From: Pseudactinotalea terrae
GTDB lineage: Bacteria > Actinomycetota > Actinomycetes > Actinomycetales > Beutenbergiaceae
Assembly (NCBI RefSeq): GCF_009733845.1
Contig: NZ_WNXZ01000001.1
Span: forward strand, 558,001-622,000
Length of the DNA: 64,000 nt
Direction of reading: 5' to 3'
The notes under the pieces were generated by a model that worked only from the letters and a program-made list of their open reading frames with translations, did no database searches and was not told the origin of the DNA. The translations under genes were made by a program, and so were the position numbers. Below, in pieces: positions 1-64,000 of this stretch (position 1 is the stretch's first letter; each line of letters begins with the position of its first letter).

Positions 1-1
1 C

Positions 2-703
2 TCGATGTCGATCGTGCTGCAGAGCGCGATGGACGCGCTCAACCCGGTGATGCGGCTGGGGGACCAGTTCGCCGACGTGCTCCGTACGCACCACCGCGGC
101 ATGGATCGTGCCGCCGCCAAGGTCAGGACCGTCGAGCTGCTGGGCATGGTCGGCATCTCCGCCGATCGTGCGCGGAGCTTCCCGCACGAGATGTCGGGCG
201 GGATGCGGCAGCGCGCCACCATTGCGCTCGCGCTGGCGTGCTCGCCCCAGCTCGTCGTGATGGACGAGCCGACCACCGCCGTCGACGTCGTCATGCAGCG
301 CCAGATCATGGCGCAGGTGCTGCGGCTGCGGCGCGAGCTGGGCTTCGCCGTCATCATCGTCACGCACGATCTGTCGTTGCTGCTCGAGGTGGCCGACAGG
401 ATCGCGATCATGTACGCGGGCCGGATCGTCGAGATCGGATCGGCGGAGGCCCTCTACCGGACGCCGGCCCATCCCTACACGCGCGGGCTGCGGGACTCGT
501 TCCCGCCGCTGCACGCTCCCCTGACCACGCTGCACGGCATCCCCGGCACCCCGCCCGATCTGCGGCGCCTGCCCACCGGCTGCCCGTTCCACCCCCGGTG
601 CCCGGTGGCGGTGGAAGCCTGCTCGTCCACCAAGCCGCCGCTGGTGCACCTGCCCGATCAGGCCGCCGAGTGCCTGCTGCTGACCCCGGAGGCGACCTCA
701 TGA
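2..703 (+). CDS. Oligopeptide/oligosaccharide ABC transporter ATP-binding protein (DppD-like), 5'-truncated
   Basis: The reading frame enters from the left edge, so the Walker A half is outside the window. The visible part begins at the Q-loop (QSAMDALNPV) and continues with the ABC signature MSGGMRQR, Walker B VVMDEPTTAVD, the H-loop VTHD and the C-terminal extension typical of DppD/OppD proteins, which contains CPFHPRCP. The protein would sit on the cytoplasmic face of an importer and hydrolyse ATP with the next gene product as its partner. Its stop overlaps the next start in ATGA, so the two are translationally coupled. The substrate is not readable from the ATPase; the LacI regulator two genes on suggests a carbohydrate. 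Confidence 0.93.
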   Translation, partial: SMSIVLQSAMDALNPVMRLGDQFADVLRTHHRGMDRAAAKVRTVELLGMVGISADRARSFPHEMSGGMRQRATIALALACSPQLVVMDEPTTAVDVVMQRQIMAQVLRLRRELGFAVIIVTHDLSLLLEVADRIAIMYAGRIVEIGSAEALYRTPAHPYTRGLRDSFPPLHAPLTTLHGIPGTPPDLRRLPTGCPFHPRCPVAVEACSSTKPPLVHLPDQAAECLLLTPEATS

Positions 704-1785
704 CCGCTGCACCTGAAGCCGTCGCCGGCGAGTCCACGCCGGTGCTGTCCGCGGTCGACGTGACGAAGCACTTCGTGGTGCGTGGCGCCGTGGGCGACTC
801 CTCGGTGGTGCGGGCAGTAGAGAACGCCTCGGTCGACCTGCACGAAGGTCGCATCGTGGCGGTCGTGGGGGAGAGCGGGAGCGGGAAGACGACGCTCGCC
901 CGGATGCTCGCGCGGTTCTACGAGCCGACGACGGGCGAGATCCTCCTCGACGGCGTGCCCGCGACCGGACGAGCGACGCGCACCTACCACCAGGACGTGC
1001 AGCTGATCTTCCAGGACCCGTTCGGCTCGCTCAACCCGGTCCACCGGGTGCGGCACAACCTGGACCGGGCGTTGCGCATCCACGACCGGCGGTTGTCGGC
1101 CTCCGAACGACGCAAGGCCGCCATCGAGCTGCTCGAGCGAGTCAGCCTCACCCCCGGTGAGGACTACCTCGACAAGTTTCCCCACGAGCTCTCCGGCGGT
1201 CAGCGCCAGCGCGTGGTCATCGCCAGGGCGTTGGCGGTCGGGCCGCGGGTGCTGCTGGGTGACGAGCCGATCTCGATGCTCGACGTCTCCATCCGGCTCG
1301 AGATGCTCAACCTGCTCGATCGGCTGCGCCGCGAGGACGGGCTCGCGCTGCTGTACATCACGCACGACATCGCGAGCGCTCGATACGTGTGCGACGACGT
1401 CGTGGTCATGTACGCCGGAGAGATGGTCGAGGGCGGCCCGAAGGAGGAGGTCATCGCACGCCCGGCGCACCCCTACACCAAGCTGCTCGTCGAGTCCTCG
1501 CCCGACCCCGACCGGGTCGGGACGCTGTCCCGCGAGGAGCTCTTCGACGACGCCGAGGCACTGGGTGAGCCGCCGAGCCTGATCGAACCACCGGACGGGT
1601 GCCGCTTCCATCCCCGCTGCCCGTTCGCGATGGAGCGCTGCCGGACGCAGGCGCCGCCGCGCACCGACGTCGGTGGGGGGCATTGGGCACGATGTTGGCT
1701 TCACCAGGAAGGTCGGGCGGAGGAGATCGGTGCGACGACGTTCGCAGCCGCCCTCGCCAACCGCGACAAGGAGGTCAGATCATGA
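700..1785 (+). CDS. Oligopeptide/oligosaccharide ABC transporter ATP-binding protein (DppF-like)
   Basis: 361 residues, starting at the ATG that overlaps the previous stop by 4 nt. Walker [10 protein letters not shown] is near residue 60, followed by the Q-loop [11 protein letters not shown], signature LSGGQRQR, Walker B with [12 protein letters not shown]-loop THD and the C-terminal CRFHPRCPF element of the Dpp/Opp family. The SML variant of Walker B is, as I recall, frequent in Opp-type importers that carry oligosaccharides; that is family knowledge, not proof of substrate. It is the second ATPase of the heterodimer with the preceding gene. Its stop overlaps the regulator start (ATGA). Confidence 0.95.
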
Positions 1786-2849
1786 CGACCAAGAGAGAGC
1801 GGGCCCCCCGCCAGGCGGACGTGGCCCGGCTGGCCGGCGTCTCCCAGTCCGCGGTGTCCCGGGTCGTCAGCGGCGACCTTGCCCGCATCCCGGTCAGCAC
1901 CCAGGAGCGGATCCGCGCGGCCGTGCGTGAGCTGGGGTACGTGCCGAACCCGGCGGCACGCAGCCTGCGCGGGCGTCGCAACTCCCTGCTCGGGGTCCAC
2001 ACCTTCGAGCCGGTCTTCTCGCGTGCCCGTGACGGCTTCTACGTCGACTTCCTGCTCGGCATCGAGGCTCGTGCGGAGGAGACCGGCAACGACCTCGTGC
2101 TCTTCACCTCCGCGGCCGGCGGCGAGGGGTCGCGGTCGGTCTACCGCGCGGGGGTGAACCGCCTCGGCATGGCCGACGGCAGCATCCTGCTCGGCGTCGC
2201 GACCGACGTCATGGAGCTCGCGCGGCTGGCGAGCGAGGGTTACCCGTTCATCCACATCGGTCGCCGCGACGTCCCCGGGGCGGAGATCTCGTGCGTCGCA
2301 CCCGACTACCGCGCGGCGGCCGCGGAGGTGGTGGCGCACCTGGTGCAGCTCGGCCACACCCGGTTCGCCTACCTCCGGGACCACCACGGTCTGCCCCCCT
2401 ACGAGGACCGGCGTTCCGGGTATGCGGCGGCGCTCTCCTCTCACGAGCTGCGCGACGTCTCGCCCGGCGCACTGGGCCGGGCCGGCCTGGTGGACAGCTG
2501 GATCGACGACATGGTCGCGAACGGGACGACGGCGGTCGTGGCCGAGAGCGTCTGGCTGGCGGACCGGCTGGTCTCGGGGCTGGCTGCACGGGGTCGGCAG
2601 GTGCCGTCGGACGTCTCGGTGGCGGTGCTCGAGACGCGCGCACCCGACTCGGCGGTCGCGTGGGACTGCCTGGTGATCCCGCGCGAGGAGGTCGGCCGAG
2701 TCGCCGTCGATCGCCTCATCGCACTGATCGAAGACCCGGGTGCGGACCCGACGACCACCTGGGTGCCCTGCTCGATGGCACCCGGAGAGACCATCGCGGC
2801 AGCGCCGTCGAGCACGAGTACGAGCACCACAACGATCAAGGAGTCATGA
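1782..2849 (+). CDS. LacI-family transcriptional regulator
   Basis: 355 residues. An N-terminal LacI helix-turn-helix (VARLAGVSQSAVSRVVSG, about residues 13-30) and hinge (YVPNPAARSL) are followed by a periplasmic-binding-protein-like effector domain. The ATG is preceded by a good ribosome site (AAGGAGG, 8 nt upstream) and overlaps the ATPase stop by 4 nt. Its place inside the transporter operon suggests local control of transport and of the following oxidoreductase by a sugar-type ligand. The operator would lie upstream of the operon, outside the window. Confidence 0.93.
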   Translation: MTTKRERAPRQADVARLAGVSQSAVSRVVSGDLARIPVSTQERIRAAVRELGYVPNPAARSLRGRRNSLLGVHTFEPVFSRARDGFYVDFLLGIEARAEETGNDLVLFTSAAGGEGSRSVYRAGVNRLGMADGSILLGVATDVMELARLASEGYPFIHIGRRDVPGAEISCVAPDYRAAAAEVVAHLVQLGHTRFAYLRDHHGLPPYEDRRSGYAAALSSHELRDVSPGALGRAGLVDSWIDDMVANGTTAVVAESVWLADRLVSGLAARGRQVPSDVSVAVLETRAPDSAVAWDCLVIPREEVGRVAVDRLIALIEDPGADPTTTWVPCSMAPGETIAAAPSSTSTSTTTIKES

Positions 2850-4450
2850 ACATGACCGAACGCAGCACCGAGGTCCTCGTCGTCGGCGGCGGGCTGGGCG
2901 GGATCGCCGCCGCGCTGACGGCAGTCAAGCTCGGGCGCCGTGTGGTCCTCACCGAAGAGACGGACTGGCTCGGCGGCCAGCTCACGTCCCAGCTCGTGCC
3001 CCCGGACGAGCACGCCTGGGTGGAGTCCGAGCTCGTCTCGCCGAGCTACGCGGCTCTGCGATCGGGGATCCGCGCCTACTACCGGCGCTGCTACCCACTG
3101 ACGGCGGAGGCCCTCGCCGACCCCGAGCTCAACCCCGGCCGCGGCGTCGTCTCACGCCTGTGCCACGAGCCACGCGTCGCGGTCGCGGTGCTGGAGGAGA
3201 TGCTGGCGCCGTGGCGTGCCTCCGGTGCCATCGAGGTGCTGCTCGAGCACGTGCCCACCGCCGTACACACCGACGGCGACGTCGTCGAGGCGGTCACCCT
3301 GCGCGACTCGCGCTCGGGCGAGGAGGTCGTCGTGACCGCGCCCTACGTCGTCGACGCCACCGAGCTCGGCGACCTGCTCGAGCTCGGCGGCGTGGAGCAC
3401 GTCATCGGTGCGGAGTCGAGCCAGGAGACGGGTGAGCTGCACGCCCTGGACCGGGCAGACCCGCTGGATCAGCAGGCCATCTCGTGGTGCTTCGCGCTCG
3501 AGCACCGCCCGGGGGAGGACCACACGATCGACCGGCCGGCGTCCTACCAGCACTGGGCGACGCACGTCGCGCCGTTCTGGCCGGGTCCGCAGCTGTCCTG
3601 GATCGACGTGGAACCGGTCTCGCTCGGGCTGCGGGACCGCCCGATCTTCATGTCGAGGCCCGCGCCGGGGGTGCCGTTCGACCTGTGGAAGTACCGGCAG
3701 ATCCTCTCGGCCGACGTCTTCGCACCGGACTCCGGCATCCGTGACGTCTCGGCGGTCAACTGGCCGCAGATCGACTACTGGGAGAAGCCGCTGCTCGGTG
3801 TCGACGAGGCTGCTCGGAACGCGGCGCTCAAGGCGAGTCGCGAGCTCTCGTTGTCGCTCCTGCACTGGATGCAGACGGACGCGCCTCGCGAGGACGGCGG
3901 CACGGGTTATCCCGGGCTCCGGCTGCGTCCCGACATCAGTGGGACAGCGGACGGGCTCGCGAAGGCCGCGTACATCCGTGAGTCCCGCCGGATCAAGGCC
4001 GAGTTCACGGTGCTCGAGCAGCACGTCGGAGTGCAGGCGCGCGGCATCGACGCCGGATCGGAGATCTTCGAGGACGCCGTCGGGATCGGGCACTACCGGA
4101 TCGACCTGCACCCCTCGGCCAGCCGTACCTACGTCGACGTGGCCAGCTTCCCGTTCCAGATCCCGCTCGGATCGCTGCTGCCGGTGCGGGTGGAGAACCT
4201 GCTGCCGGCGTGCAAGAACATCGGGACCACGCACATCACCAACGGCGCGTACCGGCTGCACCCGGTGGAGTGGTCCATCGGCGAGGCTGTCGGCGCGCTC
4301 GCCGCCTACAGCCTCGATCGTGGGATCGCGCCGCGGAAGGTGCGTGCCGACGCAGGGGAGTTCGGGGCCTACCACCAGCTGCTCACCCAGACGCTCGGTG
4401 TGACCACGCAGTGGCCCGACGACATCCGCAGGACCAAGCCCGCCTACTGA
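2846..4450 (+). CDS. FAD-dependent oxidoreductase (FAD_oxidored family)
   Basis: 534 residues. The N-terminal dinucleotide-binding motif is VVGGGLGGIAAAL (about residues 12-24), followed by a conserved WLGGQLTSQ segment and a C-terminal FAD-contacting region with NLLPACKNIGTTHITNG. There is no signal peptide, so it should be cytoplasmic. The start is either ATG 2846, which overlaps the LacI stop as ATGA, or ATG 2852 six bases on. Members of this family are often found in carbohydrate-use clusters; the exact substrate is unknown. Co-transcription with an importer and a LacI regulator suggests it acts on the imported compound or its breakdown product. Confidence 0.85.
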   Translation: MNMTERSTEVLVVGGGLGGIAAALTAVKLGRRVVLTEETDWLGGQLTSQLVPPDEHAWVESELVSPSYAALRSGIRAYYRRCYPLTAEALADPELNPGRGVVSRLCHEPRVAVAVLEEMLAPWRASGAIEVLLEHVPTAVHTDGDVVEAVTLRDSRSGEEVVVTAPYVVDATELGDLLELGGVEHVIGAESSQETGELHALDRADPLDQQAISWCFALEHRPGEDHTIDRPASYQHWATHVAPFWPGPQLSWIDVEPVSLGLRDRPIFMSRPAPGVPFDLWKYRQILSADVFAPDSGIRDVSAVNWPQIDYWEKPLLGVDEAARNAALKASRELSLSLLHWMQTDAPREDGGTGYPGLRLRPDISGTADGLAKAAYIRESRRIKAEFTVLEQHVGVQARGIDAGSEIFEDAVGIGHYRIDLHPSASRTYVDVASFPFQIPLGSLLPVRVENLLPACKNIGTTHITNGAYRLHPVEWSIGEAVGALAAYSLDRGIAPRKVRADAGEFGAYHQLLTQTLGVTTQWPDDIRRTKPAY

Positions 4451-4507
4451 GCCGCCGGCCCGAGCCGACGACGACTGGCATCGATATCCCTCTTTCCCGT
4501 ACACACA

Positions 4508-4543
4508 TGTTCGAGTACCGTACTCGTACGTTAGTGTTCGAGT
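4508..4543 (+). promoter_or_regulatory. Probable operator/promoter of the DHA2 exporter
   Basis: A 15-bp inverted repeat, CGAGTA-CCG-TACTCG (4512-4526), lies between two copies of a 9-bp direct repeat TGTTCGAGT (4508-4516 and 4535-4543). The arrangement, 21 nt or more ahead of the exporter start, looks like a TetR- or MarR-type binding region. No such regulator is encoded next to it in the window. Confidence 0.55.
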
Positions 4544-4563
4544 TATAGGTGAGGGTGGTTTCG

Positions 4564-5940
4564 ATGCAGACGTCCGACGACGCGGCTCCCCAGACGGAAG
4601 CCGCTGATCCCCGCCGATGGCGGACGCTGGTGCTGCTCGGTGTGGCTCAGCTGATGCTGATCGTCGATGTCACGGTGGTGGCGATCGCACTCCCGGAAAT
4701 GCAGGCCGACCTCGGGCTCGAGCGTTCGGGTGTGGCCTGGGTGGCGAGCAGCTACGCGCTCGTGTTCGGTGGCCTGATGCTGCTCGGCGGCAAGGTCGCG
4801 GACATCCTCGGGCCGCGCCGGGTCGTGCTCGCCGGACTCAGCCTGTTCGTGGCGGCGTCGCTGCTCGCCGGGCTGTCGGGCAGCGGGGAGGTGCTCGTGC
4901 TCGCGCGTGTGCTCCAGGGCGCCGGGGCGGCAGCGATGTCACCAGCGGCGTTGTCCGTCATCGTCCGCACCTTCACCGGAGCGGAGCTGACGCGGGCGCT
5001 CGGCGTCTGGTCGGCCCTCGGTGGCGCGGGGGCCGCGGTCGGGGTGCTCCTGGGCGGTGTTCTGACCTCTGGACCGGGGTGGCAGTGGGTGTTCTTCATC
5101 AACGTCCCGGTCGGCATCGTGCTGATGATCGGCCTCGTGCGCTCGGTTCGTCCGTTGCCTGGTTCGGGCGGCCAGGTGGACCTGGCCGGTGCCGCTCTGG
5201 TCACGGCGTCGACCGGAGCGCTCGTGTACGGGCTCGTCGCCGCTGGGGATGCGGGGTGGCTCAGCGCGAGCACGCTGATCGCCGCCGTCACGGGCCTGAT
5301 CGGGTACGCCCTCTTCGGATGGCGGATCCGTACCGCCCCAGCGCCGCTGATCGAGCCAGGGGTCCTCCGGCGCGGCCCGGTGCTCCGGGGTCTGGTGCTG
5401 ATCTTCGTGGCGACGGCACTGATGATCTCGGTGTTCTTCCTCGGATCGTTCGCCCTGCAGCACCTGCACGGGTTCACCGCGCTGGAGACCGGCCTGTCGT
5501 TCCTCCCGGTCGCTGTCGGAACCATCCTCGGTTCCACTGTCGCGGGACGTCTCCTCCCGCGCTGGGGCGTGCGCGCGGTGTCCGGTGCGGGTCTGCTGAT
5601 CGCTGCCGCGGGTCTCACCGCCACCGCGGCGATCTTCTCGATGACGGTGCTGATCGTCGCCACGAGCGTGGCCGCGCTCGGCATCGGTGCCGCGTTCGTC
5701 GCCGCTGCCGGCAGCATGTTCTCGGCCGTGCAGCCGCACGAGGCCGGTGTTGCCTCCGGTGCCCTCAGCACGTTCCACGAGTTCGGCGCTGCCGCGGGCG
5801 TCTCCGCCGTCTCCAGCATCGCGGCCGCCGCACTTCTGACACCCCGGTTCGGTGCCTTCGCGCCTGGGTACTGGTTCGCAGCGGTCGTCGCCCTGGTTGC
5901 CTGCCTCGCGTCGCTGTCACCAGGTCGCAAGGCCGCCTGA
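4564..5940 (+). CDS. MFS transporter, DHA2/EmrB-QacA drug exporter family
   Basis: 458 residues and strongly hydrophobic throughout. The DHA2 signature in the first helix (LIVDVTVVAIALPEMQADLG) and the loop motif GGKVADILGPRR are both present, followed by about a dozen further membrane segments. It is predicted to be a proton-driven exporter in the plasma membrane. ATG 4564 is chosen because the GTGAGGG stretch ahead of it can serve as ribosome site; an in-frame GTG at 4549 is possible. The upstream palindrome suggests repressor control. The substrate is not predictable. Confidence 0.92.
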   Translation: MQTSDDAAPQTEAADPRRWRTLVLLGVAQLMLIVDVTVVAIALPEMQADLGLERSGVAWVASSYALVFGGLMLLGGKVADILGPRRVVLAGLSLFVAASLLAGLSGSGEVLVLARVLQGAGAAAMSPAALSVIVRTFTGAELTRALGVWSALGGAGAAVGVLLGGVLTSGPGWQWVFFINVPVGIVLMIGLVRSVRPLPGSGGQVDLAGAALVTASTGALVYGLVAAGDAGWLSASTLIAAVTGLIGYALFGWRIRTAPAPLIEPGVLRRGPVLRGLVLIFVATALMISVFFLGSFALQHLHGFTALETGLSFLPVAVGTILGSTVAGRLLPRWGVRAVSGAGLLIAAAGLTATAAIFSMTVLIVATSVAALGIGAAFVAAAGSMFSAVQPHEAGVASGALSTFHEFGAAAGVSAVSSIAAAALLTPRFGAFAPGYWFAAVVALVACLASLSPGRKAA

Positions 5941-5976
5941 GGTCCCCGGTGAGTGGGTCTTGGGCTCCGGCGCCGC

Positions 5977-5982
5977 TACCCT
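5977..5982 (+). promoter_or_regulatory. -10 element (TACCCT), leaderless HAD gene
   Basis: TACCCT ends 7 nt before ATG 5990 and there is no ribosome site, the pattern of leaderless actinobacterial genes. Confidence 0.5.
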
Positions 5983-5989
5983 GCGCGGC

Positions 5990-6649
5990 ATGCCGTTGCT
6001 GCTCGTCGACCTCGACAACACGCTCGTCGATCGGGCTGCCTCGATCGCCCGCTGGGCGAAGGCCTACGTGACCGAGCGGACCGGGGTAGCTGATCCCGCC
6101 CTGGTCTCCGAGATCATCCGGGCCGACGGCGACGGCTTGCGTCCCAAGCCAGAGGTCGCCGCCGACCTGGGCCGGCTGCTGGGGCTGAGCGAGGCGGAGG
6201 AGGGTGAAGTCATCACGGTGCTGCGGGCCGGCGTGCTGGAGTACCTGCGGCCCGATCCCGCTGTCGCCCCCGCACTGGGGCGGGCACGCGAGGCCGGCTA
6301 CGTCCCGTTCGTGGTCACGAACGGGAACGTGGCGCAGCAGGAGAACAAGCTCCGCATGATGGGGCTGGTGGAGCACGTGACGGGCATGGTGGTCAGCGAA
6401 GCCGTCGGGGTCCGCAAGCCTGACCCCACGATCTTCGAGGTCGCCGCCCGCGCGGCCGGTGCAAGCCTCGACGGCGCCTGGATGATCGGCGACTCCGCCG
6501 AGGCGGACATCGGTGGCGCCGCGAACGCGGGGCTGCGCTCGGTGTGGCTCAGCCGTGGCCGCACGCTGGCAGCGGACGAAGCGCGTCCGACGGCGATCGC
6601 TGCCAGCTTCCCGGAGGCGGTCACCGCTGTGCTCAGCCATCGGAGCTGA
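5990..6649 (+). CDS. HAD-superfamily hydrolase
   Basis: 219 residues. All four HAD motifs are visible: motif I DLDNTLVDR at residues 6-14 (nucleophile Asp), motif II with VVTNGN, motif III Lys in VRKPDP and motif IV GDSAEADIGGA. The alpha-helical cap after motif I places it with the subclass I phosphatases of phosphoglycolate phosphatase or haloacid dehalogenase type. It is cytoplasmic and the substrate is unknown. The start is supported by a TACCCT -10 box 7 nt upstream. Confidence 0.9.
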   Translation: MPLLLVDLDNTLVDRAASIARWAKAYVTERTGVADPALVSEIIRADGDGLRPKPEVAADLGRLLGLSEAEEGEVITVLRAGVLEYLRPDPAVAPALGRAREAGYVPFVVTNGNVAQQENKLRMMGLVEHVTGMVVSEAVGVRKPDPTIFEVAARAAGASLDGAWMIGDSAEADIGGAANAGLRSVWLSRGRTLAADEARPTAIAASFPEAVTAVLSHRS

Positions 6650-6707
6650 GCGAACCGGTCCGCTGCCGGGGTGGCGTCCGCGAGCACCTGCGCCGCGTGC
6701 CGTGGCG

Positions 6708-6713
6708 TAGCGT
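6708..6713 (+). promoter_or_regulatory. -10 element (TAGCGT), leaderless ThrE gene
   Basis: TAGCGT with exactly 7 nt to GTG 6721 and no ribosome site. This fixes the start choice for the exporter gene. Confidence 0.5.
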
Positions 6714-6720
6714 CGTGGTC

Positions 6721-8172
6721 GTGGCTGACGAGAACGGGGGAGTGCCCGAGCAGCACCCAGGTCCGCCGGTGCGCGTGGGCGCCGCCGGCATCCGGTCGCG
6801 TGCGCGGCGTGTGGTCAGCGCCTCCGGGCCGCCCACCTACACCTTCGGCGCCCGCCGTCGATCGTCCGGGCTCTCGTTCGCGGCCGAGCGCGAGGTGCTG
6901 GATCTGGTGCTGCGCACGGGCGAGGCGCTGCTCGGCACCGGCGCCGGCGTCGCGGACGTCACGCTCGCGATGCAACGCATGGCCGCCGGGCTCGGCATGG
7001 TCGGCGCACAGATCGACATCACCTTCAACTCGATCACGGTCTCGCTCGACCGTGACGAAGGTGCGATCACCCGTGTGCGTGTGCTCGACGTCCGCACCTC
7101 CGACTACAGCCGGCTCGCCGACGTGCTCGAGCTGGTGGACGATGTGGCCGATCGTCGTGCGGAGCTCGCGGAGGCGCTCGCGCGACTCGACGCGATCGTG
7201 GGTGCTCCGCACCCGTTCCGTCGCTGGGTGGTCACGGCTGCGCTCGGCCTGATGGCCGCCGGGGTGGCGGTACTGCTCGGCGGTGGCTGGCAGGTCGCGG
7301 GCATCGCCGCCGTCACCACCGGGGTCATCGACCGCACGTTGCGGTACCTGCGCTACCGCGGGCTGCCGTACCTGTTCCAGCAGGCTGCGGGATCGGCGAT
7401 CGCGACCCTGGTCGCGTTGCTGCTGCTCTGGGGCGTCGGGCAGCTCGGCTGGGACATCAACCTGCTGCCGCCGTCGTTGGTCGTGGCCTCCGGGATCGTG
7501 GTGCTGCTCGCCGGGCTCTCGCTGGTCGGAGCAGCGCAGGACGCCATCTCCGGCTTCCCGCTCACCGCAGCCGGCCGCTCGTTCGAGGTCGCGCTGCTCA
7601 CCCTCGGGATCGTGGTCGGGGTGGGTGTGGTGCTCGAGGTCGGAGCCCGCCTGGGCGTGCCCCTGACCATGTCCGACCTCGGTGCCTTCGCCCCGCCGCT
7701 CGCGGTGCGGGTGGTGGCGGCCGCTGTCGTGTCGGGCAGCTTCGCGGTCGCGTCGTACACGCGACTGCGCACGGTGCCGCTGGTCGCCGCGATCGGTGGC
7801 ATCGGCGTGATGGTCAACGGCGTGCTGGAGCTGGCGACTGTGGGCCCTGCGGCTCGCGCGTTCGCCGCCTCGTTGGTGGTCGGCCTCCTCGCCGGTGTGC
7901 TTGCACGCCGCCGCACCGCGCCCGCCATGGTGCTGACGGTGTGCGGCATCACCCCGATGCTGCCCGGTCTGGCCATCTACGGTGCGATGTTCGCGATCGT
8001 GGAGAGCGGCAACGTTCTCTCGGGTGCCACGCTGACAGTCCAAGCGGTCGCGGTCGGGATCGCCCTCGCGGCAGGTGTCAGCCTCGGTGACTTCGTCGCG
8101 CGCAGCACACGCGCGCAGGCCGACCGGTGGCAGGCGGCGCTCCAGCGCCGCGCGCGCGGCACCAGGATCTAG
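6721..8172 (+). CDS. thrE: Threonine/serine exporter family protein (ThrE)
   Basis: 483 residues. A cytoplasmic N-terminal domain (about 55-220) carries the ThrE signature EALLGTGAGVADVTLAMQRM, followed by about ten membrane helices (residues 165-470). This is the single-chain form that joins the two halves (ThrE and ThrE_2) found split in many bacteria. By family it exports threonine and serine. The GTG start is chosen from the -10 element 7 nt upstream. The first 50 residues are poorly conserved and basic. Confidence 0.9.
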   Translation: MADENGGVPEQHPGPPVRVGAAGIRSRARRVVSASGPPTYTFGARRRSSGLSFAAEREVLDLVLRTGEALLGTGAGVADVTLAMQRMAAGLGMVGAQIDITFNSITVSLDRDEGAITRVRVLDVRTSDYSRLADVLELVDDVADRRAELAEALARLDAIVGAPHPFRRWVVTAALGLMAAGVAVLLGGGWQVAGIAAVTTGVIDRTLRYLRYRGLPYLFQQAAGSAIATLVALLLLWGVGQLGWDINLLPPSLVVASGIVVLLAGLSLVGAAQDAISGFPLTAAGRSFEVALLTLGIVVGVGVVLEVGARLGVPLTMSDLGAFAPPLAVRVVAAAVVSGSFAVASYTRLRTVPLVAAIGGIGVMVNGVLELATVGPAARAFAASLVVGLLAGVLARRRTAPAMVLTVCGITPMLPGLAIYGAMFAIVESGNVLSGATLTVQAVAVGIALAAGVSLGDFVARSTRAQADRWQAALQRRARGTRI

Positions 8173-8205
8173 GACAGCACGCACCGGACGCGCGATGATG
8201 AGCAC

Positions 8206-9141
8206 GTGAAGACCATCGAGATTCCCCATGCCGGCATCACCGCACCCGCGCTCGTCCTCGGGCTGATGCGGATCACCGAGAAGAGCGACGACGAGGTCAG
8301 GGAGCTGGTGCGCACCGCGCGCGAGAACGGCATCGACTTCCACGACCACGCCGACGTCTACGGACCCGAGATGCACGCGTGCGAGCGCCGGTTCGCCGAG
8401 GCGATGAGGCTGACGCCCTCGGAGCGGGCCGAGCTGACGATCCAGACCAAGGCCGGCATCGTCAAGGACGGTCCCTACTTCGACTTCTCCTACGAGCACC
8501 TGGTCGAGAGCGTGAACGGTTCGCTCGAGGCGCTCGGCACCGACTACATCGACATCCTGCTGCTGCACCGCCCGGACGCGCTGGTCGAGCCCGAGGAGGT
8601 CGCCCGCGCCTTCGACGAGCTGCACGCCGCCGGGAAGGTGCGCCACTTCGGCGTCTCCAACCACACCCCGGGTCAGATCGAGCTGCTCAAGACTGTGCTC
8701 ACCCGGCCGCTGGTGGCCAACCAGCTGCAGCTGAGCATCCCCCATGCCGCGCTCGTCACCCAGGGCCTCGCCGCGAACATGGCCGGGCTCGACCAGTCGA
8801 TCAGCCGCGACGTCGGGCTGCTCGACTACTGCCGCCTGCACGGCATCACGGTGCAGGCGTGGTCGCCAGCGCAGAGCGGGTTCTTCACCGGCCCGTTCGT
8901 GGGCGACCGCGACAACTTCGCCGACCTGAACGACGTCCTCGACGAGCTGGCGGAGCGACACGGCGTGACGCCGAACGGGATCGCGACGGCCTGGATCACG
9001 CGACACCCGGCGCAGATGCAGGTGGTCCTGGGTACGACGACCCCCAGCCGGGTCGCCGAGGCGGCAGCGGGTGCAGACATCGTGCTCAGCCGTGCGGAGT
9101 GGTACCAGCTGACCCGCGCCGCCGGCCATCGGGTGCCGTGA
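8206..9141 (+). CDS. Aldo/keto reductase, YdhF-like
   Basis: 311 residues. The catalytic tetrad of the family is visible: Asp and Tyr in DFHDHADVYG, Lys in IQTKAGIV and His in LLHRPDALV. The C-terminal NADPH-binding part includes VLGTTTPSR. It is a cytoplasmic, NADPH-dependent carbonyl reductase of unknown substrate. The GTG at 8206 has no clear ribosome site, and a GATGAT stretch 6 nt upstream may be its -10 box. It is separated from its neighbours by short gaps and is probably transcribed alone or with the next gene. Confidence 0.93.
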   Translation: MKTIEIPHAGITAPALVLGLMRITEKSDDEVRELVRTARENGIDFHDHADVYGPEMHACERRFAEAMRLTPSERAELTIQTKAGIVKDGPYFDFSYEHLVESVNGSLEALGTDYIDILLLHRPDALVEPEEVARAFDELHAAGKVRHFGVSNHTPGQIELLKTVLTRPLVANQLQLSIPHAALVTQGLAANMAGLDQSISRDVGLLDYCRLHGITVQAWSPAQSGFFTGPFVGDRDNFADLNDVLDELAERHGVTPNGIATAWITRHPAQMQVVLGTTTPSRVAEAAAGADIVLSRAEWYQLTRAAGHRVP

Positions 9142-9182
9142 GGATAGGGTCGACCGCACACCTCGACGACCGGAGATCACGC

Positions 9183-9914
9183 ATGGCATCTGCCCCTGTG
9201 GCCGACCAGCTCAGACTGCTCGACGTGCAGGCGCTCGACATGCGCCTCGCGAAGCTCGCTCACCAGCGCCGCAGCCACCCGAGCCTCGCTGCGCTCGAGG
9301 AGGTGAGCGGCCGGGCCGAGGATCTCGACCGAGCACGCGTCGACGCCGAGACCGCCGTCCGCGACGCCCGCCGGGCGGTCGCCAAGGCCGAGACGGACGT
9401 CGAGCAGGTCCGCACGCGCGCCGAACGTGACCGGCAGCGGCTCGAGAGCGGCACCGGGTCCCCCAAGGACTTGCAGGCGCTCGGCCACGAGCTGGAGTCG
9501 CTCGCCAAGCGGCAGGGCGACCTCGAGGAGGTCGAGCTGGAGGCGATGGAGGCGCTGGAGGCCGCACAGCGAGAGCTGGACGCGATCACCACCCAGCGCG
9601 CCGCGCTGGGTGACCAGATCACCCAGCTCGAGTCCGAGCGCGACGCCGCGTTCGCCGAGAACGACGCCGAGAGGGCGACGGTGGAGGCCCAGCGAGCGGC
9701 CGCCGTCGAGCCGCTGGACGCCGGTCTGGTCTCGTTGTACGAACGGGTGCGCGAGCGCTCAGGTGGCCTGGGGGTGCTGCGGCTGCGCGGCGCCACCACC
9801 GACCCGCTGCAGATCTCCCTCAGCCTCACCGAGCGTGCGGCGATCGAAGCGGCGCCGGCCGATGAGATCGTCCGTTCCGAGGATGGCTACATCATCGTCC
9901 GGGTCACGGACTGA
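9183..9914 (+). CDS. Coiled-coil protein of the C4-zinc-ribbon (CT398/DUF164) family, zinc ligands lost
   Basis: 243 residues. Residues 1-180 form a long charged coiled coil with the family's SPKDLQALGHELESL core. The C-terminus matches the zinc-ribbon domain (DEIVRSEDGYIIVRV, where relatives have DEVVRCEECGRILVR), but the four metal-binding cysteines are replaced and the whole protein contains no cysteine. The function of the family is not settled. RNase P RNA follows closely downstream. The ATG at 9183 keeps the conserved LRLLDVQALD start region. Confidence 0.9.
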   Translation: MASAPVADQLRLLDVQALDMRLAKLAHQRRSHPSLAALEEVSGRAEDLDRARVDAETAVRDARRAVAKAETDVEQVRTRAERDRQRLESGTGSPKDLQALGHELESLAKRQGDLEEVELEAMEALEAAQRELDAITTQRAALGDQITQLESERDAAFAENDAERATVEAQRAAAVEPLDAGLVSLYERVRERSGGLGVLRLRGATTDPLQISLSLTERAAIEAAPADEIVRSEDGYIIVRVTD

Positions 9915-9920
9915 GCCGCG

Positions 9921-9926
9921 TAGACT
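9921..9926 (+). promoter_or_regulatory. -10 element of rnpB (TAGACT)
   Basis: TAGACT lies about 10 nt before the first base of the P1 helix of RNase P RNA, at the expected distance for transcription starting at the RNA 5' end. Confidence 0.5.
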
Positions 9927-9936
9927 GAGAAGTGGA

Positions 9937-10302
9937 TGAGCCGGCCAGACGGTCGCGTCACGGGGAGACCTGTGCCGAGGAACGTCCGGGCTCCACAGGG
10001 CAGGGCGGTGGGTAACACCCACCCGGGGCGACCCGCGGGACAGTGCCACAGAGAACAGACCGCCGTGCGCGAGCGCGGTAAGGGTGAAACGGTGGTGTAA
10101 GAGACCACCAGCACACCGGGTGACCGGTGTGGCTAGGTAAACCCCGCCCGGAGCAAGGCCAGACAGGAAGCGTTCGAGGGCTGCTCGCCCGAGCTTCCGG
10201 GTAGGCCGCACGAGATGGCTGGCAACAGTCGTCCTAGATGGATGGCCGTCACCGCGGATCTCAGGATCAGCGGGACAGAACCCGGCGTATCGGCCGGCTC
10301 AT
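9937..10302 (+). ncRNA. rnpB: RNase P RNA, bacterial type A
   Basis: This is the catalytic RNA that trims tRNA 5' ends. The ends pair to form P1 (GAGCCGGCC near 9938-9946 with GGCCGGCTC at 10292-10300). Conserved regions appear in order: GAGGAACGTCCGGGCTCC (9977-9994), CACAGAGAACAGACC, GGTAAGGGTGAAACGG, the GAGCAAGGCCAGACAGG region near 10151, GATGGCTGGCAACAGTC, and the 3' ACAGAACCCGGCGTAT. The ends are estimated from P1 and may be off by a few bases. Confidence 0.95.
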
Positions 10303-10308
10303 CCGCCA

Positions 10309-10647
10309 TCACGAGCTGCGCAAGCCGAGCTGGTGCGACCCGTTGGCCGCACGACGCCAGCGACACCCGGCACTGGCGGGTACCTCACCGCCTCGGCGAT
10401 CGACAGCTTCACGTACGAGGTACTCGACGTTGACGCAGAGCTTGATGAAGCCCACGACGAGACAGGCGCAACCGCCACAGGCCGCTGCAAAGCCCAGCGC
10501 GGCTGTCCATGCCCAGTCCCCATCAGCGCGCGCCTCCGGCTGCCACAGCACATATGCGGCGAGGACAGCGGCTGCCGCGAGCAGCGCGATACCGGCGCCG
10601 ATGATCGTCGCGGCCTGCCGCACCTTGAATGTCGCGAACCAGTCCAT
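10309..10647 (-). CDS. Small hypothetical membrane protein
   Basis: 112 residues with two predicted membrane helices (about 13-35 and 46-70) and a polar, arginine-rich C-terminus. I do not recognise a family. Reading leftward, TAGCCT lies 5 nt before the ATG, which fits a leaderless promoter. The gene ends only a few bases from the 3' end of RNase P RNA and is convergent with it. Overlapping open frames exist on the other strand, but none has comparable composition. Confidence 0.5.
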   Translation of the reverse strand: MDWFATFKVRQAATIIGAGIALLAAAAVLAAYVLWQPEARADGDWAWTAALGFAAACGGCACLVVGFIKLCVNVEYLVREAVDRRGGEVPASAGCRWRRAANGSHQLGLRSS

Positions 10648-10668
10648 GAGGCAGGCTATTCGACTCGG

Positions 10669-11082
10669 TCAGCTCGTCTCCGGATCTGGATCAACCCCGA
10701 CGACGGAGCCGTCGGAACCTGTCCGGTACCTCCCCTTGCTCAGATCGACGAGCACGAGACGGTTGCCGAACGGATCCGCCACGACGGCGACGCGTCCCAC
10801 CGGGATGTCACGCGGCGGGGAGATCAGACTGCCACCAGCACCCACGACCGCGGCGGCGGCCTCGTCCGCCGACCGCACGAGCCAGCTCGGTTCGGCGCCC
10901 ATGGTGGTGCTCAGGACGATCTCGGTGTCCGTGTCAGGGCACCGCAGTCCCGCCTGGCCGAGCTCGTCGTCACGCCACGCCAGCTCATGACCGAGACGGC
11001 CGACATAGAAGTCCAGACCGGCGTCGAGGTCCGGCACCGCGAAACTGACCGCATCGACCATCCTGAGCAGCGGCTCATCCAT
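10669..11082 (-). CDS. VOC-family protein (glyoxalase/bleomycin-resistance-like)
   Basis: 137 residues. The order DAVSFAVPDLDAGLDFYVGRLGHEL ... VVADPFGNRLVLVDLS is the paired beta-alpha-beta-beta-beta fold of VOC proteins, and the DPFGN element precedes the last metal-ligand strand. Such proteins bind metal-dependent substrates or antibiotics; the role here is unknown. ATG 11082 is chosen; ATG 11061 also keeps the domain intact. It is divergent from the next gene. Confidence 0.8.
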   Translation of the reverse strand: MDEPLLRMVDAVSFAVPDLDAGLDFYVGRLGHELAWRDDELGQAGLRCPDTDTEIVLSTTMGAEPSWLVRSADEAAAAVVGAGGSLISPPRDIPVGRVAVVADPFGNRLVLVDLSKGRYRTGSDGSVVGVDPDPETS

Positions 11083-11127
11083 GGAATCTGGGTACCACAT
11101 CGCTGGCTGCCGCCGTCTGCGTTGTCG

Positions 11128-11133
11128 TAGCGT
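11128..11133 (+). promoter_or_regulatory. -10 element (TAGCGT) of leaderless gene 11141
   Basis: TAGCGT followed by 7 nt and ATG 11141, the same spacing as the ThrE gene. Confidence 0.5.
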
Positions 11134-11140
11134 GGCCCTC

Positions 11141-11605
11141 ATGGCAACCCCTTGGCCCCAGCTCCTGCAGCAGGTCCCGAACCTGAACAACCAGCAGTCG
11201 CCCTTCAGCTACAGCGTCACCCCCGAGGGGGTCATCGTCGGGTACTGGGACGTGGCGAAGATCCAGATGCTCGGCCTCACCGGCGCGAGCAGCTTCTCGA
11301 AGGAGTACCGCATCGACGTGCGGCCCACGGGCGACGGCGAGTACGAGTACGTCGAGACCGGCACCGAGTCCTCGGGCTCCGTCGGGCAGAGCGGGGGCGG
11401 GTTCCAGAAGGAGTTCTTCAAGGGCAAGTCCACCCAGAAGTCGTTCGGCTTCCAGGCCGGGCTCGGCGGCACCAGCCACGGCGAGCCCACGAACGCGGCG
11501 AGCTGGTCGTTCGACACCGATGCGATCAAGAAGCCGCTCTTCGACTTCTTGGAGCACTTCGGATGGCAGGCGAAAAAGGGGTTCTTCGGGCGCCTCTTCA
11601 GCTGA
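11141..11605 (+). CDS. Hypothetical protein
   Basis: 154 residues with no signal peptide and no membrane segment. I do not recognise the family. It has a beta-rich N-terminal half (PFSYSVTPEGVIVGYWD near residue 23), a glycine/serine-rich middle (SGSVGQSGGGFQKEF near residue 87) and a basic, aromatic end (KKGFFGRLFS). The SYSVTPEG...VGYWD pattern suggests a small compact cytoplasmic domain. The start is supported by a TAGCGT box 7 nt upstream. Its last 8 nt overlap the end of the convergent HNH gene. Confidence 0.72.
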   Translation: MATPWPQLLQQVPNLNNQQSPFSYSVTPEGVIVGYWDVAKIQMLGLTGASSFSKEYRIDVRPTGDGEYEYVETGTESSGSVGQSGGGFQKEFFKGKSTQKSFGFQAGLGGTSHGEPTNAASWSFDTDAIKKPLFDFLEHFGWQAKKGFFGRLFS

Positions 11606-11978
11606 GGTCGGCCCCAGGCACCGGCACCGAGGTGACGACCTGTGGCTTGAGGCTCCGGCGGATCTCGGCGTGCCGCAGCAGGAACTCCCGCTCGCCCAGG
11701 CCCTTGCGGCGGAGCCATGACGTCACCTCGCCGTTGCACTTGCTGGCATTGCACGGACCACATGCGGGAACCACGTTGGCAATCGTGTACCGGCCGCCGC
11801 GGGAGATCGCCAGCACGCAGTCGCGCTGCAGCGGCCGGTCCGCGGCGCCGCAGTAGGCGCAGCCGCCCCAGGCGCCGACAAGGGCCGCCCATTCCAGGTC
11901 GGTGAGGTCGTTCTCGACCCGTCGCAGCCGACGCCGCCGCCGGTTGGCCGCCCGGGTGCGGCGACTCGTCGAGGTCAT
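11598..11978 (-). CDS. HNH endonuclease domain protein
   Basis: 126 residues. A very basic N-terminus (RRTRAANRRRRRLRRVE) precedes an HNH/zinc-finger core: CAYCG (about residues 40-44), DCVLAISRGGRY, NVVPACGPCNASK. The two CxxC pairs should bind a structural zinc. The first histidine of the usual DH motif is Cys here (DC), as I recall for related actinobacterial proteins. It is a probable nuclease acting on DNA; the target is unknown. TACGCT, 6 nt ahead of the ATG, is a likely leaderless promoter. Both strands share the last 8 nt with the neighbouring gene. Confidence 0.85.
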   Translation of the reverse strand: MTSTSRRTRAANRRRRRLRRVENDLTDLEWAALVGAWGGCAYCGAADRPLQRDCVLAISRGGRYTIANVVPACGPCNASKCNGEVTSWLRRKGLGEREFLLRHAEIRRSLKPQVVTSVPVPGADLS

Positions 11979-11984
11979 GAGGCC

Positions 11985-11990
11985 AGCGTA
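11985..11990 (-). promoter_or_regulatory. -10 element (TACGCT) of the HNH gene
   Basis: Read leftward, TACGCT is followed by 6 nt and ATG 11978, with no ribosome site. Confidence 0.45.
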
Positions 11991-12092
11991 GAAGCGGCCG
12001 CGCCGAGCGCGGGGAGGCGAACGCGCGCGGCGCAGGCGTGCCGGTTGCCTCCGGTCGGGCGATCGGAGGGCCTGACCTGACACACTCGCCCT

Positions 12093-14151
<2,059 letters not shown>

Positions 14152-14162
<11 letters not shown>

Positions 14163-14949
14163 GGGCCGGGAGGTCTCGCGCCTCGCGGTCGGCGAGGGCG
14201 GCGGCGCCGATGATGCCCGCCTGGTTGCGCAGGGCTGCCGGGACGATCGGGGCCCTGGTCCGGATGAGCGGCAGGAACTTCTCGTGATCCTTGCTCACAC
14301 CGCCGCCGACGACGAACAGGTCGGGGGAGAAGAGGAACTCCACCACCTCGAAGTAGCGCTGGAGCCGTTCGGTGGCCCACTTCTTGTAGCTGAGGCCCTC
14401 GCGCTCCTTGACCGACGACGCCGCACGAGTCTCCGCGTCGTAGCCGTCGATCTCCAGGTGCCCGAGCTCGGTGTTGGGGACGAGGCGACCGTCGTTGATC
14501 AGTGCCGACCCGATTCCGGTCCCGAGGGTCAGCACCATGACCACCCCGTCCTGGCCGAGCGCGGCGCCGTGGCGGACCTCGGCGAACCCCGCCGCATCGG
14601 CATCGTTGACCACGGTGGCGCGATGACCGGTGGTGCGGTGCACCAGGTCGGCGAGATCGGTGTCGATCCAAGACTTGTGCAGGTTCGCCGAGCTCAGCAC
14701 CACGCCGTGCTGGATGATCCCGGGGAACGTGATCCCGATCGGCGTCTCCGTGGGTACGGCGAAGTGCTCCAGCACCTCGGCCAGGCACGCCGCGACGGCC
14801 TCCGGGGTGGACTTCGCCGGCGTCGGGACGCGATACCGCTTGGCCGCCAGCGCGCCATCGCGAAGGTCCACAGGTGCGCCCTTGATGCCCGAGCCGCCGA
14901 TGTCGATACCGAAGCCGATCGAACCGGCCGCATAGGTCACCTCTGTCAT
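14152..14949 (-). CDS. ppgK: Polyphosphate glucokinase
   Basis: 265 residues. A ROK-type sugar kinase with phosphate-binding loop [15 protein letters not shown] (about residues 13-27), [10 protein letters not shown] around the catalytic Asp, [10 protein letters not shown], and ELGHLEIDG. The GSGIKG and the [11 protein letters not shown] segment are typical of the polyphosphate-using branch, which phosphorylates glucose with polyphosphate or ATP. It is cytoplasmic. ATG 14949 is preferred because TACGCT lies 8 nt upstream; longer in-frame starts exist. Confidence 0.95.
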
Positions 14950-14957
14950 GGGTCCGA

Positions 14958-14963
14958 AGCGTA
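14958..14963 (-). promoter_or_regulatory. -10 element (TACGCT) of ppgK
   Basis: Read leftward, TACGCT followed by 8 nt and ATG 14949. Confidence 0.4.
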
Positions 14964-15076
14964 TCTGCGTCATCGCACTGAGACGTACCTCACCCCCACC
15001 CGTCCACAACCAACCGCTCTCGCTGGCCGGACCGGCCACAGGTATGGGATTGTGGGGACAGGAGGTACCAACAACG

Positions 15077-15295
15077 ATGTCGACCGAGCCGCTCGATCCC
15101 CAGACCGCGTACTACTACAACACCGAGACCGGACAGGTCGAGCAGGGGTACGTGAGTGACTGGACCGGCCGCATGGGTCCGTACCGCAGCCGTGCCGAGG
15201 CCGAGAAGGCCCTGGAGACGGCGGCGCAGCGGAACACAGCCTGGGAGCAGGCCGACCGCGAGTGGAACGGCGACGAGGACCAAGAAGACCGATGA
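15077..15295 (+). CDS. Small SPOR-like protein
   Basis: 72 residues. The sequence AYYYNTETGQVEQG ... MGPYRSRAEAEKALE matches a small actinobacterial family commonly labelled SPOR-domain protein. It is acidic at the C-terminus, soluble, without a signal peptide. A strong ribosome site (AGGAGG) lies about 10 nt before the ATG. Its stop overlaps the amidase start (ATGA), and translational coupling to a peptidoglycan amidase fits a cell-wall role, though the function is not established. Confidence 0.85.
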   Translation: MSTEPLDPQTAYYYNTETGQVEQGYVSDWTGRMGPYRSRAEAEKALETAAQRNTAWEQADREWNGDEDQEDR

Positions 15296-16122
15296 GCCTG
15301 ACCAAGACCCTGCGGGGCGCCCTGACGGTCGCGTGCGCCGGCGTGCTCGCGGCCGGACTCGCGCTCCCCGCCTCCGCCACCCCCAGCCCCGACCCCGACC
15401 CCGACCCCGACGACGAGACCACGAGCCTCCAGCGCGCGTTGCGCTCGGGGCGGCCGCTGCTCGGTTGGCGCATCGCGATCGACCCCGGGCACAACGGCGG
15501 CAACGTCGGGGACATCGGGGCGATCAGCGAGCTGGTCTCCGATGGTCGTGGCGACCTGAAGGTGTGCAACACGGTCGGTTCCGAGACCGCGAACGGTTAC
15601 CCGGAGCACGCCTTCACCTTCGACGTCTCGGAGCGGCTCGTCGAGCACCTCGAGAGTCTGGGCGCCACCGTGATGAGCACCCGTGAGGACGATGACAGCG
15701 TCGGCCCGTGCGTCGACGTGCGGGGCCGGTTCGCCGAGGACTCGGACGCGGACCTGATGATCTCGATCCACGCCAACGGCTCGGACGACCCCCAGACCGA
15801 GGGATTCTTCGCGATCGTCGCCGACCCGGCGATCTCGGACTCGCAGGGCGAGCCGAGCCTGTCGCTGGCCGATGACCTGATCGGCGCGCTGACCGATGGC
15901 GGCTTCACGCCCTCCACCGTGGTCGATGGCGCGCTGTCGCTCCGCCCCGACCTCGCGACCCTGAACTTCGCGCGCCGACCCGCCGTGATGCTCGAGCTCG
16001 GCGAGATGCACAACCCCGGCGACGCCGCCGTGATGGAGAGCGACGAGGGTCGGCAGCAGTACGCCGACGCGATCGCCGAAGGCATCCTCACCTGGACGCA
16101 GGACCGCGATCCCCAGGACTGA
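15292..16122 (+). CDS. N-acetylmuramoyl-L-alanine amidase (Amidase_3), secreted
   Basis: 276 residues. A Sec signal peptide (residues 1-29, cleavage after ALPASA) is followed by a short Asp-Pro repeat and the Amidase_3 domain. Zinc ligands are visible: His in AIDPGHNGG, Glu in the YPEHAFTFDVSERL region and His in ISIHANG; the catalytic Glu is in MLELGEMHN. It cuts the amide bond between muramic acid and the stem peptide. It overlaps the SPOR-like gene by 4 nt, so the pair is one operon. Confidence 0.94.
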   Translation: MSLTKTLRGALTVACAGVLAAGLALPASATPSPDPDPDPDDETTSLQRALRSGRPLLGWRIAIDPGHNGGNVGDIGAISELVSDGRGDLKVCNTVGSETANGYPEHAFTFDVSERLVEHLESLGATVMSTREDDDSVGPCVDVRGRFAEDSDADLMISIHANGSDDPQTEGFFAIVADPAISDSQGEPSLSLADDLIGALTDGGFTPSTVVDGALSLRPDLATLNFARRPAVMLELGEMHNPGDAAVMESDEGRQQYADAIAEGILTWTQDRDPQD

Positions 16123-16137
16123 CCGGCTGACCCGGCG

Positions 16138-17007
16138 TCAGTCCCAGTAGGTGTGCTCGCGCGCCGGGAACGCTCCGGTACGGACCTCGTCGATGTAGGA
16201 GCGGGTGGCGCGGTCGATCTCGGCGCCCACGGACCCGAACTGCTTGGCGAAGCGGGGCGACCAGCCGCCCATGCCGACCATGTCGAGCCAGACGAGCACC
16301 TGGCCGTCGCAGGCGGGGCCGGCTCCGATCCCGATCGTGGGGATGCTCAGCTCGCGGGTGGCTCGTTCGGCGACGGCGGCGGGCACCATCTCGAGCACGA
16401 CGGCGACCGCCCCGGCCTCCTGCAGCGCCTTGGCGTCGGCGAGGACATCCTCGGCAGCCTCGTCCCCACGGCCCTGCACGCGCTTGCCACCGAGGATGTT
16501 CTCGGACTGCGGCGTGAAGCCGAGGTGGCCCACCACGGGCACCCCGGAGGAGGTCAGCAGCCGCACGTGCTCGGCGACCCGACGGCCGCCCTCGAACTTG
16601 ACGGCGTGCGCTCCGCCCTCCTTCAGCATGCGGGTGGCGTTGGCCATCGCCTGCTGCGGGCTGGCCTCGTAGCTGCCGAACGGCAGGTCGGCGACCACCA
16701 TGGCGCGCTTGGCGCCCCGCGTGACCGCACGGACCGCCGGGATCAGCTCGTCGACCGTCACGGGGATCGTGCTCCCGTGCCCGAGCATGTTGTCGCCGTA
16801 GGAGTCGCCGACCAGCAGCATGTCGATGCCGGCGGCGTCGAAGATGCGCGCGGTCGGCAGGTCGTAGGCGGTCAGCATCGTGAGCTTCTCGCCGTTCTCC
16901 TTGGCAGCCCGCAGGTGCTGCACGCGTACCCGCTTGGGTGGGTCCACGCCCACGGGAGGAAGTGCGGAGGTGCGCTCCTGGCCGGGTGCTGCGGCGGGCT
17001 CAGACAT
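16138..17007 (-). CDS. panB: 3-methyl-2-oxobutanoate hydroxymethyltransferase
   Basis: 289 residues. It transfers a hydroxymethyl group from methylene-tetrahydrofolate to 2-oxoisovalerate, the first step of pantothenate synthesis. Visible conserved parts: [26 protein letters not shown] (metal Asp), [15 protein letters not shown] and [16 protein letters not shown] 30-residue N-terminal extension precedes the core ([15 protein letters not shown]). ATG 17007 is chosen from the TAGGCT box 7 nt upstream. It is convergent with the amidase gene. Confidence 0.96.
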
Positions 17008-17014
17008 ACCCGAC

Positions 17015-17020
17015 AGCCTA
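17015..17020 (-). promoter_or_regulatory. -10 element (TAGGCT) of panB
   Basis: Read leftward, TAGGCT followed by 7 nt and ATG 17007; no ribosome site. Confidence 0.5.
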
Positions 17021-17147
17021 GGCGGTCCACGCGCCACGGCGCGGTCGCGTGCACGTGGGGTCGCCGTGGGCTGACATGATGGGATCCGCTCGTGCGCCGC
17101 AGCAGCGGACCCGGGCGTGGCAGGCACCCAGAGAGCGGAGCGGTGGC

Positions 17148-18479
17148 GTGGACAGACAGCAGGAGTACGTCCTCCGAGCGATCGAAGAGCGTGACATCCG
17201 GTTCATCCGGCTCTGGTTCACCGACGTCATCGGGGTGCTCAAGTCGGTGGCGATCGCCCCGGCAGAGCTCGAGGGTGCGTTCTCGGAGGGCATCGGCTTC
17301 GACGGCTCCGCGATCGAGGGCTTGGCGCGCGTCTCCGAGTCCGACATGATCGCCCGCCCCGACCCCTCGACGTTCCAGGTGCTGCCCTGGCGCGGCGGCA
17401 AGCTCGGCACCGCGCGCATGTTCTGCGACATCCTCACCCCCGACGGCGAGCCGGCCATGGCTGACCCGCGCAACGTGCTCAAGCGTGCGCTGGCGAAGGC
17501 CAGCGACGCGGGCTTCACGTTCTACACGCACCCGGAGATCGAGTTCTACCTGTTCCGCCCCCAGGAGGAGGGAAAGCCGCTGGTGCCGATCGACACCGCG
17601 GGCTACTTCGATCACGTGGCACGCGGCTCCGGCCACGACTTCCGCCGCGCGGCGATCAGCCTGCTGGAGTCGATGGGGATCTCGGTCGAGTTCTCCCACC
17701 ACGAGGCCGGCCCCGGGCAGAACGAGATCGACCTGCGCTACGCGGATGCCCTCACCACGGCCGACAACCTCATGACCTTCCGATCCGTGGTCAAGGAGGT
17801 CTCGCTCGAGCAGGGCTTCACCGCGACGTTCATGCCGAAGCCGATCGCCGGCCAGCCGGGCTCGGGCATGCACACGCACGTGTCCCTGTTCGAGGGTGAC
17901 ACCAACGCCTTCCACTCGCCGGGCGGGGAGTACCAGCTCTCCGACACCGCCCGTGCGTTCATGGCGGGGCTGCTGCGGCACAGCTCGGAGATCACCGCCG
18001 TCACCAACCAGTTCGTCAACTCCTACAAGCGCCTCTGGGGTGGCGGCGAGGCCCCCAGCTACAAGTGCTGGGGCCACAACAACCGGTCCGCGCTGGTCCG
18101 CGTGCCCATGTACAAGCCGGGCAAGTCCCAGAGCGCGCGCGTGGAGTACCGCGGCCTGGACTCCTCCGCGAACCCGTATCTGGCGTACGCGCTCATCCTG
18201 CGCGCGGGCCTCAAGGGCATCGAGGAGGGCTACGACCTCCCGGAAGAGGCCGAGGACAACGTCTGGGAGCTCTCCGAGGCCGAGCGCCGCGCCCTCGGGA
18301 TCGAACCGCTGCCCGGCTCGCTCGAGCAGGCGGTCCGTGCGATGGAGGAGTCGGAGCTGGTCGCCGACACGCTCGGTGAGAACGTCTTCAACCACTTCCT
18401 CACCAACAAGCGCCAGGAGTGGTCCGAGTACCGGGCCCAGGTCACCCCGTACGAGCTCGACCGCGTCGGCGTGATCTGA
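17148..18479 (+). CDS. glnA2: Glutamine synthetase family protein, GlnA2 type
   Basis: 443 residues, shorter than GlnA (474). The GS fold is complete: GFDGSAIEG, the metal-site Glu in [30 protein letters not shown] and [15 protein letters not shown]. At the adenylylation loop, where GlnA has LYELPPEE, this protein has VWELSEAE, so the target Tyr is absent. The pairing with glnE matches glnA2 in mycobacteria and Streptomyces. The Streptomyces coelicolor enzyme was reported to be a gamma-glutamylpolyamine synthetase; which substrate this one uses is open. GTG 17148 follows GAGCGGAG, a usable ribosome site. Confidence 0.93.
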
Positions 18480-18492
18480 GGTCGGTCCAGGC

Positions 18493-21400
18493 GTGAGCAC
18501 GAGCAGGCAGCGAGCCCGGACCCTCGATGCCGCGCTCGCCCGCGCCGGCTTCTCCGACGTGCCGCGTGCCGCGGACCTGCTGACGAGCGGCACGCTGGGT
18601 GAGGCGACGGAGGCGCTCGGGTCAGAGCATCCGGATCTCACCGCGGCCTTCGACGGCGTCCCGGACCCCGATCTAGCGGTGCTGCAGATCGCGCGGCTCG
18701 CCGACGCCGTCGAGGACGAGACCCGCCAGCGCGTGGTCCGGATCCTTCTCGACGGCGGGACACCCCGACGACATCTGCTCGCGCTGCTCGGTGGGTCCGC
18801 CGCGCTGGGTGACTGGCTGGTGGCGCACCCCGAGCACCTCGACGTCGTGATCCGGCCCCGCAACGGCGTGGCCGCAGACCCGGACACGATGCGCACGCTG
18901 CTGCTCGAGTCGGTCGGTGCCGACCCCGCGGCCGGGATGCCGGTGGCGTCGGCCAAGGCGGCCTCGGGCACGCTCGACGCGATGCGGTTGGCCTATCGGC
19001 GCATCCTCGTGGCGATCGCGACCGAGGACCTCACGGCCATGGACCCGCTCGGCTTCCTGCCCGAGGTCGCCGGCGCGCTGGCCAATCTCGCGGCCGCCGC
19101 TCTCGAGGCCGCGCTGGCCCTCGCGCGCGCCGAGCTTCCTGACGGCGGGCAGCAGGCCCGCATCTCGGTGCTCGGTCTGGGAAAGACCGGTGGCCGCGAG
19201 CTCAACTACATCTCCGACGTCGACGTGATCTACGTGGTCGAGCCCGCCGAGGGTGCCGACGAGGACGAGGCGTTGACGATCGGCACGCGGCTCGCGACCG
19301 GGCTCGCGAGGATGTGCTCGAGCACGTCGCGAGAGCCCGCGCTGTGGGAGGTCGACCCCAACCTGCGCCCGGAGGGCCGCAACGGACCCCTGGTGCGCAC
19401 GCTGAGCTCGCACCTGGCGTACTACGAGCGATGGGCGAAGACCTGGGAGTTCCAGGCGCTGCTCAAGGCCAGGCACGTGGCTGGCGACCGGGAGCTGAGC
19501 CGGGCCTACCTGGACGCCACCCGCCCGATGGTGTGGGACGCCGTCGGCCGGGAGAACTTCGTGGAGGACTCCCAGGCGATGCGTCGCCGCGTCGAGGAGA
19601 ACGTGCCGCCCGCCGAGGCGGACCGACAGATCAAGCTCGGCCGCGGCGGTCTGCGGGATGTCGAGTTCACCGTGCAGCTGCTGCAGCTGGTCCACGGGCG
19701 GGTGGATGCCACGATCCGGTCGGCGAACACCCTCACGGCGCTCTCCGCGCTGTCGGCGGCCGGGTACGTGGGCCGCGACCACGCGGCCCAGCTGGCCAGC
19801 TGCTACCGGTTCCTGCGGCTGCTGGAGCACCGCATCCAGCTGTTCCGGATGCGTCGCACGCACCTGATGCCCACTGCGGAGCAGGACCTCAACCGCCTGT
19901 CCCGGTCGCTCGGCAGCGGCATCGAGGGCGTCACGGGGCTGGAGACGAGATGGCGCGCCACGCGTCGCCAGGTGCGCGGCCTGCACGAAGAGCTGTACTA
20001 CCGGCCGCTCCTGCCGGCGACGGCGCGGCTGTCCGCCGACGACGTCTCGCTCGCCGCGGAGGCCGCTGTGGCTCGGCTCGGCGCGATCGGGTACCGCGAC
20101 CCGAGCGGCGCCCAGCGGCACATCGCGGCGCTGACCGAGGGGCTGTCACGGCGTGCGGCGATCCAACGCCAGCTGCTTCCGGTCATGCTGGGTTGGTTCG
20201 CCGAGGGCGCCGACCCCGACGGCGGCCTGCTGGGCTTCCGCAAGCTCTCCGAAGAGCTCGGCACCACCCACTGGTACCTCAAGCTGCTGCGCGACTCCGC
20301 GGCCGCCGCGGAGCGTCTCGCGCACCTGCTCTCCTCGAGCAAGTACGTGGCCGACGGTCTCACCCGCTCGCCCGAGGTGGTCGCGTGGCTCGACGGCAAG
20401 GACGACCTGCAGCCCCGTGACGTCCACGCGGTGATGAGCGGGATGCGCGCGATGATCGGCCGCAAGCACGAGCCCGAGCCCGCCGCGCAGGCGGTGCGGT
20501 TCGTGCGCCGCCGTGAGCTCACCCGCGGCGCCATCGGGGACGTGCTGGCCGACGTCCCCGTGGAGACGGGGGAGAAGGTCATCAGTCCAGCCGCCGACGT
20601 CGCACTGGCGGGCGGCCTCCAGATCGCGATCGCGGAGGCGACCAGCGCCGCCGGGCTCGCGCACCCGCCGTCGAGCTTCGCCGTGATCGCGATGGGGCGG
20701 CTCGGCGGGTCCGAGCTCTCCTACGCGAGCGACGCGGACGTGCTGTTCGTGCACGAGCCGAACCCTGAGGTTTCGGGCGAGGTCGCCGAGAAGTGGGCCA
20801 ACGCTGTCGCGCAGCAGCTGCTCGCGTTGCTCAGCAAGGGCGGTACCGAGCCGCCGCTGCCGGTCGACACCGCGCTGCGGCCCGAGGGGCGCAACGGTCC
20901 GATGGTGCGCACGCTCGCCTCCTACGCCGAGTACTACAAGCGTTGGGCGCAGGGGTGGGAGCGGCAGGCTCTGCTGCGCGCGCGCCCGGTCGTGGGCGAC
21001 GCCGCGCTCGGGACACGCTTCGTGGAGCTGATCGACCCGCTGCGCTACCCCGAGGGCGGGCTGGCGGCCACCGAGGTGCGTGAGCTACGCAGGATCAAGG
21101 CACGGGTGGAGTCGGAGCGGCTCCCGCGCGGGGTGCCGGCCACGCACCACCTCAAGCTCGGCCGCGGCGGGCTCGCCGATGTCGAGTGGACCGCGCAGCT
21201 GCTGCAGCTTCAGCACGCGGGGCAGGTACCAGAGCTGCGCACCACCTCGACGCTGCGGGCACTGGCCGCCGCGCGCACCGCCGGTGTGCTCACTGCGGTG
21301 GACGCCGTGCGGCTCAGCGCGGCCTGGTCGCTCGCCAGCCGGCTCCGCAACGCGAACGTGCTGTGGACCGGGCGCACCACCGGCAACAAGGTCGACGTGC

Positions 21401-21540
21401 TGCCGAGTGAGCGTGACGCTCTCGCCGGTGTCTCTCGACTGATGGGCTACCGTCCGGGGCACAGCGCCGATCTCGAGCAGGACTGGCTGCGGGCCGCCCG
21501 GCGTGCCCGCGCCGTCGTCGAGCGCGTGTTCTTCGCCTGA
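18493..21540 (+). CDS. glnE: Bifunctional glutamine synthetase adenylyltransferase/deadenylase
   Basis: 1015 residues, the full length. Two nucleotidyltransferase domains are visible: GLGKTGGRELNYISDVDVIY near residue 225 and AMGRLGGSELSYASDADVLF near residue 733, each followed by a helical regulatory part (RQIKLGRGGLRDVEFTVQLL and HLKLGRGGLADVEWTAQLL). It adds and removes AMP on the Tyr of glutamine synthetase. Its substrate would be the GlnA at 38763-40187, not the neighbouring GlnA2, which lacks the Tyr. GTG start 13 nt after glnA2, probably the same operon. Confidence 0.97.
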   Translation: MSTSRQRARTLDAALARAGFSDVPRAADLLTSGTLGEATEALGSEHPDLTAAFDGVPDPDLAVLQIARLADAVEDETRQRVVRILLDGGTPRRHLLALLGGSAALGDWLVAHPEHLDVVIRPRNGVAADPDTMRTLLLESVGADPAAGMPVASAKAASGTLDAMRLAYRRILVAIATEDLTAMDPLGFLPEVAGALANLAAAALEAALALARAELPDGGQQARISVLGLGKTGGRELNYISDVDVIYVVEPAEGADEDEALTIGTRLATGLARMCSSTSREPALWEVDPNLRPEGRNGPLVRTLSSHLAYYERWAKTWEFQALLKARHVAGDRELSRAYLDATRPMVWDAVGRENFVEDSQAMRRRVEENVPPAEADRQIKLGRGGLRDVEFTVQLLQLVHGRVDATIRSANTLTALSALSAAGYVGRDHAAQLASCYRFLRLLEHRIQLFRMRRTHLMPTAEQDLNRLSRSLGSGIEGVTGLETRWRATRRQVRGLHEELYYRPLLPATARLSADDVSLAAEAAVARLGAIGYRDPSGAQRHIAALTEGLSRRAAIQRQLLPVMLGWFAEGADPDGGLLGFRKLSEELGTTHWYLKLLRDSAAAAERLAHLLSSSKYVADGLTRSPEVVAWLDGKDDLQPRDVHAVMSGMRAMIGRKHEPEPAAQAVRFVRRRELTRGAIGDVLADVPVETGEKVISPAADVALAGGLQIAIAEATSAAGLAHPPSSFAVIAMGRLGGSELSYASDADVLFVHEPNPEVSGEVAEKWANAVAQQLLALLSKGGTEPPLPVDTALRPEGRNGPMVRTLASYAEYYKRWAQGWERQALLRARPVVGDAALGTRFVELIDPLRYPEGGLAATEVRELRRIKARVESERLPRGVPATHHLKLGRGGLADVEWTAQLLQLQHAGQVPELRTTSTLRALAAARTAGVLTAVDAVRLSAAWSLASRLRNANVLWTGRTTGNKVDVLPSERDALAGVSRLMGYRPGHSADLEQDWLRAARRARAVVERVFFA

Positions 21541-21541
21541 C

Positions 21542-22270
21542 TCAGCCCACGCGGTCCCAGCCCCGCTTGGGCCGGGTGGAGCCCAGCCGCTCGGTGTCGC
21601 GTGACCGGTACACGATGTAGGGCCGGGTCAGATAGCCCAGCGGCGCCGAGAACACGTGCACCAGCCGCGTGAACGGCCATAGCGCGAACAGCACGAACGC
21701 CACGAACGCGTGCAGCTGGAACCCGATCGGCGCCGTGGCCATCAGCTCGGCCTGCGGCTGGAACGCCAGGAACGAGCGGTACCAGATCGAGACTCCCTCG
21801 CGGTAGTTGTACTCCCCGCCGAACCGGAGCAGCGATCCGGCGATCGTGTTCCACATGCCCAGCATGATGGCTGCGCCCAGGAACGCGTACATCACCTTGT
21901 CCATGTTCGTGGTGGCCGAGAAGACCGGACCGACGGTGCGACGTCGGTAGATGAGGATCACCATGCCCACGACGGTGGCGATCCCGGCCGCGAGGCCCCC
22001 GACGATCGCGATCCAGTGGTACAGGTGGTCGTCGATCCCGAAGAACGCCGTCCACGACGAGGGCACCAGCAGCCCGATCACGTGCCCGCCGACCACGCCG
22101 AGCATCCCGAAGTGGAACAGCGGCGAGCCGAAGCGCAGCAGCTTGTTCTCGTACAGCTGTGAGGAGCGCGTGGTCCAGCCGAACTTGTCGTAGCGGTAGC
22201 GCCACACGTGGCCCACCACGAACGTGGCCAGGCACAGGTACGGGAACACGACCCACAGGAAGGTGTCCAT
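21542..22270 (-). CDS. narI: Respiratory nitrate reductase gamma subunit (cytochrome b)
   Basis: 242 residues with five membrane helices. It oxidises menaquinol in the membrane and passes electrons through two b hemes to NarH. Candidate heme ligands include His in VVGHVWRYRY, FHFGMLGVVGGHVIG and LHAFVAF. Last gene of the leftward operon, 12 nt after narJ, with GAGAGGAGC as ribosome site. Its end is 1 nt from the end of convergent glnE. Confidence 0.95.
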   Translation of the reverse strand: MDTFLWVVFPYLCLATFVVGHVWRYRYDKFGWTTRSSQLYENKLLRFGSPLFHFGMLGVVGGHVIGLLVPSSWTAFFGIDDHLYHWIAIVGGLAAGIATVVGMVILIYRRRTVGPVFSATTNMDKVMYAFLGAAIMLGMWNTIAGSLLRFGGEYNYREGVSIWYRSFLAFQPQAELMATAPIGFQLHAFVAFVLFALWPFTRLVHVFSAPLGYLTRPYIVYRSRDTERLGSTRPKRGWDRVG

Positions 22271-22282
22271 CAGGTGCTCCTC

Positions 22283-22972
22283 TCAGCGTGCCCGGGCGGA
22301 CTCGGCGTGGCTCAGGACAGGGATGCGGGTGCCCGCGATCAGCGGCTCCGCGCTGTAGGGCGCCAGCCCGACCTCCTCGGCCGGTGGGCCCTCGGCCACG
22401 AGCCGGGCGACCGCCGCGGCGTCCTCGCCCTGCAACGGCGGGAAGGTCGCGCACAGGCTGAGCAGCGCTGCGTGCCAGGGTGAGCCGGTGCCGCCCCCGG
22501 GCCGGACGAACCCGGCCAGCGCCGTGCGCAGCATCTCGACGCCGGCACGATGCTGCTGCAGGAGCTCACGGGCGGCATCCACGTCCACGGTCGCGCCGAG
22601 CCGCAGCACCGCGCACAGATGGTCGGGCAGCTCGTCGGCGGTCCACTCGAGGCCCGCGCGGCGGTAGACCTGCTTGACCTCGAGCAGCGCCACCCCGCGT
22701 CGGCGCGTGTCGCCGTAGGCGTAGTAGGTGAGGTACGGCGCGCACTTGCGGGTGAGGTCGAAGGTCGCGACGTACTCGGCCTGCACCTCCTGCAGCGGAG
22801 TGCTCCGCAGGAACGCCACCATCTCCCGCAGGTGCGGGTCGGCAGGATCGAGCGCCTCGACGTCGTCGAGCGCGTCGATGAGCTGCTGGGTCGGGTAGTC
22901 GAGCAGCAGGGAGCACGCGAGCCAGGTCCTCTCGACGGCGGCCGACGGCAGGGCCCGACGACGGCGCCTCAT
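22283..22972 (-). CDS. narJ: Nitrate reductase molybdenum cofactor assembly chaperone
   Basis: 229 residues, all helical and soluble. NarJ features are present: LLDYPTQQLIDAL, YVATFDLTRKCAPYLTYY, GDTRRRGVALLEVKQVY and DHLCAVLRL. It binds apo-NarGH and guides cofactor insertion before membrane attachment. Its start overlaps the narH stop by 4 nt (ATGA). The first ten residues are very basic. Confidence 0.94.
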   Translation of the reverse strand: MRRRRRALPSAAVERTWLACSLLLDYPTQQLIDALDDVEALDPADPHLREMVAFLRSTPLQEVQAEYVATFDLTRKCAPYLTYYAYGDTRRRGVALLEVKQVYRRAGLEWTADELPDHLCAVLRLGATVDVDAARELLQQHRAGVEMLRTALAGFVRPGGGTGSPWHAALLSLCATFPPLQGEDAAAVARLVAEGPPAEEVGLAPYSAEPLIAGTRIPVLSHAESARAR

Positions 22973-24621
22973 CGTTCCTCCTCCTCGCCCTTGGTCGGGA
23001 ACAGGCCACCCGGCCGTCCCTTGCCGTCCCAGTTGAGGAGGTTGACGCGACCCTTCATGGGGTTCGCGGGCATGTCGTCGGCCGTCTGCCTGTCCTGGAG
23101 CATCCTGAAGTTCTCGACGGCGACCGGTGTGGGCGTCCCGGAACCCTCACCGAACATGTCCTGCTGCCCACCTCCGTACTCGGAGACCGGGCAGTCGGTG
23201 GCGAGCTCCTCGAGCGCGTGCGCCTGCTCGGCGTGCGCGGTCGGGATGACGTAGCGCTCGTCGTACTTCGCGATCGCGAGCAGCCGGAACATCTCGTACA
23301 TGTCGGATCCCGACATGCCGACCGCCTCGGCGATCGCGTCGTCGCCCGCGCCGCCCAGATTGATGTCACGCATGTACGCGCGCATGGCGGCGAGCTTGCG
23401 GAGCACGGAGTCGACCGGCTTGACATCACCCGCCGTGAACAGGTTGGCGAGATAGCCGATCGGGATGCGCAGCGCCTCGATCGCCGCGAACAGGTTGCCC
23501 TTGTCCTCGGCGTCGTGGCCGGTGTCCCGGATGATGTCGACGACAGGCGACAGCGGCGGGATGTACCAGACCATCGGCATCGTGCGGTACTCCGGGTGCA
23601 GCGGCAGCGCGACCTTGTAGGTGTTGATCAGCTTCCACACGGGCGAGCGCTTCGCCGCCTCGACCCAGTCCAGGGGGATGCCGGCAGCCTCGGCTCCCCG
23701 CTGCACCTCGGGATCGTTCGGGTCGAGGAACACCGAGCGCTGCGCCTCGTAGAGGTCGTGGTCGTCCTCCACGGCGGCGGCCTCGAGCACCTTGTCGGCG
23801 TCGTAGAGCATCAGCCCGATGTAGCGGAGCCGGCCCACGCAGGTCTCGGAGCAGACCGTGGGGATGCCGACCTCGATGCGGGGGTAGCAGAACGTGCACT
23901 TCTCGGCCTTGCCGGTCTTGTGGTTGAAGTAGACCTTCTTGTAGGGGCAGCCCGAGATGCACATGCGCCAGCCGCGGCAGCGGTCCTGGTCGACGAGCAC
24001 GATGCCGTCCTCGCTGCGCTTGTAGATCGCGCCCGAAGGGCACGATGCGGCGCAGGAGGGGTTGAGGCAGTGCTCGCAGATGCGCGGCAGGTAGAACATG
24101 AAGGTCTGCTCGAACTCGAGCTTCACCTTCTCGGCGATGTCCTTGAGCATCACGTCGGTGGCGGCGTGATCCTGCGAGCCGGCCAGGTTGTCGTCCCAGT
24201 TCGCCGACCACTCGATCGACATGTTCTCGCCGGAGAGCAGCGACTTCGGGCGAGCCACCGGGAAGGTGTCGGAGGCCGGTGCCCGCACGAGGGTCTCGTA
24301 GTCGTAGGTCCAGGGCTCGTAGTAGTCCTCGATCGAGGGCATCTTCGGGTTGGAGAAGATCGAGAACAGCTTCTTGAAGCGCCCGCCCGCCCGCAGCGCG
24401 AGGCGGCCGTTCGACTTGCGGACCCAGCCGCCCTCCCACTCGTCCTGGTCCTCGTACCGTCGCGGGTAGCCGAGACCGGGTCGGGTCTCGACGTTGTTGA
24501 ACCAGACGTACTCGGTGCCCGCCCGGTTGGTCCAGGCCTGCTTGCAGGTGACCGAGCAGGTGTGGCACCCGATGCACTTGTCGAGGTTCATCACCATCGC
24601 CATCTGAGCCATGACGCGCAT
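22969..24621 (-). CDS. narH: Respiratory nitrate reductase beta subunit (Fe-S)
   Basis: 550 residues. It carries the four iron-sulfur clusters that conduct electrons from NarI to NarG. Cysteine groups are visible in order: CIGCHTCSVTC (residues 16-26), CLNPSCAASCP and CRGWRMCISGCPYK, where Trp replaces one Cys as usual for the 3Fe-4S cluster, and CTFCYPRIE...CSETC. The ATG shares one base with the narG stop (TGATG). An internal ATG at residue 4 (MAQMAMVMNLDK) is an alternative start. Confidence 0.96.
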   Translation of the reverse strand: MRVMAQMAMVMNLDKCIGCHTCSVTCKQAWTNRAGTEYVWFNNVETRPGLGYPRRYEDQDEWEGGWVRKSNGRLALRAGGRFKKLFSIFSNPKMPSIEDYYEPWTYDYETLVRAPASDTFPVARPKSLLSGENMSIEWSANWDDNLAGSQDHAATDVMLKDIAEKVKLEFEQTFMFYLPRICEHCLNPSCAASCPSGAIYKRSEDGIVLVDQDRCRGWRMCISGCPYKKVYFNHKTGKAEKCTFCYPRIEVGIPTVCSETCVGRLRYIGLMLYDADKVLEAAAVEDDHDLYEAQRSVFLDPNDPEVQRGAEAAGIPLDWVEAAKRSPVWKLINTYKVALPLHPEYRTMPMVWYIPPLSPVVDIIRDTGHDAEDKGNLFAAIEALRIPIGYLANLFTAGDVKPVDSVLRKLAAMRAYMRDINLGGAGDDAIAEAVGMSGSDMYEMFRLLAIAKYDERYVIPTAHAEQAHALEELATDCPVSEYGGGQQDMFGEGSGTPTPVAVENFRMLQDRQTADDMPANPMKGRVNLLNWDGKGRPGGLFPTKGEEEER

Positions 24622-27600
24622 CAGTAACGCACCTCCGTCCGACGCTTCCGTATCATCGTCACTTCATCTCGCTGGTTCCCGGTGGGCCCGAGGTAGTTGA
24701 AGGCGAACGCGAGCTGCGCGTAACCGCCGATCAGGTGGCTCGGCTTGAGCATGATGCGGGTGAGCGAGTTGTGGATGCCGCCTCGCTTGCCGGTGGTCTC
24801 GGTGCGCGGCACATCGATCAGCCGGTCCTGCGCGTGGTGCATGTACACGGTGCCCTCGGGCATCCGGTGCGACACGATCGCGCGTGCCGCGACCACGCCG
24901 TTGCGGTTGACGGCCTCGACCCAGTCGTTGTCGCCGATGCCCACCTTCGCGGCGTCCCTGTCCGAGATCCAGATCACCGGGCCGCCGCGCGAGAGCGCCA
25001 GCATGAACAGGTTGTCCTGGTACTCGGAGTGGATCGACCACTTGTTGTGCGGTGTCAGGTACCGGACCGATACCCCGAGCTCGTTGATCTCGCCGACCGG
25101 TGCCTCGCCGAAGATCTCGGTCATGTCCAGCGGTGGTTTGTAGGTCGGTAGTGCCTCGCCCAGCTCGAGCATCCAGTCGTGGTCGAGGAAGAAGTGCTGT
25201 CTTCCGGTGAGGGTGTGCCAGGGCTTCATCCGCTCGGTGTTGATCGTGAAGGGGCTGTATCGGCGCCCCCCGGTCTCCGAGCCCGACCACTCGGGCGAGG
25301 TGATCACCGGGACCGGGGCCGCCTGGGTGTCGGCGAAGGTGATCTGCTTGCCCTCGTGCTCGGCGGCGAGATCGGCCAGCTGGGTACCGGTGCGCTTCTC
25401 GAGCGTGTGGAACCCCTGGGTCGCGAGATGGCCGTTGGTGGTGCCGGACAGCGTCATGATCGTCTCGGCGACCGACATCGCCTTCTCGAGGTTGGGACGA
25501 CCGTCGCTCACACGTCCCGGTGCGCGAACGGTGCCGAGCCGGGTCTTCAGCTGCTCCACCTCCCGCTTGACGTCGAAGGTCACCCCCTTCGTCGTGGCCC
25601 CCAGCTTCTCCATCAGCGGACCGAGCGAGGTGAGCTTGTCCGCGATCGCGCCGTAGTCGCGCTCGACGACGATCAGCCTCGGCATCGTGACCCCAGGCAC
25701 CGGGTCGCACTCGCCTGCACGCCAGTCCTTCACGACGCCGCCCGGGGTCGCCATCGCGTCCGGGCTGTCGTGCATGAGGGGAGCCGCCACCAGGTCCTTG
25801 CGCACCCCGAGGTGCTCCTTCGCGAGGTCCGAGAACGTGGTCGCGAGGGTGCGGAAGATGTCCCAGTCGGTGCGGGTCTCCCACGGCGGCGAGATCGCCG
25901 GGTTGAAGGAGTGGATGAAGGGGTGCATGTCCGTGGTCGAGATGTCGTGCTTCTCGTACCAGGTGGCTGCCGGGAGCACGATGTCGGAGAGCAGCGTCGA
26001 GGACGTCATCCTGAAGTCGAGCGTGACCAGCAGGTCGAGCTTTCCTTCGGGCGCCTTCTCGTGCCACGTGATGTCGCGAGGCCTGCCCTCCGGTGGTGTC
26101 TCCCGGGCGGAGACGGAGTCGTCGGTGCCGAGCAGGTGCTTGAGGAAGTACTCGTTGCCCTTGCCCGAGCTGCCGAACAGGTTCGCGCGCCACATCGTGA
26201 GGATGCGCGGGAAGTTCTCCGGAGAGTCGGGATCCTCGCAGGCGAACGCGAGCGAACCGTCCTGGAGCGACCTCACCACGTACTCGGCGGGCTCCAGTCC
26301 CGCGGCCTCGGCCTCGTCGACGAGGTCGAGCGAGTTGCGGTTGAAGGTCGGGTAGGAGGGCATCCAGCCGAGCCGGCTGGACATCGCGAGCCCGTCGGCG
26401 GTCCCCATGCCGTCGAAGCGGCCGGTTCCGGTAGCCGCCGACAGGCGGCTCATGTCGTAGTTGTCGTACCGGAACTGGTTGGTGTGCAGGTACCAGTAGG
26501 CGGTCTGGATCATCTGCCGTGGCGGCCGGCTCCAGTCGAGCGCCGAGGCCATCTGCGCCCATCCGGTGACCGGACGTGCCTTCTCCTGACCGACGTAGTG
26601 CGCCCAGCCGCCGCCGTTGACGCCCTGACACCCGGTGATGGTGGTGAGCAGGAGCATCGCGCGGTAGATCAGGTCGGAGTGGAACCAGTGGTTCGCGCCG
26701 GCGCCGACGATGATCATCGAACGACCGCGGGAGTCGGCGGCGTTCTGGGCGAACTCGCGCGCGATCCGCGCCACCGCGGCGGCGGGGACGCCCGTGATCG
26801 GCTCCTGCCACGCGGGCGTGTACGGGGCACCTGCGTCGTCGTATCCGGCTGCGTAGCTGCCCTCGAGCCCGGGACGGCCTACGCCGTACTGGGCCAGCAT
26901 GATGTCCATGACGGTGGTGACGAGGTGCTCGCCGACGCGCCGTACCGGTACGCCCCGCGCCAGGGTGCCGCCCGCCGAGTCCGGACCCGCGGCCCGGTCG
27001 AAGCGGGGCAGCTCGACCAGTCGTTGCTCGCTGTCCTGCGACAGCACGGTCAACGCCGGCGTGACGTCGCCGAGCTCAAGGTTCCACTTGCCGAGGCCGT
27101 CGTCGCCGAACCGGTGACCGAGCGAGCCGTTCGGCACGACCACCTCGCCCGACTGGTCGAGCAGGACGGGCTTGAACGCTGCGTTCTCGACATCCTGCCC
27201 CAGGTCCGCGGCGGTGAGGAACTTGCCCGGGCGAGCTGCGCCGTCGGGCATCTCCTCGAGGCGGATCAGATACGGCAGGTCCGTGTACTGCCGGACGTAG
27301 TCGGTGAAGTAGTCGACCTGGTTGTCCACGAAGAACTCGCGGAGCACCACGTGACCCATCGCCATGGCGAGGGCGGCGTCGGTGCCGGGTGCGGCGGGGA
27401 GCCACTCGTCGGCGAACTTGACGTTGTCGGCGTAGTCGGGGGCGACCACGACGACCTTCTGGCCGCGGTACCGGGCCTCGGCCATCCAGTGCGCGTCCGG
27501 CGTGCGGGTCACCGGGACGTTCGAGCCCCACATCATGAGGTAGCTCGCGTCCCACCAGTCGCCGGACTCGGGAACGTCGGTCTGGTCGCCGAAGATCTGC

Positions 27601-28310
27601 GGCGAGGCGACCGGGAGGTCCGCGTACCAGTCGTAGAACGAGAGCATCGCCCCGCCGATCAGCGAGGTCCAGCGGGCACCCGAGGCGTGCGAGACCATCG
27701 ACATGGCGGGGATGGGCGAGAACCCGGCGATGCGGTCGGGGCCCCACCGCCGGATCGTGTGGACGTGGGCGGCCGCGAACATCTCGGAGGCCTCGTCCCA
27801 CGAGCAGCGGACCAGGCCACCCTTGCCGCGTGCCTTCTTGTAGCGGGCGGCGCGCTCCGGGTCTTCGACGATGCTCGCCCAGGCGGCGACGGGATCGCCC
27901 AGGCGGTGACGTGCCTCGCGGAACATCTCGAGCAGCACGCCGCGCACGTACGGGTAGCGGACCCGGGTGGGGGAGTAGGTGTACCAGGAGAACGCGGCGC
28001 CGCGCGGGCAGCCGCGGGGCTCGTAGTCGGGTCGGTCGGCGCCCGCGGTGGGGTAGTCGGTCTGCTGCGACTCCCACGTGATGATGCCGTCCTTGACGTA
28101 CACCTTCCACGAGCAGGAACCGGTGCAGTTGACACCGTGGGTGGAGCGGACCACCTTGTCGTGGGACCACCGGTCCCGGTAGAAGACGTCGCCCTCACGG
28201 CCGCCCTTCTTGTACAGGGTGCGGTGGTCCTCGGAGACCTCCGCCCGCGTGAAGAACTCCCGGCCGCCCATCAGGGCGGCGGTGATCGGGCCGTCGATGC
28301 TGCTGGTCAT
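24621..28310 (-). CDS. narG: Respiratory nitrate reductase alpha subunit (molybdoprotein)
   Basis: 1229 residues, the expected length. It reduces nitrate to nitrite at a Mo-bis-MGD centre on the cytoplasmic side. The N-terminal 4Fe-4S binding pattern (HGVNCTGSCSWKVYV then RGCPRG, His plus three Cys) is present near residues 65-112. Typical NarG stretches include GFSPIPAMSMVSHASG, the long MoCo region with YLMMWGSNVP, and NGGGWAHYVGQEK. ATG 28310 overlaps the narK stop by 4 nt. There is no twin-arginine signal, as expected for NarG. Confidence 0.97.
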   Translation of the reverse strand: MTSSIDGPITAALMGGREFFTRAEVSEDHRTLYKKGGREGDVFYRDRWSHDKVVRSTHGVNCTGSCSWKVYVKDGIITWESQQTDYPTAGADRPDYEPRGCPRGAAFSWYTYSPTRVRYPYVRGVLLEMFREARHRLGDPVAAWASIVEDPERAARYKKARGKGGLVRCSWDEASEMFAAAHVHTIRRWGPDRIAGFSPIPAMSMVSHASGARWTSLIGGAMLSFYDWYADLPVASPQIFGDQTDVPESGDWWDASYLMMWGSNVPVTRTPDAHWMAEARYRGQKVVVVAPDYADNVKFADEWLPAAPGTDAALAMAMGHVVLREFFVDNQVDYFTDYVRQYTDLPYLIRLEEMPDGAARPGKFLTAADLGQDVENAAFKPVLLDQSGEVVVPNGSLGHRFGDDGLGKWNLELGDVTPALTVLSQDSEQRLVELPRFDRAAGPDSAGGTLARGVPVRRVGEHLVTTVMDIMLAQYGVGRPGLEGSYAAGYDDAGAPYTPAWQEPITGVPAAAVARIAREFAQNAADSRGRSMIIVGAGANHWFHSDLIYRAMLLLTTITGCQGVNGGGWAHYVGQEKARPVTGWAQMASALDWSRPPRQMIQTAYWYLHTNQFRYDNYDMSRLSAATGTGRFDGMGTADGLAMSSRLGWMPSYPTFNRNSLDLVDEAEAAGLEPAEYVVRSLQDGSLAFACEDPDSPENFPRILTMWRANLFGSSGKGNEYFLKHLLGTDDSVSARETPPEGRPRDITWHEKAPEGKLDLLVTLDFRMTSSTLLSDIVLPAATWYEKHDISTTDMHPFIHSFNPAISPPWETRTDWDIFRTLATTFSDLAKEHLGVRKDLVAAPLMHDSPDAMATPGGVVKDWRAGECDPVPGVTMPRLIVVERDYGAIADKLTSLGPLMEKLGATTKGVTFDVKREVEQLKTRLGTVRAPGRVSDGRPNLEKAMSVAETIMTLSGTTNGHLATQGFHTLEKRTGTQLADLAAEHEGKQITFADTQAAPVPVITSPEWSGSETGGRRYSPFTINTERMKPWHTLTGRQHFFLDHDWMLELGEALPTYKPPLDMTEIFGEAPVGEINELGVSVRYLTPHNKWSIHSEYQDNLFMLALSRGGPVIWISDRDAAKVGIGDNDWVEAVNRNGVVAARAIVSHRMPEGTVYMHHAQDRLIDVPRTETTGKRGGIHNSLTRIMLKPSHLIGGYAQLAFAFNYLGPTGNQRDEVTMIRKRRTEVRY

Positions 28311-29548
28311 GCCACAGCCTCCTTCTGCTTGTGCGCGAGGCGCCTGACCGAGGTGAGCGTGAGCCCGAGGACGAGTGCTGCGGTGCCGGCGAGGAGCCAC
28401 AGCCCGATCGCGTAGGACTGCATCTGTCCGTAGGCCCATCCCATGATCAACGGCGGCACGAAGCCACCGAGGCCGCCGGCTGCTCCGACGATGCCCGTGA
28501 CGCCGCCGACCCTGGCCGGCTCGGTGACCTGGGCGATGAGCGCGAACACGGCGCCGCTGCCGGCGCCGAGGGCCGCCGCCATCAGCAGGAAGTCGACGGT
28601 GCCCAGCAGCAGCAGCGGTGGCTCCGCCGAGGCGATGGCGGCGCACAGCGCCGTCACGGCGAACACCGCGCTGAGCACCGGGATCGAACCGACCTTGTCG
28701 GAGAGCCACCCCCCGACCGGGCGCATGACGACGGCGATCACCACGAAGCCGGCCATGCGGTTGGAGGCGTCGGCGGGCGTGAGATCGTGCGCGTTGATCA
28801 GGTAGGTCGGCAGATACACCGAGAACGCCACGTATCCGCCGAAAGCGACGGCGTAGAGCAACGACGCCTGCCACGTGACCGGGAGCCTGAGGTTGCCGAG
28901 GAGCCTGCCGACGAAGCCGGGGGGCGGCGGCGTGCGGCCTGGTGCGTCGCGCAGCACCACCCAGGACAGCACGGCGTAGATCGCCAGTGCTGCTGCGGTG
29001 ATGAGGAAGGGCGTGGTCGCGCCGAGACCGTCGTAGAGCTTGACCGTGGTCAGCGCGCTGATCGCCGTGCCGCCCATGCCGGCACCGAAGATGCCGATCG
29101 CCAGGCCGCGCTGCTGCGGCGGGAACCACGCGTTCACGAACGGGACCCCCACCGCGAAGGCGGTCCCGCCGATGCCGAGGAAGAACCCGCCCACGAGGAT
29201 CAGGGTGTAGGAGTCGAGGGCGAAGAACGCGAGGAACAGGATCGGCAGGACCGTCAGCACCGAGACGGCCGGGAACATGACGCGGCCGCCGTAGCGGTCC
29301 GTGAGCGCGCCGACGACGACACGCCCGAGGCTCCCCACCACGACCGGCACCGCGACCAGCAGAGCGACGTCGCTCTGGGTGAGGTCGGCCAGCAACCCCT
29401 CCTGTCGGAACTTCGGACCGAGCGGGCTGAGCAGCGCCCAGGCCCAGAAGTTGACCACGAAGCCCAGCGTGGCTACGCCGAGCATCAGCCATCGTTGGCC
29501 GTGCGGTAGAGCGGTCGTGGGAGCGGGGGTGCCAGGATCCTGCGCCAT
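28307..29548 (-). CDS. narK: Nitrate/nitrite transporter, MFS
   Basis: 413 residues with about 12 membrane helices. NarK-family motifs are visible: GxxxDRxGGR as GALTDRYGGR after helix 2, and glycine-rich signature segments GIFGAGMGGTAIS and IVGAAGGLGGFVPPLIMG. It brings nitrate in and/or lets nitrite out for the reductase encoded downstream. First gene of the leftward nar operon; the start is ATG 29548 with GAAAGAGG as ribosome site. Confidence 0.93.
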   Translation of the reverse strand: MAQDPGTPAPTTALPHGQRWLMLGVATLGFVVNFWAWALLSPLGPKFRQEGLLADLTQSDVALLVAVPVVVGSLGRVVVGALTDRYGGRVMFPAVSVLTVLPILFLAFFALDSYTLILVGGFFLGIGGTAFAVGVPFVNAWFPPQQRGLAIGIFGAGMGGTAISALTTVKLYDGLGATTPFLITAAALAIYAVLSWVVLRDAPGRTPPPPGFVGRLLGNLRLPVTWQASLLYAVAFGGYVAFSVYLPTYLINAHDLTPADASNRMAGFVVIAVVMRPVGGWLSDKVGSIPVLSAVFAVTALCAAIASAEPPLLLLGTVDFLLMAAALGAGSGAVFALIAQVTEPARVGGVTGIVGAAGGLGGFVPPLIMGWAYGQMQSYAIGLWLLAGTAALVLGLTLTSVRRLAHKQKEAVA

Positions 29549-29790
29549 GCGGCCTCTTTCGGGAGCAACCTCATCCGAACGTACGGCACATGTTGCGCCT
29601 CCGCAGCAGGATGGTTCATCGCGAGTCTGGGTTCTTGGGACCTAGGTCCGGCACGGGATGGTCCGCGGATCGTCACTACAGCTGGTGGGGTCCAACCTGC
29701 TAGTCTCAGGCCCAGCGTCGAGCCGAGCGAGTCCCTCAGAGGTCTGGTCCTAGCGATGAGATCGAACTCCACCAGCATCGGGCCACCTTG
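29549..29790. other. Divergent intergenic region narK / M23 peptidase
   Basis: 242 nt without a gene between two diverging transcripts. It holds a perfect 12-bp palindrome GGACCTAGGTCC (29638-29649) and a rightward TAGTCT box at 29701-29706. I found no FNR-type TTGAT-N4-ATCAA site, although the downstream operon is for anaerobic respiration. Upstream of narK the ribosome site is visible but no clear -10. Confidence 0.45.
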
Positions 29791-30921
29791 ATGAAGGCGG
29801 GTCGTACTGCTAGGTATGCGGCAACGATGCTGGCATGCGGAGCCCTGTGGGTGGCTGGCCTCTCGCCGTCGTCCGCAGCGATGCAGGACGAACCCGCGTG
29901 GGACACGGTCGCGGCCGAGGACATGCCGGAGACCTCCCCGGTGATCACTGTCCCTGCGGACGCGGTCTGGCAATTCACGATCGGCCAGGTCTGGTCGCAG
30001 GGTCCGAAGCCGGTCTCCATCGAGGAGTCGTGGACCCACCCACTTCCCAGCGCCCGCCTGCTGTCACAGTTCGGGAACAGGGGGATCATCCCGGGAGTCA
30101 CCTCGAGCGCGTTCCACAACGGCATCGACCTCGCCGCGACTCTGGGCACGCAGATCCTTGCCGCGGGGTCGGGTGTGGTCATCTACGCGGGTCATGGCAA
30201 CAAGACGCTGGGGCTCTCTGGATGGGTCGTCGTGATCCAGCACCTGGACGGAACCAGCACCGCCTACAACCACATGAGCGAGTCCGGTGTCCTCGTGGCC
30301 GTCGGCGACGACGTGACCACGGGCGACGTCATCGCTCTCGTCGGCAGCGAGGGCAGGTCGACCGGCCCGCACCTTCACTTCTCCGCATGGGTCGACGGTC
30401 GGGCGGTCAATCCCGTGAACTATCTGCAGGAGCGGGGCGTCTCCGTGCCCGGCGGTCGCGCCTCGACCGATGAGTCCACCCAGGGAGACCCGAACGACCC
30501 GCACCAGTGGGACTGGACCGGGGCCGAGCAGGGCGACGGACCTCCCATCGAGGAGCCCTACGGCGACCCTGAGCCCGACCCTGTGGAGCAGACCCCGTCG
30601 GACCCTGAGCCAGAGCCGACACCGGCTCCTGAGCCAGAGCCGACACCGGCTCCTGAGCCAGAGCCGACACCGGAGCCGTCGACGGAGCCGACACCGACGC
30701 CCTCGGTCGAGCCGGAACCCACCGAAGAGCCCACGCAGGACCCCACCGAAGAGCCTTCTGACCCGGACCCGACCGATGGCCCATCCGACGATCCCGAGCC
30801 GACCCCCACCGACGAGCCGACCGGGACCCCGACCGCCCCGGGGTCGCCGTCCGAGCCCGAGCACACCTCCGAGCCGGAGCCTGGGCCCACGTCGACAGCC
30901 ACGGACGAGCCCACCGACTAG
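29791..30921 (+). CDS. Secreted M23 (LytM) peptidase with Pro/Glu-rich tail
   Basis: 376 residues. A signal peptide (residues 1-30, ending SPSSAA) is followed by an M23 domain at about 85-210 with zinc ligands His and Asp in HNGIDLAA (His109, Asp113) and HLHFS near residue 193. The tail (about 230-376) is an acidic Pro-Glu-Thr-Ser linker built on PEPEPTPA repeats, a typical wall-spanning segment. It probably cuts peptidoglycan cross-bridges or acts as a wall-binding factor. No LPXTG or membrane anchor is present. ATG 29791 is used; TTG 29788 is adjacent. Confidence 0.88.
   Translation: MKAGRTARYAATMLACGALWVAGLSPSSAAMQDEPAWDTVAAEDMPETSPVITVPADAVWQFTIGQVWSQGPKPVSIEESWTHPLPSARLLSQFGNRGIIPGVTSSAFHNGIDLAATLGTQILAAGSGVVIYAGHGNKTLGLSGWVVVIQHLDGTSTAYNHMSESGVLVAVGDDVTTGDVIALVGSEGRSTGPHLHFSAWVDGRAVNPVNYLQERGVSVPGGRASTDESTQGDPNDPHQWDWTGAEQGDGPPIEEPYGDPEPDPVEQTPSDPEPEPTPAPEPEPTPAPEPEPTPEPSTEPTPTPSVEPEPTEEPTQDPTEEPSDPDPTDGPSDDPEPTPTDEPTGTPTAPGSPSEPEHTSEPEPGPTSTATDEPTD
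30604..30673 (+). repeat. 24-bp tandem repeat in the peptidase tail
   Basis: A 24-bp unit beginning CCTGAGCCAGAGCCGACACC repeats 2.9 times without mismatch and encodes PEPEPTPA. Perfect copies suggest recent expansion by slippage or recombination. Confidence 0.85.
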
Positions 30922-30931
30922 CCCGAGGCCC

Positions 30932-31570
30932 TCAGCGGCGAGCGGCCAGCAATGTCGCGTCGGGGATGTCGACCCGCCTGCCCTCTCGCACCACGCGGCG
31001 GGGGCGATCCTCGGCGACGATCACCTCGAACGACCCCGGCAGCGAGCCGACGAGATCGGCTGCCGCGAACATCGCGTCGCGATGGCTCTGCGTCAGCTGG
31101 GTGAGCTCCTCCGACGGCGCATGCCCGACCACCAGCAGATGACCGCCGGGAGCGACCGCGGTGGCGAGCCGACCCACGACAGCGGCCATGCCGCCGTCGG
31201 GCGGGTGCAGGTAGTGGGTCGTGACGAGATCGAAGGAGCGGCCGCCCGCCTCGAAGGTGCGGGCGTCGATCTGCCACCACTCGACACGATCGGACACACC
31301 GGCCTCGGCAGCGTGCTCGGCGGCGCGCGCCAACCCCTTGCCCGAGAAGTCCGCACCCGTGGCGCGCCAGCCCTGCTGGGCGAGCCAGATGACGTCGCCA
31401 CCCTCGCCGCAGCCGACGTCGAGCGCCGTACCGGGGGAGAGGGTCGAGGCGATCGTGACCAGCTGCGGGTTCGCGTTCCCGCTCCAGATCTTCGCCTCGC
31501 CCGAGTACCGCTCGTCCCAGCTGTCCGGCTCGAACATCTCGGTGCTGTGGTCGTGCTCGGAATGGGCCAT
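30932..31570 (-). CDS. Class I SAM-dependent methyltransferase
   Basis: 212 residues. The SAM-binding motif is ALDVGCGEGGD (about residues 49-59) with the acidic GADFSGKGL after strand 2, followed by DARTF and PGGHLLVVGHAP. The order matches small-molecule methyltransferases of the Methyltransf_25/TehB-like kind; the substrate is unknown. The N-terminus is rich in His and acidic residues. It is convergent with the M23 gene. A TTGCTG-AAA-CAGCAA inverted repeat at 31612-31626 lies upstream and may be regulatory. Confidence 0.88.
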   Translation of the reverse strand: MAHSEHDHSTEMFEPDSWDERYSGEAKIWSGNANPQLVTIASTLSPGTALDVGCGEGGDVIWLAQQGWRATGADFSGKGLARAAEHAAEAGVSDRVEWWQIDARTFEAGGRSFDLVTTHYLHPPDGGMAAVVGRLATAVAPGGHLLVVGHAPSEELTQLTQSHRDAMFAAADLVGSLPGSFEVIVAEDRPRRVVREGRRVDIPDATLLAARR

Positions 31571-31701
31571 GACGACACTGTGCAGCGCGGTGCACTCAGG
31601 GGCAAGCGTGATTGCTGAAACAGCAAGGCTCGGTCCTGCGATGGTGGGAGGAGGGAGCCGGAGAGGTTGCGGGCAGAGGCTTGCGTCGCTGGCAGCCAGG
31701 G

Positions 31702-33315
31702 TCAGTCGGCTGTGCGATCGTGCGCGGTCACCAACGCTCGTCCCTGATCTGGCACCTGCTCGTCATCGGCTGGATCGAACGCGACACGTCCGGTCTCGAA
31801 CCGCGCCGCCAGGGCACCGCGCAGCCGCTCGCGACGTGTCAGGCGGCCGTCGTGGCCCGGGCTCGCTGGCGTGATGGGATCCGGGGTCACCGCCAGGAGG
31901 GCGCGTTCGGCGGCGGCGACCGGCTGGTGCTGCTCGAGGTAGCCACCCTCGGGCGTCCGCACGATCCGGCCGGTCTCGTGCCCGTGCAGCAGCACCTCAC
32001 GGTCCTTGCGCTGCAGCCCGAGACAGATCCGGCGCGTGATATCGAACGCGACCGGTGGGCCGACGATCAGCGCCACCTGCAGTGCGGTCACGATCAGCTC
32101 GAAGCTGATGCCGAACGTCGTCGAGGCGATGTCGGTGCTCCCGGCAGCCCACAGGATGCCGTAGAAGAGCATGCCTGCCACACCGATCCCGGTGCGGACC
32201 GGGACGTTCCTCGGCCGCTCGAGCACGTGGTGCTCGAGGGTGTCGCGGGTGATCCATGACTCGAGGAACGGGTAGACGATCACCACGGCGAAGTAGATGC
32301 CGATGACGGCGAGCGGGGCGAGGATGGCGAAGGTCCACGTCCAGCCGAACCACTCGGTCTCCCAGCCTGCTGGGACGAGCCGGAGAGCGCCGTCGAGGAA
32401 CCCCATGTACCAGTCGGGTTGGCTGCCGCCGCCGACGTCGCCGGCAGCGGTAGGGCCATAGGCCCAGATGGGGCTGATCGTTGAGGTCGCGCCGAGCAGC
32501 ACCAGCACACCGCTCGTGATCGCTGTCAGTCCGGCGGCGCGCAGTGCGGCGTCGGGCCAGAGGCGGAGGCCAGGTGTTGCCTGGATCGGGGCACCCGTGC
32601 TCGCCGGGCTCGGTGACCCGTGCCGGTATCCGAGCACGCCGCGGACCACGAGCAGGGCCACGACCAGGATCGGGGCGATCACGACGTGGACCGGGTAGAG
32701 GTTCTCGATGATCTCGCCAGGGAACCTGCTGCCGAACATCAGGGTCACGAGCCACGTGCCGATCACCGGGATGCCGAGCATCACGCCTTCGACGATCCGC
32801 AGCCCGGTGCCCGAGAGCATGTCGTCGGGGAGGGCGTAGCCGCTCCAGCCGGCCAGGAGGACCGCGAAGAACGCGAGCATCAGCAGCAGCCAGCCCGCAC
32901 GCCGGGGGCGGCGGAACCCTCCGGTGAAGAACAGGGCCAGGATCTGCATCATCATCGTCGCCGGCAGGAGAAGTCCTGCCCAGTGATGGGTCTGGCGGAC
33001 CAGCATCCCGCCGGCCTGCTCGAAGGAGATCTCCATCGTGGAGGCGAAGGCCTTGCTGACCTCCGTCCCGACGAGCGGACCATATGGCCCGTCATACGTG
33101 ACCAGCTCGCTGGACGGGGTGTAGGTGAATGTCAGCAGGATGCCGGTGATCGTGAGGACGACGATCGAGGCGAACGCCATGACGCCGAACATGTTCGCCC
33201 AGTGCAGGTGGACCCGTTGCCGCCTGAGCGCCCGGACGAGTCGAGGGCCGGCCTGCGCGACGAGCACCGCAGCGCGCCGGCGTGCGGTAGCGGGGTGGCG
33301 GCGGTCAACGGGCAC
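31702..33315 (-). CDS. Orphan QcrB-like cytochrome b, lacking one heme ligand pair
   Basis: 537 residues, about nine membrane helices, clearly homologous to the QcrB at 57976-59685 and sharing its C-terminal GLQRKDREVLLHGHETG. The Qo-site motif is kept as PDWY (QPDWYMGFLDGALRL). In helix B, His110 is kept but the second ligand position is Gln124 (MMMQIL; QcrB has His135). In helix D, His210 is kept but the second is Arg225 (LLVVRGVL; QcrB has His237). The two losses belong to the same heme (bH type), so only one heme should bind. No qcrA or qcrC is nearby. It overlaps ndh by 11 nt. Confidence 0.9.
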   Translation of the reverse strand: MPVDRRHPATARRRAAVLVAQAGPRLVRALRRQRVHLHWANMFGVMAFASIVVLTITGILLTFTYTPSSELVTYDGPYGPLVGTEVSKAFASTMEISFEQAGGMLVRQTHHWAGLLLPATMMMQILALFFTGGFRRPRRAGWLLLMLAFFAVLLAGWSGYALPDDMLSGTGLRIVEGVMLGIPVIGTWLVTLMFGSRFPGEIIENLYPVHVVIAPILVVALLVVRGVLGYRHGSPSPASTGAPIQATPGLRLWPDAALRAAGLTAITSGVLVLLGATSTISPIWAYGPTAAGDVGGGSQPDWYMGFLDGALRLVPAGWETEWFGWTWTFAILAPLAVIGIYFAVVIVYPFLESWITRDTLEHHVLERPRNVPVRTGIGVAGMLFYGILWAAGSTDIASTTFGISFELIVTALQVALIVGPPVAFDITRRICLGLQRKDREVLLHGHETGRIVRTPEGGYLEQHQPVAAAERALLAVTPDPITPASPGHDGRLTRRERLRGALAARFETGRVAFDPADDEQVPDQGRALVTAHDRTAD

Positions 33316-34699
33316 GGTCGGCTCCGATCAGCTCACGCGCACGTTCCTCGGCGTCTGGCCCTGTTCCTTCCCGGCGGGGCCTCAGCACGGCCGGATCGCC
33401 TGCCGCCAGGAACGCGGTCCGCGGCACCTGCACGCCGGGCAGCGCGACGATGTCCCGTCCGAAGAGCGCTGCGCTGAGCCAGACGAGCAGGACGCGCAAC
33501 TTCCGCTCCCAGGTGGGGATGGCCAGCACGTGGTAGCCGCGGTGCATCAACCATGCGAGCGGGCCCTTGATGACCAGCCGCCGGTACTGGAAGATGCCGT
33601 GCCCCATGCCGAGCGTCGCAATGGTGCCGAGACTGTCGTGGCGGTACGGACGCTCCTTCTTGCCGCGCAGGTGAGCCACGATGTTGGCCGCCAGAAGCTT
33701 GCCCTGCCTGACGGCGTGCTGAGCGTTGGGGACGGTCAGGGCACCGGGAGCGGCCGCGGTCAGGTCAGGGACAGCGGCGTTGTCGCCGGCGGCCCAGGCA
33801 TCCGGCACGGGTGCCTCGTCGGTGCCGACCCGGAGGTCGGCGCGGACGCGCACCAGGCCACGGTCGTCGACCGGCAGATCGGTGTGCTGGGCGACCACGG
33901 GGTTGTGCCCGTTGCCGACAGCCCAGATGAGGAGGTTCGTGTCGAACGACTCCCCGGTGGACAGCACGATGTGCCCGCCCCGCGCGGAGGTGATCTGCGT
34001 CTCCGTGTGGACGTGGGCCCCTCGCCGCTCGAGGTGGCGTACGACCCAGCGACCGGGATCATCGGTCACCTCGGGCAGGATCCGAGGCGATGCCTCGACC
34101 AGGTGGAAGGAGAGCTCCGCCAGGCTGATCTCGGGGTAGGAACGCAGCAGCGAGGTCGCCAGCGAGAGCAGCTCGCCGAACGCTTCGACCCCGGTGAAGC
34201 CGCCACCGACGACCGTCACGGTGAGCAGCCGCGAACGCTCCGGTCCCGGCGGGAGGCCGGCAGCCTCGTCGAACGCGGTCAGCAGACCGTCGCGGATGGC
34301 GACGGCCTCCTCGACGTGCTTGAGGCCGATCGCGTGATCGGCGACCCCAGGGATCGACAACCTGCGGGTCACGGCCCCCGCCGTGACCACGAGGAGGTCG
34401 TACTTGATGGCTTGCGGGGCGCCGTGGGCGGTCTGGACCATGGCCCTCCGATGGGCGTGATCCACCTCGATCACGTGGCCGGCGACGAGGCGTGTGCTCC
34501 GCAGGTGACTTCGCAGGGAGACGACGACGTGTCGAGCCTCGACCGACCCAGCCGTGACCTCGGGAAGGAACGGTTGGTAGGTCATGTAGCCGCGCGGGTC
34601 GACGACGGTGACCTCCGCCTCGCCCGGACGCAGCCGCTTCTCGAGCCGCCAGGCTGTGTAGAAGCCTGCGTACCCGCCGCCGATGATCAATATCCGCAT
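33305..34699 (-). CDS. ndh: Type II NADH dehydrogenase (NAD(P)/FAD-dependent oxidoreductase)
   Basis: 464 residues. The N-terminal FAD motif is ILIIGGGYAGFYTAWRLEK (residues 3-21), the NADH motif is VTVVGGGFTGVEAFGELL (about 165-182), and the FAD-closing motif is AWAAGDNAAVPD (about 300-311). Two amphipathic C-terminal helices suit attachment to the membrane. It would move electrons from NADH to menaquinone without pumping protons. The ATG has a strong ribosome site (GGAGGA). The stop side overlaps the start of the QcrB-like gene, so the products are made together. Confidence 0.92.
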   Translation of the reverse strand: MRILIIGGGYAGFYTAWRLEKRLRPGEAEVTVVDPRGYMTYQPFLPEVTAGSVEARHVVVSLRSHLRSTRLVAGHVIEVDHAHRRAMVQTAHGAPQAIKYDLLVVTAGAVTRRLSIPGVADHAIGLKHVEEAVAIRDGLLTAFDEAAGLPPGPERSRLLTVTVVGGGFTGVEAFGELLSLATSLLRSYPEISLAELSFHLVEASPRILPEVTDDPGRWVVRHLERRGAHVHTETQITSARGGHIVLSTGESFDTNLLIWAVGNGHNPVVAQHTDLPVDDRGLVRVRADLRVGTDEAPVPDAWAAGDNAAVPDLTAAAPGALTVPNAQHAVRQGKLLAANIVAHLRGKKERPYRHDSLGTIATLGMGHGIFQYRRLVIKGPLAWLMHRGYHVLAIPTWERKLRVLLVWLSAALFGRDIVALPGVQVPRTAFLAAGDPAVLRPRREGTGPDAEERARELIGADRAR

Positions 34700-34727
34700 G
34701 ACATCCTCCAGTTGCTCTCACCAGGTA

Positions 34728-34769
34728 GACCGTGGAGCGGGAGCAGACGTGACGTGGCGCTCGTCACGT
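34728..34769 (-). promoter_or_regulatory. Hairpin and weak ECF41-like promoter ahead of ndh
   Basis: An inverted repeat with 8-bp arms (ACGTGACG 34747-34754 and CGTCACGT 34762-34769, 7-nt loop) lies between the flavoprotein stop and ndh. Read leftward, its inner arm gives CGTCACG, then 16 nt, then GGTC (34731-34728), a degenerate match to the two stronger sites upstream. It could equally be a terminator or protein site; no T-run follows. Confidence 0.35.
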
Positions 34770-34785
34770 GCGTCGGGCCGGCCGA

Positions 34786-36516
34786 CTACTCGACCAGCTT
34801 GCCGTCGGCAGAGACGTCGACCATGAGCTCGGCGATCTCGCCCGGCACCGGTGGGATCTCTTCGTGCACGACGCCGGCGGTGGGCGACCAGACGAGGTTC
34901 GTCTGCAGAGCGGGGTCCAGGTCGGGGTAGTCGCTGCGGTTGTGGCAGCCGCGGCTCTCGCGGCGTTCGAGCGCCGCCTCGAGCGTGGCGCGGGCGGCGA
35001 TCAGGGATGCTCTGAGGTCGAAGGCGTGCGCGAGATCACCGAAGCCTGCGATGTCCGGATGGACCCCGACGTCACCCGACCGCTCGCTGATCTCGTGCAG
35101 CTCGCGCAAACCGGTCAGGAGCCCGGTCTCGTCGCGGGAGACGCCGGCGTGCGCGGTCATCGTGTTGCGGACCGCGCGCTGCAGAGCGCGGACGTTCTCG
35201 GGCCCGTCGGCGGCGAGCAGCGCGCTGATCTCCCGCCGCGCCTCCGCCTCGGCGTCGCGTGAGCGGTGCTGCGCCTCCAGCCCCGCCGAGTACTCCGCCG
35301 CGGCCCGTGCGACGATCCGCCCGAACACCAGCAGCTCGATCAGCGAGTTTCCCCCGAGCCGATTGGCGCCGTGCAGACCGGAGGAGGCCTCACCCACCGC
35401 ATACAGGCCCGCCACGTCGGTGCTGTGGTCCTCCGGACGGACCCACACCCCGCCCATGGAGTAGTGCGCGGTGGGAGCGATCTCGATCGGCTCGGCAGTG
35501 ATGTCGAGCATCTGCAGCTCCAGCAGCGTCTGGTAGACGCGCGGCAGCCGCGTCATGATCGTCTCGCGTGGCAGGTGCGAGACGTCGAGCCAGACGCCGC
35601 CCCTCTCGGTGCCTCGGCCCTCCTTGATCTCGGTGTAGGCGGCGAGCGCGACGCGGTCCCTCGTGGACAGCTCCATCCGCTTCGGGTCGTAGCGCTCCAT
35701 GAACCGCTCGCCAAGTGCGTTTCGCAGGATGCCGCCCTCGCCGCGCGCCGCCTCGGACACCAGCGTGCCGGCGGCGTTCTCGGGCTCGAGGAGACCGGAC
35801 GGGTGGAACTGCACCAGCTCGGGGTCGCGCAAGCGGGCGCCGGCCTCGACGGCGAGCCGGAAGGAGTCCCCGGTGTTCTCGTCACGCCGTGAGGACGTGC
35901 GGCGCCAGATGCGGGTGTGGCCGCCGGCGGCGAGGATCACCGCGTCCGCGTGGATCAGATGCGGCGTCCCGTCGGTCAGGTCGAACCCGTATGCACCGAA
36001 CACGGCACCGTCGCGCACGAGGATGCGGGTGATGTAGATCGAGTCCAGGATCGGGATGTCGAGCTGAGCCGCACGGTTCACCAAGGTCCGCTGGATCTCC
36101 AGGCCGGTGTAGTCGCCGGCGAACGCGGTACGGCGATAGGTGTGCGCTCCGAAGAAGCGCTGGGAGATGCGTCCGTCGTCCTCACGCGCGAAGGCCATGC
36201 CGTACCGCTCCAGGTCGGCGATGCCCTGGGCGGCGCCCCTGGCGACGATCTCGACGGTGTGCGGGTTGGCCAGACCGTAGCTCTCCTTGATGGTGTCGGC
36301 AGCGTGCTGCTGCCAAGAATCCTCGGCATCCATGGTGCCGAGAGCGGCGTTGATGCCGCCCGCCGCCAGGGACGTGTGGGCGTCGATGCGGGGCCGTTTG
36401 CCGACCGTCAGGACGCTGACGCCCTGCTCGGCGAGCTCGATCGCGGCGCGCAGGCCGGATCCGCCGGTGCCGATCACGAGCACGGTGGTCGACATGCGCC
36501 GTTCGGTGATGTTCAT
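34786..36516 (-). CDS. Orphan succinate dehydrogenase/fumarate reductase flavoprotein-like subunit
   Basis: 576 residues. The FAD motif is VLVIGTGGSGLRAAIELA; His47 in DAHTSLAAGG is at the position of the covalent FAD-histidine of SdhA/FrdA. Active-site segments are present: QFHPSGL, SEAARGEGGIL, APTAHYSMGG, NRLGGNSL and the C-terminal ESRGCHNRSDYP. No iron-sulfur (SdhB) or anchor gene is near, so its electron partner is unclear. L-aspartate oxidase is related, but no quinolinate genes are beside it. The ATG follows GGAG. First enzyme gene after the sigma factor. Confidence 0.85.
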   Translation of the reverse strand: MNITERRMSTTVLVIGTGGSGLRAAIELAEQGVSVLTVGKRPRIDAHTSLAAGGINAALGTMDAEDSWQQHAADTIKESYGLANPHTVEIVARGAAQGIADLERYGMAFAREDDGRISQRFFGAHTYRRTAFAGDYTGLEIQRTLVNRAAQLDIPILDSIYITRILVRDGAVFGAYGFDLTDGTPHLIHADAVILAAGGHTRIWRRTSSRRDENTGDSFRLAVEAGARLRDPELVQFHPSGLLEPENAAGTLVSEAARGEGGILRNALGERFMERYDPKRMELSTRDRVALAAYTEIKEGRGTERGGVWLDVSHLPRETIMTRLPRVYQTLLELQMLDITAEPIEIAPTAHYSMGGVWVRPEDHSTDVAGLYAVGEASSGLHGANRLGGNSLIELLVFGRIVARAAAEYSAGLEAQHRSRDAEAEARREISALLAADGPENVRALQRAVRNTMTAHAGVSRDETGLLTGLRELHEISERSGDVGVHPDIAGFGDLAHAFDLRASLIAARATLEAALERRESRGCHNRSDYPDLDPALQTNLVWSPTAGVVHEEIPPVPGEIAELMVDVSADGKLVE

Positions 36517-36620
36517 CTGCTGCTCTCCGCCTGCTGCTCCGATCGAGGCGCCGCCTGCTGCCGCCCAGGGGCGTGATCGGCGCTCTCGTGACGGCCGAGA
36601 CGACGACCGCCTAGATCGAA

Positions 36621-36647
36621 GACAACGCAGCCCCGCGGAACGTGACA
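36621..36647 (-). promoter_or_regulatory. Candidate ECF41-type promoter of the flavoprotein gene
   Basis: Read leftward: TGTCACG (36647-36641), exactly 16 nt, TGTC (36624-36621). The published ECF41 motif is TGTCACA in the -35 and CGTC in the -10 region. The -35 is identical to that before the sigma gene and the spacing is the same. Transcription would start near 36613, about 97 nt ahead of ATG 36516. Confidence 0.55.
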
Positions 36648-36705
36648 GCGGCGGGTCGTCGTGAGGCTGATGCTCCTGGCGCGTGCCGGACCGAGCGGCT
36701 CTGGG

Positions 36706-37578
36706 TCACCACGCTCCGGCGCTGGCGAGCTTGTCCGGGTTGCGGACGATGTAGATGCCGTCGATCGCGCCCGCATCGGTACTGATCGTGGCGATGCCCA
36801 CCACCTCGGTCCCCTGCTTGATCAGGAGGCACGCCTCGCCGTTCGCGTCGATGATCTCCAGGGTCGTGCTCGGGCCGAGATGGCGCAGGGCTCCGCCCAG
36901 GAAGCGGGTGACATGGTCGCGGCCGGTCACCGGACGTCTGGCGGCGGACACCTTGCCCCCGCCGTCGGAGATGGTCACGACGTCCTCGGCCAGGAGCTGC
37001 TCGAGGTCGTGGAGGTTCCCGGTGCGGGATGCCGACTGGAAGGCCTCGAGCAGGCGCGACATCTCCTCGCGCTGCGCGGGTGCCCCTCGCCGCCCTGCCA
37101 GGTGCTTGCGGGCGCGGTGCGCCAGCTGCCGGGCGTTGGCCTCGCTGGTGTGGAGAACCTCCGCGATCTCGCGGAACGGGTAGTCGAAGGCTTCGCGCAG
37201 GACGTAGACAGCACGCTCGGCGGGTGGGAGGCGCTCCATCAGGGTCAGCATCGCGACGCTGAGCGCCTCGGCGCGTTCCGCCCCGAGGTACGGATCGTCG
37301 TCACCGGTCGGGACGGGCTCGGGCAGCCACGGCCCGACGTAGTGCTCCCGGCGCGCCCGAGCTGAGGTCGCGACATTGATGGCCAACCGGGTGATGGTGG
37401 TGACCAGGAACGCCTCCGGATTGAGCACCACCGACCGGTCGGTGGCCTGCCAGCGCAGCCACGCGTCCTGAACCACGTCCTCGGCGTCGGCCACCGTGCC
37501 GAGGATGCGGTAGGCGATACCGAACAACCGTCGCCGCTTGTCCTCGAACACGTCGGCCGCCTCGCTCAGATGTGCCAT
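36706..37578 (-). CDS. sigJ: ECF sigma factor with SnoaL-like C-terminal domain (ECF41/SigJ type)
   Basis: 290 residues. Region 2 (about 9-75) has AYRILGTVADAEDVVQDAWLRW; region 4 (about 115-165) has LPPAERAVYVLREAFDYPFREIAEVLHTS; a SnoaL-like domain follows (about 175-285). The ECF41 hallmarks DGGGKV in the extension and NPDKL at the end are both present. In this group the extension controls activity and takes the place of a separate anti-sigma factor. It lies upstream of and in line with the flavoprotein, ndh and cytochrome b genes. The ATG at 37578 has only a weak ribosome site. Confidence 0.93.
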   Translation of the reverse strand: MAHLSEAADVFEDKRRRLFGIAYRILGTVADAEDVVQDAWLRWQATDRSVVLNPEAFLVTTITRLAINVATSARARREHYVGPWLPEPVPTGDDDPYLGAERAEALSVAMLTLMERLPPAERAVYVLREAFDYPFREIAEVLHTSEANARQLAHRARKHLAGRRGAPAQREEMSRLLEAFQSASRTGNLHDLEQLLAEDVVTISDGGGKVSAARRPVTGRDHVTRFLGGALRHLGPSTTLEIIDANGEACLLIKQGTEVVGIATISTDAGAIDGIYIVRNPDKLASAGAW

Positions 37579-37783
37579 CTGCGCTCATTCCGTCGTGTCA
37601 GCGTGGAGCGTCGACGATGACGCTATCGGAGTACTCGTCCGGCCGGTCGATCGTCGAGGGGAAAGCGCCCAACAGGCCGGGAGGGCCCATCGATCGCACG
37701 TCGCGGCTGTCCGGTGGTCCTTCAACGCGCCTTCTCCTCGTGACCGGCGTCTGCCGTCGTGTGCGACGGCCTTCATGAGTTCA

Positions 37784-37825
37784 GACGAAGCTGCGGCACG
37801 TTTCGTGACATCGCCGGTCACGAAA
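37784..37825 (-). promoter_or_regulatory. Candidate ECF41-type autoregulatory promoter with inverted repeat
   Basis: Read leftward: TGTCACG (37810-37804), 16 nt, CGTC (37787-37784), matching the published ECF41 motif apart from the last -35 base. Its -35 is one arm of a perfect inverted repeat, TTTCGTGAC (37801-37809) and GTCACGAAA (37817-37825). The other arm could give a weaker rightward -35 (GGTCACG) toward the gene at 38001. The leader to the sigma gene would be about 200 nt. The rest of the 37579-38000 gap holds one small open frame and nothing else I can support. Confidence 0.6.
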
Positions 37826-37917
37826 TGGAACCGCTGCGCGGTCTTCGTGATGACCGCACGCCGTGCGGGTCGGGCCGGCTCGGTGCCCGTGGCAGCCCTC
37901 TCGAGGAGCATTCAATC

Positions 37918-38013
37918 GTGACGTCGACCATCGCCCTCAGCGATCCTCGGGATCGTTGGACGGCAGCAGCCGTTGCCGACGGCACAGCCCCGGACATCCC
38001 ATGGCCGGCCTAG
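37918..38013 (+). CDS. Possible 31-residue small protein
   Basis: A GTG start with a fair ribosome site (GAGGAG, about 9 nt upstream) opens a short frame ending PDIPWPA. It overlaps the beginning of the next gene by 13 nt in another frame. There is no recognisable domain. It may be a leader peptide or chance; support is the ribosome site and position only. Confidence 0.22.
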   Translation: MTSTIALSDPRDRWTAAAVADGTAPDIPWPA

Positions 38014-38606
38014 GGGGAGGCAATAGCGGCGGCGAACCCGAGGTGCGGTACCGCGGCGACACGGCGATCATGGACTACGTGGTGCGAGCCGCGATGCAGG
38101 CGCCCGATCCCCGAGGGACGGCTGCCGTGATCCTGGCCGGTGCGTTCCCGAGCGACGGGGGCTTCGTCGCTGGATGTGTGGGCTGCTCGGAGGACGACCT
38201 CCCGGGACTGCTGGTCGCGGCACGCAGGAGGCTCCGGCGCGACCGTGTGGCAACGATCACGGAGCCCGTCGAGGCGCTCAGACGCCTGCGGTCGACATGG
38301 ACCGAGGGAGATCGGGGTGCCGTGGCTGAGCTCCTGTCGCCGGACGTTGCGCTCTACGCCGTCGGCCGGCTCCACTCGGGCTGCCTGCGTCTACCCGTGC
38401 ACGGATCACGGGAGGTGGCGCAGCTCCTGAGCGACATCATGGGCAGCGAGCCGCCGGCGCCCGAGCTGAGACTGGTCGACCGATCTGCCTGGCTCGTCCT
38501 CCAGCGCGACGAGCTCATGGTGGCACTCCCTGCCATCGAGGTGCACCGTGGATCGGTCAGAGGGGTCTGGCTGGTCGACAGGCCCGGCACGCGGCGCTGC
38601 CGGTGA
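38001..38606 (+). CDS. Sigma-region-4/SnoaL-like protein without region 2
   Basis: 201 residues from ATG 38001 (GTG 38043 and ATG 38070 are alternatives). Residues 23-80 follow the same pattern as linker and region 4 of the ECF41 factor encoded divergently: MDYVVRAAMQAPDPRGTAAV against LSVAMLTLMERLPPAERAVY, and VAARRRLRRDR against AHRARKHLAGRR. A SnoaL-like domain follows (EGDRGAVAELLSPDVALYAV ... HGSREVAQLL). Region 2, which binds core polymerase and the -10 box, is missing, and the upstream sequence does not encode one in any frame. The protein may modulate the sigma factor or be a relic. Confidence 0.55.
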   Translation: MAGLGGGNSGGEPEVRYRGDTAIMDYVVRAAMQAPDPRGTAAVILAGAFPSDGGFVAGCVGCSEDDLPGLLVAARRRLRRDRVATITEPVEALRRLRSTWTEGDRGAVAELLSPDVALYAVGRLHSGCLRLPVHGSREVAQLLSDIMGSEPPAPELRLVDRSAWLVLQRDELMVALPAIEVHRGSVRGVWLVDRPGTRRCR

Positions 38607-38650
38607 CGCGTCAGACCCCGACTGAGGGTGGTCGCGATCTCGTCCCGGAC

Positions 38651-38693
38651 CGACGGCGCCCCGGCCACCGCGAGGGTGGCCGGGGCGCCGTCG
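38651..38693. terminator. Bidirectional terminator hairpin
   Basis: A perfect GC-rich stem of 19 bp with a 5-nt loop (arms 38651-38669 and 38675-38693) sits between two converging genes. There is no strong T-run on either side. Confidence 0.75.
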
Positions 38694-38762
38694 AGCCTGT
38701 GTCGACGTGTTGGCGGGGCTCGCGGTCGCCGTCCGCTGGCGCGTCCGGCGACCACTCACTCC

Positions 38763-40187
38763 TCAGACGTCGAAGTACATCTCGAACTCGTGCGGGTGCG
38801 GCCGCAGTCGCAGCGCGTCGACCTCGTTGGAGCGCTTGTAGTCGACCCACGTGTCGATCAGGTCGGGCGTGAACACGTCGCCCTCGGTGAGGTAGTCGTG
38901 GTCGGCCTCGAGCGCGTCGAGAGCACCGGTCAGCGAGTCGGGCACCTGAGCGATCTGTGCGTGCTCCTCGGGCGGCAGCTCGTAGAGGTCCTTGTCGACC
39001 GGCTCCGGCGGCTCGATCCGGTTCTTGATGCCGTCGATGCCAGCCATCAGCATGGCCGAGAACGCCAGGTAGGGGTTCGAGCTCGGGTCCGGCACGCGGA
39101 ACTCGATGCGCTTCGCCTTGGGCGAGTTGCCGGTGATCGGGATGCGGATGCAGGCCGAGCGGTTGCGCGCCGAGTACACGAGGTTGACGGGTGCCTCGAA
39201 GCCCGGGACGAGGCGGTGGTAGGAGTTCGCCGAGGGGTTGGTGAACGCCAGCAGCGACGGCGCGTGCGAGAGCAGCCCACCGATGTACCAGCGCGCCATG
39301 TCGGACAGGCCGCCGTAGCCCTTCTCGTCGTAGAAGAGCGGCTCGCCGTTCTTCCACAGCGACTGGTGCGAGTGCATGCCCGAGCCGTTGTCGCCGAAGA
39401 TCGGCTTCGGCATGAAGGTGGCTGCCTTGCCGGCGTTGAACGCCACGTTCTTGATGACGTACTTGAACTTCATCAGGTCGTCGGCCGAGGCGCGCAGGCT
39501 GTTGAAGCGGTAGTTGATCTCCTGCTGACCGGCCGTACCCACCTCGTGGTGCGCACGCTCGACGTCGAGGCCGATCTCGGCGAGCTTCTTGCACATCTCG
39601 TCACGCAGGTCGGCGAACCGGTCGCTCGGGGAGAGCGGGAAGTAGCCGCCCTTGAAGCGGGTCTTGTACCCGAGGTTGCCGCCCTCCTCCTCGCGGCCGG
39701 TGTTCCACGCCGCCTCGACGGAGTCGATGTGGTAGAAGCTCGACTGCGCGTTCGTGGAGAACCGCACGTCGTCGAAGAGGTAGAACTCGGCCTCGGCACC
39801 GAAGTAGACGGTGTCCGCGATGCCGGTGGAGATGAGGTGCGCCTCCGCCTTGGCGGCGATGGTGCGCGGGTCGCGCGAGTACGGCTCGTCCGTGAACGGG
39901 TCGACGATCGAGAAGTACACGACCAGGGTCTTGGCGGTGCGGAAGGGGTCCACGAACGCCGTCGTGACATCCGGGATCAGCTTCATGTCCGACTCGTGGA
40001 TCGCCTGGAAGCCGCGGATCGACGAACCGTCGAACATCAGGCCCTCGGAGAACGCGTCGTCGTTGAACGCTGCGGCCGGGATGTTGAAGTGCTGCTGCAC
40101 ACCGGGCAGGTCGATGAACCGCACATCGACGAACTCGACGCCTTCGTTCCTGGTGAAGGCGATGGCCTCCTCGGCATTGCTGAACAT
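38763..40187 (-). CDS. glnA: Glutamine synthetase type I, adenylylation-controlled
   Basis: 474 residues, the classic GlnA length. It joins ammonia to glutamate with ATP as a dodecamer. Conserved parts: [10 protein letters not shown], the active-site Glu in [51 protein letters not shown] and [13 protein letters not shown]. The adenylylation site is intact in [11 protein letters not shown] (Tyr about 402), the target of GlnE. ATG 40187 is chosen from the AGGAG ribosome site 6 nt upstream and the family N-terminus ([11 protein letters not shown]). Confidence 0.97.
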
Positions 40188-40308
40188 CCAGTCTCCTGTA
40201 ATCGTTCGGATTCCCGGCTCGGGGACGCGACCCAAACTACGGCCGAGCCGTTTCCCAGGCGTCTCACTCATGTGTCGTGCGTGTTACACGGCAGCGAGAT
40301 CGCTCACC

Positions 40309-40314
40309 TAGGGT
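40309..40314 (+). promoter_or_regulatory. -10 element (TAGGGT) of the RDD gene
   Basis: TAGGGT followed by 6 nt and GTG 40321; no ribosome site. Confidence 0.5.
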
Positions 40315-40320
40315 GTCGTT

Positions 40321-40704
40321 GTGACTGATGAGACGCCGGTCCCACCAGATGGGCACCCCAACACCCTAGGGGGTCGACGCTTCCTGGGGCTGCTCATCGA
40401 CTGGGGCGTGGCGACGGCGATCAGCGCGGGGTTCTTCGCCTTCGACCCGCTCGCCACGCTCGTCATCTTCGTGCTCGAGGTCGCCATCATGAGCGCGACG
40501 CTCGGTTCCTCGTTCGGGCAGCGGCTGACCGGCCTGGGGCTGCGCCGTCTCGATGGCAGGCCACCTACGCTCGGGCAGGCGCTGGTGCGCACGCTGGCGC
40601 TGTGCCTGATCGTCCCCGTGGGGATCACCTCACGCGTGGACGGCCGGGGCATGCACGACACCTGGGCCGGCACTCGCCTCATCCGCCTCAGCGACGAGCG
40701 CTAG
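40321..40704 (+). CDS. RDD-family membrane protein
   Basis: 127 residues with three membrane segments. RDD features: LGGRRFLGLLIDW at the first helix, SFGQRLTGLGLRRLDG, LGQALVRTL and the final GMHDTWAGTRL. The function of the family is unknown beyond a membrane location. Leaderless start at GTG 40321. Its stop shares the palindrome CTAG with the stop of the converging DUF4191 gene. Confidence 0.9.
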   Translation: MTDETPVPPDGHPNTLGGRRFLGLLIDWGVATAISAGFFAFDPLATLVIFVLEVAIMSATLGSSFGQRLTGLGLRRLDGRPPTLGQALVRTLALCLIVPVGITSRVDGRGMHDTWAGTRLIRLSDER

Positions 40705-41444
40705 CGGCCGCGGGTCGCCTTGCGATCCGGGCGTGCGCGCATCGGGTCGATGCCCTTGGGCACCGGTAGCCGGTTCATGTTGTGCAGCGCACGCAGTCGC
40801 TTGGACACCTCGGGCACCACACCGGCGGCGAGCGACTTCTTCTGCTTCTGCACCGTCTTCGCGAGCTGGGGGAGCGGCACCTGTCCGTCGCCGCGGCCCT
40901 CCTGCAGCAGGATCACCGGCACGTTCGGGACCACGCGGGCGACCTTCTTCTTCTCGGCCTCCAGCAGCTTCCCGACCCGGTGCGGCGGTCCCTCGCTGAC
41001 GAGCACGACACCCGGGCGACCCACGGCGCGGAACACCATGTCTTGGTGGCGCGGGTCCACAGCGACCGGCTCCTCCTCGATGTTCCACCCGCGACGGATG
41101 GTCCCGAGCGCGGCGGAGACCGCCCCCGGCTGGCCCTCGATGCGCTTGTAGGCGAAGTACTCTGCGCGCCGGCCGAGCAGGAGCATCGCGCCCATGAGCC
41201 CGAGCATGAGGCCGAAGATCGCTGTGATCACCCACGGGTAGCTGATCAGGATGCCGACGAGCGCACCGAGCGCAGCGGCGCCGAGCAGGATGAGGATCAG
41301 CACCCAGGTGATCGAGGGCTGCTGCTCGCGCACCATGGTGTAGACGTCCCACACCTGGTGGTACCAGCGGCGCTTCTTCTCCTTCGGCGGCTTGACGCTC
41401 GCCTTGGCGGCGCTGTCAGCCGCGTCTGCGTTCTTCCGTGCCAT
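40701..41444 (-). CDS. DUF4191 membrane protein
   Basis: 247 residues. A basic N-terminus (KPPKEKKRRWYHQVWDVYTM) precedes two membrane helices (about 48-92), then a cytoplasmic domain with YFAYKRIEGQPGAVSAALGT and PHRVGKLLEAEKKKVARV. This matches DUF4191, found in actinobacteria close to glnA and lipoate/2-oxoacid dehydrogenase genes, as here. Function unknown. ATG 41444 is preceded by TAGGCT 9 nt upstream. Confidence 0.9.
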   Translation of the reverse strand: MARKNADAADSAAKASVKPPKEKKRRWYHQVWDVYTMVREQQPSITWVLILILLGAAALGALVGILISYPWVITAIFGLMLGLMGAMLLLGRRAEYFAYKRIEGQPGAVSAALGTIRRGWNIEEEPVAVDPRHQDMVFRAVGRPGVVLVSEGPPHRVGKLLEAEKKKVARVVPNVPVILLQEGRGDGQVPLPQLAKTVQKQKKSLAAGVVPEVSKRLRALHNMNRLPVPKGIDPMRARPDRKATRGR

Positions 41445-41453
41445 GATGCCCAC

Positions 41454-41459
41454 AGCCTA
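41454..41459 (-). promoter_or_regulatory. -10 element (TAGGCT) of the DUF4191 gene
   Basis: Read leftward, TAGGCT followed by 9 nt and ATG 41444. Confidence 0.4.
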
Positions 41460-41571
41460 CCGGCGCCGTTGAGGTGGATCGGTAGCCCTGGGCGCAGCCG
41501 CGCGCACGGTCGCAGCAGCGCGCTGTGGATAACTTCTGCAGCCGATCGGCGATCCGGTGTTGGCTGGTGCC

Positions 41572-42897
41572 ATGACGACACCGGCCACGCTGCGTGGGGT
41601 CCCGCTGACGGGGCTGCGCCTGGGCGCGCCGCTCGGATCGGGCTCCGCCGGCGTGGCGTGGGCAGCGACGACCGAGGGCGGCGACCGCGTGGCGGTTCGC
41701 GTGCTGCCCGATGCGACGGCGCCGGCACACGCCGCACGGGAGCGGCGTCTCGACGTCCTCCGCTCCCTCCACCACCCCGGCCTTGCCGCGGTCCGCACCA
41801 TGCCGGGTCACGTGGACGACAGGCTCGTCGTGACCGACCTCGTGCCCGGACCCACGCTCGCCACCGTGCGCACCGGGCGCATGGGGCTTCCCGCCGCCGA
41901 GGCGCTCACGCTCGCTCACGGACTCGCCTCGGCCATCGCTGAGCTGCACCGCCACGGTCTCGTGCATGGCGATGTCTCGCCCACGAACGTGGTGCTCGCC
42001 GAACGCGACGAGGAGGGGCTCGGGCACCCGGTCCTCGTGGATCTCCTCGCCGATCTCGCCGGGGAAGCAGGAACCACAGGCTTCGTCGCCCCGGAGGTCC
42101 GTGGCGGGCGAGCCCCTGGCCCGGCCGCCGACGTGTGGGCACTCGCGACGATGTGCGTGTGGGCCACGCGGGTGGGGGACCGGGACATGGTGGCCCGCGC
42201 GCTCGGCGGCGCGGCGTCGGACGACCCCCAGGTTCGGCCGAGCGCGGCCGCCCTCGCCGCACACCTCGCGGATCAGGCCACGGCCCCCGTCCAGGTGCCG
42301 CCGCCCTCCGTGCTCGCCGGGGCCGCTCTGCGCGAGCATGCGCAGCGGGCGCCCACCGTGCTGCGACCTACCCGACGGCGACGTGCTCGCCACCGCCGCG
42401 CGGCCCCGGTCCGCAGCGCGGTGGTGGCGGTGCTCGTGACCGTCGTGGTGGGTCTGTCGACGTGGCTGCTCTGGCCCGAGGGCCAGGGCGAGCAGAGCGC
42501 ACAAGGGCGGTCCGCCGTCGGCCCTGCCCCGTCGATGACCGAGGTGGTGGCCGACCTCGTGGTGGCGCGCGACGCGGCGCTCGTGGCCGCTGATGCCGCG
42601 GCGCTGGCGGACGTGACTGTCGAAGGGTCGCCGGCCCGCGCCGACGATCTCGCGCTGCTCGACTCGCTCGAGGGCATCCAGCTCTCAGGCCTGCACACAG
42701 CGGTCGGGGACACCGCGGTGGTCGAGGCGACCGACACCGCCGCCCAGGTGCAGGCGGTGCTCACCCAGGGGGAGCACGAACGCACCTCGGCCGGGGCTAC
42801 CGAGACGGTGCCCGCTCAAGAGCCAAGGTGCGTGGTGCTGACGCTGCGGCTCGACGGCCCGCAGTGGGCCGTCGAGCGCGTCAGCGACTGCTCGTGA
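41572..42897 (+). CDS. Membrane-anchored protein kinase-like protein, probable pseudokinase
   Basis: 441 residues. A Ser/Thr-kinase fold (about 12-235) shows the glycine loop LGSGSAGVAWAA and the catalytic loop VHGDVSPTNVV (Asp134), but the ATP-binding Lys of strand 3 is Arg43 (VAVRVL) and DFG is DLL (Asp157). A proline/arginine-rich linker, one membrane helix (about 285-305) and an extracytoplasmic domain (about 320-441) follow. Loss of the Lys suggests weak or no phosphotransfer. An outside sensor domain is inferred from topology. A TTG at 41557 is an alternative start. Confidence 0.82.
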   Translation: MTTPATLRGVPLTGLRLGAPLGSGSAGVAWAATTEGGDRVAVRVLPDATAPAHAARERRLDVLRSLHHPGLAAVRTMPGHVDDRLVVTDLVPGPTLATVRTGRMGLPAAEALTLAHGLASAIAELHRHGLVHGDVSPTNVVLAERDEEGLGHPVLVDLLADLAGEAGTTGFVAPEVRGGRAPGPAADVWALATMCVWATRVGDRDMVARALGGAASDDPQVRPSAAALAAHLADQATAPVQVPPPSVLAGAALREHAQRAPTVLRPTRRRRARHRRAAPVRSAVVAVLVTVVVGLSTWLLWPEGQGEQSAQGRSAVGPAPSMTEVVADLVVARDAALVAADAAALADVTVEGSPARADDLALLDSLEGIQLSGLHTAVGDTAVVEATDTAAQVQAVLTQGEHERTSAGATETVPAQEPRCVVLTLRLDGPQWAVERVSDCS

Positions 42898-42900
42898 GGC

Positions 42901-44724
42901 CTACAGCCCGAGCGAAGCCTCGAACTCGCCGGCCTCCAGCCGGTTCTTGACGGCGGTGAGGAACCGGGCGGCGTCCGCACCATCGATCAGCCGGTGGTCG
43001 TAGGACAGCGCCAGGTACATCATCGACCGCACCGCGATGACCTCGGCGCCGTCGGCGTCGGTCACCACGACCGGGCGCTTGACGATCGTCCCGGTCCCCA
43101 GCATCGCGACCTGCGGCTGCAGCAGGATCGGCGTGTCGAACAGCGCGCCGCCCGAGCCGGTGTTGGTGATGGTGAAGGTGCCACCGCTCAGCTCGTCCGG
43201 GGTCGCCTTGTTGGCGCGTGTGCGCGAGGCGAGGTCGGCGATCTTGCGGGCGATGCCGCCGAGGTTGAGGTCGCCGGCCTCCTTGATCACCGGCACCACG
43301 AGGCCGCGCTCGGTGTCGACCGCGATCCCGATGTTCTCGGAGCCGTGGTAGACGATCTCCTCGCCGTCGATGCTCGCGTTGATCTTCGGGTAGGCCTTGA
43401 GGGCCTCCGCCGCCGCCAACGTGATGAACGGCAGGAACGTGAGCTTCGCACCCTCGCGCTGAGCGAAGTCCTCCTTCGCACGCGCACGGAGGCGGGCGAC
43501 CTTGGTCATGTCGACCTCGAGCACCGTGGTGAGCTGAGCGGAGACCTGCAACGACTCGACCATGCGGGACGCCACGATCTTGCGCAGGCGGCTCATCTTC
43601 TCCCGCGTGCCACGCAGCGGTGAGACCGGCAGGTCCGCGCTCGACGCGGCGGGTGCTGCTGCCGCGGCGGGCTTGGCCGACTCCTGCTCCTTGGCTGCGG
43701 CTGCAGCCTTGGCCTTCTCGGCCTCCTCAGCAGCATCGAGGACGTCCTGCTTGCGGATGCGACCGCCGACGCCGGAGCCGGTCACCTCGGCGAGGTCGAC
43801 GCCCTTGTCCGCGGCCAGCTTGCGCACGAGCGGGGTCACGTAGCTGCCGCTGGCGTCCACGGGCTCGCCGGACTCAGCTGGCTCGGGCTCCTGCTCGGGC
43901 TCGGGCTCCGGCTCGGGCTCGGGCTTCGGCTCGGGCTCCGGCTCGGGCTTCGGCTCGGGCGTCGGCGCCTCGTCCTGCGCGGGAGCGGCGCCGGAGTCGG
44001 AACCGACGAACGCGAGGTTCGCGCCGACCTCCACGGTCTCGTCCTCCTGCGCCACGATCTCGAGCAGCGTGCCGGCGACCGGGGAGGGGATCTCGGTGTC
44101 CACCTTGTCGGTGGAGATCTCGAGCAGCGGCTCGTCGACCTCGACGTCGTCGCCGACCGACTTGAGCCAGCGGGTCACGGTGCCCTCGGTCACGCTCTCG
44201 CCGAGTGCCGGAAGGGTCACCGCGGTGCGGTCACCGCCACCGGAGGCCTGCGCCGCGGCGGGCTCGTCCTGGGGGGCATCCTCCGCCGCGAGCTCCTGGG
44301 CCTGCTCGGTCGGGGTGTCGGCCACGCCGGTCTCGGGGACCGGGGGCGCGGCATCCTCGGCCGAGGCGGGCTCGGGGGCGGGCTCCTCGGCCTGCTCCTC
44401 GGCCTGCTCCTCGCGCTGCTCAGGGGCGGACTCCTCGGCCTGCTGGGCAGCGCCCTCGTCGCCACCCTCGGAGGCGTCGGCGCCGCTGCCGTCACCGATG
44501 ACGGCGAGATCGGTGCCGACCTCGACCGTCTCGTCCTCCTCGACGAGGATCTTCTCGAGAACCCCGGCGATCGGTGAGGGGATCTCGGTGTCGACCTTGT
44601 CGGTCGAGACCTCGAGCAACGGCTCATCCACGGCGACTTCCTCGCCCACGGCCTTGAGCCACCTGGTCACGGTGCCCTCGGTCACGCTCTCGCCGAGCGC
44701 GGGCATCTGGACGTTCTGTGACAT
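42901..44724 (-). CDS. sucB: Dihydrolipoamide acyltransferase (E2) of a 2-oxoacid dehydrogenase complex
   Basis: 607 residues. Two lipoyl domains (about 1-76 and 165-240), each with the lipoylated Lys in [12 protein letters not shown], are joined by acidic Ala/Pro/Glu linkers. A peripheral-subunit-binding domain (about 285-320, [19 protein letters not shown]) and the catalytic domain with [15 protein letters not shown] follow. It passes acyl groups to CoA in the pyruvate or 2-oxoglutarate complex; the sequence alone does not decide which. The name sucB follows common use. It is 26 nt downstream of the E3 gene in the same direction. Confidence 0.93.
43880..43963 (-). repeat. 6-bp repeat encoding the PEPEPKPE linker of E2
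   Basis: Fourteen consecutive 6-bp units related to GGCTCG on the + strand, read on the - strand as Pro-Glu/Pro-Lys pairs. It forms the stiff hinge between lipoyl domain 2 and the binding domain, and is slippage-prone. Confidence 0.8.
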
Positions 44725-44750
44725 GTGGAGGTTCTCCTTCGTGGTGCCGG

Positions 44751-46124
44751 TCAGGCGTGGGAGTGGAGCGGTTTGCCGGCCAGGGCCAGAGCGGCCTCGC
44801 CGATCGACTCGTTCTGGGTGGGATGGGCGTGGATCAGGCCGGCGACATCCTCGGGGAAGGCCTCCCAGCTGACGATCAGCTGGCCCTCACCGATCTGCTC
44901 GCCCATGCGGGCGCCGAGCATGTGGACGCCCACGATCGGGCCGTTCTTCGCGCGGACCAGCTTGACGAACCCCGCCGTCCCGAGGATCTGGCTCTTGCCG
45001 TTGCCGCCGAGGTTGTACTCGAGGGTCTCGACGTCGTCGCCGTGGAGCTCGCGGGCCTGCGTCTCGGTCAGACCCACGGAGGCCACCTGCGGCTCGCAGT
45101 AGGTCACGCGGGGGATCGAGGGGTCGAGCACGGGGGCCGGCTCGAGACCTGCGATCTGCTCGGCCACGAAGATCCCGTGCGCGAAGCCGCGATGGGCGAG
45201 CTGCAGACCAGGCGTGATGTCGCCGACCGCGTAGATCTGGCCGACACCGGTGCGCAGCCGCTCGTCGACCACCACGAACCCGTGGTCCATGGTCAGGCCC
45301 TGCTCCTCGTAGCCGAGGTTCGCCGTCGCCGGCCCTCTGCCCACGGCGACCAGCAGCACCTCGGCCTCGAGCTGCTTGCCACCCTCGAGCGTGACGACCA
45401 CACCCTCGGCGGACTGCGTGACGCTCTCGAACCTCGTGCCGAGCTCGTAGCCGATGCCGCGCTTGCGGAACGCACGCTCCAGCCCCTTGCTCAACGCCTC
45501 TTCCTCGTTCGGGACCAGGTGCGGCAGTGCCTCCACGATCGTGACGTCGGCACCCAGGCTGCGCCAGGCGCTGGCGAACTCCACGCCGATCACACCGCCG
45601 CCGAGCACCACGGCCTTCGCGGGGACCCAGTCCATCGCGAGGGCCTGGTCGGAGGTGATGACACGGCCGTCGATCTCGAGGCCAGGGAGGCTGCGCGCGT
45701 ACGAACCGGTGGCGAGCACGATGTTCTTGCCGGTGACACGGCGGCCGTCGACCTCCACGGTGTCGGGGCCGACCAGCCGCCCCCAACCGTGGATGACCTC
45801 GATGTCGCGCCCGCCGACCAGACCGGTCAGGCCGCGGTAGAGGCGCGAGACCACCCCGTCCTTGTAGGAGTTGATCTTCGCGACGTCGATGCCGTCGAGC
45901 GTGGCGTTGACCCCGAGGGCGCTGCCCTCGCGCACGGTGTCCGCGACCTCGGCGGCGTGCAACAGCGCCTTGGTCGGGATGCAGCCGCGGTGCAAGCACG
46001 TGCCGCCGACCTTGTCGGACTCGATGAGCGCAACCGTGAGCCCGAGCTCGGCCGCTCGCAGCGCAGCGGCGTAGCCGCCGCTCCCGGCGCCCAGGACGAC
46101 GACGTCGTAGCCCTGCTCGGTCAC
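44751..46124 (-). CDS. lpdA: Dihydrolipoyl dehydrogenase (E3)
   Basis: 457 residues. The FAD motif is [20 protein letters not shown], the redox-active disulfide is in [16 protein letters not shown] (about residues 40-45), the NAD motif is [14 protein letters not shown], and the catalytic His-Glu pair is in [12 protein letters not shown]. It reoxidises the dihydrolipoyl group of E2 with NAD+. The start is GTG 46124, behind a GGAGGAG ribosome site. It is upstream of the E2 gene in the same operon. Confidence 0.95.
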
Positions 46125-46227
46125 CTGTGCTCCTCCACCAGATCGGATACGTCCCATCTTGGCATCGACGACCGCTCTCGCGGCAACGGAAGCCCGAGAG
46201 ATCGGCCGGATGTGGCGCGGCTCACGC

Positions 46228-47706
46228 TCAGCGGCCGCCGGCGGCGGCGTCCTCGAGCAGGCGGAGCATCGTTCGGACCCCGACGCCGGTGCCGCCCTTG
46301 GGCACGTAGTGCCGTGGGGCGCCCTCGTTGAACGAGGGACCGGCGATGTCGAGGTGCGCCCACGGCTTGCCAGCGGTGAACTCCTGCAGGAACAGCCCGG
46401 CCACGAGCATGCCGCCGTACCGCTCGCCCATGTTCGCGATGTCGGCGACCGGCGTCTTCATCGAGGGCCGCAGCTCCTCGGGCAACGGCATCGGCCAGAA
46501 CTGCTCGCCTGCGGCCTCGGCGGCCGCGAGCACCGAGCTGCGGGTGTCGTCTGTCCCCATGACAGCGCTGACCTGGTTGCCGAGGGCGACCATCTGCGCA
46601 CCGGTGAGGGTGGCGATGTCGATGAGGGCGTCGGGGTTCTCCTCTCCGGCGGCCACGAGCGCATCCGCCAGCACCAGCCGGCCCTCGGCGTCGGTGTTGA
46701 GGACCTCGACCGTGCGCCCGCCGCGGATCGTGATCACGTCGGAGGGCCGCTGCGCCGTCGCGGAGGGCATGTTCTCGGCGAGCGCGAGCCAGCCGGTGAC
46801 ACGCACGCCGATGCCGAGCTCGGCGGCGGCAACGACGGTGTGCAGCACCGCGGCCGCGCCCGCCATGTCGCTCTTCATGGTCTCCATCGACTTCGCCGGC
46901 TTGATCGACAGGCCACCCGAGTCGAAGGTGATGCCCTTGCCCACCAGGGCGATGTGGGCGGTCGCCTTGCGGGGCTTCCACTCCAGCTTCACGAGGCGCG
47001 GGCCGCGGGTCGAGCCCTGGCCCACACCGATCAGGCCGCCGTAGCCTCCGGCGCGGAGGGCGTCGTCGTCGAGCACGGTCACGGCGACCTTGGTGCCCTT
47101 GGTGAGCTCTTTCGCGTTGTCCGCGAACGAGGCGGGGTAGAGGTCGTTGGGGGCCGCGTTGACGAGGTCTCGCACGCCGTGCACGGCGGTGGCGACCACG
47201 GCGGCCCTCGCCACGGCGGCGCGGGTCGCCTTGTCCTTGGCGTCGGCGGCCACGACCTCGACGGCCGCGACCGGCGTCGGGGAACCGCTGTAGCCCGTGT
47301 AGGCGTATGCACCCAGCAAGGCACCCTCGGCGACCGCGGCGGCGTCGTCGGCGGAGATCAGGGGAAACGCGAACGTGACGGTGCCGGTGCCCGCGAGCTG
47401 GCGGGTGGCGGAACCGGCTGCACGGCGAAGCACCTCGGCGGTGAGCGGCGCGTCCCTGCCCACCCCGGTGCCGGTCAGCACCAGCAGCGGCACACCCAGC
47501 CCGGCCGGGGCCGGGAGCTTGACGACCTCGTCGAGCTTGCCCGAGATGCCGACCACGCTCGCGGCGCTCTCGACGGCGGCGCGGGCCTGCTTGGGCAGGT
47601 CGGCAAGTCCGAGCACCCCGGGCTGGTCGCCCGTCGTCGTCGCGAGCACGAGCGCGTCGCTGCGGATCTTGGCCAGGGGAGTGCTGATGAGCTCGACGGT
47701 GGTCAC
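46228..47706 (-). CDS. pepA: Leucyl aminopeptidase (M17)
   Basis: 492 residues from GTG 47706. Metal-binding and active-site segments of M17 are present: LVGKGITFDSGGLSIKPAK, SDMAGAAAVL and NTDAEGRLVLADAL, in the C-terminal half. It removes N-terminal residues from peptides in the cytoplasm as a hexamer. An upstream ATG at 47727 would add seven residues, but TAGGGT lies 7 nt before the GTG and inside that extension, so the leaderless GTG start is favoured. Confidence 0.93.
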   Translation of the reverse strand: MTTVELISTPLAKIRSDALVLATTTGDQPGVLGLADLPKQARAAVESAASVVGISGKLDEVVKLPAPAGLGVPLLVLTGTGVGRDAPLTAEVLRRAAGSATRQLAGTGTVTFAFPLISADDAAAVAEGALLGAYAYTGYSGSPTPVAAVEVVAADAKDKATRAAVARAAVVATAVHGVRDLVNAAPNDLYPASFADNAKELTKGTKVAVTVLDDDALRAGGYGGLIGVGQGSTRGPRLVKLEWKPRKATAHIALVGKGITFDSGGLSIKPAKSMETMKSDMAGAAAVLHTVVAAAELGIGVRVTGWLALAENMPSATAQRPSDVITIRGGRTVEVLNTDAEGRLVLADALVAAGEENPDALIDIATLTGAQMVALGNQVSAVMGTDDTRSSVLAAAEAAGEQFWPMPLPEELRPSMKTPVADIANMGERYGGMLVAGLFLQEFTAGKPWAHLDIAGPSFNEGAPRHYVPKGGTGVGVRTMLRLLEDAAAGGR

Positions 47707-47713
47707 CCGCTCA

Positions 47714-47719
47714 ACCCTA
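47714..47719 (-). promoter_or_regulatory. -10 element (TAGGGT) of pepA
   Basis: Read leftward, TAGGGT followed by 7 nt and GTG 47706. Confidence 0.5.
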
Positions 47720-47773
47720 CTGATCATCTCGGGGTCTGCGACTCGCTCGGAGCGGGCGCGGCTGCCGATGCCC

Positions 47774-47779
47774 TAATCT
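47774..47779 (+). promoter_or_regulatory. -10 element (TAATCT) of the membrane protein-pyrD operon
   Basis: TAATCT followed by 8 nt and a GTG codon at 47788 that opens an 8-codon frame. Confidence 0.5.
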
Positions 47780-47787
47780 TGGTCGCC

Positions 47788-47814
47788 GTGACGAACGAGA
47801 TCCAGGCGCCGTAG
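47788..47814 (+). CDS. Possible leaderless 8-codon leader peptide
   Basis: GTG, seven more codons (product VTNEIQAP) and TAG at 47812-47814, directly abutting the GTG start of the next gene at 47815. The next gene has no ribosome site of its own, so ribosomes that start leaderless at 47788 could finish here and re-initiate. Confidence 0.35.
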   Translation: MTNEIQAP

Positions 47815-48189
47815 GTGGACCTCGTCGTACTCGGCGGCTACGTCGCGATGGTGGCCTGTGGACTGCTCGCCCTCTGGGCGGCTTTCTTCGCGCTGCGCGA
47901 CCGCGCGGTGATCCTCAAGCAGCTGATCGCCGCGGGTGTCGTCGTGGCGCTGCTGCTCGTGCAGGCGGTAGCGGCGGTCGTCGAGCTGACCGGCGGACGC
48001 GAGCTCGTCGAGCCCGCCGTGTTCTGGGGCTACCTGGTGGTCGCGCTGCTGCTGCTCCCGGCCGGCGCCGTGGTCGCGATCGCCGAGCGCACCCGGTGGA
48101 GCTCGGTCGCCCTGGTGGTGATCGCGCTGTCGCTGCTCGTCATGGAGTCCCGCATCCTGCAGCTGTGGTCGATGGGAGCAGGCTCGTGA
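47815..48189 (+). CDS. Small four-helix membrane protein
   Basis: 124 residues with four predicted membrane helices (about 4-27, 37-59, 68-91 and 97-118) and short loops. I recognise no family. The start GTG 47815 directly follows a short leader frame. Its stop overlaps the next start as GTGA, and pyrD follows, so it is first in a three-gene operon. It may be a membrane accessory protein; no catalytic residues are evident. Confidence 0.75.
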   Translation: MDLVVLGGYVAMVACGLLALWAAFFALRDRAVILKQLIAAGVVVALLLVQAVAAVVELTGGRELVEPAVFWGYLVVALLLLPAGAVVAIAERTRWSSVALVVIALSLLVMESRILQLWSMGAGS

Positions 48190-48626
48190 CCGAGGACCTC
48201 CCGATGCCTGCGGACACCCGCCGGCCGGCGTTCGGAGCCGGTCGGGTGCTGATCGTCGTCTACGGCGTCTTTGCGATCGCTGCGACCGCACGAGCCGGCT
48301 ACCAGCTGATCGCGAAGGCGAGCGAGGCCCCACTGGCCTACACGCTGTCGGCGTTCTCCGCCGTCGTCTACATCGTCGCGACGATCGCGATCGCCCACAA
48401 CGGGAGGCGACTCCGTGTGGTCGGGTGGGTCGCCGTCGGGATCGAGATGCTCGGTGTGCTGCTGGTCGGAACGCTCTCGATGACGCATCCCGAGCTGTTC
48501 GCCGCCGAGTCGGTGTGGTCCGGTTTCGGCGAGGGCTACGGCTACGTACCGCTCGTGCTGCCGTTCCTCGGCCTGGCCTGGCTGTGGTGGTCGAGCCCGC
48601 GCCGGTTGTCCCAGGTGAGGAGCTGA
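48186..48626 (+). CDS. Small membrane protein of the pyrD operon
   Basis: 146 residues with four predicted helices (about 22-42, 50-72, 80-100 and 117-137). The motif ARAGYQL and the acidic loop between helices 3 and 4 resemble small actinobacterial integral membrane proteins of unknown function. The GTG start overlaps the preceding stop by 4 nt, and pyrD begins 1 nt after its stop, so all three are translated together. Confidence 0.75.
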   Translation: MTEDLPMPADTRRPAFGAGRVLIVVYGVFAIAATARAGYQLIAKASEAPLAYTLSAFSAVVYIVATIAIAHNGRRLRVVGWVAVGIEMLGVLLVGTLSMTHPELFAAESVWSGFGEGYGYVPLVLPFLGLAWLWWSSPRRLSQVRS

Positions 48627-48627
48627 C

Positions 48628-49641
48628 GTGCTCTACCGGCTCCTGTTCGCACGTGTGCTCACGCGGTTGGACGCCGAGACCGCGCACCATCTCGCCGGCC
48701 GGCTGATCAGGCTCTCAGGAGATGTACCTCCGCTGCGCGCCGTGGTCACCGCTCTGTTCGGGCGCCTGCCCGACGGCGCCGCGCACCGGGTCTTCGGGCG
48801 CGACGTCCCCGGCCGGCTGGGGCTTGCGGCCGGGTTCGACAAGGACGCCACGATGGCGCTCGGGCTCCGCGCGCTGGGCTTCGGCTTCGTCGAGGTCGGC
48901 ACCGTCACGGCGCACGCGCAGCCCGGCAACCCGCGGCCCCGGCTGTTCCGGGTGATCCCCGAGCGGGCTTTCGTCAACCGGATGGGCTTCAACAACGTGG
49001 GTGCTGCGGCTGTCGGCCGCCGCCTTGCCAGGCTGCGACGCGGCGCCGCTGGCAAGCGGCTGGTCCTCGGCGCGAACATCGGCAAGTCGAAGGTCACCGC
49101 ACCCGAGCACGCGGTTGCCGACTACGTGACCAGCGCTCGTGCCGTCGCGCCCCACGTGGACTACCTCGTGGTCAACGTGTCCTCGCCGAACACCCCGGGG
49201 CTGCGGGACCTGCAGGCGACCGAGTCGCTACGCCCGATTCTCGCCGCGGTGCAGGAGCAGGCGGCCTACGCGGCCGGACACGACGTCCCCGTGCTCGTCA
49301 AGATCGCCCCGGACCTCGCCGACGAGGACGTCGACGCGGTGGCGCGTCTCGCCGTCGACCTCGGGCTCGCCGGGGTGGTGGCCACCAACACGACGATCGC
49401 CCACGACCACGGCCCCGGTGGCCTCAGCGGTGCCCCGCTGCTGCCGCGTGCGCTCGAGGTGGTGCGCCGCGTGCGCGCCGTGCTGGGCCCGGACCCGGTG
49501 ATTATCGGCGTCGGCGGCATCGGAGACGCTGCCGACGCCCGCGCGATGATCGACGCCGGCGCCACCCTCGTGCAGGCCTACACCGCGTTCGTCTACGCCG
49601 GCCCTGCCTGGCCCGGCGCCGTCAACCGCGCCCTGCGCTGA
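48628..49641 (+). CDS. pyrD: Dihydroorotate dehydrogenase (quinone), class 2
   Basis: 337 residues. It oxidises dihydroorotate to orotate in pyrimidine synthesis and gives electrons to quinone. The N-terminal amphipathic helices ([22 protein letters not shown]) are the membrane/quinone part specific to class 2. FMN and substrate segments: [33 protein letters not shown] with the catalytic Ser, KIAPDL and [12 protein letters not shown]. Start GTG 48628. Confidence 0.96.
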
Positions 49642-49661
49642 CCCGATTCTCGAGCCGCCGG

Positions 49662-50672
49662 TCAGGTGAGGCGCTGTTTGGGGGAGACGTCGTCGGTCTT
49701 GCGGGGGTCGCGGACCACGACGTCACCGAGGGCGTCGTCGATGCGGGAGAGCACGTCGGCCTCCAGCGTCACGCCGGAAGCCTTGATGTTGTCGGCGACC
49801 TGCTCCGGGCGGGACGCGCCCACCAGCGCGGCGGCCACGTTGTCGTTCTGGAGCACCCAGGCCACGGCGAGCTGAGCCATGGTGAGGCCGAGCTCGTCGG
49901 CGATCGGGCGAAGCTGCTGCACCCGCTCGAGCACCTCGTCGCGCATCCACGAGGAGATCATCTGCTGCCCGCCGGAGGTGTCGGTGGCGCGTGAGCCCTC
50001 GGGCGGCGTCTGTCCGGGCAGGTACTTGCCGGTGAGCACGCCCTGCGCGATGGGGGACCAGACGATCTGCGAGATCCCCAGCTCGGCGGAGGTCGGCACC
50101 ACCTCGTCCTCGATGACCCGCCACAGCATCGAGTACTGGGGCTGCGAGGAGATCAGCTGGAAGCCCAGCTCCTTCGCCAGCGCCGCCCCCTCGCGCAGCT
50201 GCGGCGCCGTCCACTCGCTGACACCGATATAGAGCGCCTTGCCCGCGCGCACGACGTCGGCGAACGCCTGCATCGTCTCCTCGAGAGGCGTGGCGTAGTC
50301 GTAGCGGTGTGCCTGGTACAGGTCGACGTAGTCGGTCCCGAGCCGCGTGAGCGATCCGTTGATCGACTCCATGATGTGCTTGCGGGACAGCCCGGTGTCG
50401 TTCGCGCCCATGGGGCCTGTCGGGAAGTAGACCTTGGTGAAGATCTCGACACTCTCGCGGCGCTCACCGGCGAGTGCCTGCCCGAGCACGGTCTCCGCCT
50501 TGGTGTTGGCGTAGGTGTCGGCGGTGTCGAACGTGGTGATGCCGCCGTCGAGGGCGGCGCGCACGCATGCGTCGGCGACGTCGGCCTCGACCTGCGAGCC
50601 GTGCGTGAGCCAGTTGCCGTAGGTGATCTCGGTGATCTTGAGCCCGGAACGGCCCAGGTGGCGGTAACGCAT
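49662..50672 (-). CDS. Aldo/keto reductase, potassium-channel-beta/YghZ-like
   Basis: 336 residues. The tetrad is visible: Asp and Tyr in TFDTADTYANTKAETVLG, Lys in IFTKVYF and His in YQAHRYDYATPLEE. The GNWLTHGSQV opening, SEWTAPQLREG and YSMLWRVIE place it with the channel-beta-like reductases (AKR6/YghZ side). It is an NADPH-dependent reductase of unknown substrate. The ATG has a good ribosome site (GAGGAG, 6 nt upstream). It is not closely related to the AKR at 8206. Confidence 0.93.
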   Translation of the reverse strand: MRYRHLGRSGLKITEITYGNWLTHGSQVEADVADACVRAALDGGITTFDTADTYANTKAETVLGQALAGERRESVEIFTKVYFPTGPMGANDTGLSRKHIMESINGSLTRLGTDYVDLYQAHRYDYATPLEETMQAFADVVRAGKALYIGVSEWTAPQLREGAALAKELGFQLISSQPQYSMLWRVIEDEVVPTSAELGISQIVWSPIAQGVLTGKYLPGQTPPEGSRATDTSGGQQMISSWMRDEVLERVQQLRPIADELGLTMAQLAVAWVLQNDNVAAALVGASRPEQVADNIKASGVTLEADVLSRIDDALGDVVVRDPRKTDDVSPKQRLT

Positions 50673-50703
50673 GGGGTCTCCTCGTGAGGTCGGGTGGGTC
50701 GGG

Positions 50704-51309
50704 TCAGCGGGGGCGTTCGCCGCGCTTGACCTGGGGCTTGGGCAGGCGCATGCGGCGCATCTGCATCGAGCGCATGGCGGTGTAGAGCCGGATCCCGCGC
50801 ACCTGGGCCTTGCCGAACGTCGCGACCGCCCGCCGGTGCACGAGAATCGCCAGGATGATCGCCTCGATCACCGCGACCAGCACGACCGCGTAGAGCGCCA
50901 GCACGGCGGTGATGATGACCTGCGGGGGCAGGCCGACCATGCTGCCGCCAAACATCGTCACGACCACCAGCAGCGCGACCGGGAGGAAGAACTCGCCCAG
51001 CGTCCACCGGGAGTCGACCCAGTCGCGGGCGAACCGCCGGGCGGGCCCCTTGTGCTGAGCGGGCAGGTAGCGCTCGTCGCCCGTCTGCATCGCCTGGTCC
51101 ATGAGCGCGCGCTGCTTGGCCTGGGCCTGGCGCGCCTTCGCCCTGTCGGCCTTGGGGTTGCCGGAGATCAGTGGCCGCTTGTTCGCGGCCTCGGCCTCAC
51201 GGCGCTTCGGGGTGGGCCGCCCCTTGCCCACGCTGGGCGTCTCCTCGGCGACAGGCATGGGCTTGAAGGCCACCGGTGCCTCTTCGTCGTTCTTCTTGCG
51301 TCCGAACAC
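50704..51309 (-). CDS. DUF3043 membrane protein
   Basis: 201 residues. A charged N-terminus (KRREAEAANKRPL, AKARQAQAKQRALMDQAM, RYLPAQHKGPARRFARDWVDSRW) precedes two membrane helices (about 108-160) and a basic C-terminus. The pattern is that of DUF3043 in actinobacteria. Function unknown. The start is GTG 51309, with TAGGCT 7 nt upstream. It is divergent from the next gene with only 40 nt between starts. Confidence 0.9.
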   Translation of the reverse strand: MFGRKKNDEEAPVAFKPMPVAEETPSVGKGRPTPKRREAEAANKRPLISGNPKADRAKARQAQAKQRALMDQAMQTGDERYLPAQHKGPARRFARDWVDSRWTLGEFFLPVALLVVVTMFGGSMVGLPPQVIITAVLALYAVVLVAVIEAIILAILVHRRAVATFGKAQVRGIRLYTAMRSMQMRRMRLPKPQVKRGERPR

Positions 51310-51316
51310 GTGCCTG

Positions 51317-51322
51317 AGCCTA
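51317..51322 (-). promoter_or_regulatory. -10 element (TAGGCT) of the DUF3043 gene
   Basis: Read leftward, TAGGCT followed by 7 nt and GTG 51309. Confidence 0.5.
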
Positions 51323-51349
51323 ACCGTGCGAACCTGGCACACTCGCCGC

Positions 51350-52489
51350 GTGCGCGTGCTGATGGCTCCCGACCGGATCGACGGCGGACCTGCTGGACCC
51401 GATCCGGCGATGAGCGCCGTCGACGTCGCTGCCCACCTGGCTCGGGGGTGGACCTCGAGCCGCCCGGCGGACTCGATCGTCGTGCATCCCATGTCCGACG
51501 GCGGAGCGGGGTTCCTGGAGGCCCTCACCGCTGTGCTGGGCGGTGAGCGGGAGGCCGCGCTGGCGCGCGACCCGTGGGGTGCCCAGCTCCCGACCGAGTG
51601 GCTGCGGGTGGGGGAGACCGCCTACATCGAGACCGCTCCGTTGCTCGGTGACCCCCAGGCTGATGACGCCGCGCGACTCGCTGCCGAGGGCAGCAGCGAC
51701 GGCGTCGGAGACGTCGTCCTCGCTGCCGTGCGTGCCGGGGTGCGTCGCGTGGTGCTCGGCGTCGGGAGGGTCGGTACGCATGACGCCGGCGTCGGCGCGC
51801 TGCGCGCCGTGGCAGGCGCCGCCGGTGACACGCCGGTGGGCGAGGTGGTGCGAGCGGCCGTCGAGGTGCTGCGCGGTGTCGAGGTGCTGGTGGCTGCGGC
51901 CGCGCGGGAACCGCTGGTCGGCCTCAGCGGCGCCGGTGCGGCGCTCGCCGCCCGCCCCGGGATCGACGCGGCCGCCGCGCAGGCGCGAGAGCTGGCGCTC
52001 GCCGGGATCGTCGCTCGCATCGAGCAGGCTGTCCCGAGGCGGCCCTCCTTGCTGGCGCAGGAGAGCGCGGACCAGGTGCGGGGCTCCCGGCGGCCGCACG
52101 CCGGTGCGGGCGGTGGTGTCGCCTTCGCACTCGCGGCGGCCGGTGCGCGCGTGCTCCCGGGCGCCGCGGTCGTGGCTGTCGAGACCGGCCTCGCCGAGGC
52201 GGTGGAGCACGCGGATCTCGTGCTGACCGCCGCCACCGCGCTGGACGGCGGAGCGCTCGACGACGGCGTTCCCGGGGCAGTGGGCAGGGTCGCGCTCGCC
52301 GCGCTGATCCCCGCCGTCGCGGTCGCTCCCACGGTCATGGTGAGTCGCCGTGAGCTCTCAGGCACCGGGCTCGAGGCGATCTATCCGTTGGAGGATCCGT
52401 CCGCCCCGGGGAGGACGACGCCGTCGAGCGATCTGCGCAGCGCGCTGTCCCAGCGCGCGAGCAGGGTCGCGAGAACCTGGTCACGCTGA
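51350..52489 (+). CDS. Glycerate kinase-like protein, divergent
   Basis: 379 residues. The overall order follows the GlxK glycerate kinase family: VLMAPDRIDGG start, MSDGGAGFLEAL, VGRVGTHDAGVGALRA, AGAGGGVAFAL, VETGLAEAVEHADLVLT. But the motifs that relatives keep (DGGEGT, GGSATNDGG, GEGRLD) read DGGAGF, GRVGTHDAG and AATALDGG. It is therefore probably altered in activity, or inactive. The start is GTG 51350, with ATG 51362 possible. ErpA follows downstream. Confidence 0.75.
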   Translation: MRVLMAPDRIDGGPAGPDPAMSAVDVAAHLARGWTSSRPADSIVVHPMSDGGAGFLEALTAVLGGEREAALARDPWGAQLPTEWLRVGETAYIETAPLLGDPQADDAARLAAEGSSDGVGDVVLAAVRAGVRRVVLGVGRVGTHDAGVGALRAVAGAAGDTPVGEVVRAAVEVLRGVEVLVAAAAREPLVGLSGAGAALAARPGIDAAAAQARELALAGIVARIEQAVPRRPSLLAQESADQVRGSRRPHAGAGGGVAFALAAAGARVLPGAAVVAVETGLAEAVEHADLVLTAATALDGGALDDGVPGAVGRVALAALIPAVAVAPTVMVSRRELSGTGLEAIYPLEDPSAPGRTTPSSDLRSALSQRASRVARTWSR

Positions 52490-52581
52490 CGTACGCTGGT
52501 CCGAAGGAACACAGCCCAGATCGGCGGTGTTGGCATGGACAGCCGGTCCATCAGCGCCGGATGCGCATCAGGAGGAACACC

Positions 52582-52935
52582 ATGACGGAGACCCAGGCAC
52601 CCGCTCCCACCCACGAGGTCGCCCTGACCGATGTGGCCGCTGCCAAGGTGAAGGCGCTGCTCGAGCAAGAAGGCCGCGACGACCTGCGGCTGCGCCTCGG
52701 CGTGCAGCCCGGCGGCTGTTCCGGCCTGATCTACCAGCTCGTGTTCGACGACCGCGACCTCGACGGTGACGCGGTCCGCGAGTTCGAAGGTGTCGAGCTC
52801 GTCGTCGACAAGATGAGCGTTCCCTACCTCGCCGGCGCCACGATCGACTACGCCGACACGATCTCCCAGCAGGGATTCACCATCGACAACCCCAATGCCG
52901 GTGGGTCCTGCGCCTGCGGCGACTCGTTCCACTGA
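52582..52935 (+). CDS. erpA: Iron-sulfur cluster insertion protein (A-type, ErpA)
   Basis: 117 residues. The three cluster-binding cysteines are present: one in PGGCSGLIYQL and two in GGSCACGDSFH. Conserved KVKALL and the LAGATIDYAD segment complete the HesB/IscA fold. It carries 4Fe-4S clusters to target enzymes; NarH and others in this window need such clusters. Strong ribosome site (AGGAGG) before ATG 52582. A TACGCT at 52492-52497 may be the promoter. Its stop overlaps the likely CTG start of the next gene. Confidence 0.95.
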   Translation: MTETQAPAPTHEVALTDVAAAKVKALLEQEGRDDLRLRLGVQPGGCSGLIYQLVFDDRDLDGDAVREFEGVELVVDKMSVPYLAGATIDYADTISQQGFTIDNPNAGGSCACGDSFH

Positions 52936-53942
52936 GCGGCGCCCGCGCGCGCCGTGGCGGACTCGTCACGGCGGCGCTTCTTGCTGCCCTGGTGAGCCTC
53001 GCGGCGTGCGGCACCGAGAACGCCGGCGGCGGCCCGACCGGTGAGTCGAGCCTCGACCCCAGCGCCACCGAGAGCTCGTCGGCGTCTACCGACGGCGCCG
53101 CCGACTGCGCTCCCGGCGACGCACTTCCCGAGGCGTCCGGAGATGTCGGCGACGCGCCGACGTTCACCTGGCCCGAGACCTGCGCGCCAGAGGGCCTGCA
53201 GGTCGAGGTGCTGAGCGAGGGTGACGGCCGCGAGGTCGGAGCCGGCGCCGCGGTGCTCGCCAACTATGCCGGGCACGTCTGGGGCAACGACACCGAGTTC
53301 GACAGCTCGTTCAGCCGGGGCACGCCTTCGATGTTCTCGCTGAACCGGGTGATCGATGGCTGGGCCACCGGGATCCCCGGTGCGACCGAGGGATCGCGAC
53401 TGCTGATCTCGGTCCCGCCCGACCTCGGCTACGGCCCCTCGGGCGGTAACCCTGATGCGGGCATCGGCGCCGAGGACACGATCGTCTTCGTCGTCGACGT
53501 GGTCGCGACCTACAACGCCGACGACGCCGGCCAGGCCGACGCCGCAGCGCTCGAGACGCCCGATCTGCCGGTGACGGTCGAGGGCGACCTCGGGTCGCCC
53601 GCCACGATCGCGGTCGATGCCGATGCGACGGACCCCGCTGAGCCGGACGTGTACCGGCTGGCCGAGGGCACCGGTGAGCCCGTCGCGATGGGCCAGAGCG
53701 TCGCCGTCAACTACACGGTCACCTTCTGGGACGGCAGCAGCACGGAGACCTCGTGGGCCGACGTCAGCGCCGAGGGTGTCGTGAGCCCGACGGCCGGCCC
53801 GCTCGTCTCGATGATGGGACAGGGCACGATCTTCGACCTGCTCGACGGCGTCCCCGTCGGTTCCCGGGTGGTGCTGGTCGCGCCGGCCTCGGGTGACTCG
53901 CCCGCGATCGCCGTCGTGGCGGACGTTCTCGGCGCCGCCTGA
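52932..53942 (+). CDS. FKBP-type peptidyl-prolyl isomerase lipoprotein, probable CTG start
   Basis: 336 residues from CTG 52932. This start gives a complete lipoprotein signal (RARRGGLVTAALLAALVSLAAC, lipobox LAAC with Cys about residue 26). The only usual start codon nearby, GTG 52992, would keep only five residues before the Cys and lose the signal. The CTG overlaps the erpA stop (CTGA). After a Ser/Glu-rich linker come one FKBP domain (about 95-195, VLANYAGHVW ... PDLGYGPSGGN) and a second, poorly conserved FKBP-like domain (about 235-336). It should act outside the membrane as a folding catalyst. Confidence 0.85.
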   Translation: MSGARARRGGLVTAALLAALVSLAACGTENAGGGPTGESSLDPSATESSSASTDGAADCAPGDALPEASGDVGDAPTFTWPETCAPEGLQVEVLSEGDGREVGAGAAVLANYAGHVWGNDTEFDSSFSRGTPSMFSLNRVIDGWATGIPGATEGSRLLISVPPDLGYGPSGGNPDAGIGAEDTIVFVVDVVATYNADDAGQADAAALETPDLPVTVEGDLGSPATIAVDADATDPAEPDVYRLAEGTGEPVAMGQSVAVNYTVTFWDGSSTETSWADVSAEGVVSPTAGPLVSMMGQGTIFDLLDGVPVGSRVVLVAPASGDSPAIAVVADVLGAA

Positions 53943-53991
53943 CGCGCGTTTGCTCGGGGCGTCGATGTGCCTCGAGGGTGTCCCCGCGCGA

Positions 53992-53997
53992 TAGTGT
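53992..53997 (+). promoter_or_regulatory. -10 element (TAGTGT) of the ctaC-D-F operon
   Basis: TAGTGT lies in the 139-nt gap ahead of ctaC; transcription would start near 54004. Nothing else is recognised in the gap. Confidence 0.4.
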
Positions 53998-54081
53998 TGG
54001 GCTGATGGTTGCCTGCCTGCCGAAGGTGCAGACACACCATTGCAAGTCGTCATGAAATGCCCGTCGGAAGGCCCGCGCACA

Positions 54082-54993
54082 GTGTCATCGCCTACGCGTT
54101 CTGCAGCCCGGCGGCTGCGTCCCGGAGTGGTTGCTGCCGTGACCGCAGGAGCGGTTGCGTTCATCAGCTCGTGCTCGCCGGCCACGCAGCGTGGGTGGAT
54201 GCCCACGGGCGAGGGCACCACCGACCAGACCGACGGCATCGTCGAGCTCTGGACCGGTGCCTGGACGGCGGCTCTCGCCGTCGGCGTGCTGGTGTGGGGG
54301 CTGATCATCTGGTGCGTGATCGTCTACCGCAAGCGCAAGGACGACAACCAGCTTCCGGTGCAGCTGCGCTACCACCTGCCGCTCGAGCTGCTGTACACCT
54401 TCGTGCCGATCCTGATGGTCGGTGTGCTGTTCTTCTACACGGTCAAGACCCAGGACTCGATCACCGAGGTCGATCCCGAGGAGACCGACGTCCAGATCGA
54501 GGTCTACGGCCGGCAGTGGAGCTGGGACTTCAACTACCTGGACTACGACGTCTGGGACACCGGTGACCAGGCCGATCTGAACAACATCTCGTCCGACTCC
54601 GAGGAGGGCCTGGCGGACTACTGGTCGCAGGACGGCGTGCCCACGCTGGTGCTGCCCGTGCGTCAGACCGTGGAGTTCACGCTGCACTCGCGCGACGTGG
54701 TCCACTCGTTCTGGATCCCCGCCTTCCTCTACAAGCTCGACACGATGCCCGGTCGCGTCAACTCCTTCCAGGTGACGCCCCAGGTCGAGGGCTCGTACTA
54801 CGGCCGTTGCGCCGAGCTGTGCGGCGAGTACCACGGCTACATGCTGTTCAACGTCGAGGTCGTCAGCCAGGAGGAGTTCGAGCAGCACATGGCTGATCTG
54901 GCGGCCGCCGGTCAGACCGGTCAGCTCGGCGATGATTTCAACCGTGACACCGTTCCCGAGGCTCCGACCTTCGGTGAGGAGGAGGAGCACTGA
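54082..54993 (+). CDS. ctaC: Cytochrome c oxidase subunit II
   Basis: 303 residues from GTG 54082. A signal with a possible lipobox (VAFISSC) is followed by two membrane helices (about 60-85 and 100-125) and the CuA domain with [12 protein letters not shown] and [10 protein letters not shown]. It takes electrons from the diheme cytochrome QcrC and passes them to subunit I. Upstream in-frame starts at ATG 54052 and TTG 54040 are possible; GTG 54082 is chosen because it gives a normal signal peptide and has GGAAGG upstream. Its stop shares a base with the ctaD start. Confidence 0.94.
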
Positions 54994-56741
54994 TGGCTAG
55001 CGGCACCGCCGAGTACACGCTCGGCGACAACGACACCGAGACCGTTCCCGGTCTGGGCGCCAAGCGGCAGACCCTGGGTCGCACGGTGGTCAAGTGGATC
55101 ACCTCGACCGATCACAAGACCATCGGGTACCTGTACCTGATCACGTCGTTCGCGTTCTTCTGCATCGGCGGGCTGCTGGCGCTGGCCATCCGTGCCGAGC
55201 TGTTCGACCCGGCGATCCAGATCGTCCGTAGCGCCGAGCAGTTCAACCAGTTCTTCACGATGCACGGCACGATCATGCTGCTGCTGTTCGCGACGCCGCT
55301 GTTCGTCGGGTTCGGCAACATCATCGTCCCGCTGCAGATCGGCGCGCCCGATGTGGCGTTCCCGCGCCTGAACATGTTCGCCTACTGGCTGTTCCTGTTC
55401 GGCGGCATCATCGCCTGCGCCGGCTTCCTCACCCCCCAGGGCGCCGCGAGCTTCGGCTGGACCGCGTACATCCCGCTCTCGGACACCACCTACACCCCGG
55501 GACTGGGCGGCAACCTCTGGGTCATGGGCCTGGCGATGACGGGCTTCGGCACCATCTTCGGCTCGGTCAACTTCATCACCACGATCGTCTGCATGCGCGC
55601 ACCCGGCATGACGATGTTCCGGATGCCGATCTTCACGTGGAACATCATGATCACCTCGGTGCTGGCGCTGATCGCGTTCCCGGTGCTCGCCTCGGCGCTG
55701 TTCGCGCTCGGTTCCGACCGCATCCTCGGCACCCAGATACTCGCGCCCGAGAACGGTGGTGCCATGCTCTGGCAGCACCTGTTCTGGTTCTTCGGCCACC
55801 CCGAGGTCTACATCATCGCGCTGCCGTTCTTCGGCATCGTCAGCGAGATCTTCCCGGTCTTCTCCCGCAAGCCGCTCTTCGGGTACAAGGGACTGGTGTT
55901 CGCTACGATCGCTATCGCCGCGCTGTCGGTCACGGTGTGGGCGCACCACATGTACGCCACCGGTGCGGTGCTGCTGCCGTTCTTCGCCGTCATGACGATG
56001 CTGATCGCGGTGCCGACAGGTGTGAAGTTCTTCAACTGGGTCGGCACGATGTGGCGCGGCAAGATCACGTTCGAGACGCCGATGCTCTGGTCGGTGGGCT
56101 TTCTCGTGACGTTCGTCTTCGGTGGCCTCACCGGCGTCATCCTGGCGAGCCCGGCTCTGGACTTCCATGTGCACGACAGCTACTTCGTGGTCGCGCACTT
56201 CCACTACGTGGTGTTCGGCACCGTGGTGTTCGCGATGTTCGCCGGCTTCTACTTCTGGTGGCCCAAGTTCACCGGGCGGATGCTCAACGAGCGCCTGGGG
56301 AAGATCCACTTCTGGCTGCTTTTCTTCGGCTTCCACGGCACGTTCCTGGTGCAGCACTGGCTCGGTGTGCTCGGCATGCAGCGCCGGATCCCGGTGTACC
56401 TGCCCGAGCCCGACTTCGTGATCCTCAACCAGATCTCGACCGTGTCGGCGTTCGTGCTGGCCGCCTCGACGCTCCCGTTCCTATGGAACGTGTACCGCAC
56501 GTGGCGGCACTCTCCGGCGGTCACGCTCGACGACCCGTGGGGGTACGCGAACTCGCTGGAGTGGGCCACGTCGTGCCCGCCCCCGCGCCACAACTTCGAC
56601 CGCCTCCCGCGCATCAGGTCCGAGCGCCCCGCGTTCGACCTGCACCACCCCGAGGTGGCTGCGCTCGACGAGGAGGAACCTGAGAACACCACCATCGGGG
56701 TGGCCGTGGGCTCCCGCGACGAGAAGACGAGCGAGGACTGA
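54993..56741 (+). CDS. ctaD: Cytochrome c oxidase subunit I
   Basis: 582 residues with 12 membrane helices. Heme a and a3/CuB ligands are in the usual places: His in [23 protein letters not shown] (CuB His and cross-linked Tyr), WAHHMYATG (two CuB His) and HFHYVVFG (heme His). Asp and Lys proton channel residues look standard. It reduces oxygen to water and pumps protons. The ATG overlaps the ctaC stop by one base (TGATG). Confidence 0.97.
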
Positions 56742-56743
56742 GG

Positions 56744-57193
56744 ATGTCGCAGCAGAACCGGCACACGGTCAAGCCGCTCGCACCGGAGTGGAAGTTCCTC
56801 ATCCTCCTCGCGGTGTTCTTCGTGATCGCCGCGGCGCTGTACGGCGTCTGGTCCTATCTGTACTTCGGCGAGGTCGAGCCGATCGGTACCACTGCACTCG
56901 TCCTGCTGGTGGGGCTGTGTGCGCTGTCCGGGGGCTACCTGTTCAAGCTCAGCCGTGAGATCGACGTGCGGCCCGAGGACGACCCCTGGGCCGAGCAGCA
57001 CGAGGCGGCAGGGGAGTACGGCCACTTCTCGCCGTGGAGCTGGTGGCCGCTCGTCTGCGGGGTCGCGGTCGCGCTGATCTTCCTCGGCCCGGCGGTGCAC
57101 CAGTGGTGGATCCTGGGGGTCGGTGTGGTGATCGGTGTCATCGGCGTGGCCGGCCAGGTCCTCGAGTACAACCGCGGACCGCACGCTCACTGA
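56744..57193 (+). CDS. ctaF: Cytochrome c oxidase subunit IV, actinobacterial type
   Basis: 149 residues with four membrane helices (about 17-37, 44-64, 97-113 and 116-135). The WKFLILLAVFF start and the GEYGHFSPWSWWP loop are typical of CtaF, the small structural subunit of the actinobacterial aa3 oxidase. It starts 2 nt after the ctaD stop and closes the operon, followed by a hairpin terminator. Confidence 0.94.
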   Translation: MSQQNRHTVKPLAPEWKFLILLAVFFVIAAALYGVWSYLYFGEVEPIGTTALVLLVGLCALSGGYLFKLSREIDVRPEDDPWAEQHEAAGEYGHFSPWSWWPLVCGVAVALIFLGPAVHQWWILGVGVVIGVIGVAGQVLEYNRGPHAH

Positions 57194-57228
57194 CACCCGC
57201 CCCTCGACCCGGCGGTCGGGTGCATGAG

Positions 57229-57261
57229 GGCGGCCCCTCACCTTCGAGGTGAGGGGCCGCC
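57229..57261. terminator. Bidirectional terminator between ctaF and sodA
   Basis: A perfect 14-bp GC-rich stem (arms 57229-57242 and 57248-57261) with a 5-nt TTCGA loop sits between two converging genes. Confidence 0.85.
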
Positions 57262-57282
57262 GTCGTGCGGTTCAGGACCGGA

Positions 57283-57900
57283 TCAGATCAGACCCTGCGT
57301 CTGGGTGCGTGCGCGCTCGAACCGCGCCGCGACATCCTGCCAGTTCGCGATGTTCCAGAACGCCTTGACGTAGTCGGCCTTGACGTTGAGGTAGTCGAGG
57401 TAGAAGGCGTGCTCCCACATGTCGAGCATGAGCACCGGGGTGATGCCGACAGGCACGTTGCCCTGCTGGTCGAAGAGCTGGAAGAGGTTGAGACGCTGGC
57501 CCACGCTGTCCCATCCGAGCACCGACCAACCTGAGCCCTGGATCGAGGTCGCGTTCGCGGAGAACTGCGCCTGGAACTTGGCGAAGTCGCCGAAGAACTC
57601 GGCGATCGCGGCAGCCAGCTCGCCCTCAGGCTCGCCACCGCCTTCGGGGGAGAGGTTGTTCCAGAAGACGGTGTGGTTGATGTGGCCGCCGAGGTTGAAC
57701 GCCAGGTTCTTCTCGAGCAGGTTGATCGCAGCGTTGTCGCCGGACTCGCGAGCGGCCTCGAGCTTCTCCAGCGCAGTGTTCGCGCCGTCCACGTAGGTCT
57801 GGTGGTGCTTGTCGTGGTGCAGCTGCATGATCTTGCCGCTGATGTGCGGCTCGAGCGCTGCGTAGTCGTAGGGCAGTTCGGGCAGGGTGTACTGCGGCAT
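57283..57900 (-). CDS. sodA: Superoxide dismutase (Mn/Fe)
   Basis: 205 residues. Metal ligands are visible: His in [13 protein letters not shown], His in [10 protein letters not shown], and Asp and His in [23 protein letters not shown] and the [11 protein letters not shown] segment fit the Mn/Fe family; the metal cannot be decided. ATG 57900 has a GGAGGAAC ribosome site. It sits between the two halves of the aerobic respiratory genes, a main source of superoxide. No signal peptide. Confidence 0.97.
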
Positions 57901-57975
57901 CTGTTCCTCCACGTCAGAAATCGGCGGCCCACCTGGCGGTCCAGGCGAACCTCTCTTCCACCATAACCAGGTGGG

Positions 57976-59685
57976 TCAGTGTGATGTTCCGCTGGTGCTG
58001 GTCAGCTCGCCGACGCGAGACGATTCGCCGGCGGGGAGCTGGTCGTGCTCGCCGTGGCTGTGCGCGGTCGCAAGCTCGGCGGGCGTGACCGGCTCGACGC
58101 GATCCTCGTAGAAGAAGCGGGAGAGCGTGGTGCGGATCCCGTCGAGGCGGCCACCAGGGCGGCGGACGCCGTTCGCGTCCTCTGCCGGAGCGAGCTGCAA
58201 CGGGCGGTACACGTGGTGGCCGACCCTGACCCAGCGCTCGAACTCGTCGAGCGGCTGGTGCACCTCGTAGAACCGGCCGTCGGCGGTCCTGCGGACGGTG
58301 CCGGTCTCGTGGCCGTGCAGCACGACCTCCCGGTCCTTGCGCTGCAGGGCCAGACAGATCCGCTTGGTGATGACGAACACCACCACCGGGAGCACGAAGA
58401 ACAGCACCCGCAGCACCCAGGTGATCGCGTTCAGCGACAGCCCGAAATGCGTCGCCACCAGGTCGTTCGCACCGGCGACCAGCAGCACGATGAAGACGCT
58501 GAGGAACGCGGCGCCGAGCGAGGTGCGCGTGGCCGCGTTGCGTGGCCGGTCCAGCACGTGGTGCTCGCCTGTGTCCTTGGTGACCGCCGCCTCGATGAAC
58601 GGGTATGCGCCCAGGAACGTGAACAGCAGGCCCGGTATCACGACCGCCGGGATCAGGACGTTCAGGGAGAGCGTCCAGCCGAGGATCACGAACTCCGGCT
58701 GACCCGGCATCAGGCGCAGCGATCCCTCGAGGAAGAGCATGTACCAGTCGGGCTGAGCGCCGGCCGAGACCAGCGCCGGGTCGAACGGGCCGTAGTTCCA
58801 CACCGAGTTGATGCTCATGAAGGCACCCATGAGCGCCAGCACACCGAAGACGATGAAGAAGAAGCCGCCGGCCTTCGCCATGTACACGGGGAAGAGCGGG
58901 TAGCCGACCACGTTCTTGTCGGTCCGACCAGGTCCGGGGTACTGGGTGTGCTTCTGCCAGAACACGAGGAACAGGTGCAGGGCGACGAGACCGAGGATCA
59001 GCGCGGGGATCAGCAGGATGTGCAGCGTGAACATCCGTGGGATCACGTCGGTGCCGGGGAACTCGCCTCCGAAGACCATGTAGGACATGTAGGAGCCGAT
59101 GATCGGAAGCGACTTGACCACACCGTCGGTGATCCGCAGGCCGTTGCCCGAGAGCACGTCGTCGGGCAGCGAGTAGCCGGTCAGACCAGCGAGCAGGCTG
59201 AGGATCAGCATGGAGAAGCCGACGAGGTAGTTCAGCTCGCGGGGCTTGCGGAACGCACCCGTGAAGAAGATGCGCAGCATGTGGACCACCATCGAGCCCA
59301 CGAACATCAGCGCTGCCCAGTGGTGGATCTGCCGCATCAGCAGGCCGCCGCGCACGTGGAACGACATGTTGAGCGTCGAGGCAAAGGCCTCCGACATCTC
59401 CACGCCCTGCATCGTGACCGGCAGCGCATCCTCCGGATAGTGCACCTCGGTCATCGAGGGCACGAAGAACATCGTGAGGAAGAAGCCCGAGAGCAGCAGC
59501 ACGATGAAGCTGTACAGCGCGATCTCGCCCAGCAGGAAGGACCAGTGGTCGGGGAACAGCTTGCGGGACAGCCCCTTGATCATCGAGGCCGCGCCGACAC
59601 GTTGGTCGAGGTAGTCGACAGTCCCGGAGACGGGCTTGGGGACGATCGGCTCGGTGATCGCTGCGGATGTGGTCGTGTCAGTCAT
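57976..59685 (-). CDS. qcrB: Cytochrome bc1 complex cytochrome b subunit
   Basis: 569 residues. Menaquinol oxidation subunit with two b hemes. The four ligands are present: His121 and His135 in helix B (HHWAALMFVGSMVVH) and His222 and His237 in helix D (HILLIPALILGLVALH). The Qo motif is PDWY (QPDWYMLFLEGSLRLMPG). The long C-terminal cytoplasmic extension (LALQRKDREVVLHGHETG) is usual in actinobacteria. The start overlaps the qcrA stop by 4 nt. It is the intact reference for the orphan paralogue at 31702-33315. Confidence 0.97.
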   Translation of the reverse strand: MTDTTTSAAITEPIVPKPVSGTVDYLDQRVGAASMIKGLSRKLFPDHWSFLLGEIALYSFIVLLLSGFFLTMFFVPSMTEVHYPEDALPVTMQGVEMSEAFASTLNMSFHVRGGLLMRQIHHWAALMFVGSMVVHMLRIFFTGAFRKPRELNYLVGFSMLILSLLAGLTGYSLPDDVLSGNGLRITDGVVKSLPIIGSYMSYMVFGGEFPGTDVIPRMFTLHILLIPALILGLVALHLFLVFWQKHTQYPGPGRTDKNVVGYPLFPVYMAKAGGFFFIVFGVLALMGAFMSINSVWNYGPFDPALVSAGAQPDWYMLFLEGSLRLMPGQPEFVILGWTLSLNVLIPAVVIPGLLFTFLGAYPFIEAAVTKDTGEHHVLDRPRNAATRTSLGAAFLSVFIVLLVAGANDLVATHFGLSLNAITWVLRVLFFVLPVVVFVITKRICLALQRKDREVVLHGHETGTVRRTADGRFYEVHQPLDEFERWVRVGHHVYRPLQLAPAEDANGVRRPGGRLDGIRTTLSRFFYEDRVEPVTPAELATAHSHGEHDQLPAGESSRVGELTSTSGTSH

Positions 59686-60758
59686 CGCTCACGCTGCCAA
59701 TAGCTCGGGCCGACGGGCTCGTCGAAGTCCGCCTTGGCGTACAGGTAACCCTCTTCGTCGACCGCGATCGGGAGCTGGGGGAGCGCCCGCTTCGCCGGTC
59801 CGAACACCACCTTCGCGGCATCGGTGATGTCGAAGGTGGACTGGTGGCACGGGCACAGCAGGTGGTGCGTCTGCTGCTCGTACAGTGCCACCGGGCACCC
59901 GACGTGGGTGCAGATCTTGGAGTAGGCGACGATGCCCTCGTAGGACCAGTCCGCTCGCTCGGCCGACTCCTTGAGCAGGCCTGGGTCGACACGGACCAGA
60001 AGCACGACGGCCTTGGCCTTCTCCTCGAGATAGTGCTCCTCCTCGGGGAGACCGTGGGGGATCACGTGCACGATGTTGTTGTTCGTGATCTCGGACGCCT
60101 TGATACGGCGGTCCTGGGGGTCGACCGCGAGGTAGCGGTACTGACCCTGGTAGTAGCGCTCGGGGTCACCGCCGCGCACGGGTCGCCACGCGGTGCGGGC
60201 GAACTTGCTGATGTCCCAGTCGGCGCCGAGGTTGCCGATCAGCGGGACCAGGAACGCCAGCGGTGCCAGCGCGAGAGCGCCCCCGACGGCGCCCTTGAGG
60301 ACCGGACGGCGAGCGATGTTCGCCTCGCTGCCGCCGTCGCGGAGCATCTCGAAGGCCTGCTGCTGCACGGACGGGCCGGCCGACATCGGGTGCCGGTCCT
60401 CCACCTTCTCGGCGTCGTCCATCAGTGCTCGCGCCCACTGGACCGCGGCCACGCCGATACCCAGCATGCCGAGGCCGAGGCCGGCGCCGATGACCAGTGT
60501 CGAGAGCCGGACGTCGAGGATGCTGGGCTCGTCGAGCGGGATCACGAAGTAGCCGACGACCCCGGCGATGCTGGCCAGGACCGAGATCAGGAAGATCACG
60601 ACCACCTGGCGCTCGGAGCGCTTGGAGACCTTCGGGTCGGAGTCGGCGAGACGGTGCCGGTGCGGCGCCAGACCCGGGTTCTCGAACCGTTCGGGGAGCC
60701 GCCCGTCCGTGCCGGACCTGGCGACCTCGGTGGATGGCTGCTGCTCGTGACTGCTCAT
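59682..60758 (-). CDS. qcrA: Cytochrome bc1 complex Rieske iron-sulfur subunit
   Basis: 358 residues. Three membrane helices (about 53-74, 85-110 and 155-180), the actinobacterial form, precede the Rieske domain with cluster ligands in CTHVGC and CPCHQSTFD. It takes one electron from quinol at Qo and hands it to QcrC. The ATG overlaps the qcrC stop by 4 nt (ATGA). GAGGAC-type ribosome site upstream is weak, so coupling is likely. Confidence 0.96.
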   Translation of the reverse strand: MSSHEQQPSTEVARSGTDGRLPERFENPGLAPHRHRLADSDPKVSKRSERQVVVIFLISVLASIAGVVGYFVIPLDEPSILDVRLSTLVIGAGLGLGMLGIGVAAVQWARALMDDAEKVEDRHPMSAGPSVQQQAFEMLRDGGSEANIARRPVLKGAVGGALALAPLAFLVPLIGNLGADWDISKFARTAWRPVRGGDPERYYQGQYRYLAVDPQDRRIKASEITNNNIVHVIPHGLPEEEHYLEEKAKAVVLLVRVDPGLLKESAERADWSYEGIVAYSKICTHVGCPVALYEQQTHHLLCPCHQSTFDITDAAKVVFGPAKRALPQLPIAVDEEGYLYAKADFDEPVGPSYWQRER

Positions 60759-61534
60759 GAGGACCTCGATCCGACCCAGACGGCGATGCCGATCAGCGAG
60801 CCGAGCCCGACGATGAACACCCAGATCCCCTCGGAGACCGGGCCGATGGAACCGAGCGCGAACCCGCCAGGCTGCGTGCCCCGCTGCTCCATGAGGAACG
60901 CGATCACGTCGCGCTTCTCGTCGGGTGTGAGCGTCGCGTCGTTGAACCCGGGCATGGACTGCGGACCGGTCAGCATCGCCTCGTAGATGACCGTCGGGGT
61001 GGACTCCATCAGGGAGGGCGCGTACTTGCCCTCGGTCAGTGCGCCACCGGCGCCGACGGCGTTGTGGCACATCGCGCAGTTGGTGCGGAACAGCAGCATG
61101 CCGTTCGCGGGGCTGCCCTGGGCCGGATCCACCTGATCCTCGGTGGGGATCTCCGGGCCGGGACCGAGCGTGGCGACGTAGGCGGCTAGGTCGAGTGCCT
61201 CGGACTCGTCGAACTGCGGAGGCTTGGCCGGTGCCTGGGCACCGCTGGCCTGCATCGGCATCCGGCCGGTGGTCACCTGGAAGTGCACCGACGCTGCGCC
61301 GACGCCGATCAGTGACGGCGCGAGATCGCTCCCGACCGCACCGGTGCCGTGGCAGGTGGCGCAGTTGGTGATGAAGAGCTTCTCACCGTGCGCCGCGTCA
61401 CCGGTGGTCTGCGTGTCGGCCTGCGCCGCGTTGGGCGCCACGGCGGTGTAGATCCCGCCGACGAGCACCAGCGCGAAGGCCAGCAGCAGCATCGGGGCGA
61501 ACCGGCTGCGACGCCCGCGGCCACGTGCACTCAC
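60755..61534 (-). CDS. qcrC: Cytochrome bc1 complex diheme cytochrome c subunit
   Basis: 259 residues from GTG 61534, which has a strong ribosome site (GAGAGGAGAGG). An N-terminal membrane anchor/signal, two heme-c motifs (CATCHG and CAMCHN) in separate c-type domains, and a C-terminal membrane helix (about 234-255). It bridges the bc1 complex to the aa3 oxidase, replacing a soluble cytochrome c. A further-upstream GTG at 61600 would add 22 basic residues and has poorer context. Confidence 0.95.
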   Translation of the reverse strand: MSARGRGRRSRFAPMLLLAFALVLVGGIYTAVAPNAAQADTQTTGDAAHGEKLFITNCATCHGTGAVGSDLAPSLIGVGAASVHFQVTTGRMPMQASGAQAPAKPPQFDESEALDLAAYVATLGPGPEIPTEDQVDPAQGSPANGMLLFRTNCAMCHNAVGAGGALTEGKYAPSLMESTPTVIYEAMLTGPQSMPGFNDATLTPDEKRDVIAFLMEQRGTQPGGFALGSIGPVSEGIWVFIVGLGSLIGIAVWVGSRSS

Positions 61535-61605
61535 GCGTGCCTCTCCTCTCGATCGCCGAACCCGGGTGACCGGGCGTTCGCTGTCCTGCTTCTCGCTCAC
61601 GCCGC

Positions 61606-62241
61606 TCACCTCAGGAAGTAGATGACGCCGAACAGCAGGAGCCAGACAGCGTCGACGAAGTGCCAGTAGTACGAGACGACGACCGCGTGGGTCGCCTCTC
61701 GGTGGCCGAACTTGTACGCCGAGAACGTGCGCACCAGCACGAACAGGAACGCGATGAGGCCACCCAGCACGTGCAGTCCGTGGAACCCGGTCGCGAGGTA
61801 GAACACCGCGCCGTAGGTCGAGTTGGTGAAGGTGAGGCCCTCGTGCGCGAGCTCGGCGTACTCGAAGACCTGGCCGGCGATGAAGATCGAGCCGAGGATG
61901 TAGGTGAGGGTGAACCACTCCTTCATGCCCCAGCCGCCGAGATTCAGCAGCGACCCGCTGCGAACCGGTCGGAAGTGCTCGGCGGCTCGAACGCCCAGCT
62001 GACACGTCACGGATGACGAGACCAGGATGATCGTGTTGCCGAGCGAGAACGGGATGTTCAGCAGTCCGGAGCTCTCCGCCCACACCTCGGGACCGGCGAC
62101 TGACCGGTGCGTGAAGTAGATGGCGAACAGGCCGGCGAAGAACATCAGCTCGCTCGAGAGCCAGACGATGACGCCCACCTTGGTCAGGTCAGGGCGGTGC
62201 ACCGTCACAAGCGGACGCAGCGCAGGAGAGGTCGACGACAC
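61606..62241 (-). CDS. ctaE: Cytochrome c oxidase subunit III
   Basis: 211 residues with five membrane helices. Conserved features: [18 protein letters not shown] with the Glu of helix 1, [10 protein letters not shown], and FHGLHVLGG and [14 protein letters not shown]. It stabilises the oxidase. First gene of the leftward ctaE-qcrC-qcrA-qcrB operon, 71 nt before qcrC. It starts at GTG 62241 with CATAAT 6 nt upstream, a leaderless promoter. Confidence 0.95.
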
Positions 62242-62247
62242 GTGCCC

Positions 62248-62253
62248 ATTATG
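62248..62253 (-). promoter_or_regulatory. -10 element (CATAAT) of ctaE-qcrCAB
   Basis: Read leftward, CATAAT followed by 6 nt and GTG 62241; closest to the TATAAT consensus of any box listed here, fitting a strongly expressed operon. Confidence 0.5.
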
Positions 62254-62417
62254 GCCGGTCCGAGAGCTCCTCGGGTCACCTGGAGCAACTCCGTAGGGGC
62301 GCGTCGGAGATTCACGCTGACGAGGTGACGCGATCTCCCGACCCGTCACGTCGATTGCCCCTCTGGGGGCGTGCAGGGCCGCTCCACGCATCGGAGCCGC
62401 CGGTCCTGACCCGGCAC

Positions 62418-62423
62418 TAGGCT
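62418..62423 (+). promoter_or_regulatory. -10 element (TAGGCT) of the receiver-trpD operon
   Basis: TAGGCT about 70 nt before ATG 62494; the leader would be about 65 nt. Confidence 0.35.
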
Positions 62424-62493
62424 GTGGGTGGGATGTGCGTGTGCCAGATGCGCATGTCGAGGATCGCAACCAGCACGTGATGAGGGATCGAGA

Positions 62494-62928
62494 ATGGCCG
62501 TAGCACACGACGTGGTCGAGGCGAGCGCCGCGAAGGCGCCGGAGCAGCGGGCCACCGTGCTGCTCTACAGCGACGACCGCGCCACCCGCGCTGAGATCCG
62601 CACGTTGGTCGGGCGTCGTGCGTCGATCGACACCCCGTTGATCGACTGGGTCGAGGTCGCCTCGCCCCAGGCCGTGATCGACACCGTCAAGCGTGCGAAG
62701 TTCGATCTGCTCGTTCTCGACGGCGAGACACCGAAGGTCGGGGGCATCGGGATGTGCCGCACGCTCAAGACCTCGATCTACGAGTGCCCGCCGGTGATGC
62801 TGCTGATCGCGCGGCAGCAGGATGCGTGGCTGGCCTCCTGGTCGGAGGCAGACGCTGTCGTGGCGGCGCCCTTCGACCCCGTCGAGCTCCAGGAGACCGT
62901 GGCGGCGCAGCTGCGCGAGGAGGACTGA
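62494..62928 (+). CDS. Atypical response-regulator receiver-like protein
   Basis: 144 residues, one domain with no output module. It follows the receiver fold: acidic pair Asp27-Asp28 (LLYSDDRA) and phosphoacceptor-position Asp76 (LLVLDGETP). The conserved Lys near the end (KPF in true receivers) is Ala here (AAPFDP), and the Thr/Ser position is not conserved (LLIARQQD), so phosphorylation switching is doubtful. No histidine kinase is adjacent. TrpD follows 3 nt after its stop, so they share an operon; similar genes precede trpD in related bacteria. Confidence 0.82.
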
Positions 62929-62931
62929 CCC

Positions 62932-64000
62932 GTGTCGGTGACGTCGACCGATGCCGACGTCAGCTGGCCTGATCTGCTTGCCCGCCTGCTGCAGCGCCAG
63001 GACCTCAGCCACGAGGAGACCGCCTGGGCCATGGACCAGGTGATGTCGGGCGCCACCAGCCCGGTGATCCTCTCCGGCTTCCTGATGGCGCTCGGCACCA
63101 AGGGCGAGACCGTCGCGGAGCTGCGCGGGCTTGCCGACTCGATGCTCGCCCACTCGGTGCCGATCGAGGTCCCGGGTGACTCGGTGGACATCGTCGGTAC
63201 CGGGGGAGACCGGCATCGCTCGGTCAACATCTCCACGACGGCGGCGATCGTCGTCGCGGGTGCCGGACTGACCGTGGTCAAGCACGGCAACCGGGCCGCT
63301 TCCTCGGCCAGCGGCGCAGCCGACGTGCTCGAGGCCCTCGGAGTCCGGCTCGACCTGCCTCCGGCACGCTCCGCGGAGATCGCGCGCGAGGTCGGGATCA
63401 CCTTCCTGTTCGCCGCGAGCTACCACCCGGCCATGCGCCACGCGGGCCCGGTCCGTGGTGAGCTCAAGGTGCCCACCGCCTTCAACGTGCTCGGACCGCT
63501 GACCAACCCGGCGCAGCCCCGCGCCGGCGCGATCGGCGTCGGGAACCCGCACATGGCGCCCCTGGTCGCCGGCGTGTTCGCGGAGCGTGGCCGCAGCACC
63601 CTCGTGTTCCGGAACGACGACGGTCTCGACGAGCTCGCACCCACCGCCCCGGGTCGCATCTGGGAGGTGACCGACGCCACCGGGGGGGAGGTCGTGGAGC
63701 AGACCATCGACTTCGTCGCCGACCTCGGCCTCGGCTCAGCCACGCTCGACGACCTGCGCGGGGGCGACGCCGCCGTGAACGCCCAGGCGCTCCGTGACGT
63801 GCTCGCAGGCGTGCCCGGACCGGTGCGGGAGACCGTGCTGCTCAACGCGGCAGCCGCGATCGTGGCCGACGGCCGGCGGCCGGGTGTGGCCACGGGCAGT
63901 CTGGTCGAGCGGCTCCGCGCAGGCCTGCAGATCGCCGCCGAGTCCGTGGACTCGGGAGCCGCTGCCGACACGTTGCAGCGCTGGGTCACGGCTTCCAGCG
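62932..64000 (+). CDS. trpD: Anthranilate phosphoribosyltransferase, 3'-truncated
   Basis: The frame runs off the right edge with about 356 residues visible. It joins anthranilate and PRPP in tryptophan synthesis. PRPP and anthranilate site motifs are complete: [48 protein letters not shown] and [14 protein letters not shown] 62932 has an AGGAGG ribosome site inside the end of the receiver gene. Only the last few residues should be missing. Confidence 0.95.

Follow-up and report, generated by a model that had tools for sequence, protein, structure and literature searches.

The cytochrome b of complex III, and with it the Q-cycle, is characterised by a stack of two b hemes. The closest described relatives of the protein examined here are the QcrB subunits of actinobacterial bcc-aa3 supercomplexes (structures 7q21, 6adq and 9gy6). 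With these it shares its fold over almost the whole chain (Z 36.8–37.8, 36–38% identity), the ligands of heme bL, the QPDWY motif and the C-terminal extension. It differs from them by the loss of the bH ligands, of an Arg on the bH side, of a helix-C Gly and of the His in the KHTQ stretch, by the absence of qcrC and qcrA alongside, and by its ECF41-type promoter sites.

QcrB paralogues have also been described in Streptomyces coelicolor, where QcrB2 and QcrB3 (SCO7236) are encoded away from the qcr-cta locus, as is the gene described here; QcrB3 is 55% identical to QcrB and co-purified with bcc-aa3 components and with Nar1 (PMC7931247). The authors state that an alternative supercomplex containing QcrB3 was not unequivocally shown, and tagged QcrB2 gave no shift (PMC7931247). 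For the R. capsulatus cytochrome bc1, one study reports that a double bH knockout reduces bL with no connection to the Qi site, and that electrons pass from bL to bL on a catalytically relevant timescale in an engineered dimer, one half of which carries H212N while the Qo site of the other is inactive (PMC4330944). The H212N protein resembles ours in having Qo and bL without bH; however, it is a laboratory mutant of one ligand, whereas the clade described below is natural and both of its ligands and the surrounding pocket are gone.

ECF41 sigma factors are marked by a WLPEP motif and use a promoter composed of TGTCACA, 16 ± 1 bp and CGTC, and their targets encode carboxymuconolactone decarboxylases, which the authors tie to oxidative stress, oxidoreductases and epimerases (PMC3426412). 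The promoter motif recurs at the genes described here, and the oxidoreductase class of targets, which PMC3426412 delimits by domains among which are Pyr_redox_2 and FAD_binding_2, covers protein types like the NDH-2 and FrdA-like products of our locus. In contrast, the word ‘cytochrome’ is absent from the main text of that paper, and the gene of interest encodes a cytochrome b. Among the matches listed from the open-access literature, as titles and the beginnings of abstracts, no natural one-heme QcrB paralogue was described.

The orphan gene and its neighbours

We analysed a 64,000-nucleotide stretch of the Pseudactinotalea terrae genome (the window). On its minus strand, an orphan gene (31702..33315; 537 aa, GTG start, Pfam PF13631/PF00033) encodes a QcrB paralogue that, judged by its sequence, would carry one heme, bL. 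Upstream on the same strand lie three further genes. The first encodes an NDH-2-like flavoprotein (33305..34699), which has the Pyr_redox_2 fold and resembles solved NDH-2 structures, and the last 11 nt of its gene are overlapped by the start of the orphan. The second encodes a lone flavoprotein of the fumarate reductase/succinate dehydrogenase type (FrdA-like, 34786..36516; PF00890 and PF02910), whose closest match among solved structures is SdhA 7d6v; neither an FrdB nor an anchor gene is seen next to it, and it is 77–86% identical across families. The third encodes an ECF41/SigJ-type sigma factor (36706..37578) that scores above the cut-offs of PRK09636 (SigJ) and TIGR02957 and has both the C-terminal extension and WLPEP.

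Downstream of the orphan, at a distance of about 2 kb, narI, narJ, narH, narG and a NarK-type transporter occupy 21542–29548, and 29791–30921 encodes what by eye is an M23-type peptidase-like protein with a long, repetitive Pro/Glu/Thr-rich tail. A general link to nar was considered, given the adjacent narK-narGHJI genes and the co-purification of QcrB3 with Nar1, and is ruled out: narG, narH, narI and narK had no match at any other listed orphan locus (flanks mostly 6–10 kb, some shorter at contig ends). The orphan itself had no match in viral contigs.

A genome search returned two cytochromes b of the QcrB family, the orphan and the QcrB of the usual bcc cluster, some 26 kb from the orphan and also within the window (QcrB at 57976..59685, minus strand, with all four His). 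Neither a Rieske protein nor a cytochrome c was among the six products scanned around the orphan, in keeping with the sequence-only reading, which had noted their absence. The genome holds four Rieske-domain matches: the QcrA encoded in the canonical cluster (inside the window, some 27 kb from the orphan), a solitary, small Tat-type Rieske protein elsewhere in the genome (L196, 284–982), which is a possible but unspecific partner, and two others.

An AlphaFold2 model of the orphan, built on 69 sequences, has a mean pLDDT of 87.1, and its best fold matches are the QcrB subunits of mycobacterial and corynebacterial bcc-aa3 supercomplexes (Z 37.8). With Foldseek and VIA-align, the matches listed are all cytochromes b, which does not exclude other folds. 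Membership in the QcrB family is mixed. The orphan has the fold, a score above the cut-off of the family model NF050120 and the Qo motif P(D/E)WY, and lacks the four His, the n-side His of the KHTQ stretch and the accompanying qcrA/qcrC. The NF050120 cut-off is itself barely passed (501.1 bits against 500); 12 clade members scored 470–572 bits, and three of them fell under the cut-off, at 470–492. Because the window’s orphan scores above it, the NCBI model names this protein ‘cytochrome bc1 complex cytochrome b subunit’, and the gene is likely miscounted as a second bc1 complex.

Ligand columns, clade and selection

In an alignment with the window’s canonical QcrB, the orphan’s H110, Q124, H210 and R225 stand at QcrB H121, H135, H222 and H237, exactly as the sequence-only reading had it. 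Following the bc1 and b6f structures, we take the first helix-B His (110) to lie on the p side and to pair with 210 as the ligands of bL, and 124 and 225 to be the n-side pair of bH. Under this pairing rule, the earlier inference that both replaced residues are partners of a single heme, bH by position, is upheld. The codons of the kept bL ligands, H110 in helix B (32986..32988) and H210 in helix D (32686..32688), lie on the minus strand, as do all codons given here; both residues are found in 69/69 listed clade rows and 142/142 rows of the tree set. At the helix-B bH position (Q124, 32944..32946), Gln occupies 68 of the 69 listed clade rows, and at the helix-D bH position (R225, 32641..32643) Arg occupies 67; in all 63 canonical rows, both positions are His.

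The surroundings of the inner heme have changed as well. The helix-C Gly that packs on the bH side (QcrB G156; Gly in 63/63 canonical rows) is Leu in 68 of the 69 listed clade rows (L145, 32881..32883). The Arg three residues past the helix-B bH ligand (QcrB R138, comparable to bovine R100) is present in none of the 69, and 65 of them have V, T, A or S instead. The n-side His of the KHTQ stretch (QcrB H246), to which we assign a role in quinone reduction only by analogy with bovine H201, goes from 63/63 canonical rows to 0/69 listed clade rows. On the outer side, the bL His pair and the bL Arg are found in all 142 tree rows, and R107, H110, H210, G58, G159 and QPDWY are invariant across the listed clade. 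The motif QPDWY, which the sequence-only reading had called intact, indeed is so at residues 299–303 (PDWY, residues 300–303, at 32407..32418), with Q299, P300, D301, W302 and Y303 each in 69/69 listed clade rows. A coordinated loss of the bH ligands is supported by these alignments, since three further inner-side residues (the Arg on the bH side, the Gly of helix C and the n-side His) have disappeared with them and the bL set and Qo motif are invariant.

A heme might still occupy the inner site if residues such as R225, Q124 or a Met served as its ligands. The near-invariance of Q124 and R225 speaks for this, since it indicates that these residues do something. However, with Leu in place of the helix-C Gly and the bH-side Arg absent, the bH pocket looks closed. 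The His residues within helices A–D of the orphan are limited to 110 and 111 (helix B, 111 beside the bL ligand), 210 (helix D) and 232 (the end of helix D), so that, by position and not by distance, no other His is placed to replace the bH ligands; other His residues at the ligand positions, which would have counted against the sequence-only reading, were not seen. H38, before helix A, is no new ligand, because 59 of the 63 canonical rows have it too. We consider inner heme binding through other ligands very improbable.

The orphan belongs to a clade of at least 69 rows from many genera (SH-aLRT 100). The genome collection was scanned with an alignment of helices B–D and the best 80 loci were kept, so the clade is probably larger than counted; 17 of these loci fell outside the orphan group and were set aside before neighbours were counted. 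The tree contains 142 cytochromes b, leaves out the four ligand columns, and comes from a fast search in which support was given by SH-aLRT alone, without bootstrapping. Five duplicate rows (two in the clade) were dropped beforehand, and the 69 rows comprise 61 scan loci, seven other rows and the window. Writing the helix-B pair before the helix-D pair, the listed clade rows are HQ/HR in 66 cases and never retain four His. The remaining three are Herbiconiux ginsengi (L082), which has kept the helix-B His beside a helix-D Arg (HH/HR), and two Microlunatus members (L105 and L121) with W or L at the R225 position (HQ/HW and HQ/HL).

Other losses lie outside the clade. Eight rows form a sister clade (joint support with the orphans 99), in which the helix-D bH His is lost, QPDWY has become GALWY/F and HHW has become HRW or HSW; by its sequence, this is a second kind of altered cytochrome b. 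On the tree, a QcrB-like protein of Actinoplanes solisilvae (L114) is a separate double loss (HQ/HS), and Streptomyces dioscori (L129) is a separate loss of the helix-D ligand (HH/HR); every other named cytochrome b from Streptomyces in the tree is HH/HH. The helix-D bH His is gone in all 79 tree rows with any loss, and the helix-B His in 73 of these and never alone. The helix-D ligand therefore seems to be lost first. Parsimony requires three changes for the helix-D His and five for the helix-B His.

The distribution of the orphan is patchy. Among the matches listed, the nearest relative of the window’s orphan is from Myceligenerans (72%), and it groups within Promicromonospora, Isoptericola, Antribacter and Myceligenerans. 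One of the three genomes of its genus carries it. Across 24 genomes of the family, it is the sole orphan-type match above threshold; one other genome matches the sister type. This sparse presence, together with the placement in the Promicromonospora group, fits horizontal transfer. Among 396 genomes of the order, seven further carriers were identified. The resulting 8/396 is a lower bound, because scoring was confined to three candidates in each genome, and the ligands were not checked at places that lacked a locus (all at most 47% identical to the orphan). In a draw of 396 genomes from the phylum, two stand out at 266–269 bits, the next at 190. One Promicromonospora genome (L078) has, besides its orphan, two canonical-like QcrB matches (740 and 727 bits) lying no more than about 4 kb apart.

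Such patchiness (one in three genus genomes, at least eight in 396) could be read as the sign of a decaying, functionless duplicate of QcrB. We give this almost no credence: the clade has at least 69 members across families, with the same replacements, open frames and a recurrent promoter site, and dN/dS is 0.17–0.37 in the best 25 of the closest orphan pairs (pairs more than 80% identical). The orphan is under purifying selection, and on the same ratios the pseudogene hypothesis is rejected. The earlier claim of a coordinated change, as opposed to random decay, holds in the light of this selection, of the lost pocket residues and of HQ/HR recurring across the clade.

We compared the two halves of the protein using canonical columns, defined as those conserved in at least 93% of 63 QcrB rows and scored as kept if found in at least 80% of orphan rows. 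The orphans retain 47 of 56 such columns in the outer half and 13 of 35 in the inner half (Fisher p 9e-6). This p value is descriptive only, because the mid-helix borders were set from the model with knowledge of the ligand pattern and the columns are not independent. The C-terminal domain retains 12 of 13 columns. Judged by its sequence, the orphan appears to be a functioning protein from which the inner redox site has been lost.

The orphan might instead have no redox role and, without a functional heme, act as a QcrB-like scaffold or inhibitor subunit, either binding quinone or filling a position in the supercomplex. The sister clade lends weight to this, as it keeps 13/13 of the C-terminal invariants without the helix-D bH His or the Qo motif, which indicates that protein contacts can outlive catalysis. 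Yet the bL His pair, the Arg and QPDWY are each present in 69/69 listed orphans and would be needless in a scaffold, although the bL set is also kept in the eight sister rows. A non-redox role appears improbable.

Gene context and ECF41-type promoter sites

Context was counted over 62 loci, 61 from the best-80 scan and the window, with neighbour clusters taken from a simple gene caller and named by eye from translations, not scanned. An NDH-2 relative lies directly upstream of the orphan in 28/62 listed loci (27/61 without the window), and the orphan is a solo gene in the other 34. The sequence-only reading had proposed co-translation with NDH-2; the 11-nt overlap in the window agrees with this, but as a defining link it fails, and with adjacency at under half of the listed loci the NDH-2 link is optional. 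A missing NDH-2 neighbour is not a missing NDH-2, because 16 of the solo-gene genomes, among 24 checked, have a relative elsewhere (44–66% identical). FrdA-like relatives are found in six of the 62 listed loci (the window and five of the 61 others, at 77–86% identity), and in two of the 28 NDH-2 loci, the window and an Antribacter locus, the FrdA-like gene precedes NDH-2. An obligatory partnership with NDH-2 or FrdA is ruled out by these counts. At an uncultured Nocardioides locus (L103, 2498–4369), an FrdA-like gene is split over two frames, through either misassembly or disruption of the gene.

SigJ-type factors were called in 18/64 listed loci. Homologues sharing the context and keeping four His would have counted against the sequence-only reading. 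One was found, in Streptomyces spinosisporus (L132), where a QcrB paralogue with NDH-2, FrdA-like and SigJ-type neighbours retains all four; with 729 bits on the QcrB model, this paralogue resembles canonical QcrB, and it lies outside the clade. The NDH-2/FrdA/SigJ context is consequently not diagnostic of the one-heme state. L129 and L132 form a pair of Streptomyces QcrB paralogues, one HH/HR and the other HH/HH.

The orphan has a further link, new here and beyond its adjacency to NDH-2, in predicted ECF41-type promoter sites. Upstream of the orphan operon, at least 10 of the 11 motif bases are matched in 29/62 listed loci and at least nine in 49/62; the remaining 13 reach only 7–8, like the control. 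Among 3000 random control windows, drawn from the same loci with true promoters included, 2% reach at least 10/11, 11% reach 9 and more than half reach 8. Sites of 10–11/11 precede 19 of the 34 solo genes. At three loci (L170, L171 and L184), the genes that directly follow ECF41-type promoters encode small SnoaL-like proteins and a functionally uncharacterised membrane protein.

We found 28 matches to the exact pattern TGTCACA-N17-GTC in six genomes (2–7 per genome), against one for the reversed pattern. By eye from translations, without scanning, the genes next after these sites are mostly ECF41 factors or genes commonly paired with them: five ECF41 factors, four carboxymuconolactone decarboxylases, six of NmrA/epimerase type, three hydrolases, two SnoaL-like genes, three orphans and, at the last five sites, an aldo/keto reductase, an acetyltransferase, two membrane proteins and, in one case, no gene. 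The orphan stands directly behind an exact site in three genomes (G166, G370 and G379); in G043 it is separated from the site by a SnoaL-like gene, and in G299 by genes for a membrane protein, a SnoaL-like protein and NDH-2. In five of the six genomes, the row of genes that follows an exact site thus includes the orphan, the exception being the window’s own.

In the window itself, the candidates before NDH-2 and the FrdA-like gene are weak alone. On the minus strand, CGTCACG-N16-GGTC (34728..34754, 8/11) lies 55 nt before the ATG of NDH-2, and in most of the relatives that have NDH-2 the site falls at −56 to −74; TGTCACG-N16-TGTC (36621..36647, 9/11) precedes the FrdA-like gene, and TGTCACG-N16-CGTC (37784..37810, 10/11) lies 232 nt upstream of the sigma factor. 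Three of the six loose matches in the 64 kb lie before these three genes, and letter shuffles gave 0–4. The exact motif was absent from the window and from the orphan operon of this genome. The promoter expected of an ECF41 regulon member is present for the clade, with the window itself reaching only 8 (NDH-2) and 9 (FrdA) of 11. As predicted from the motif, the orphan or its operon is often behind an ECF41-type site; its induction by ECF41 is inferred, in the absence of transcript data.

Possible routes for the electron on the inferred heme bL

We propose that the orphan is a natural ‘half’ cytochrome b, bL-only and Qo-only and under ECF41 control, that takes part in a hybrid bcc complex, a proposal that we rate as about as likely as not in the absence of heme, redox or interaction data. 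By sequence, the p-side (outer) half, which contains the Qo motif and both bL His, is kept under purifying selection, and the n-side (inner) half, with the bH site and the KHTQ His, is dismantled in a coordinated manner; the protein would accordingly be expected to bind heme bL only. ECF41 stress signalling would raise the orphan, in nearly half of the listed loci together with NDH-2, which would feed menaquinol without pumping protons. Menaquinol would then be oxidised at the outer site of the orphan. Without an exit through bH, the electron on bL would have to leave sideways, by a route that is unproved. In the route that we favour, the orphan would pair with canonical QcrB and canonical QcrA/QcrC, electrons would pass from its bL to the partner’s bL, and the coupling of the Q-cycle would be lowered under stress.

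The hybrid is favoured because of the bL–bL precedent, the co-purification of QcrB3, the presence of canonical QcrB in 12/12 orphan carriers examined and the lack, at E 1e-8, of any qcrA or qcrC match at the other listed orphan loci (flanks mostly 6–10 kb). We also count in its favour that the C-terminal domain is kept while the inner half is not. The co-occurrence with QcrB is weak evidence, since to our knowledge nearly all aerobic actinobacteria have canonical QcrB. Against the overall proposal, we count the 34 solo loci, the window sites of only 8–10/11, the missing exact motif at the window operon, the 13 listed loci at control level, the reservations of the authors on QcrB3 and the three deviating members, L082, L105 and L121. 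Granting one heme, our preference for the hybrid over a stand-alone protein remains tentative, with a confidence that at best approaches even.

A stand-alone, one-heme quinol dehydrogenase or sensor would let menaquinol reduce bL without a Rieske protein and without a bcc partnership, passing electrons to an unidentified periplasmic acceptor (a small protein, a metal or oxygen) or reporting on the quinol pool. The same lack of qcrA/qcrC at the other loci fits this scheme too, as do the solo genes, 19 of them with strong ECF41-type sites, and the solitary Tat-type Rieske in the window’s genome; this last point is not specific, because many of 18 genomes contain Rieske matches that score about as high. 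The oxidative-stress connection of the ECF41-linked carboxymuconolactone decarboxylases is also consistent with it (PMC3426412). However, the kept C-terminal domain and QPDWY region are what is expected if QcrA and QcrC still dock, and the neighbour clusters, named by eye from a simple gene caller, contained no conspicuous candidate for an acceptor. In addition, the bH-knockout bc1 reduces bL without a connection to the Qi site (PMC4330944). A stand-alone function is possible, if unlikely. Either way, quinol oxidation or sensing by the orphan is an inference.

The hybrid reading can be carried further, to a stress sigma factor that installs a bH-less cytochrome b, which would form asymmetric bcc dimers with QcrB, bridged from bL to bL, as an adjustable valve on the Q-cycle. 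We regard this as a conjecture that is probably wrong in at least some part; if it were true, nature would be using a trick that has so far been engineered. What stands, on sequence evidence and with function inferred, is broader than the sequence-only reading first stated: a natural clade, putatively bL-only and keeping Qo, much of it behind ECF41-type sites. A natural clade in which the inner heme site has been dropped and the outer one kept under selection would make the Qo/bL half directly testable on its own. ECF41 factors gain a candidate respiratory target, and the spare cytochrome b in many soil actinobacteria, which seems to be turned on by a stress sigma factor, suggests that respiratory electrons may be handled in a manner not yet recognised.
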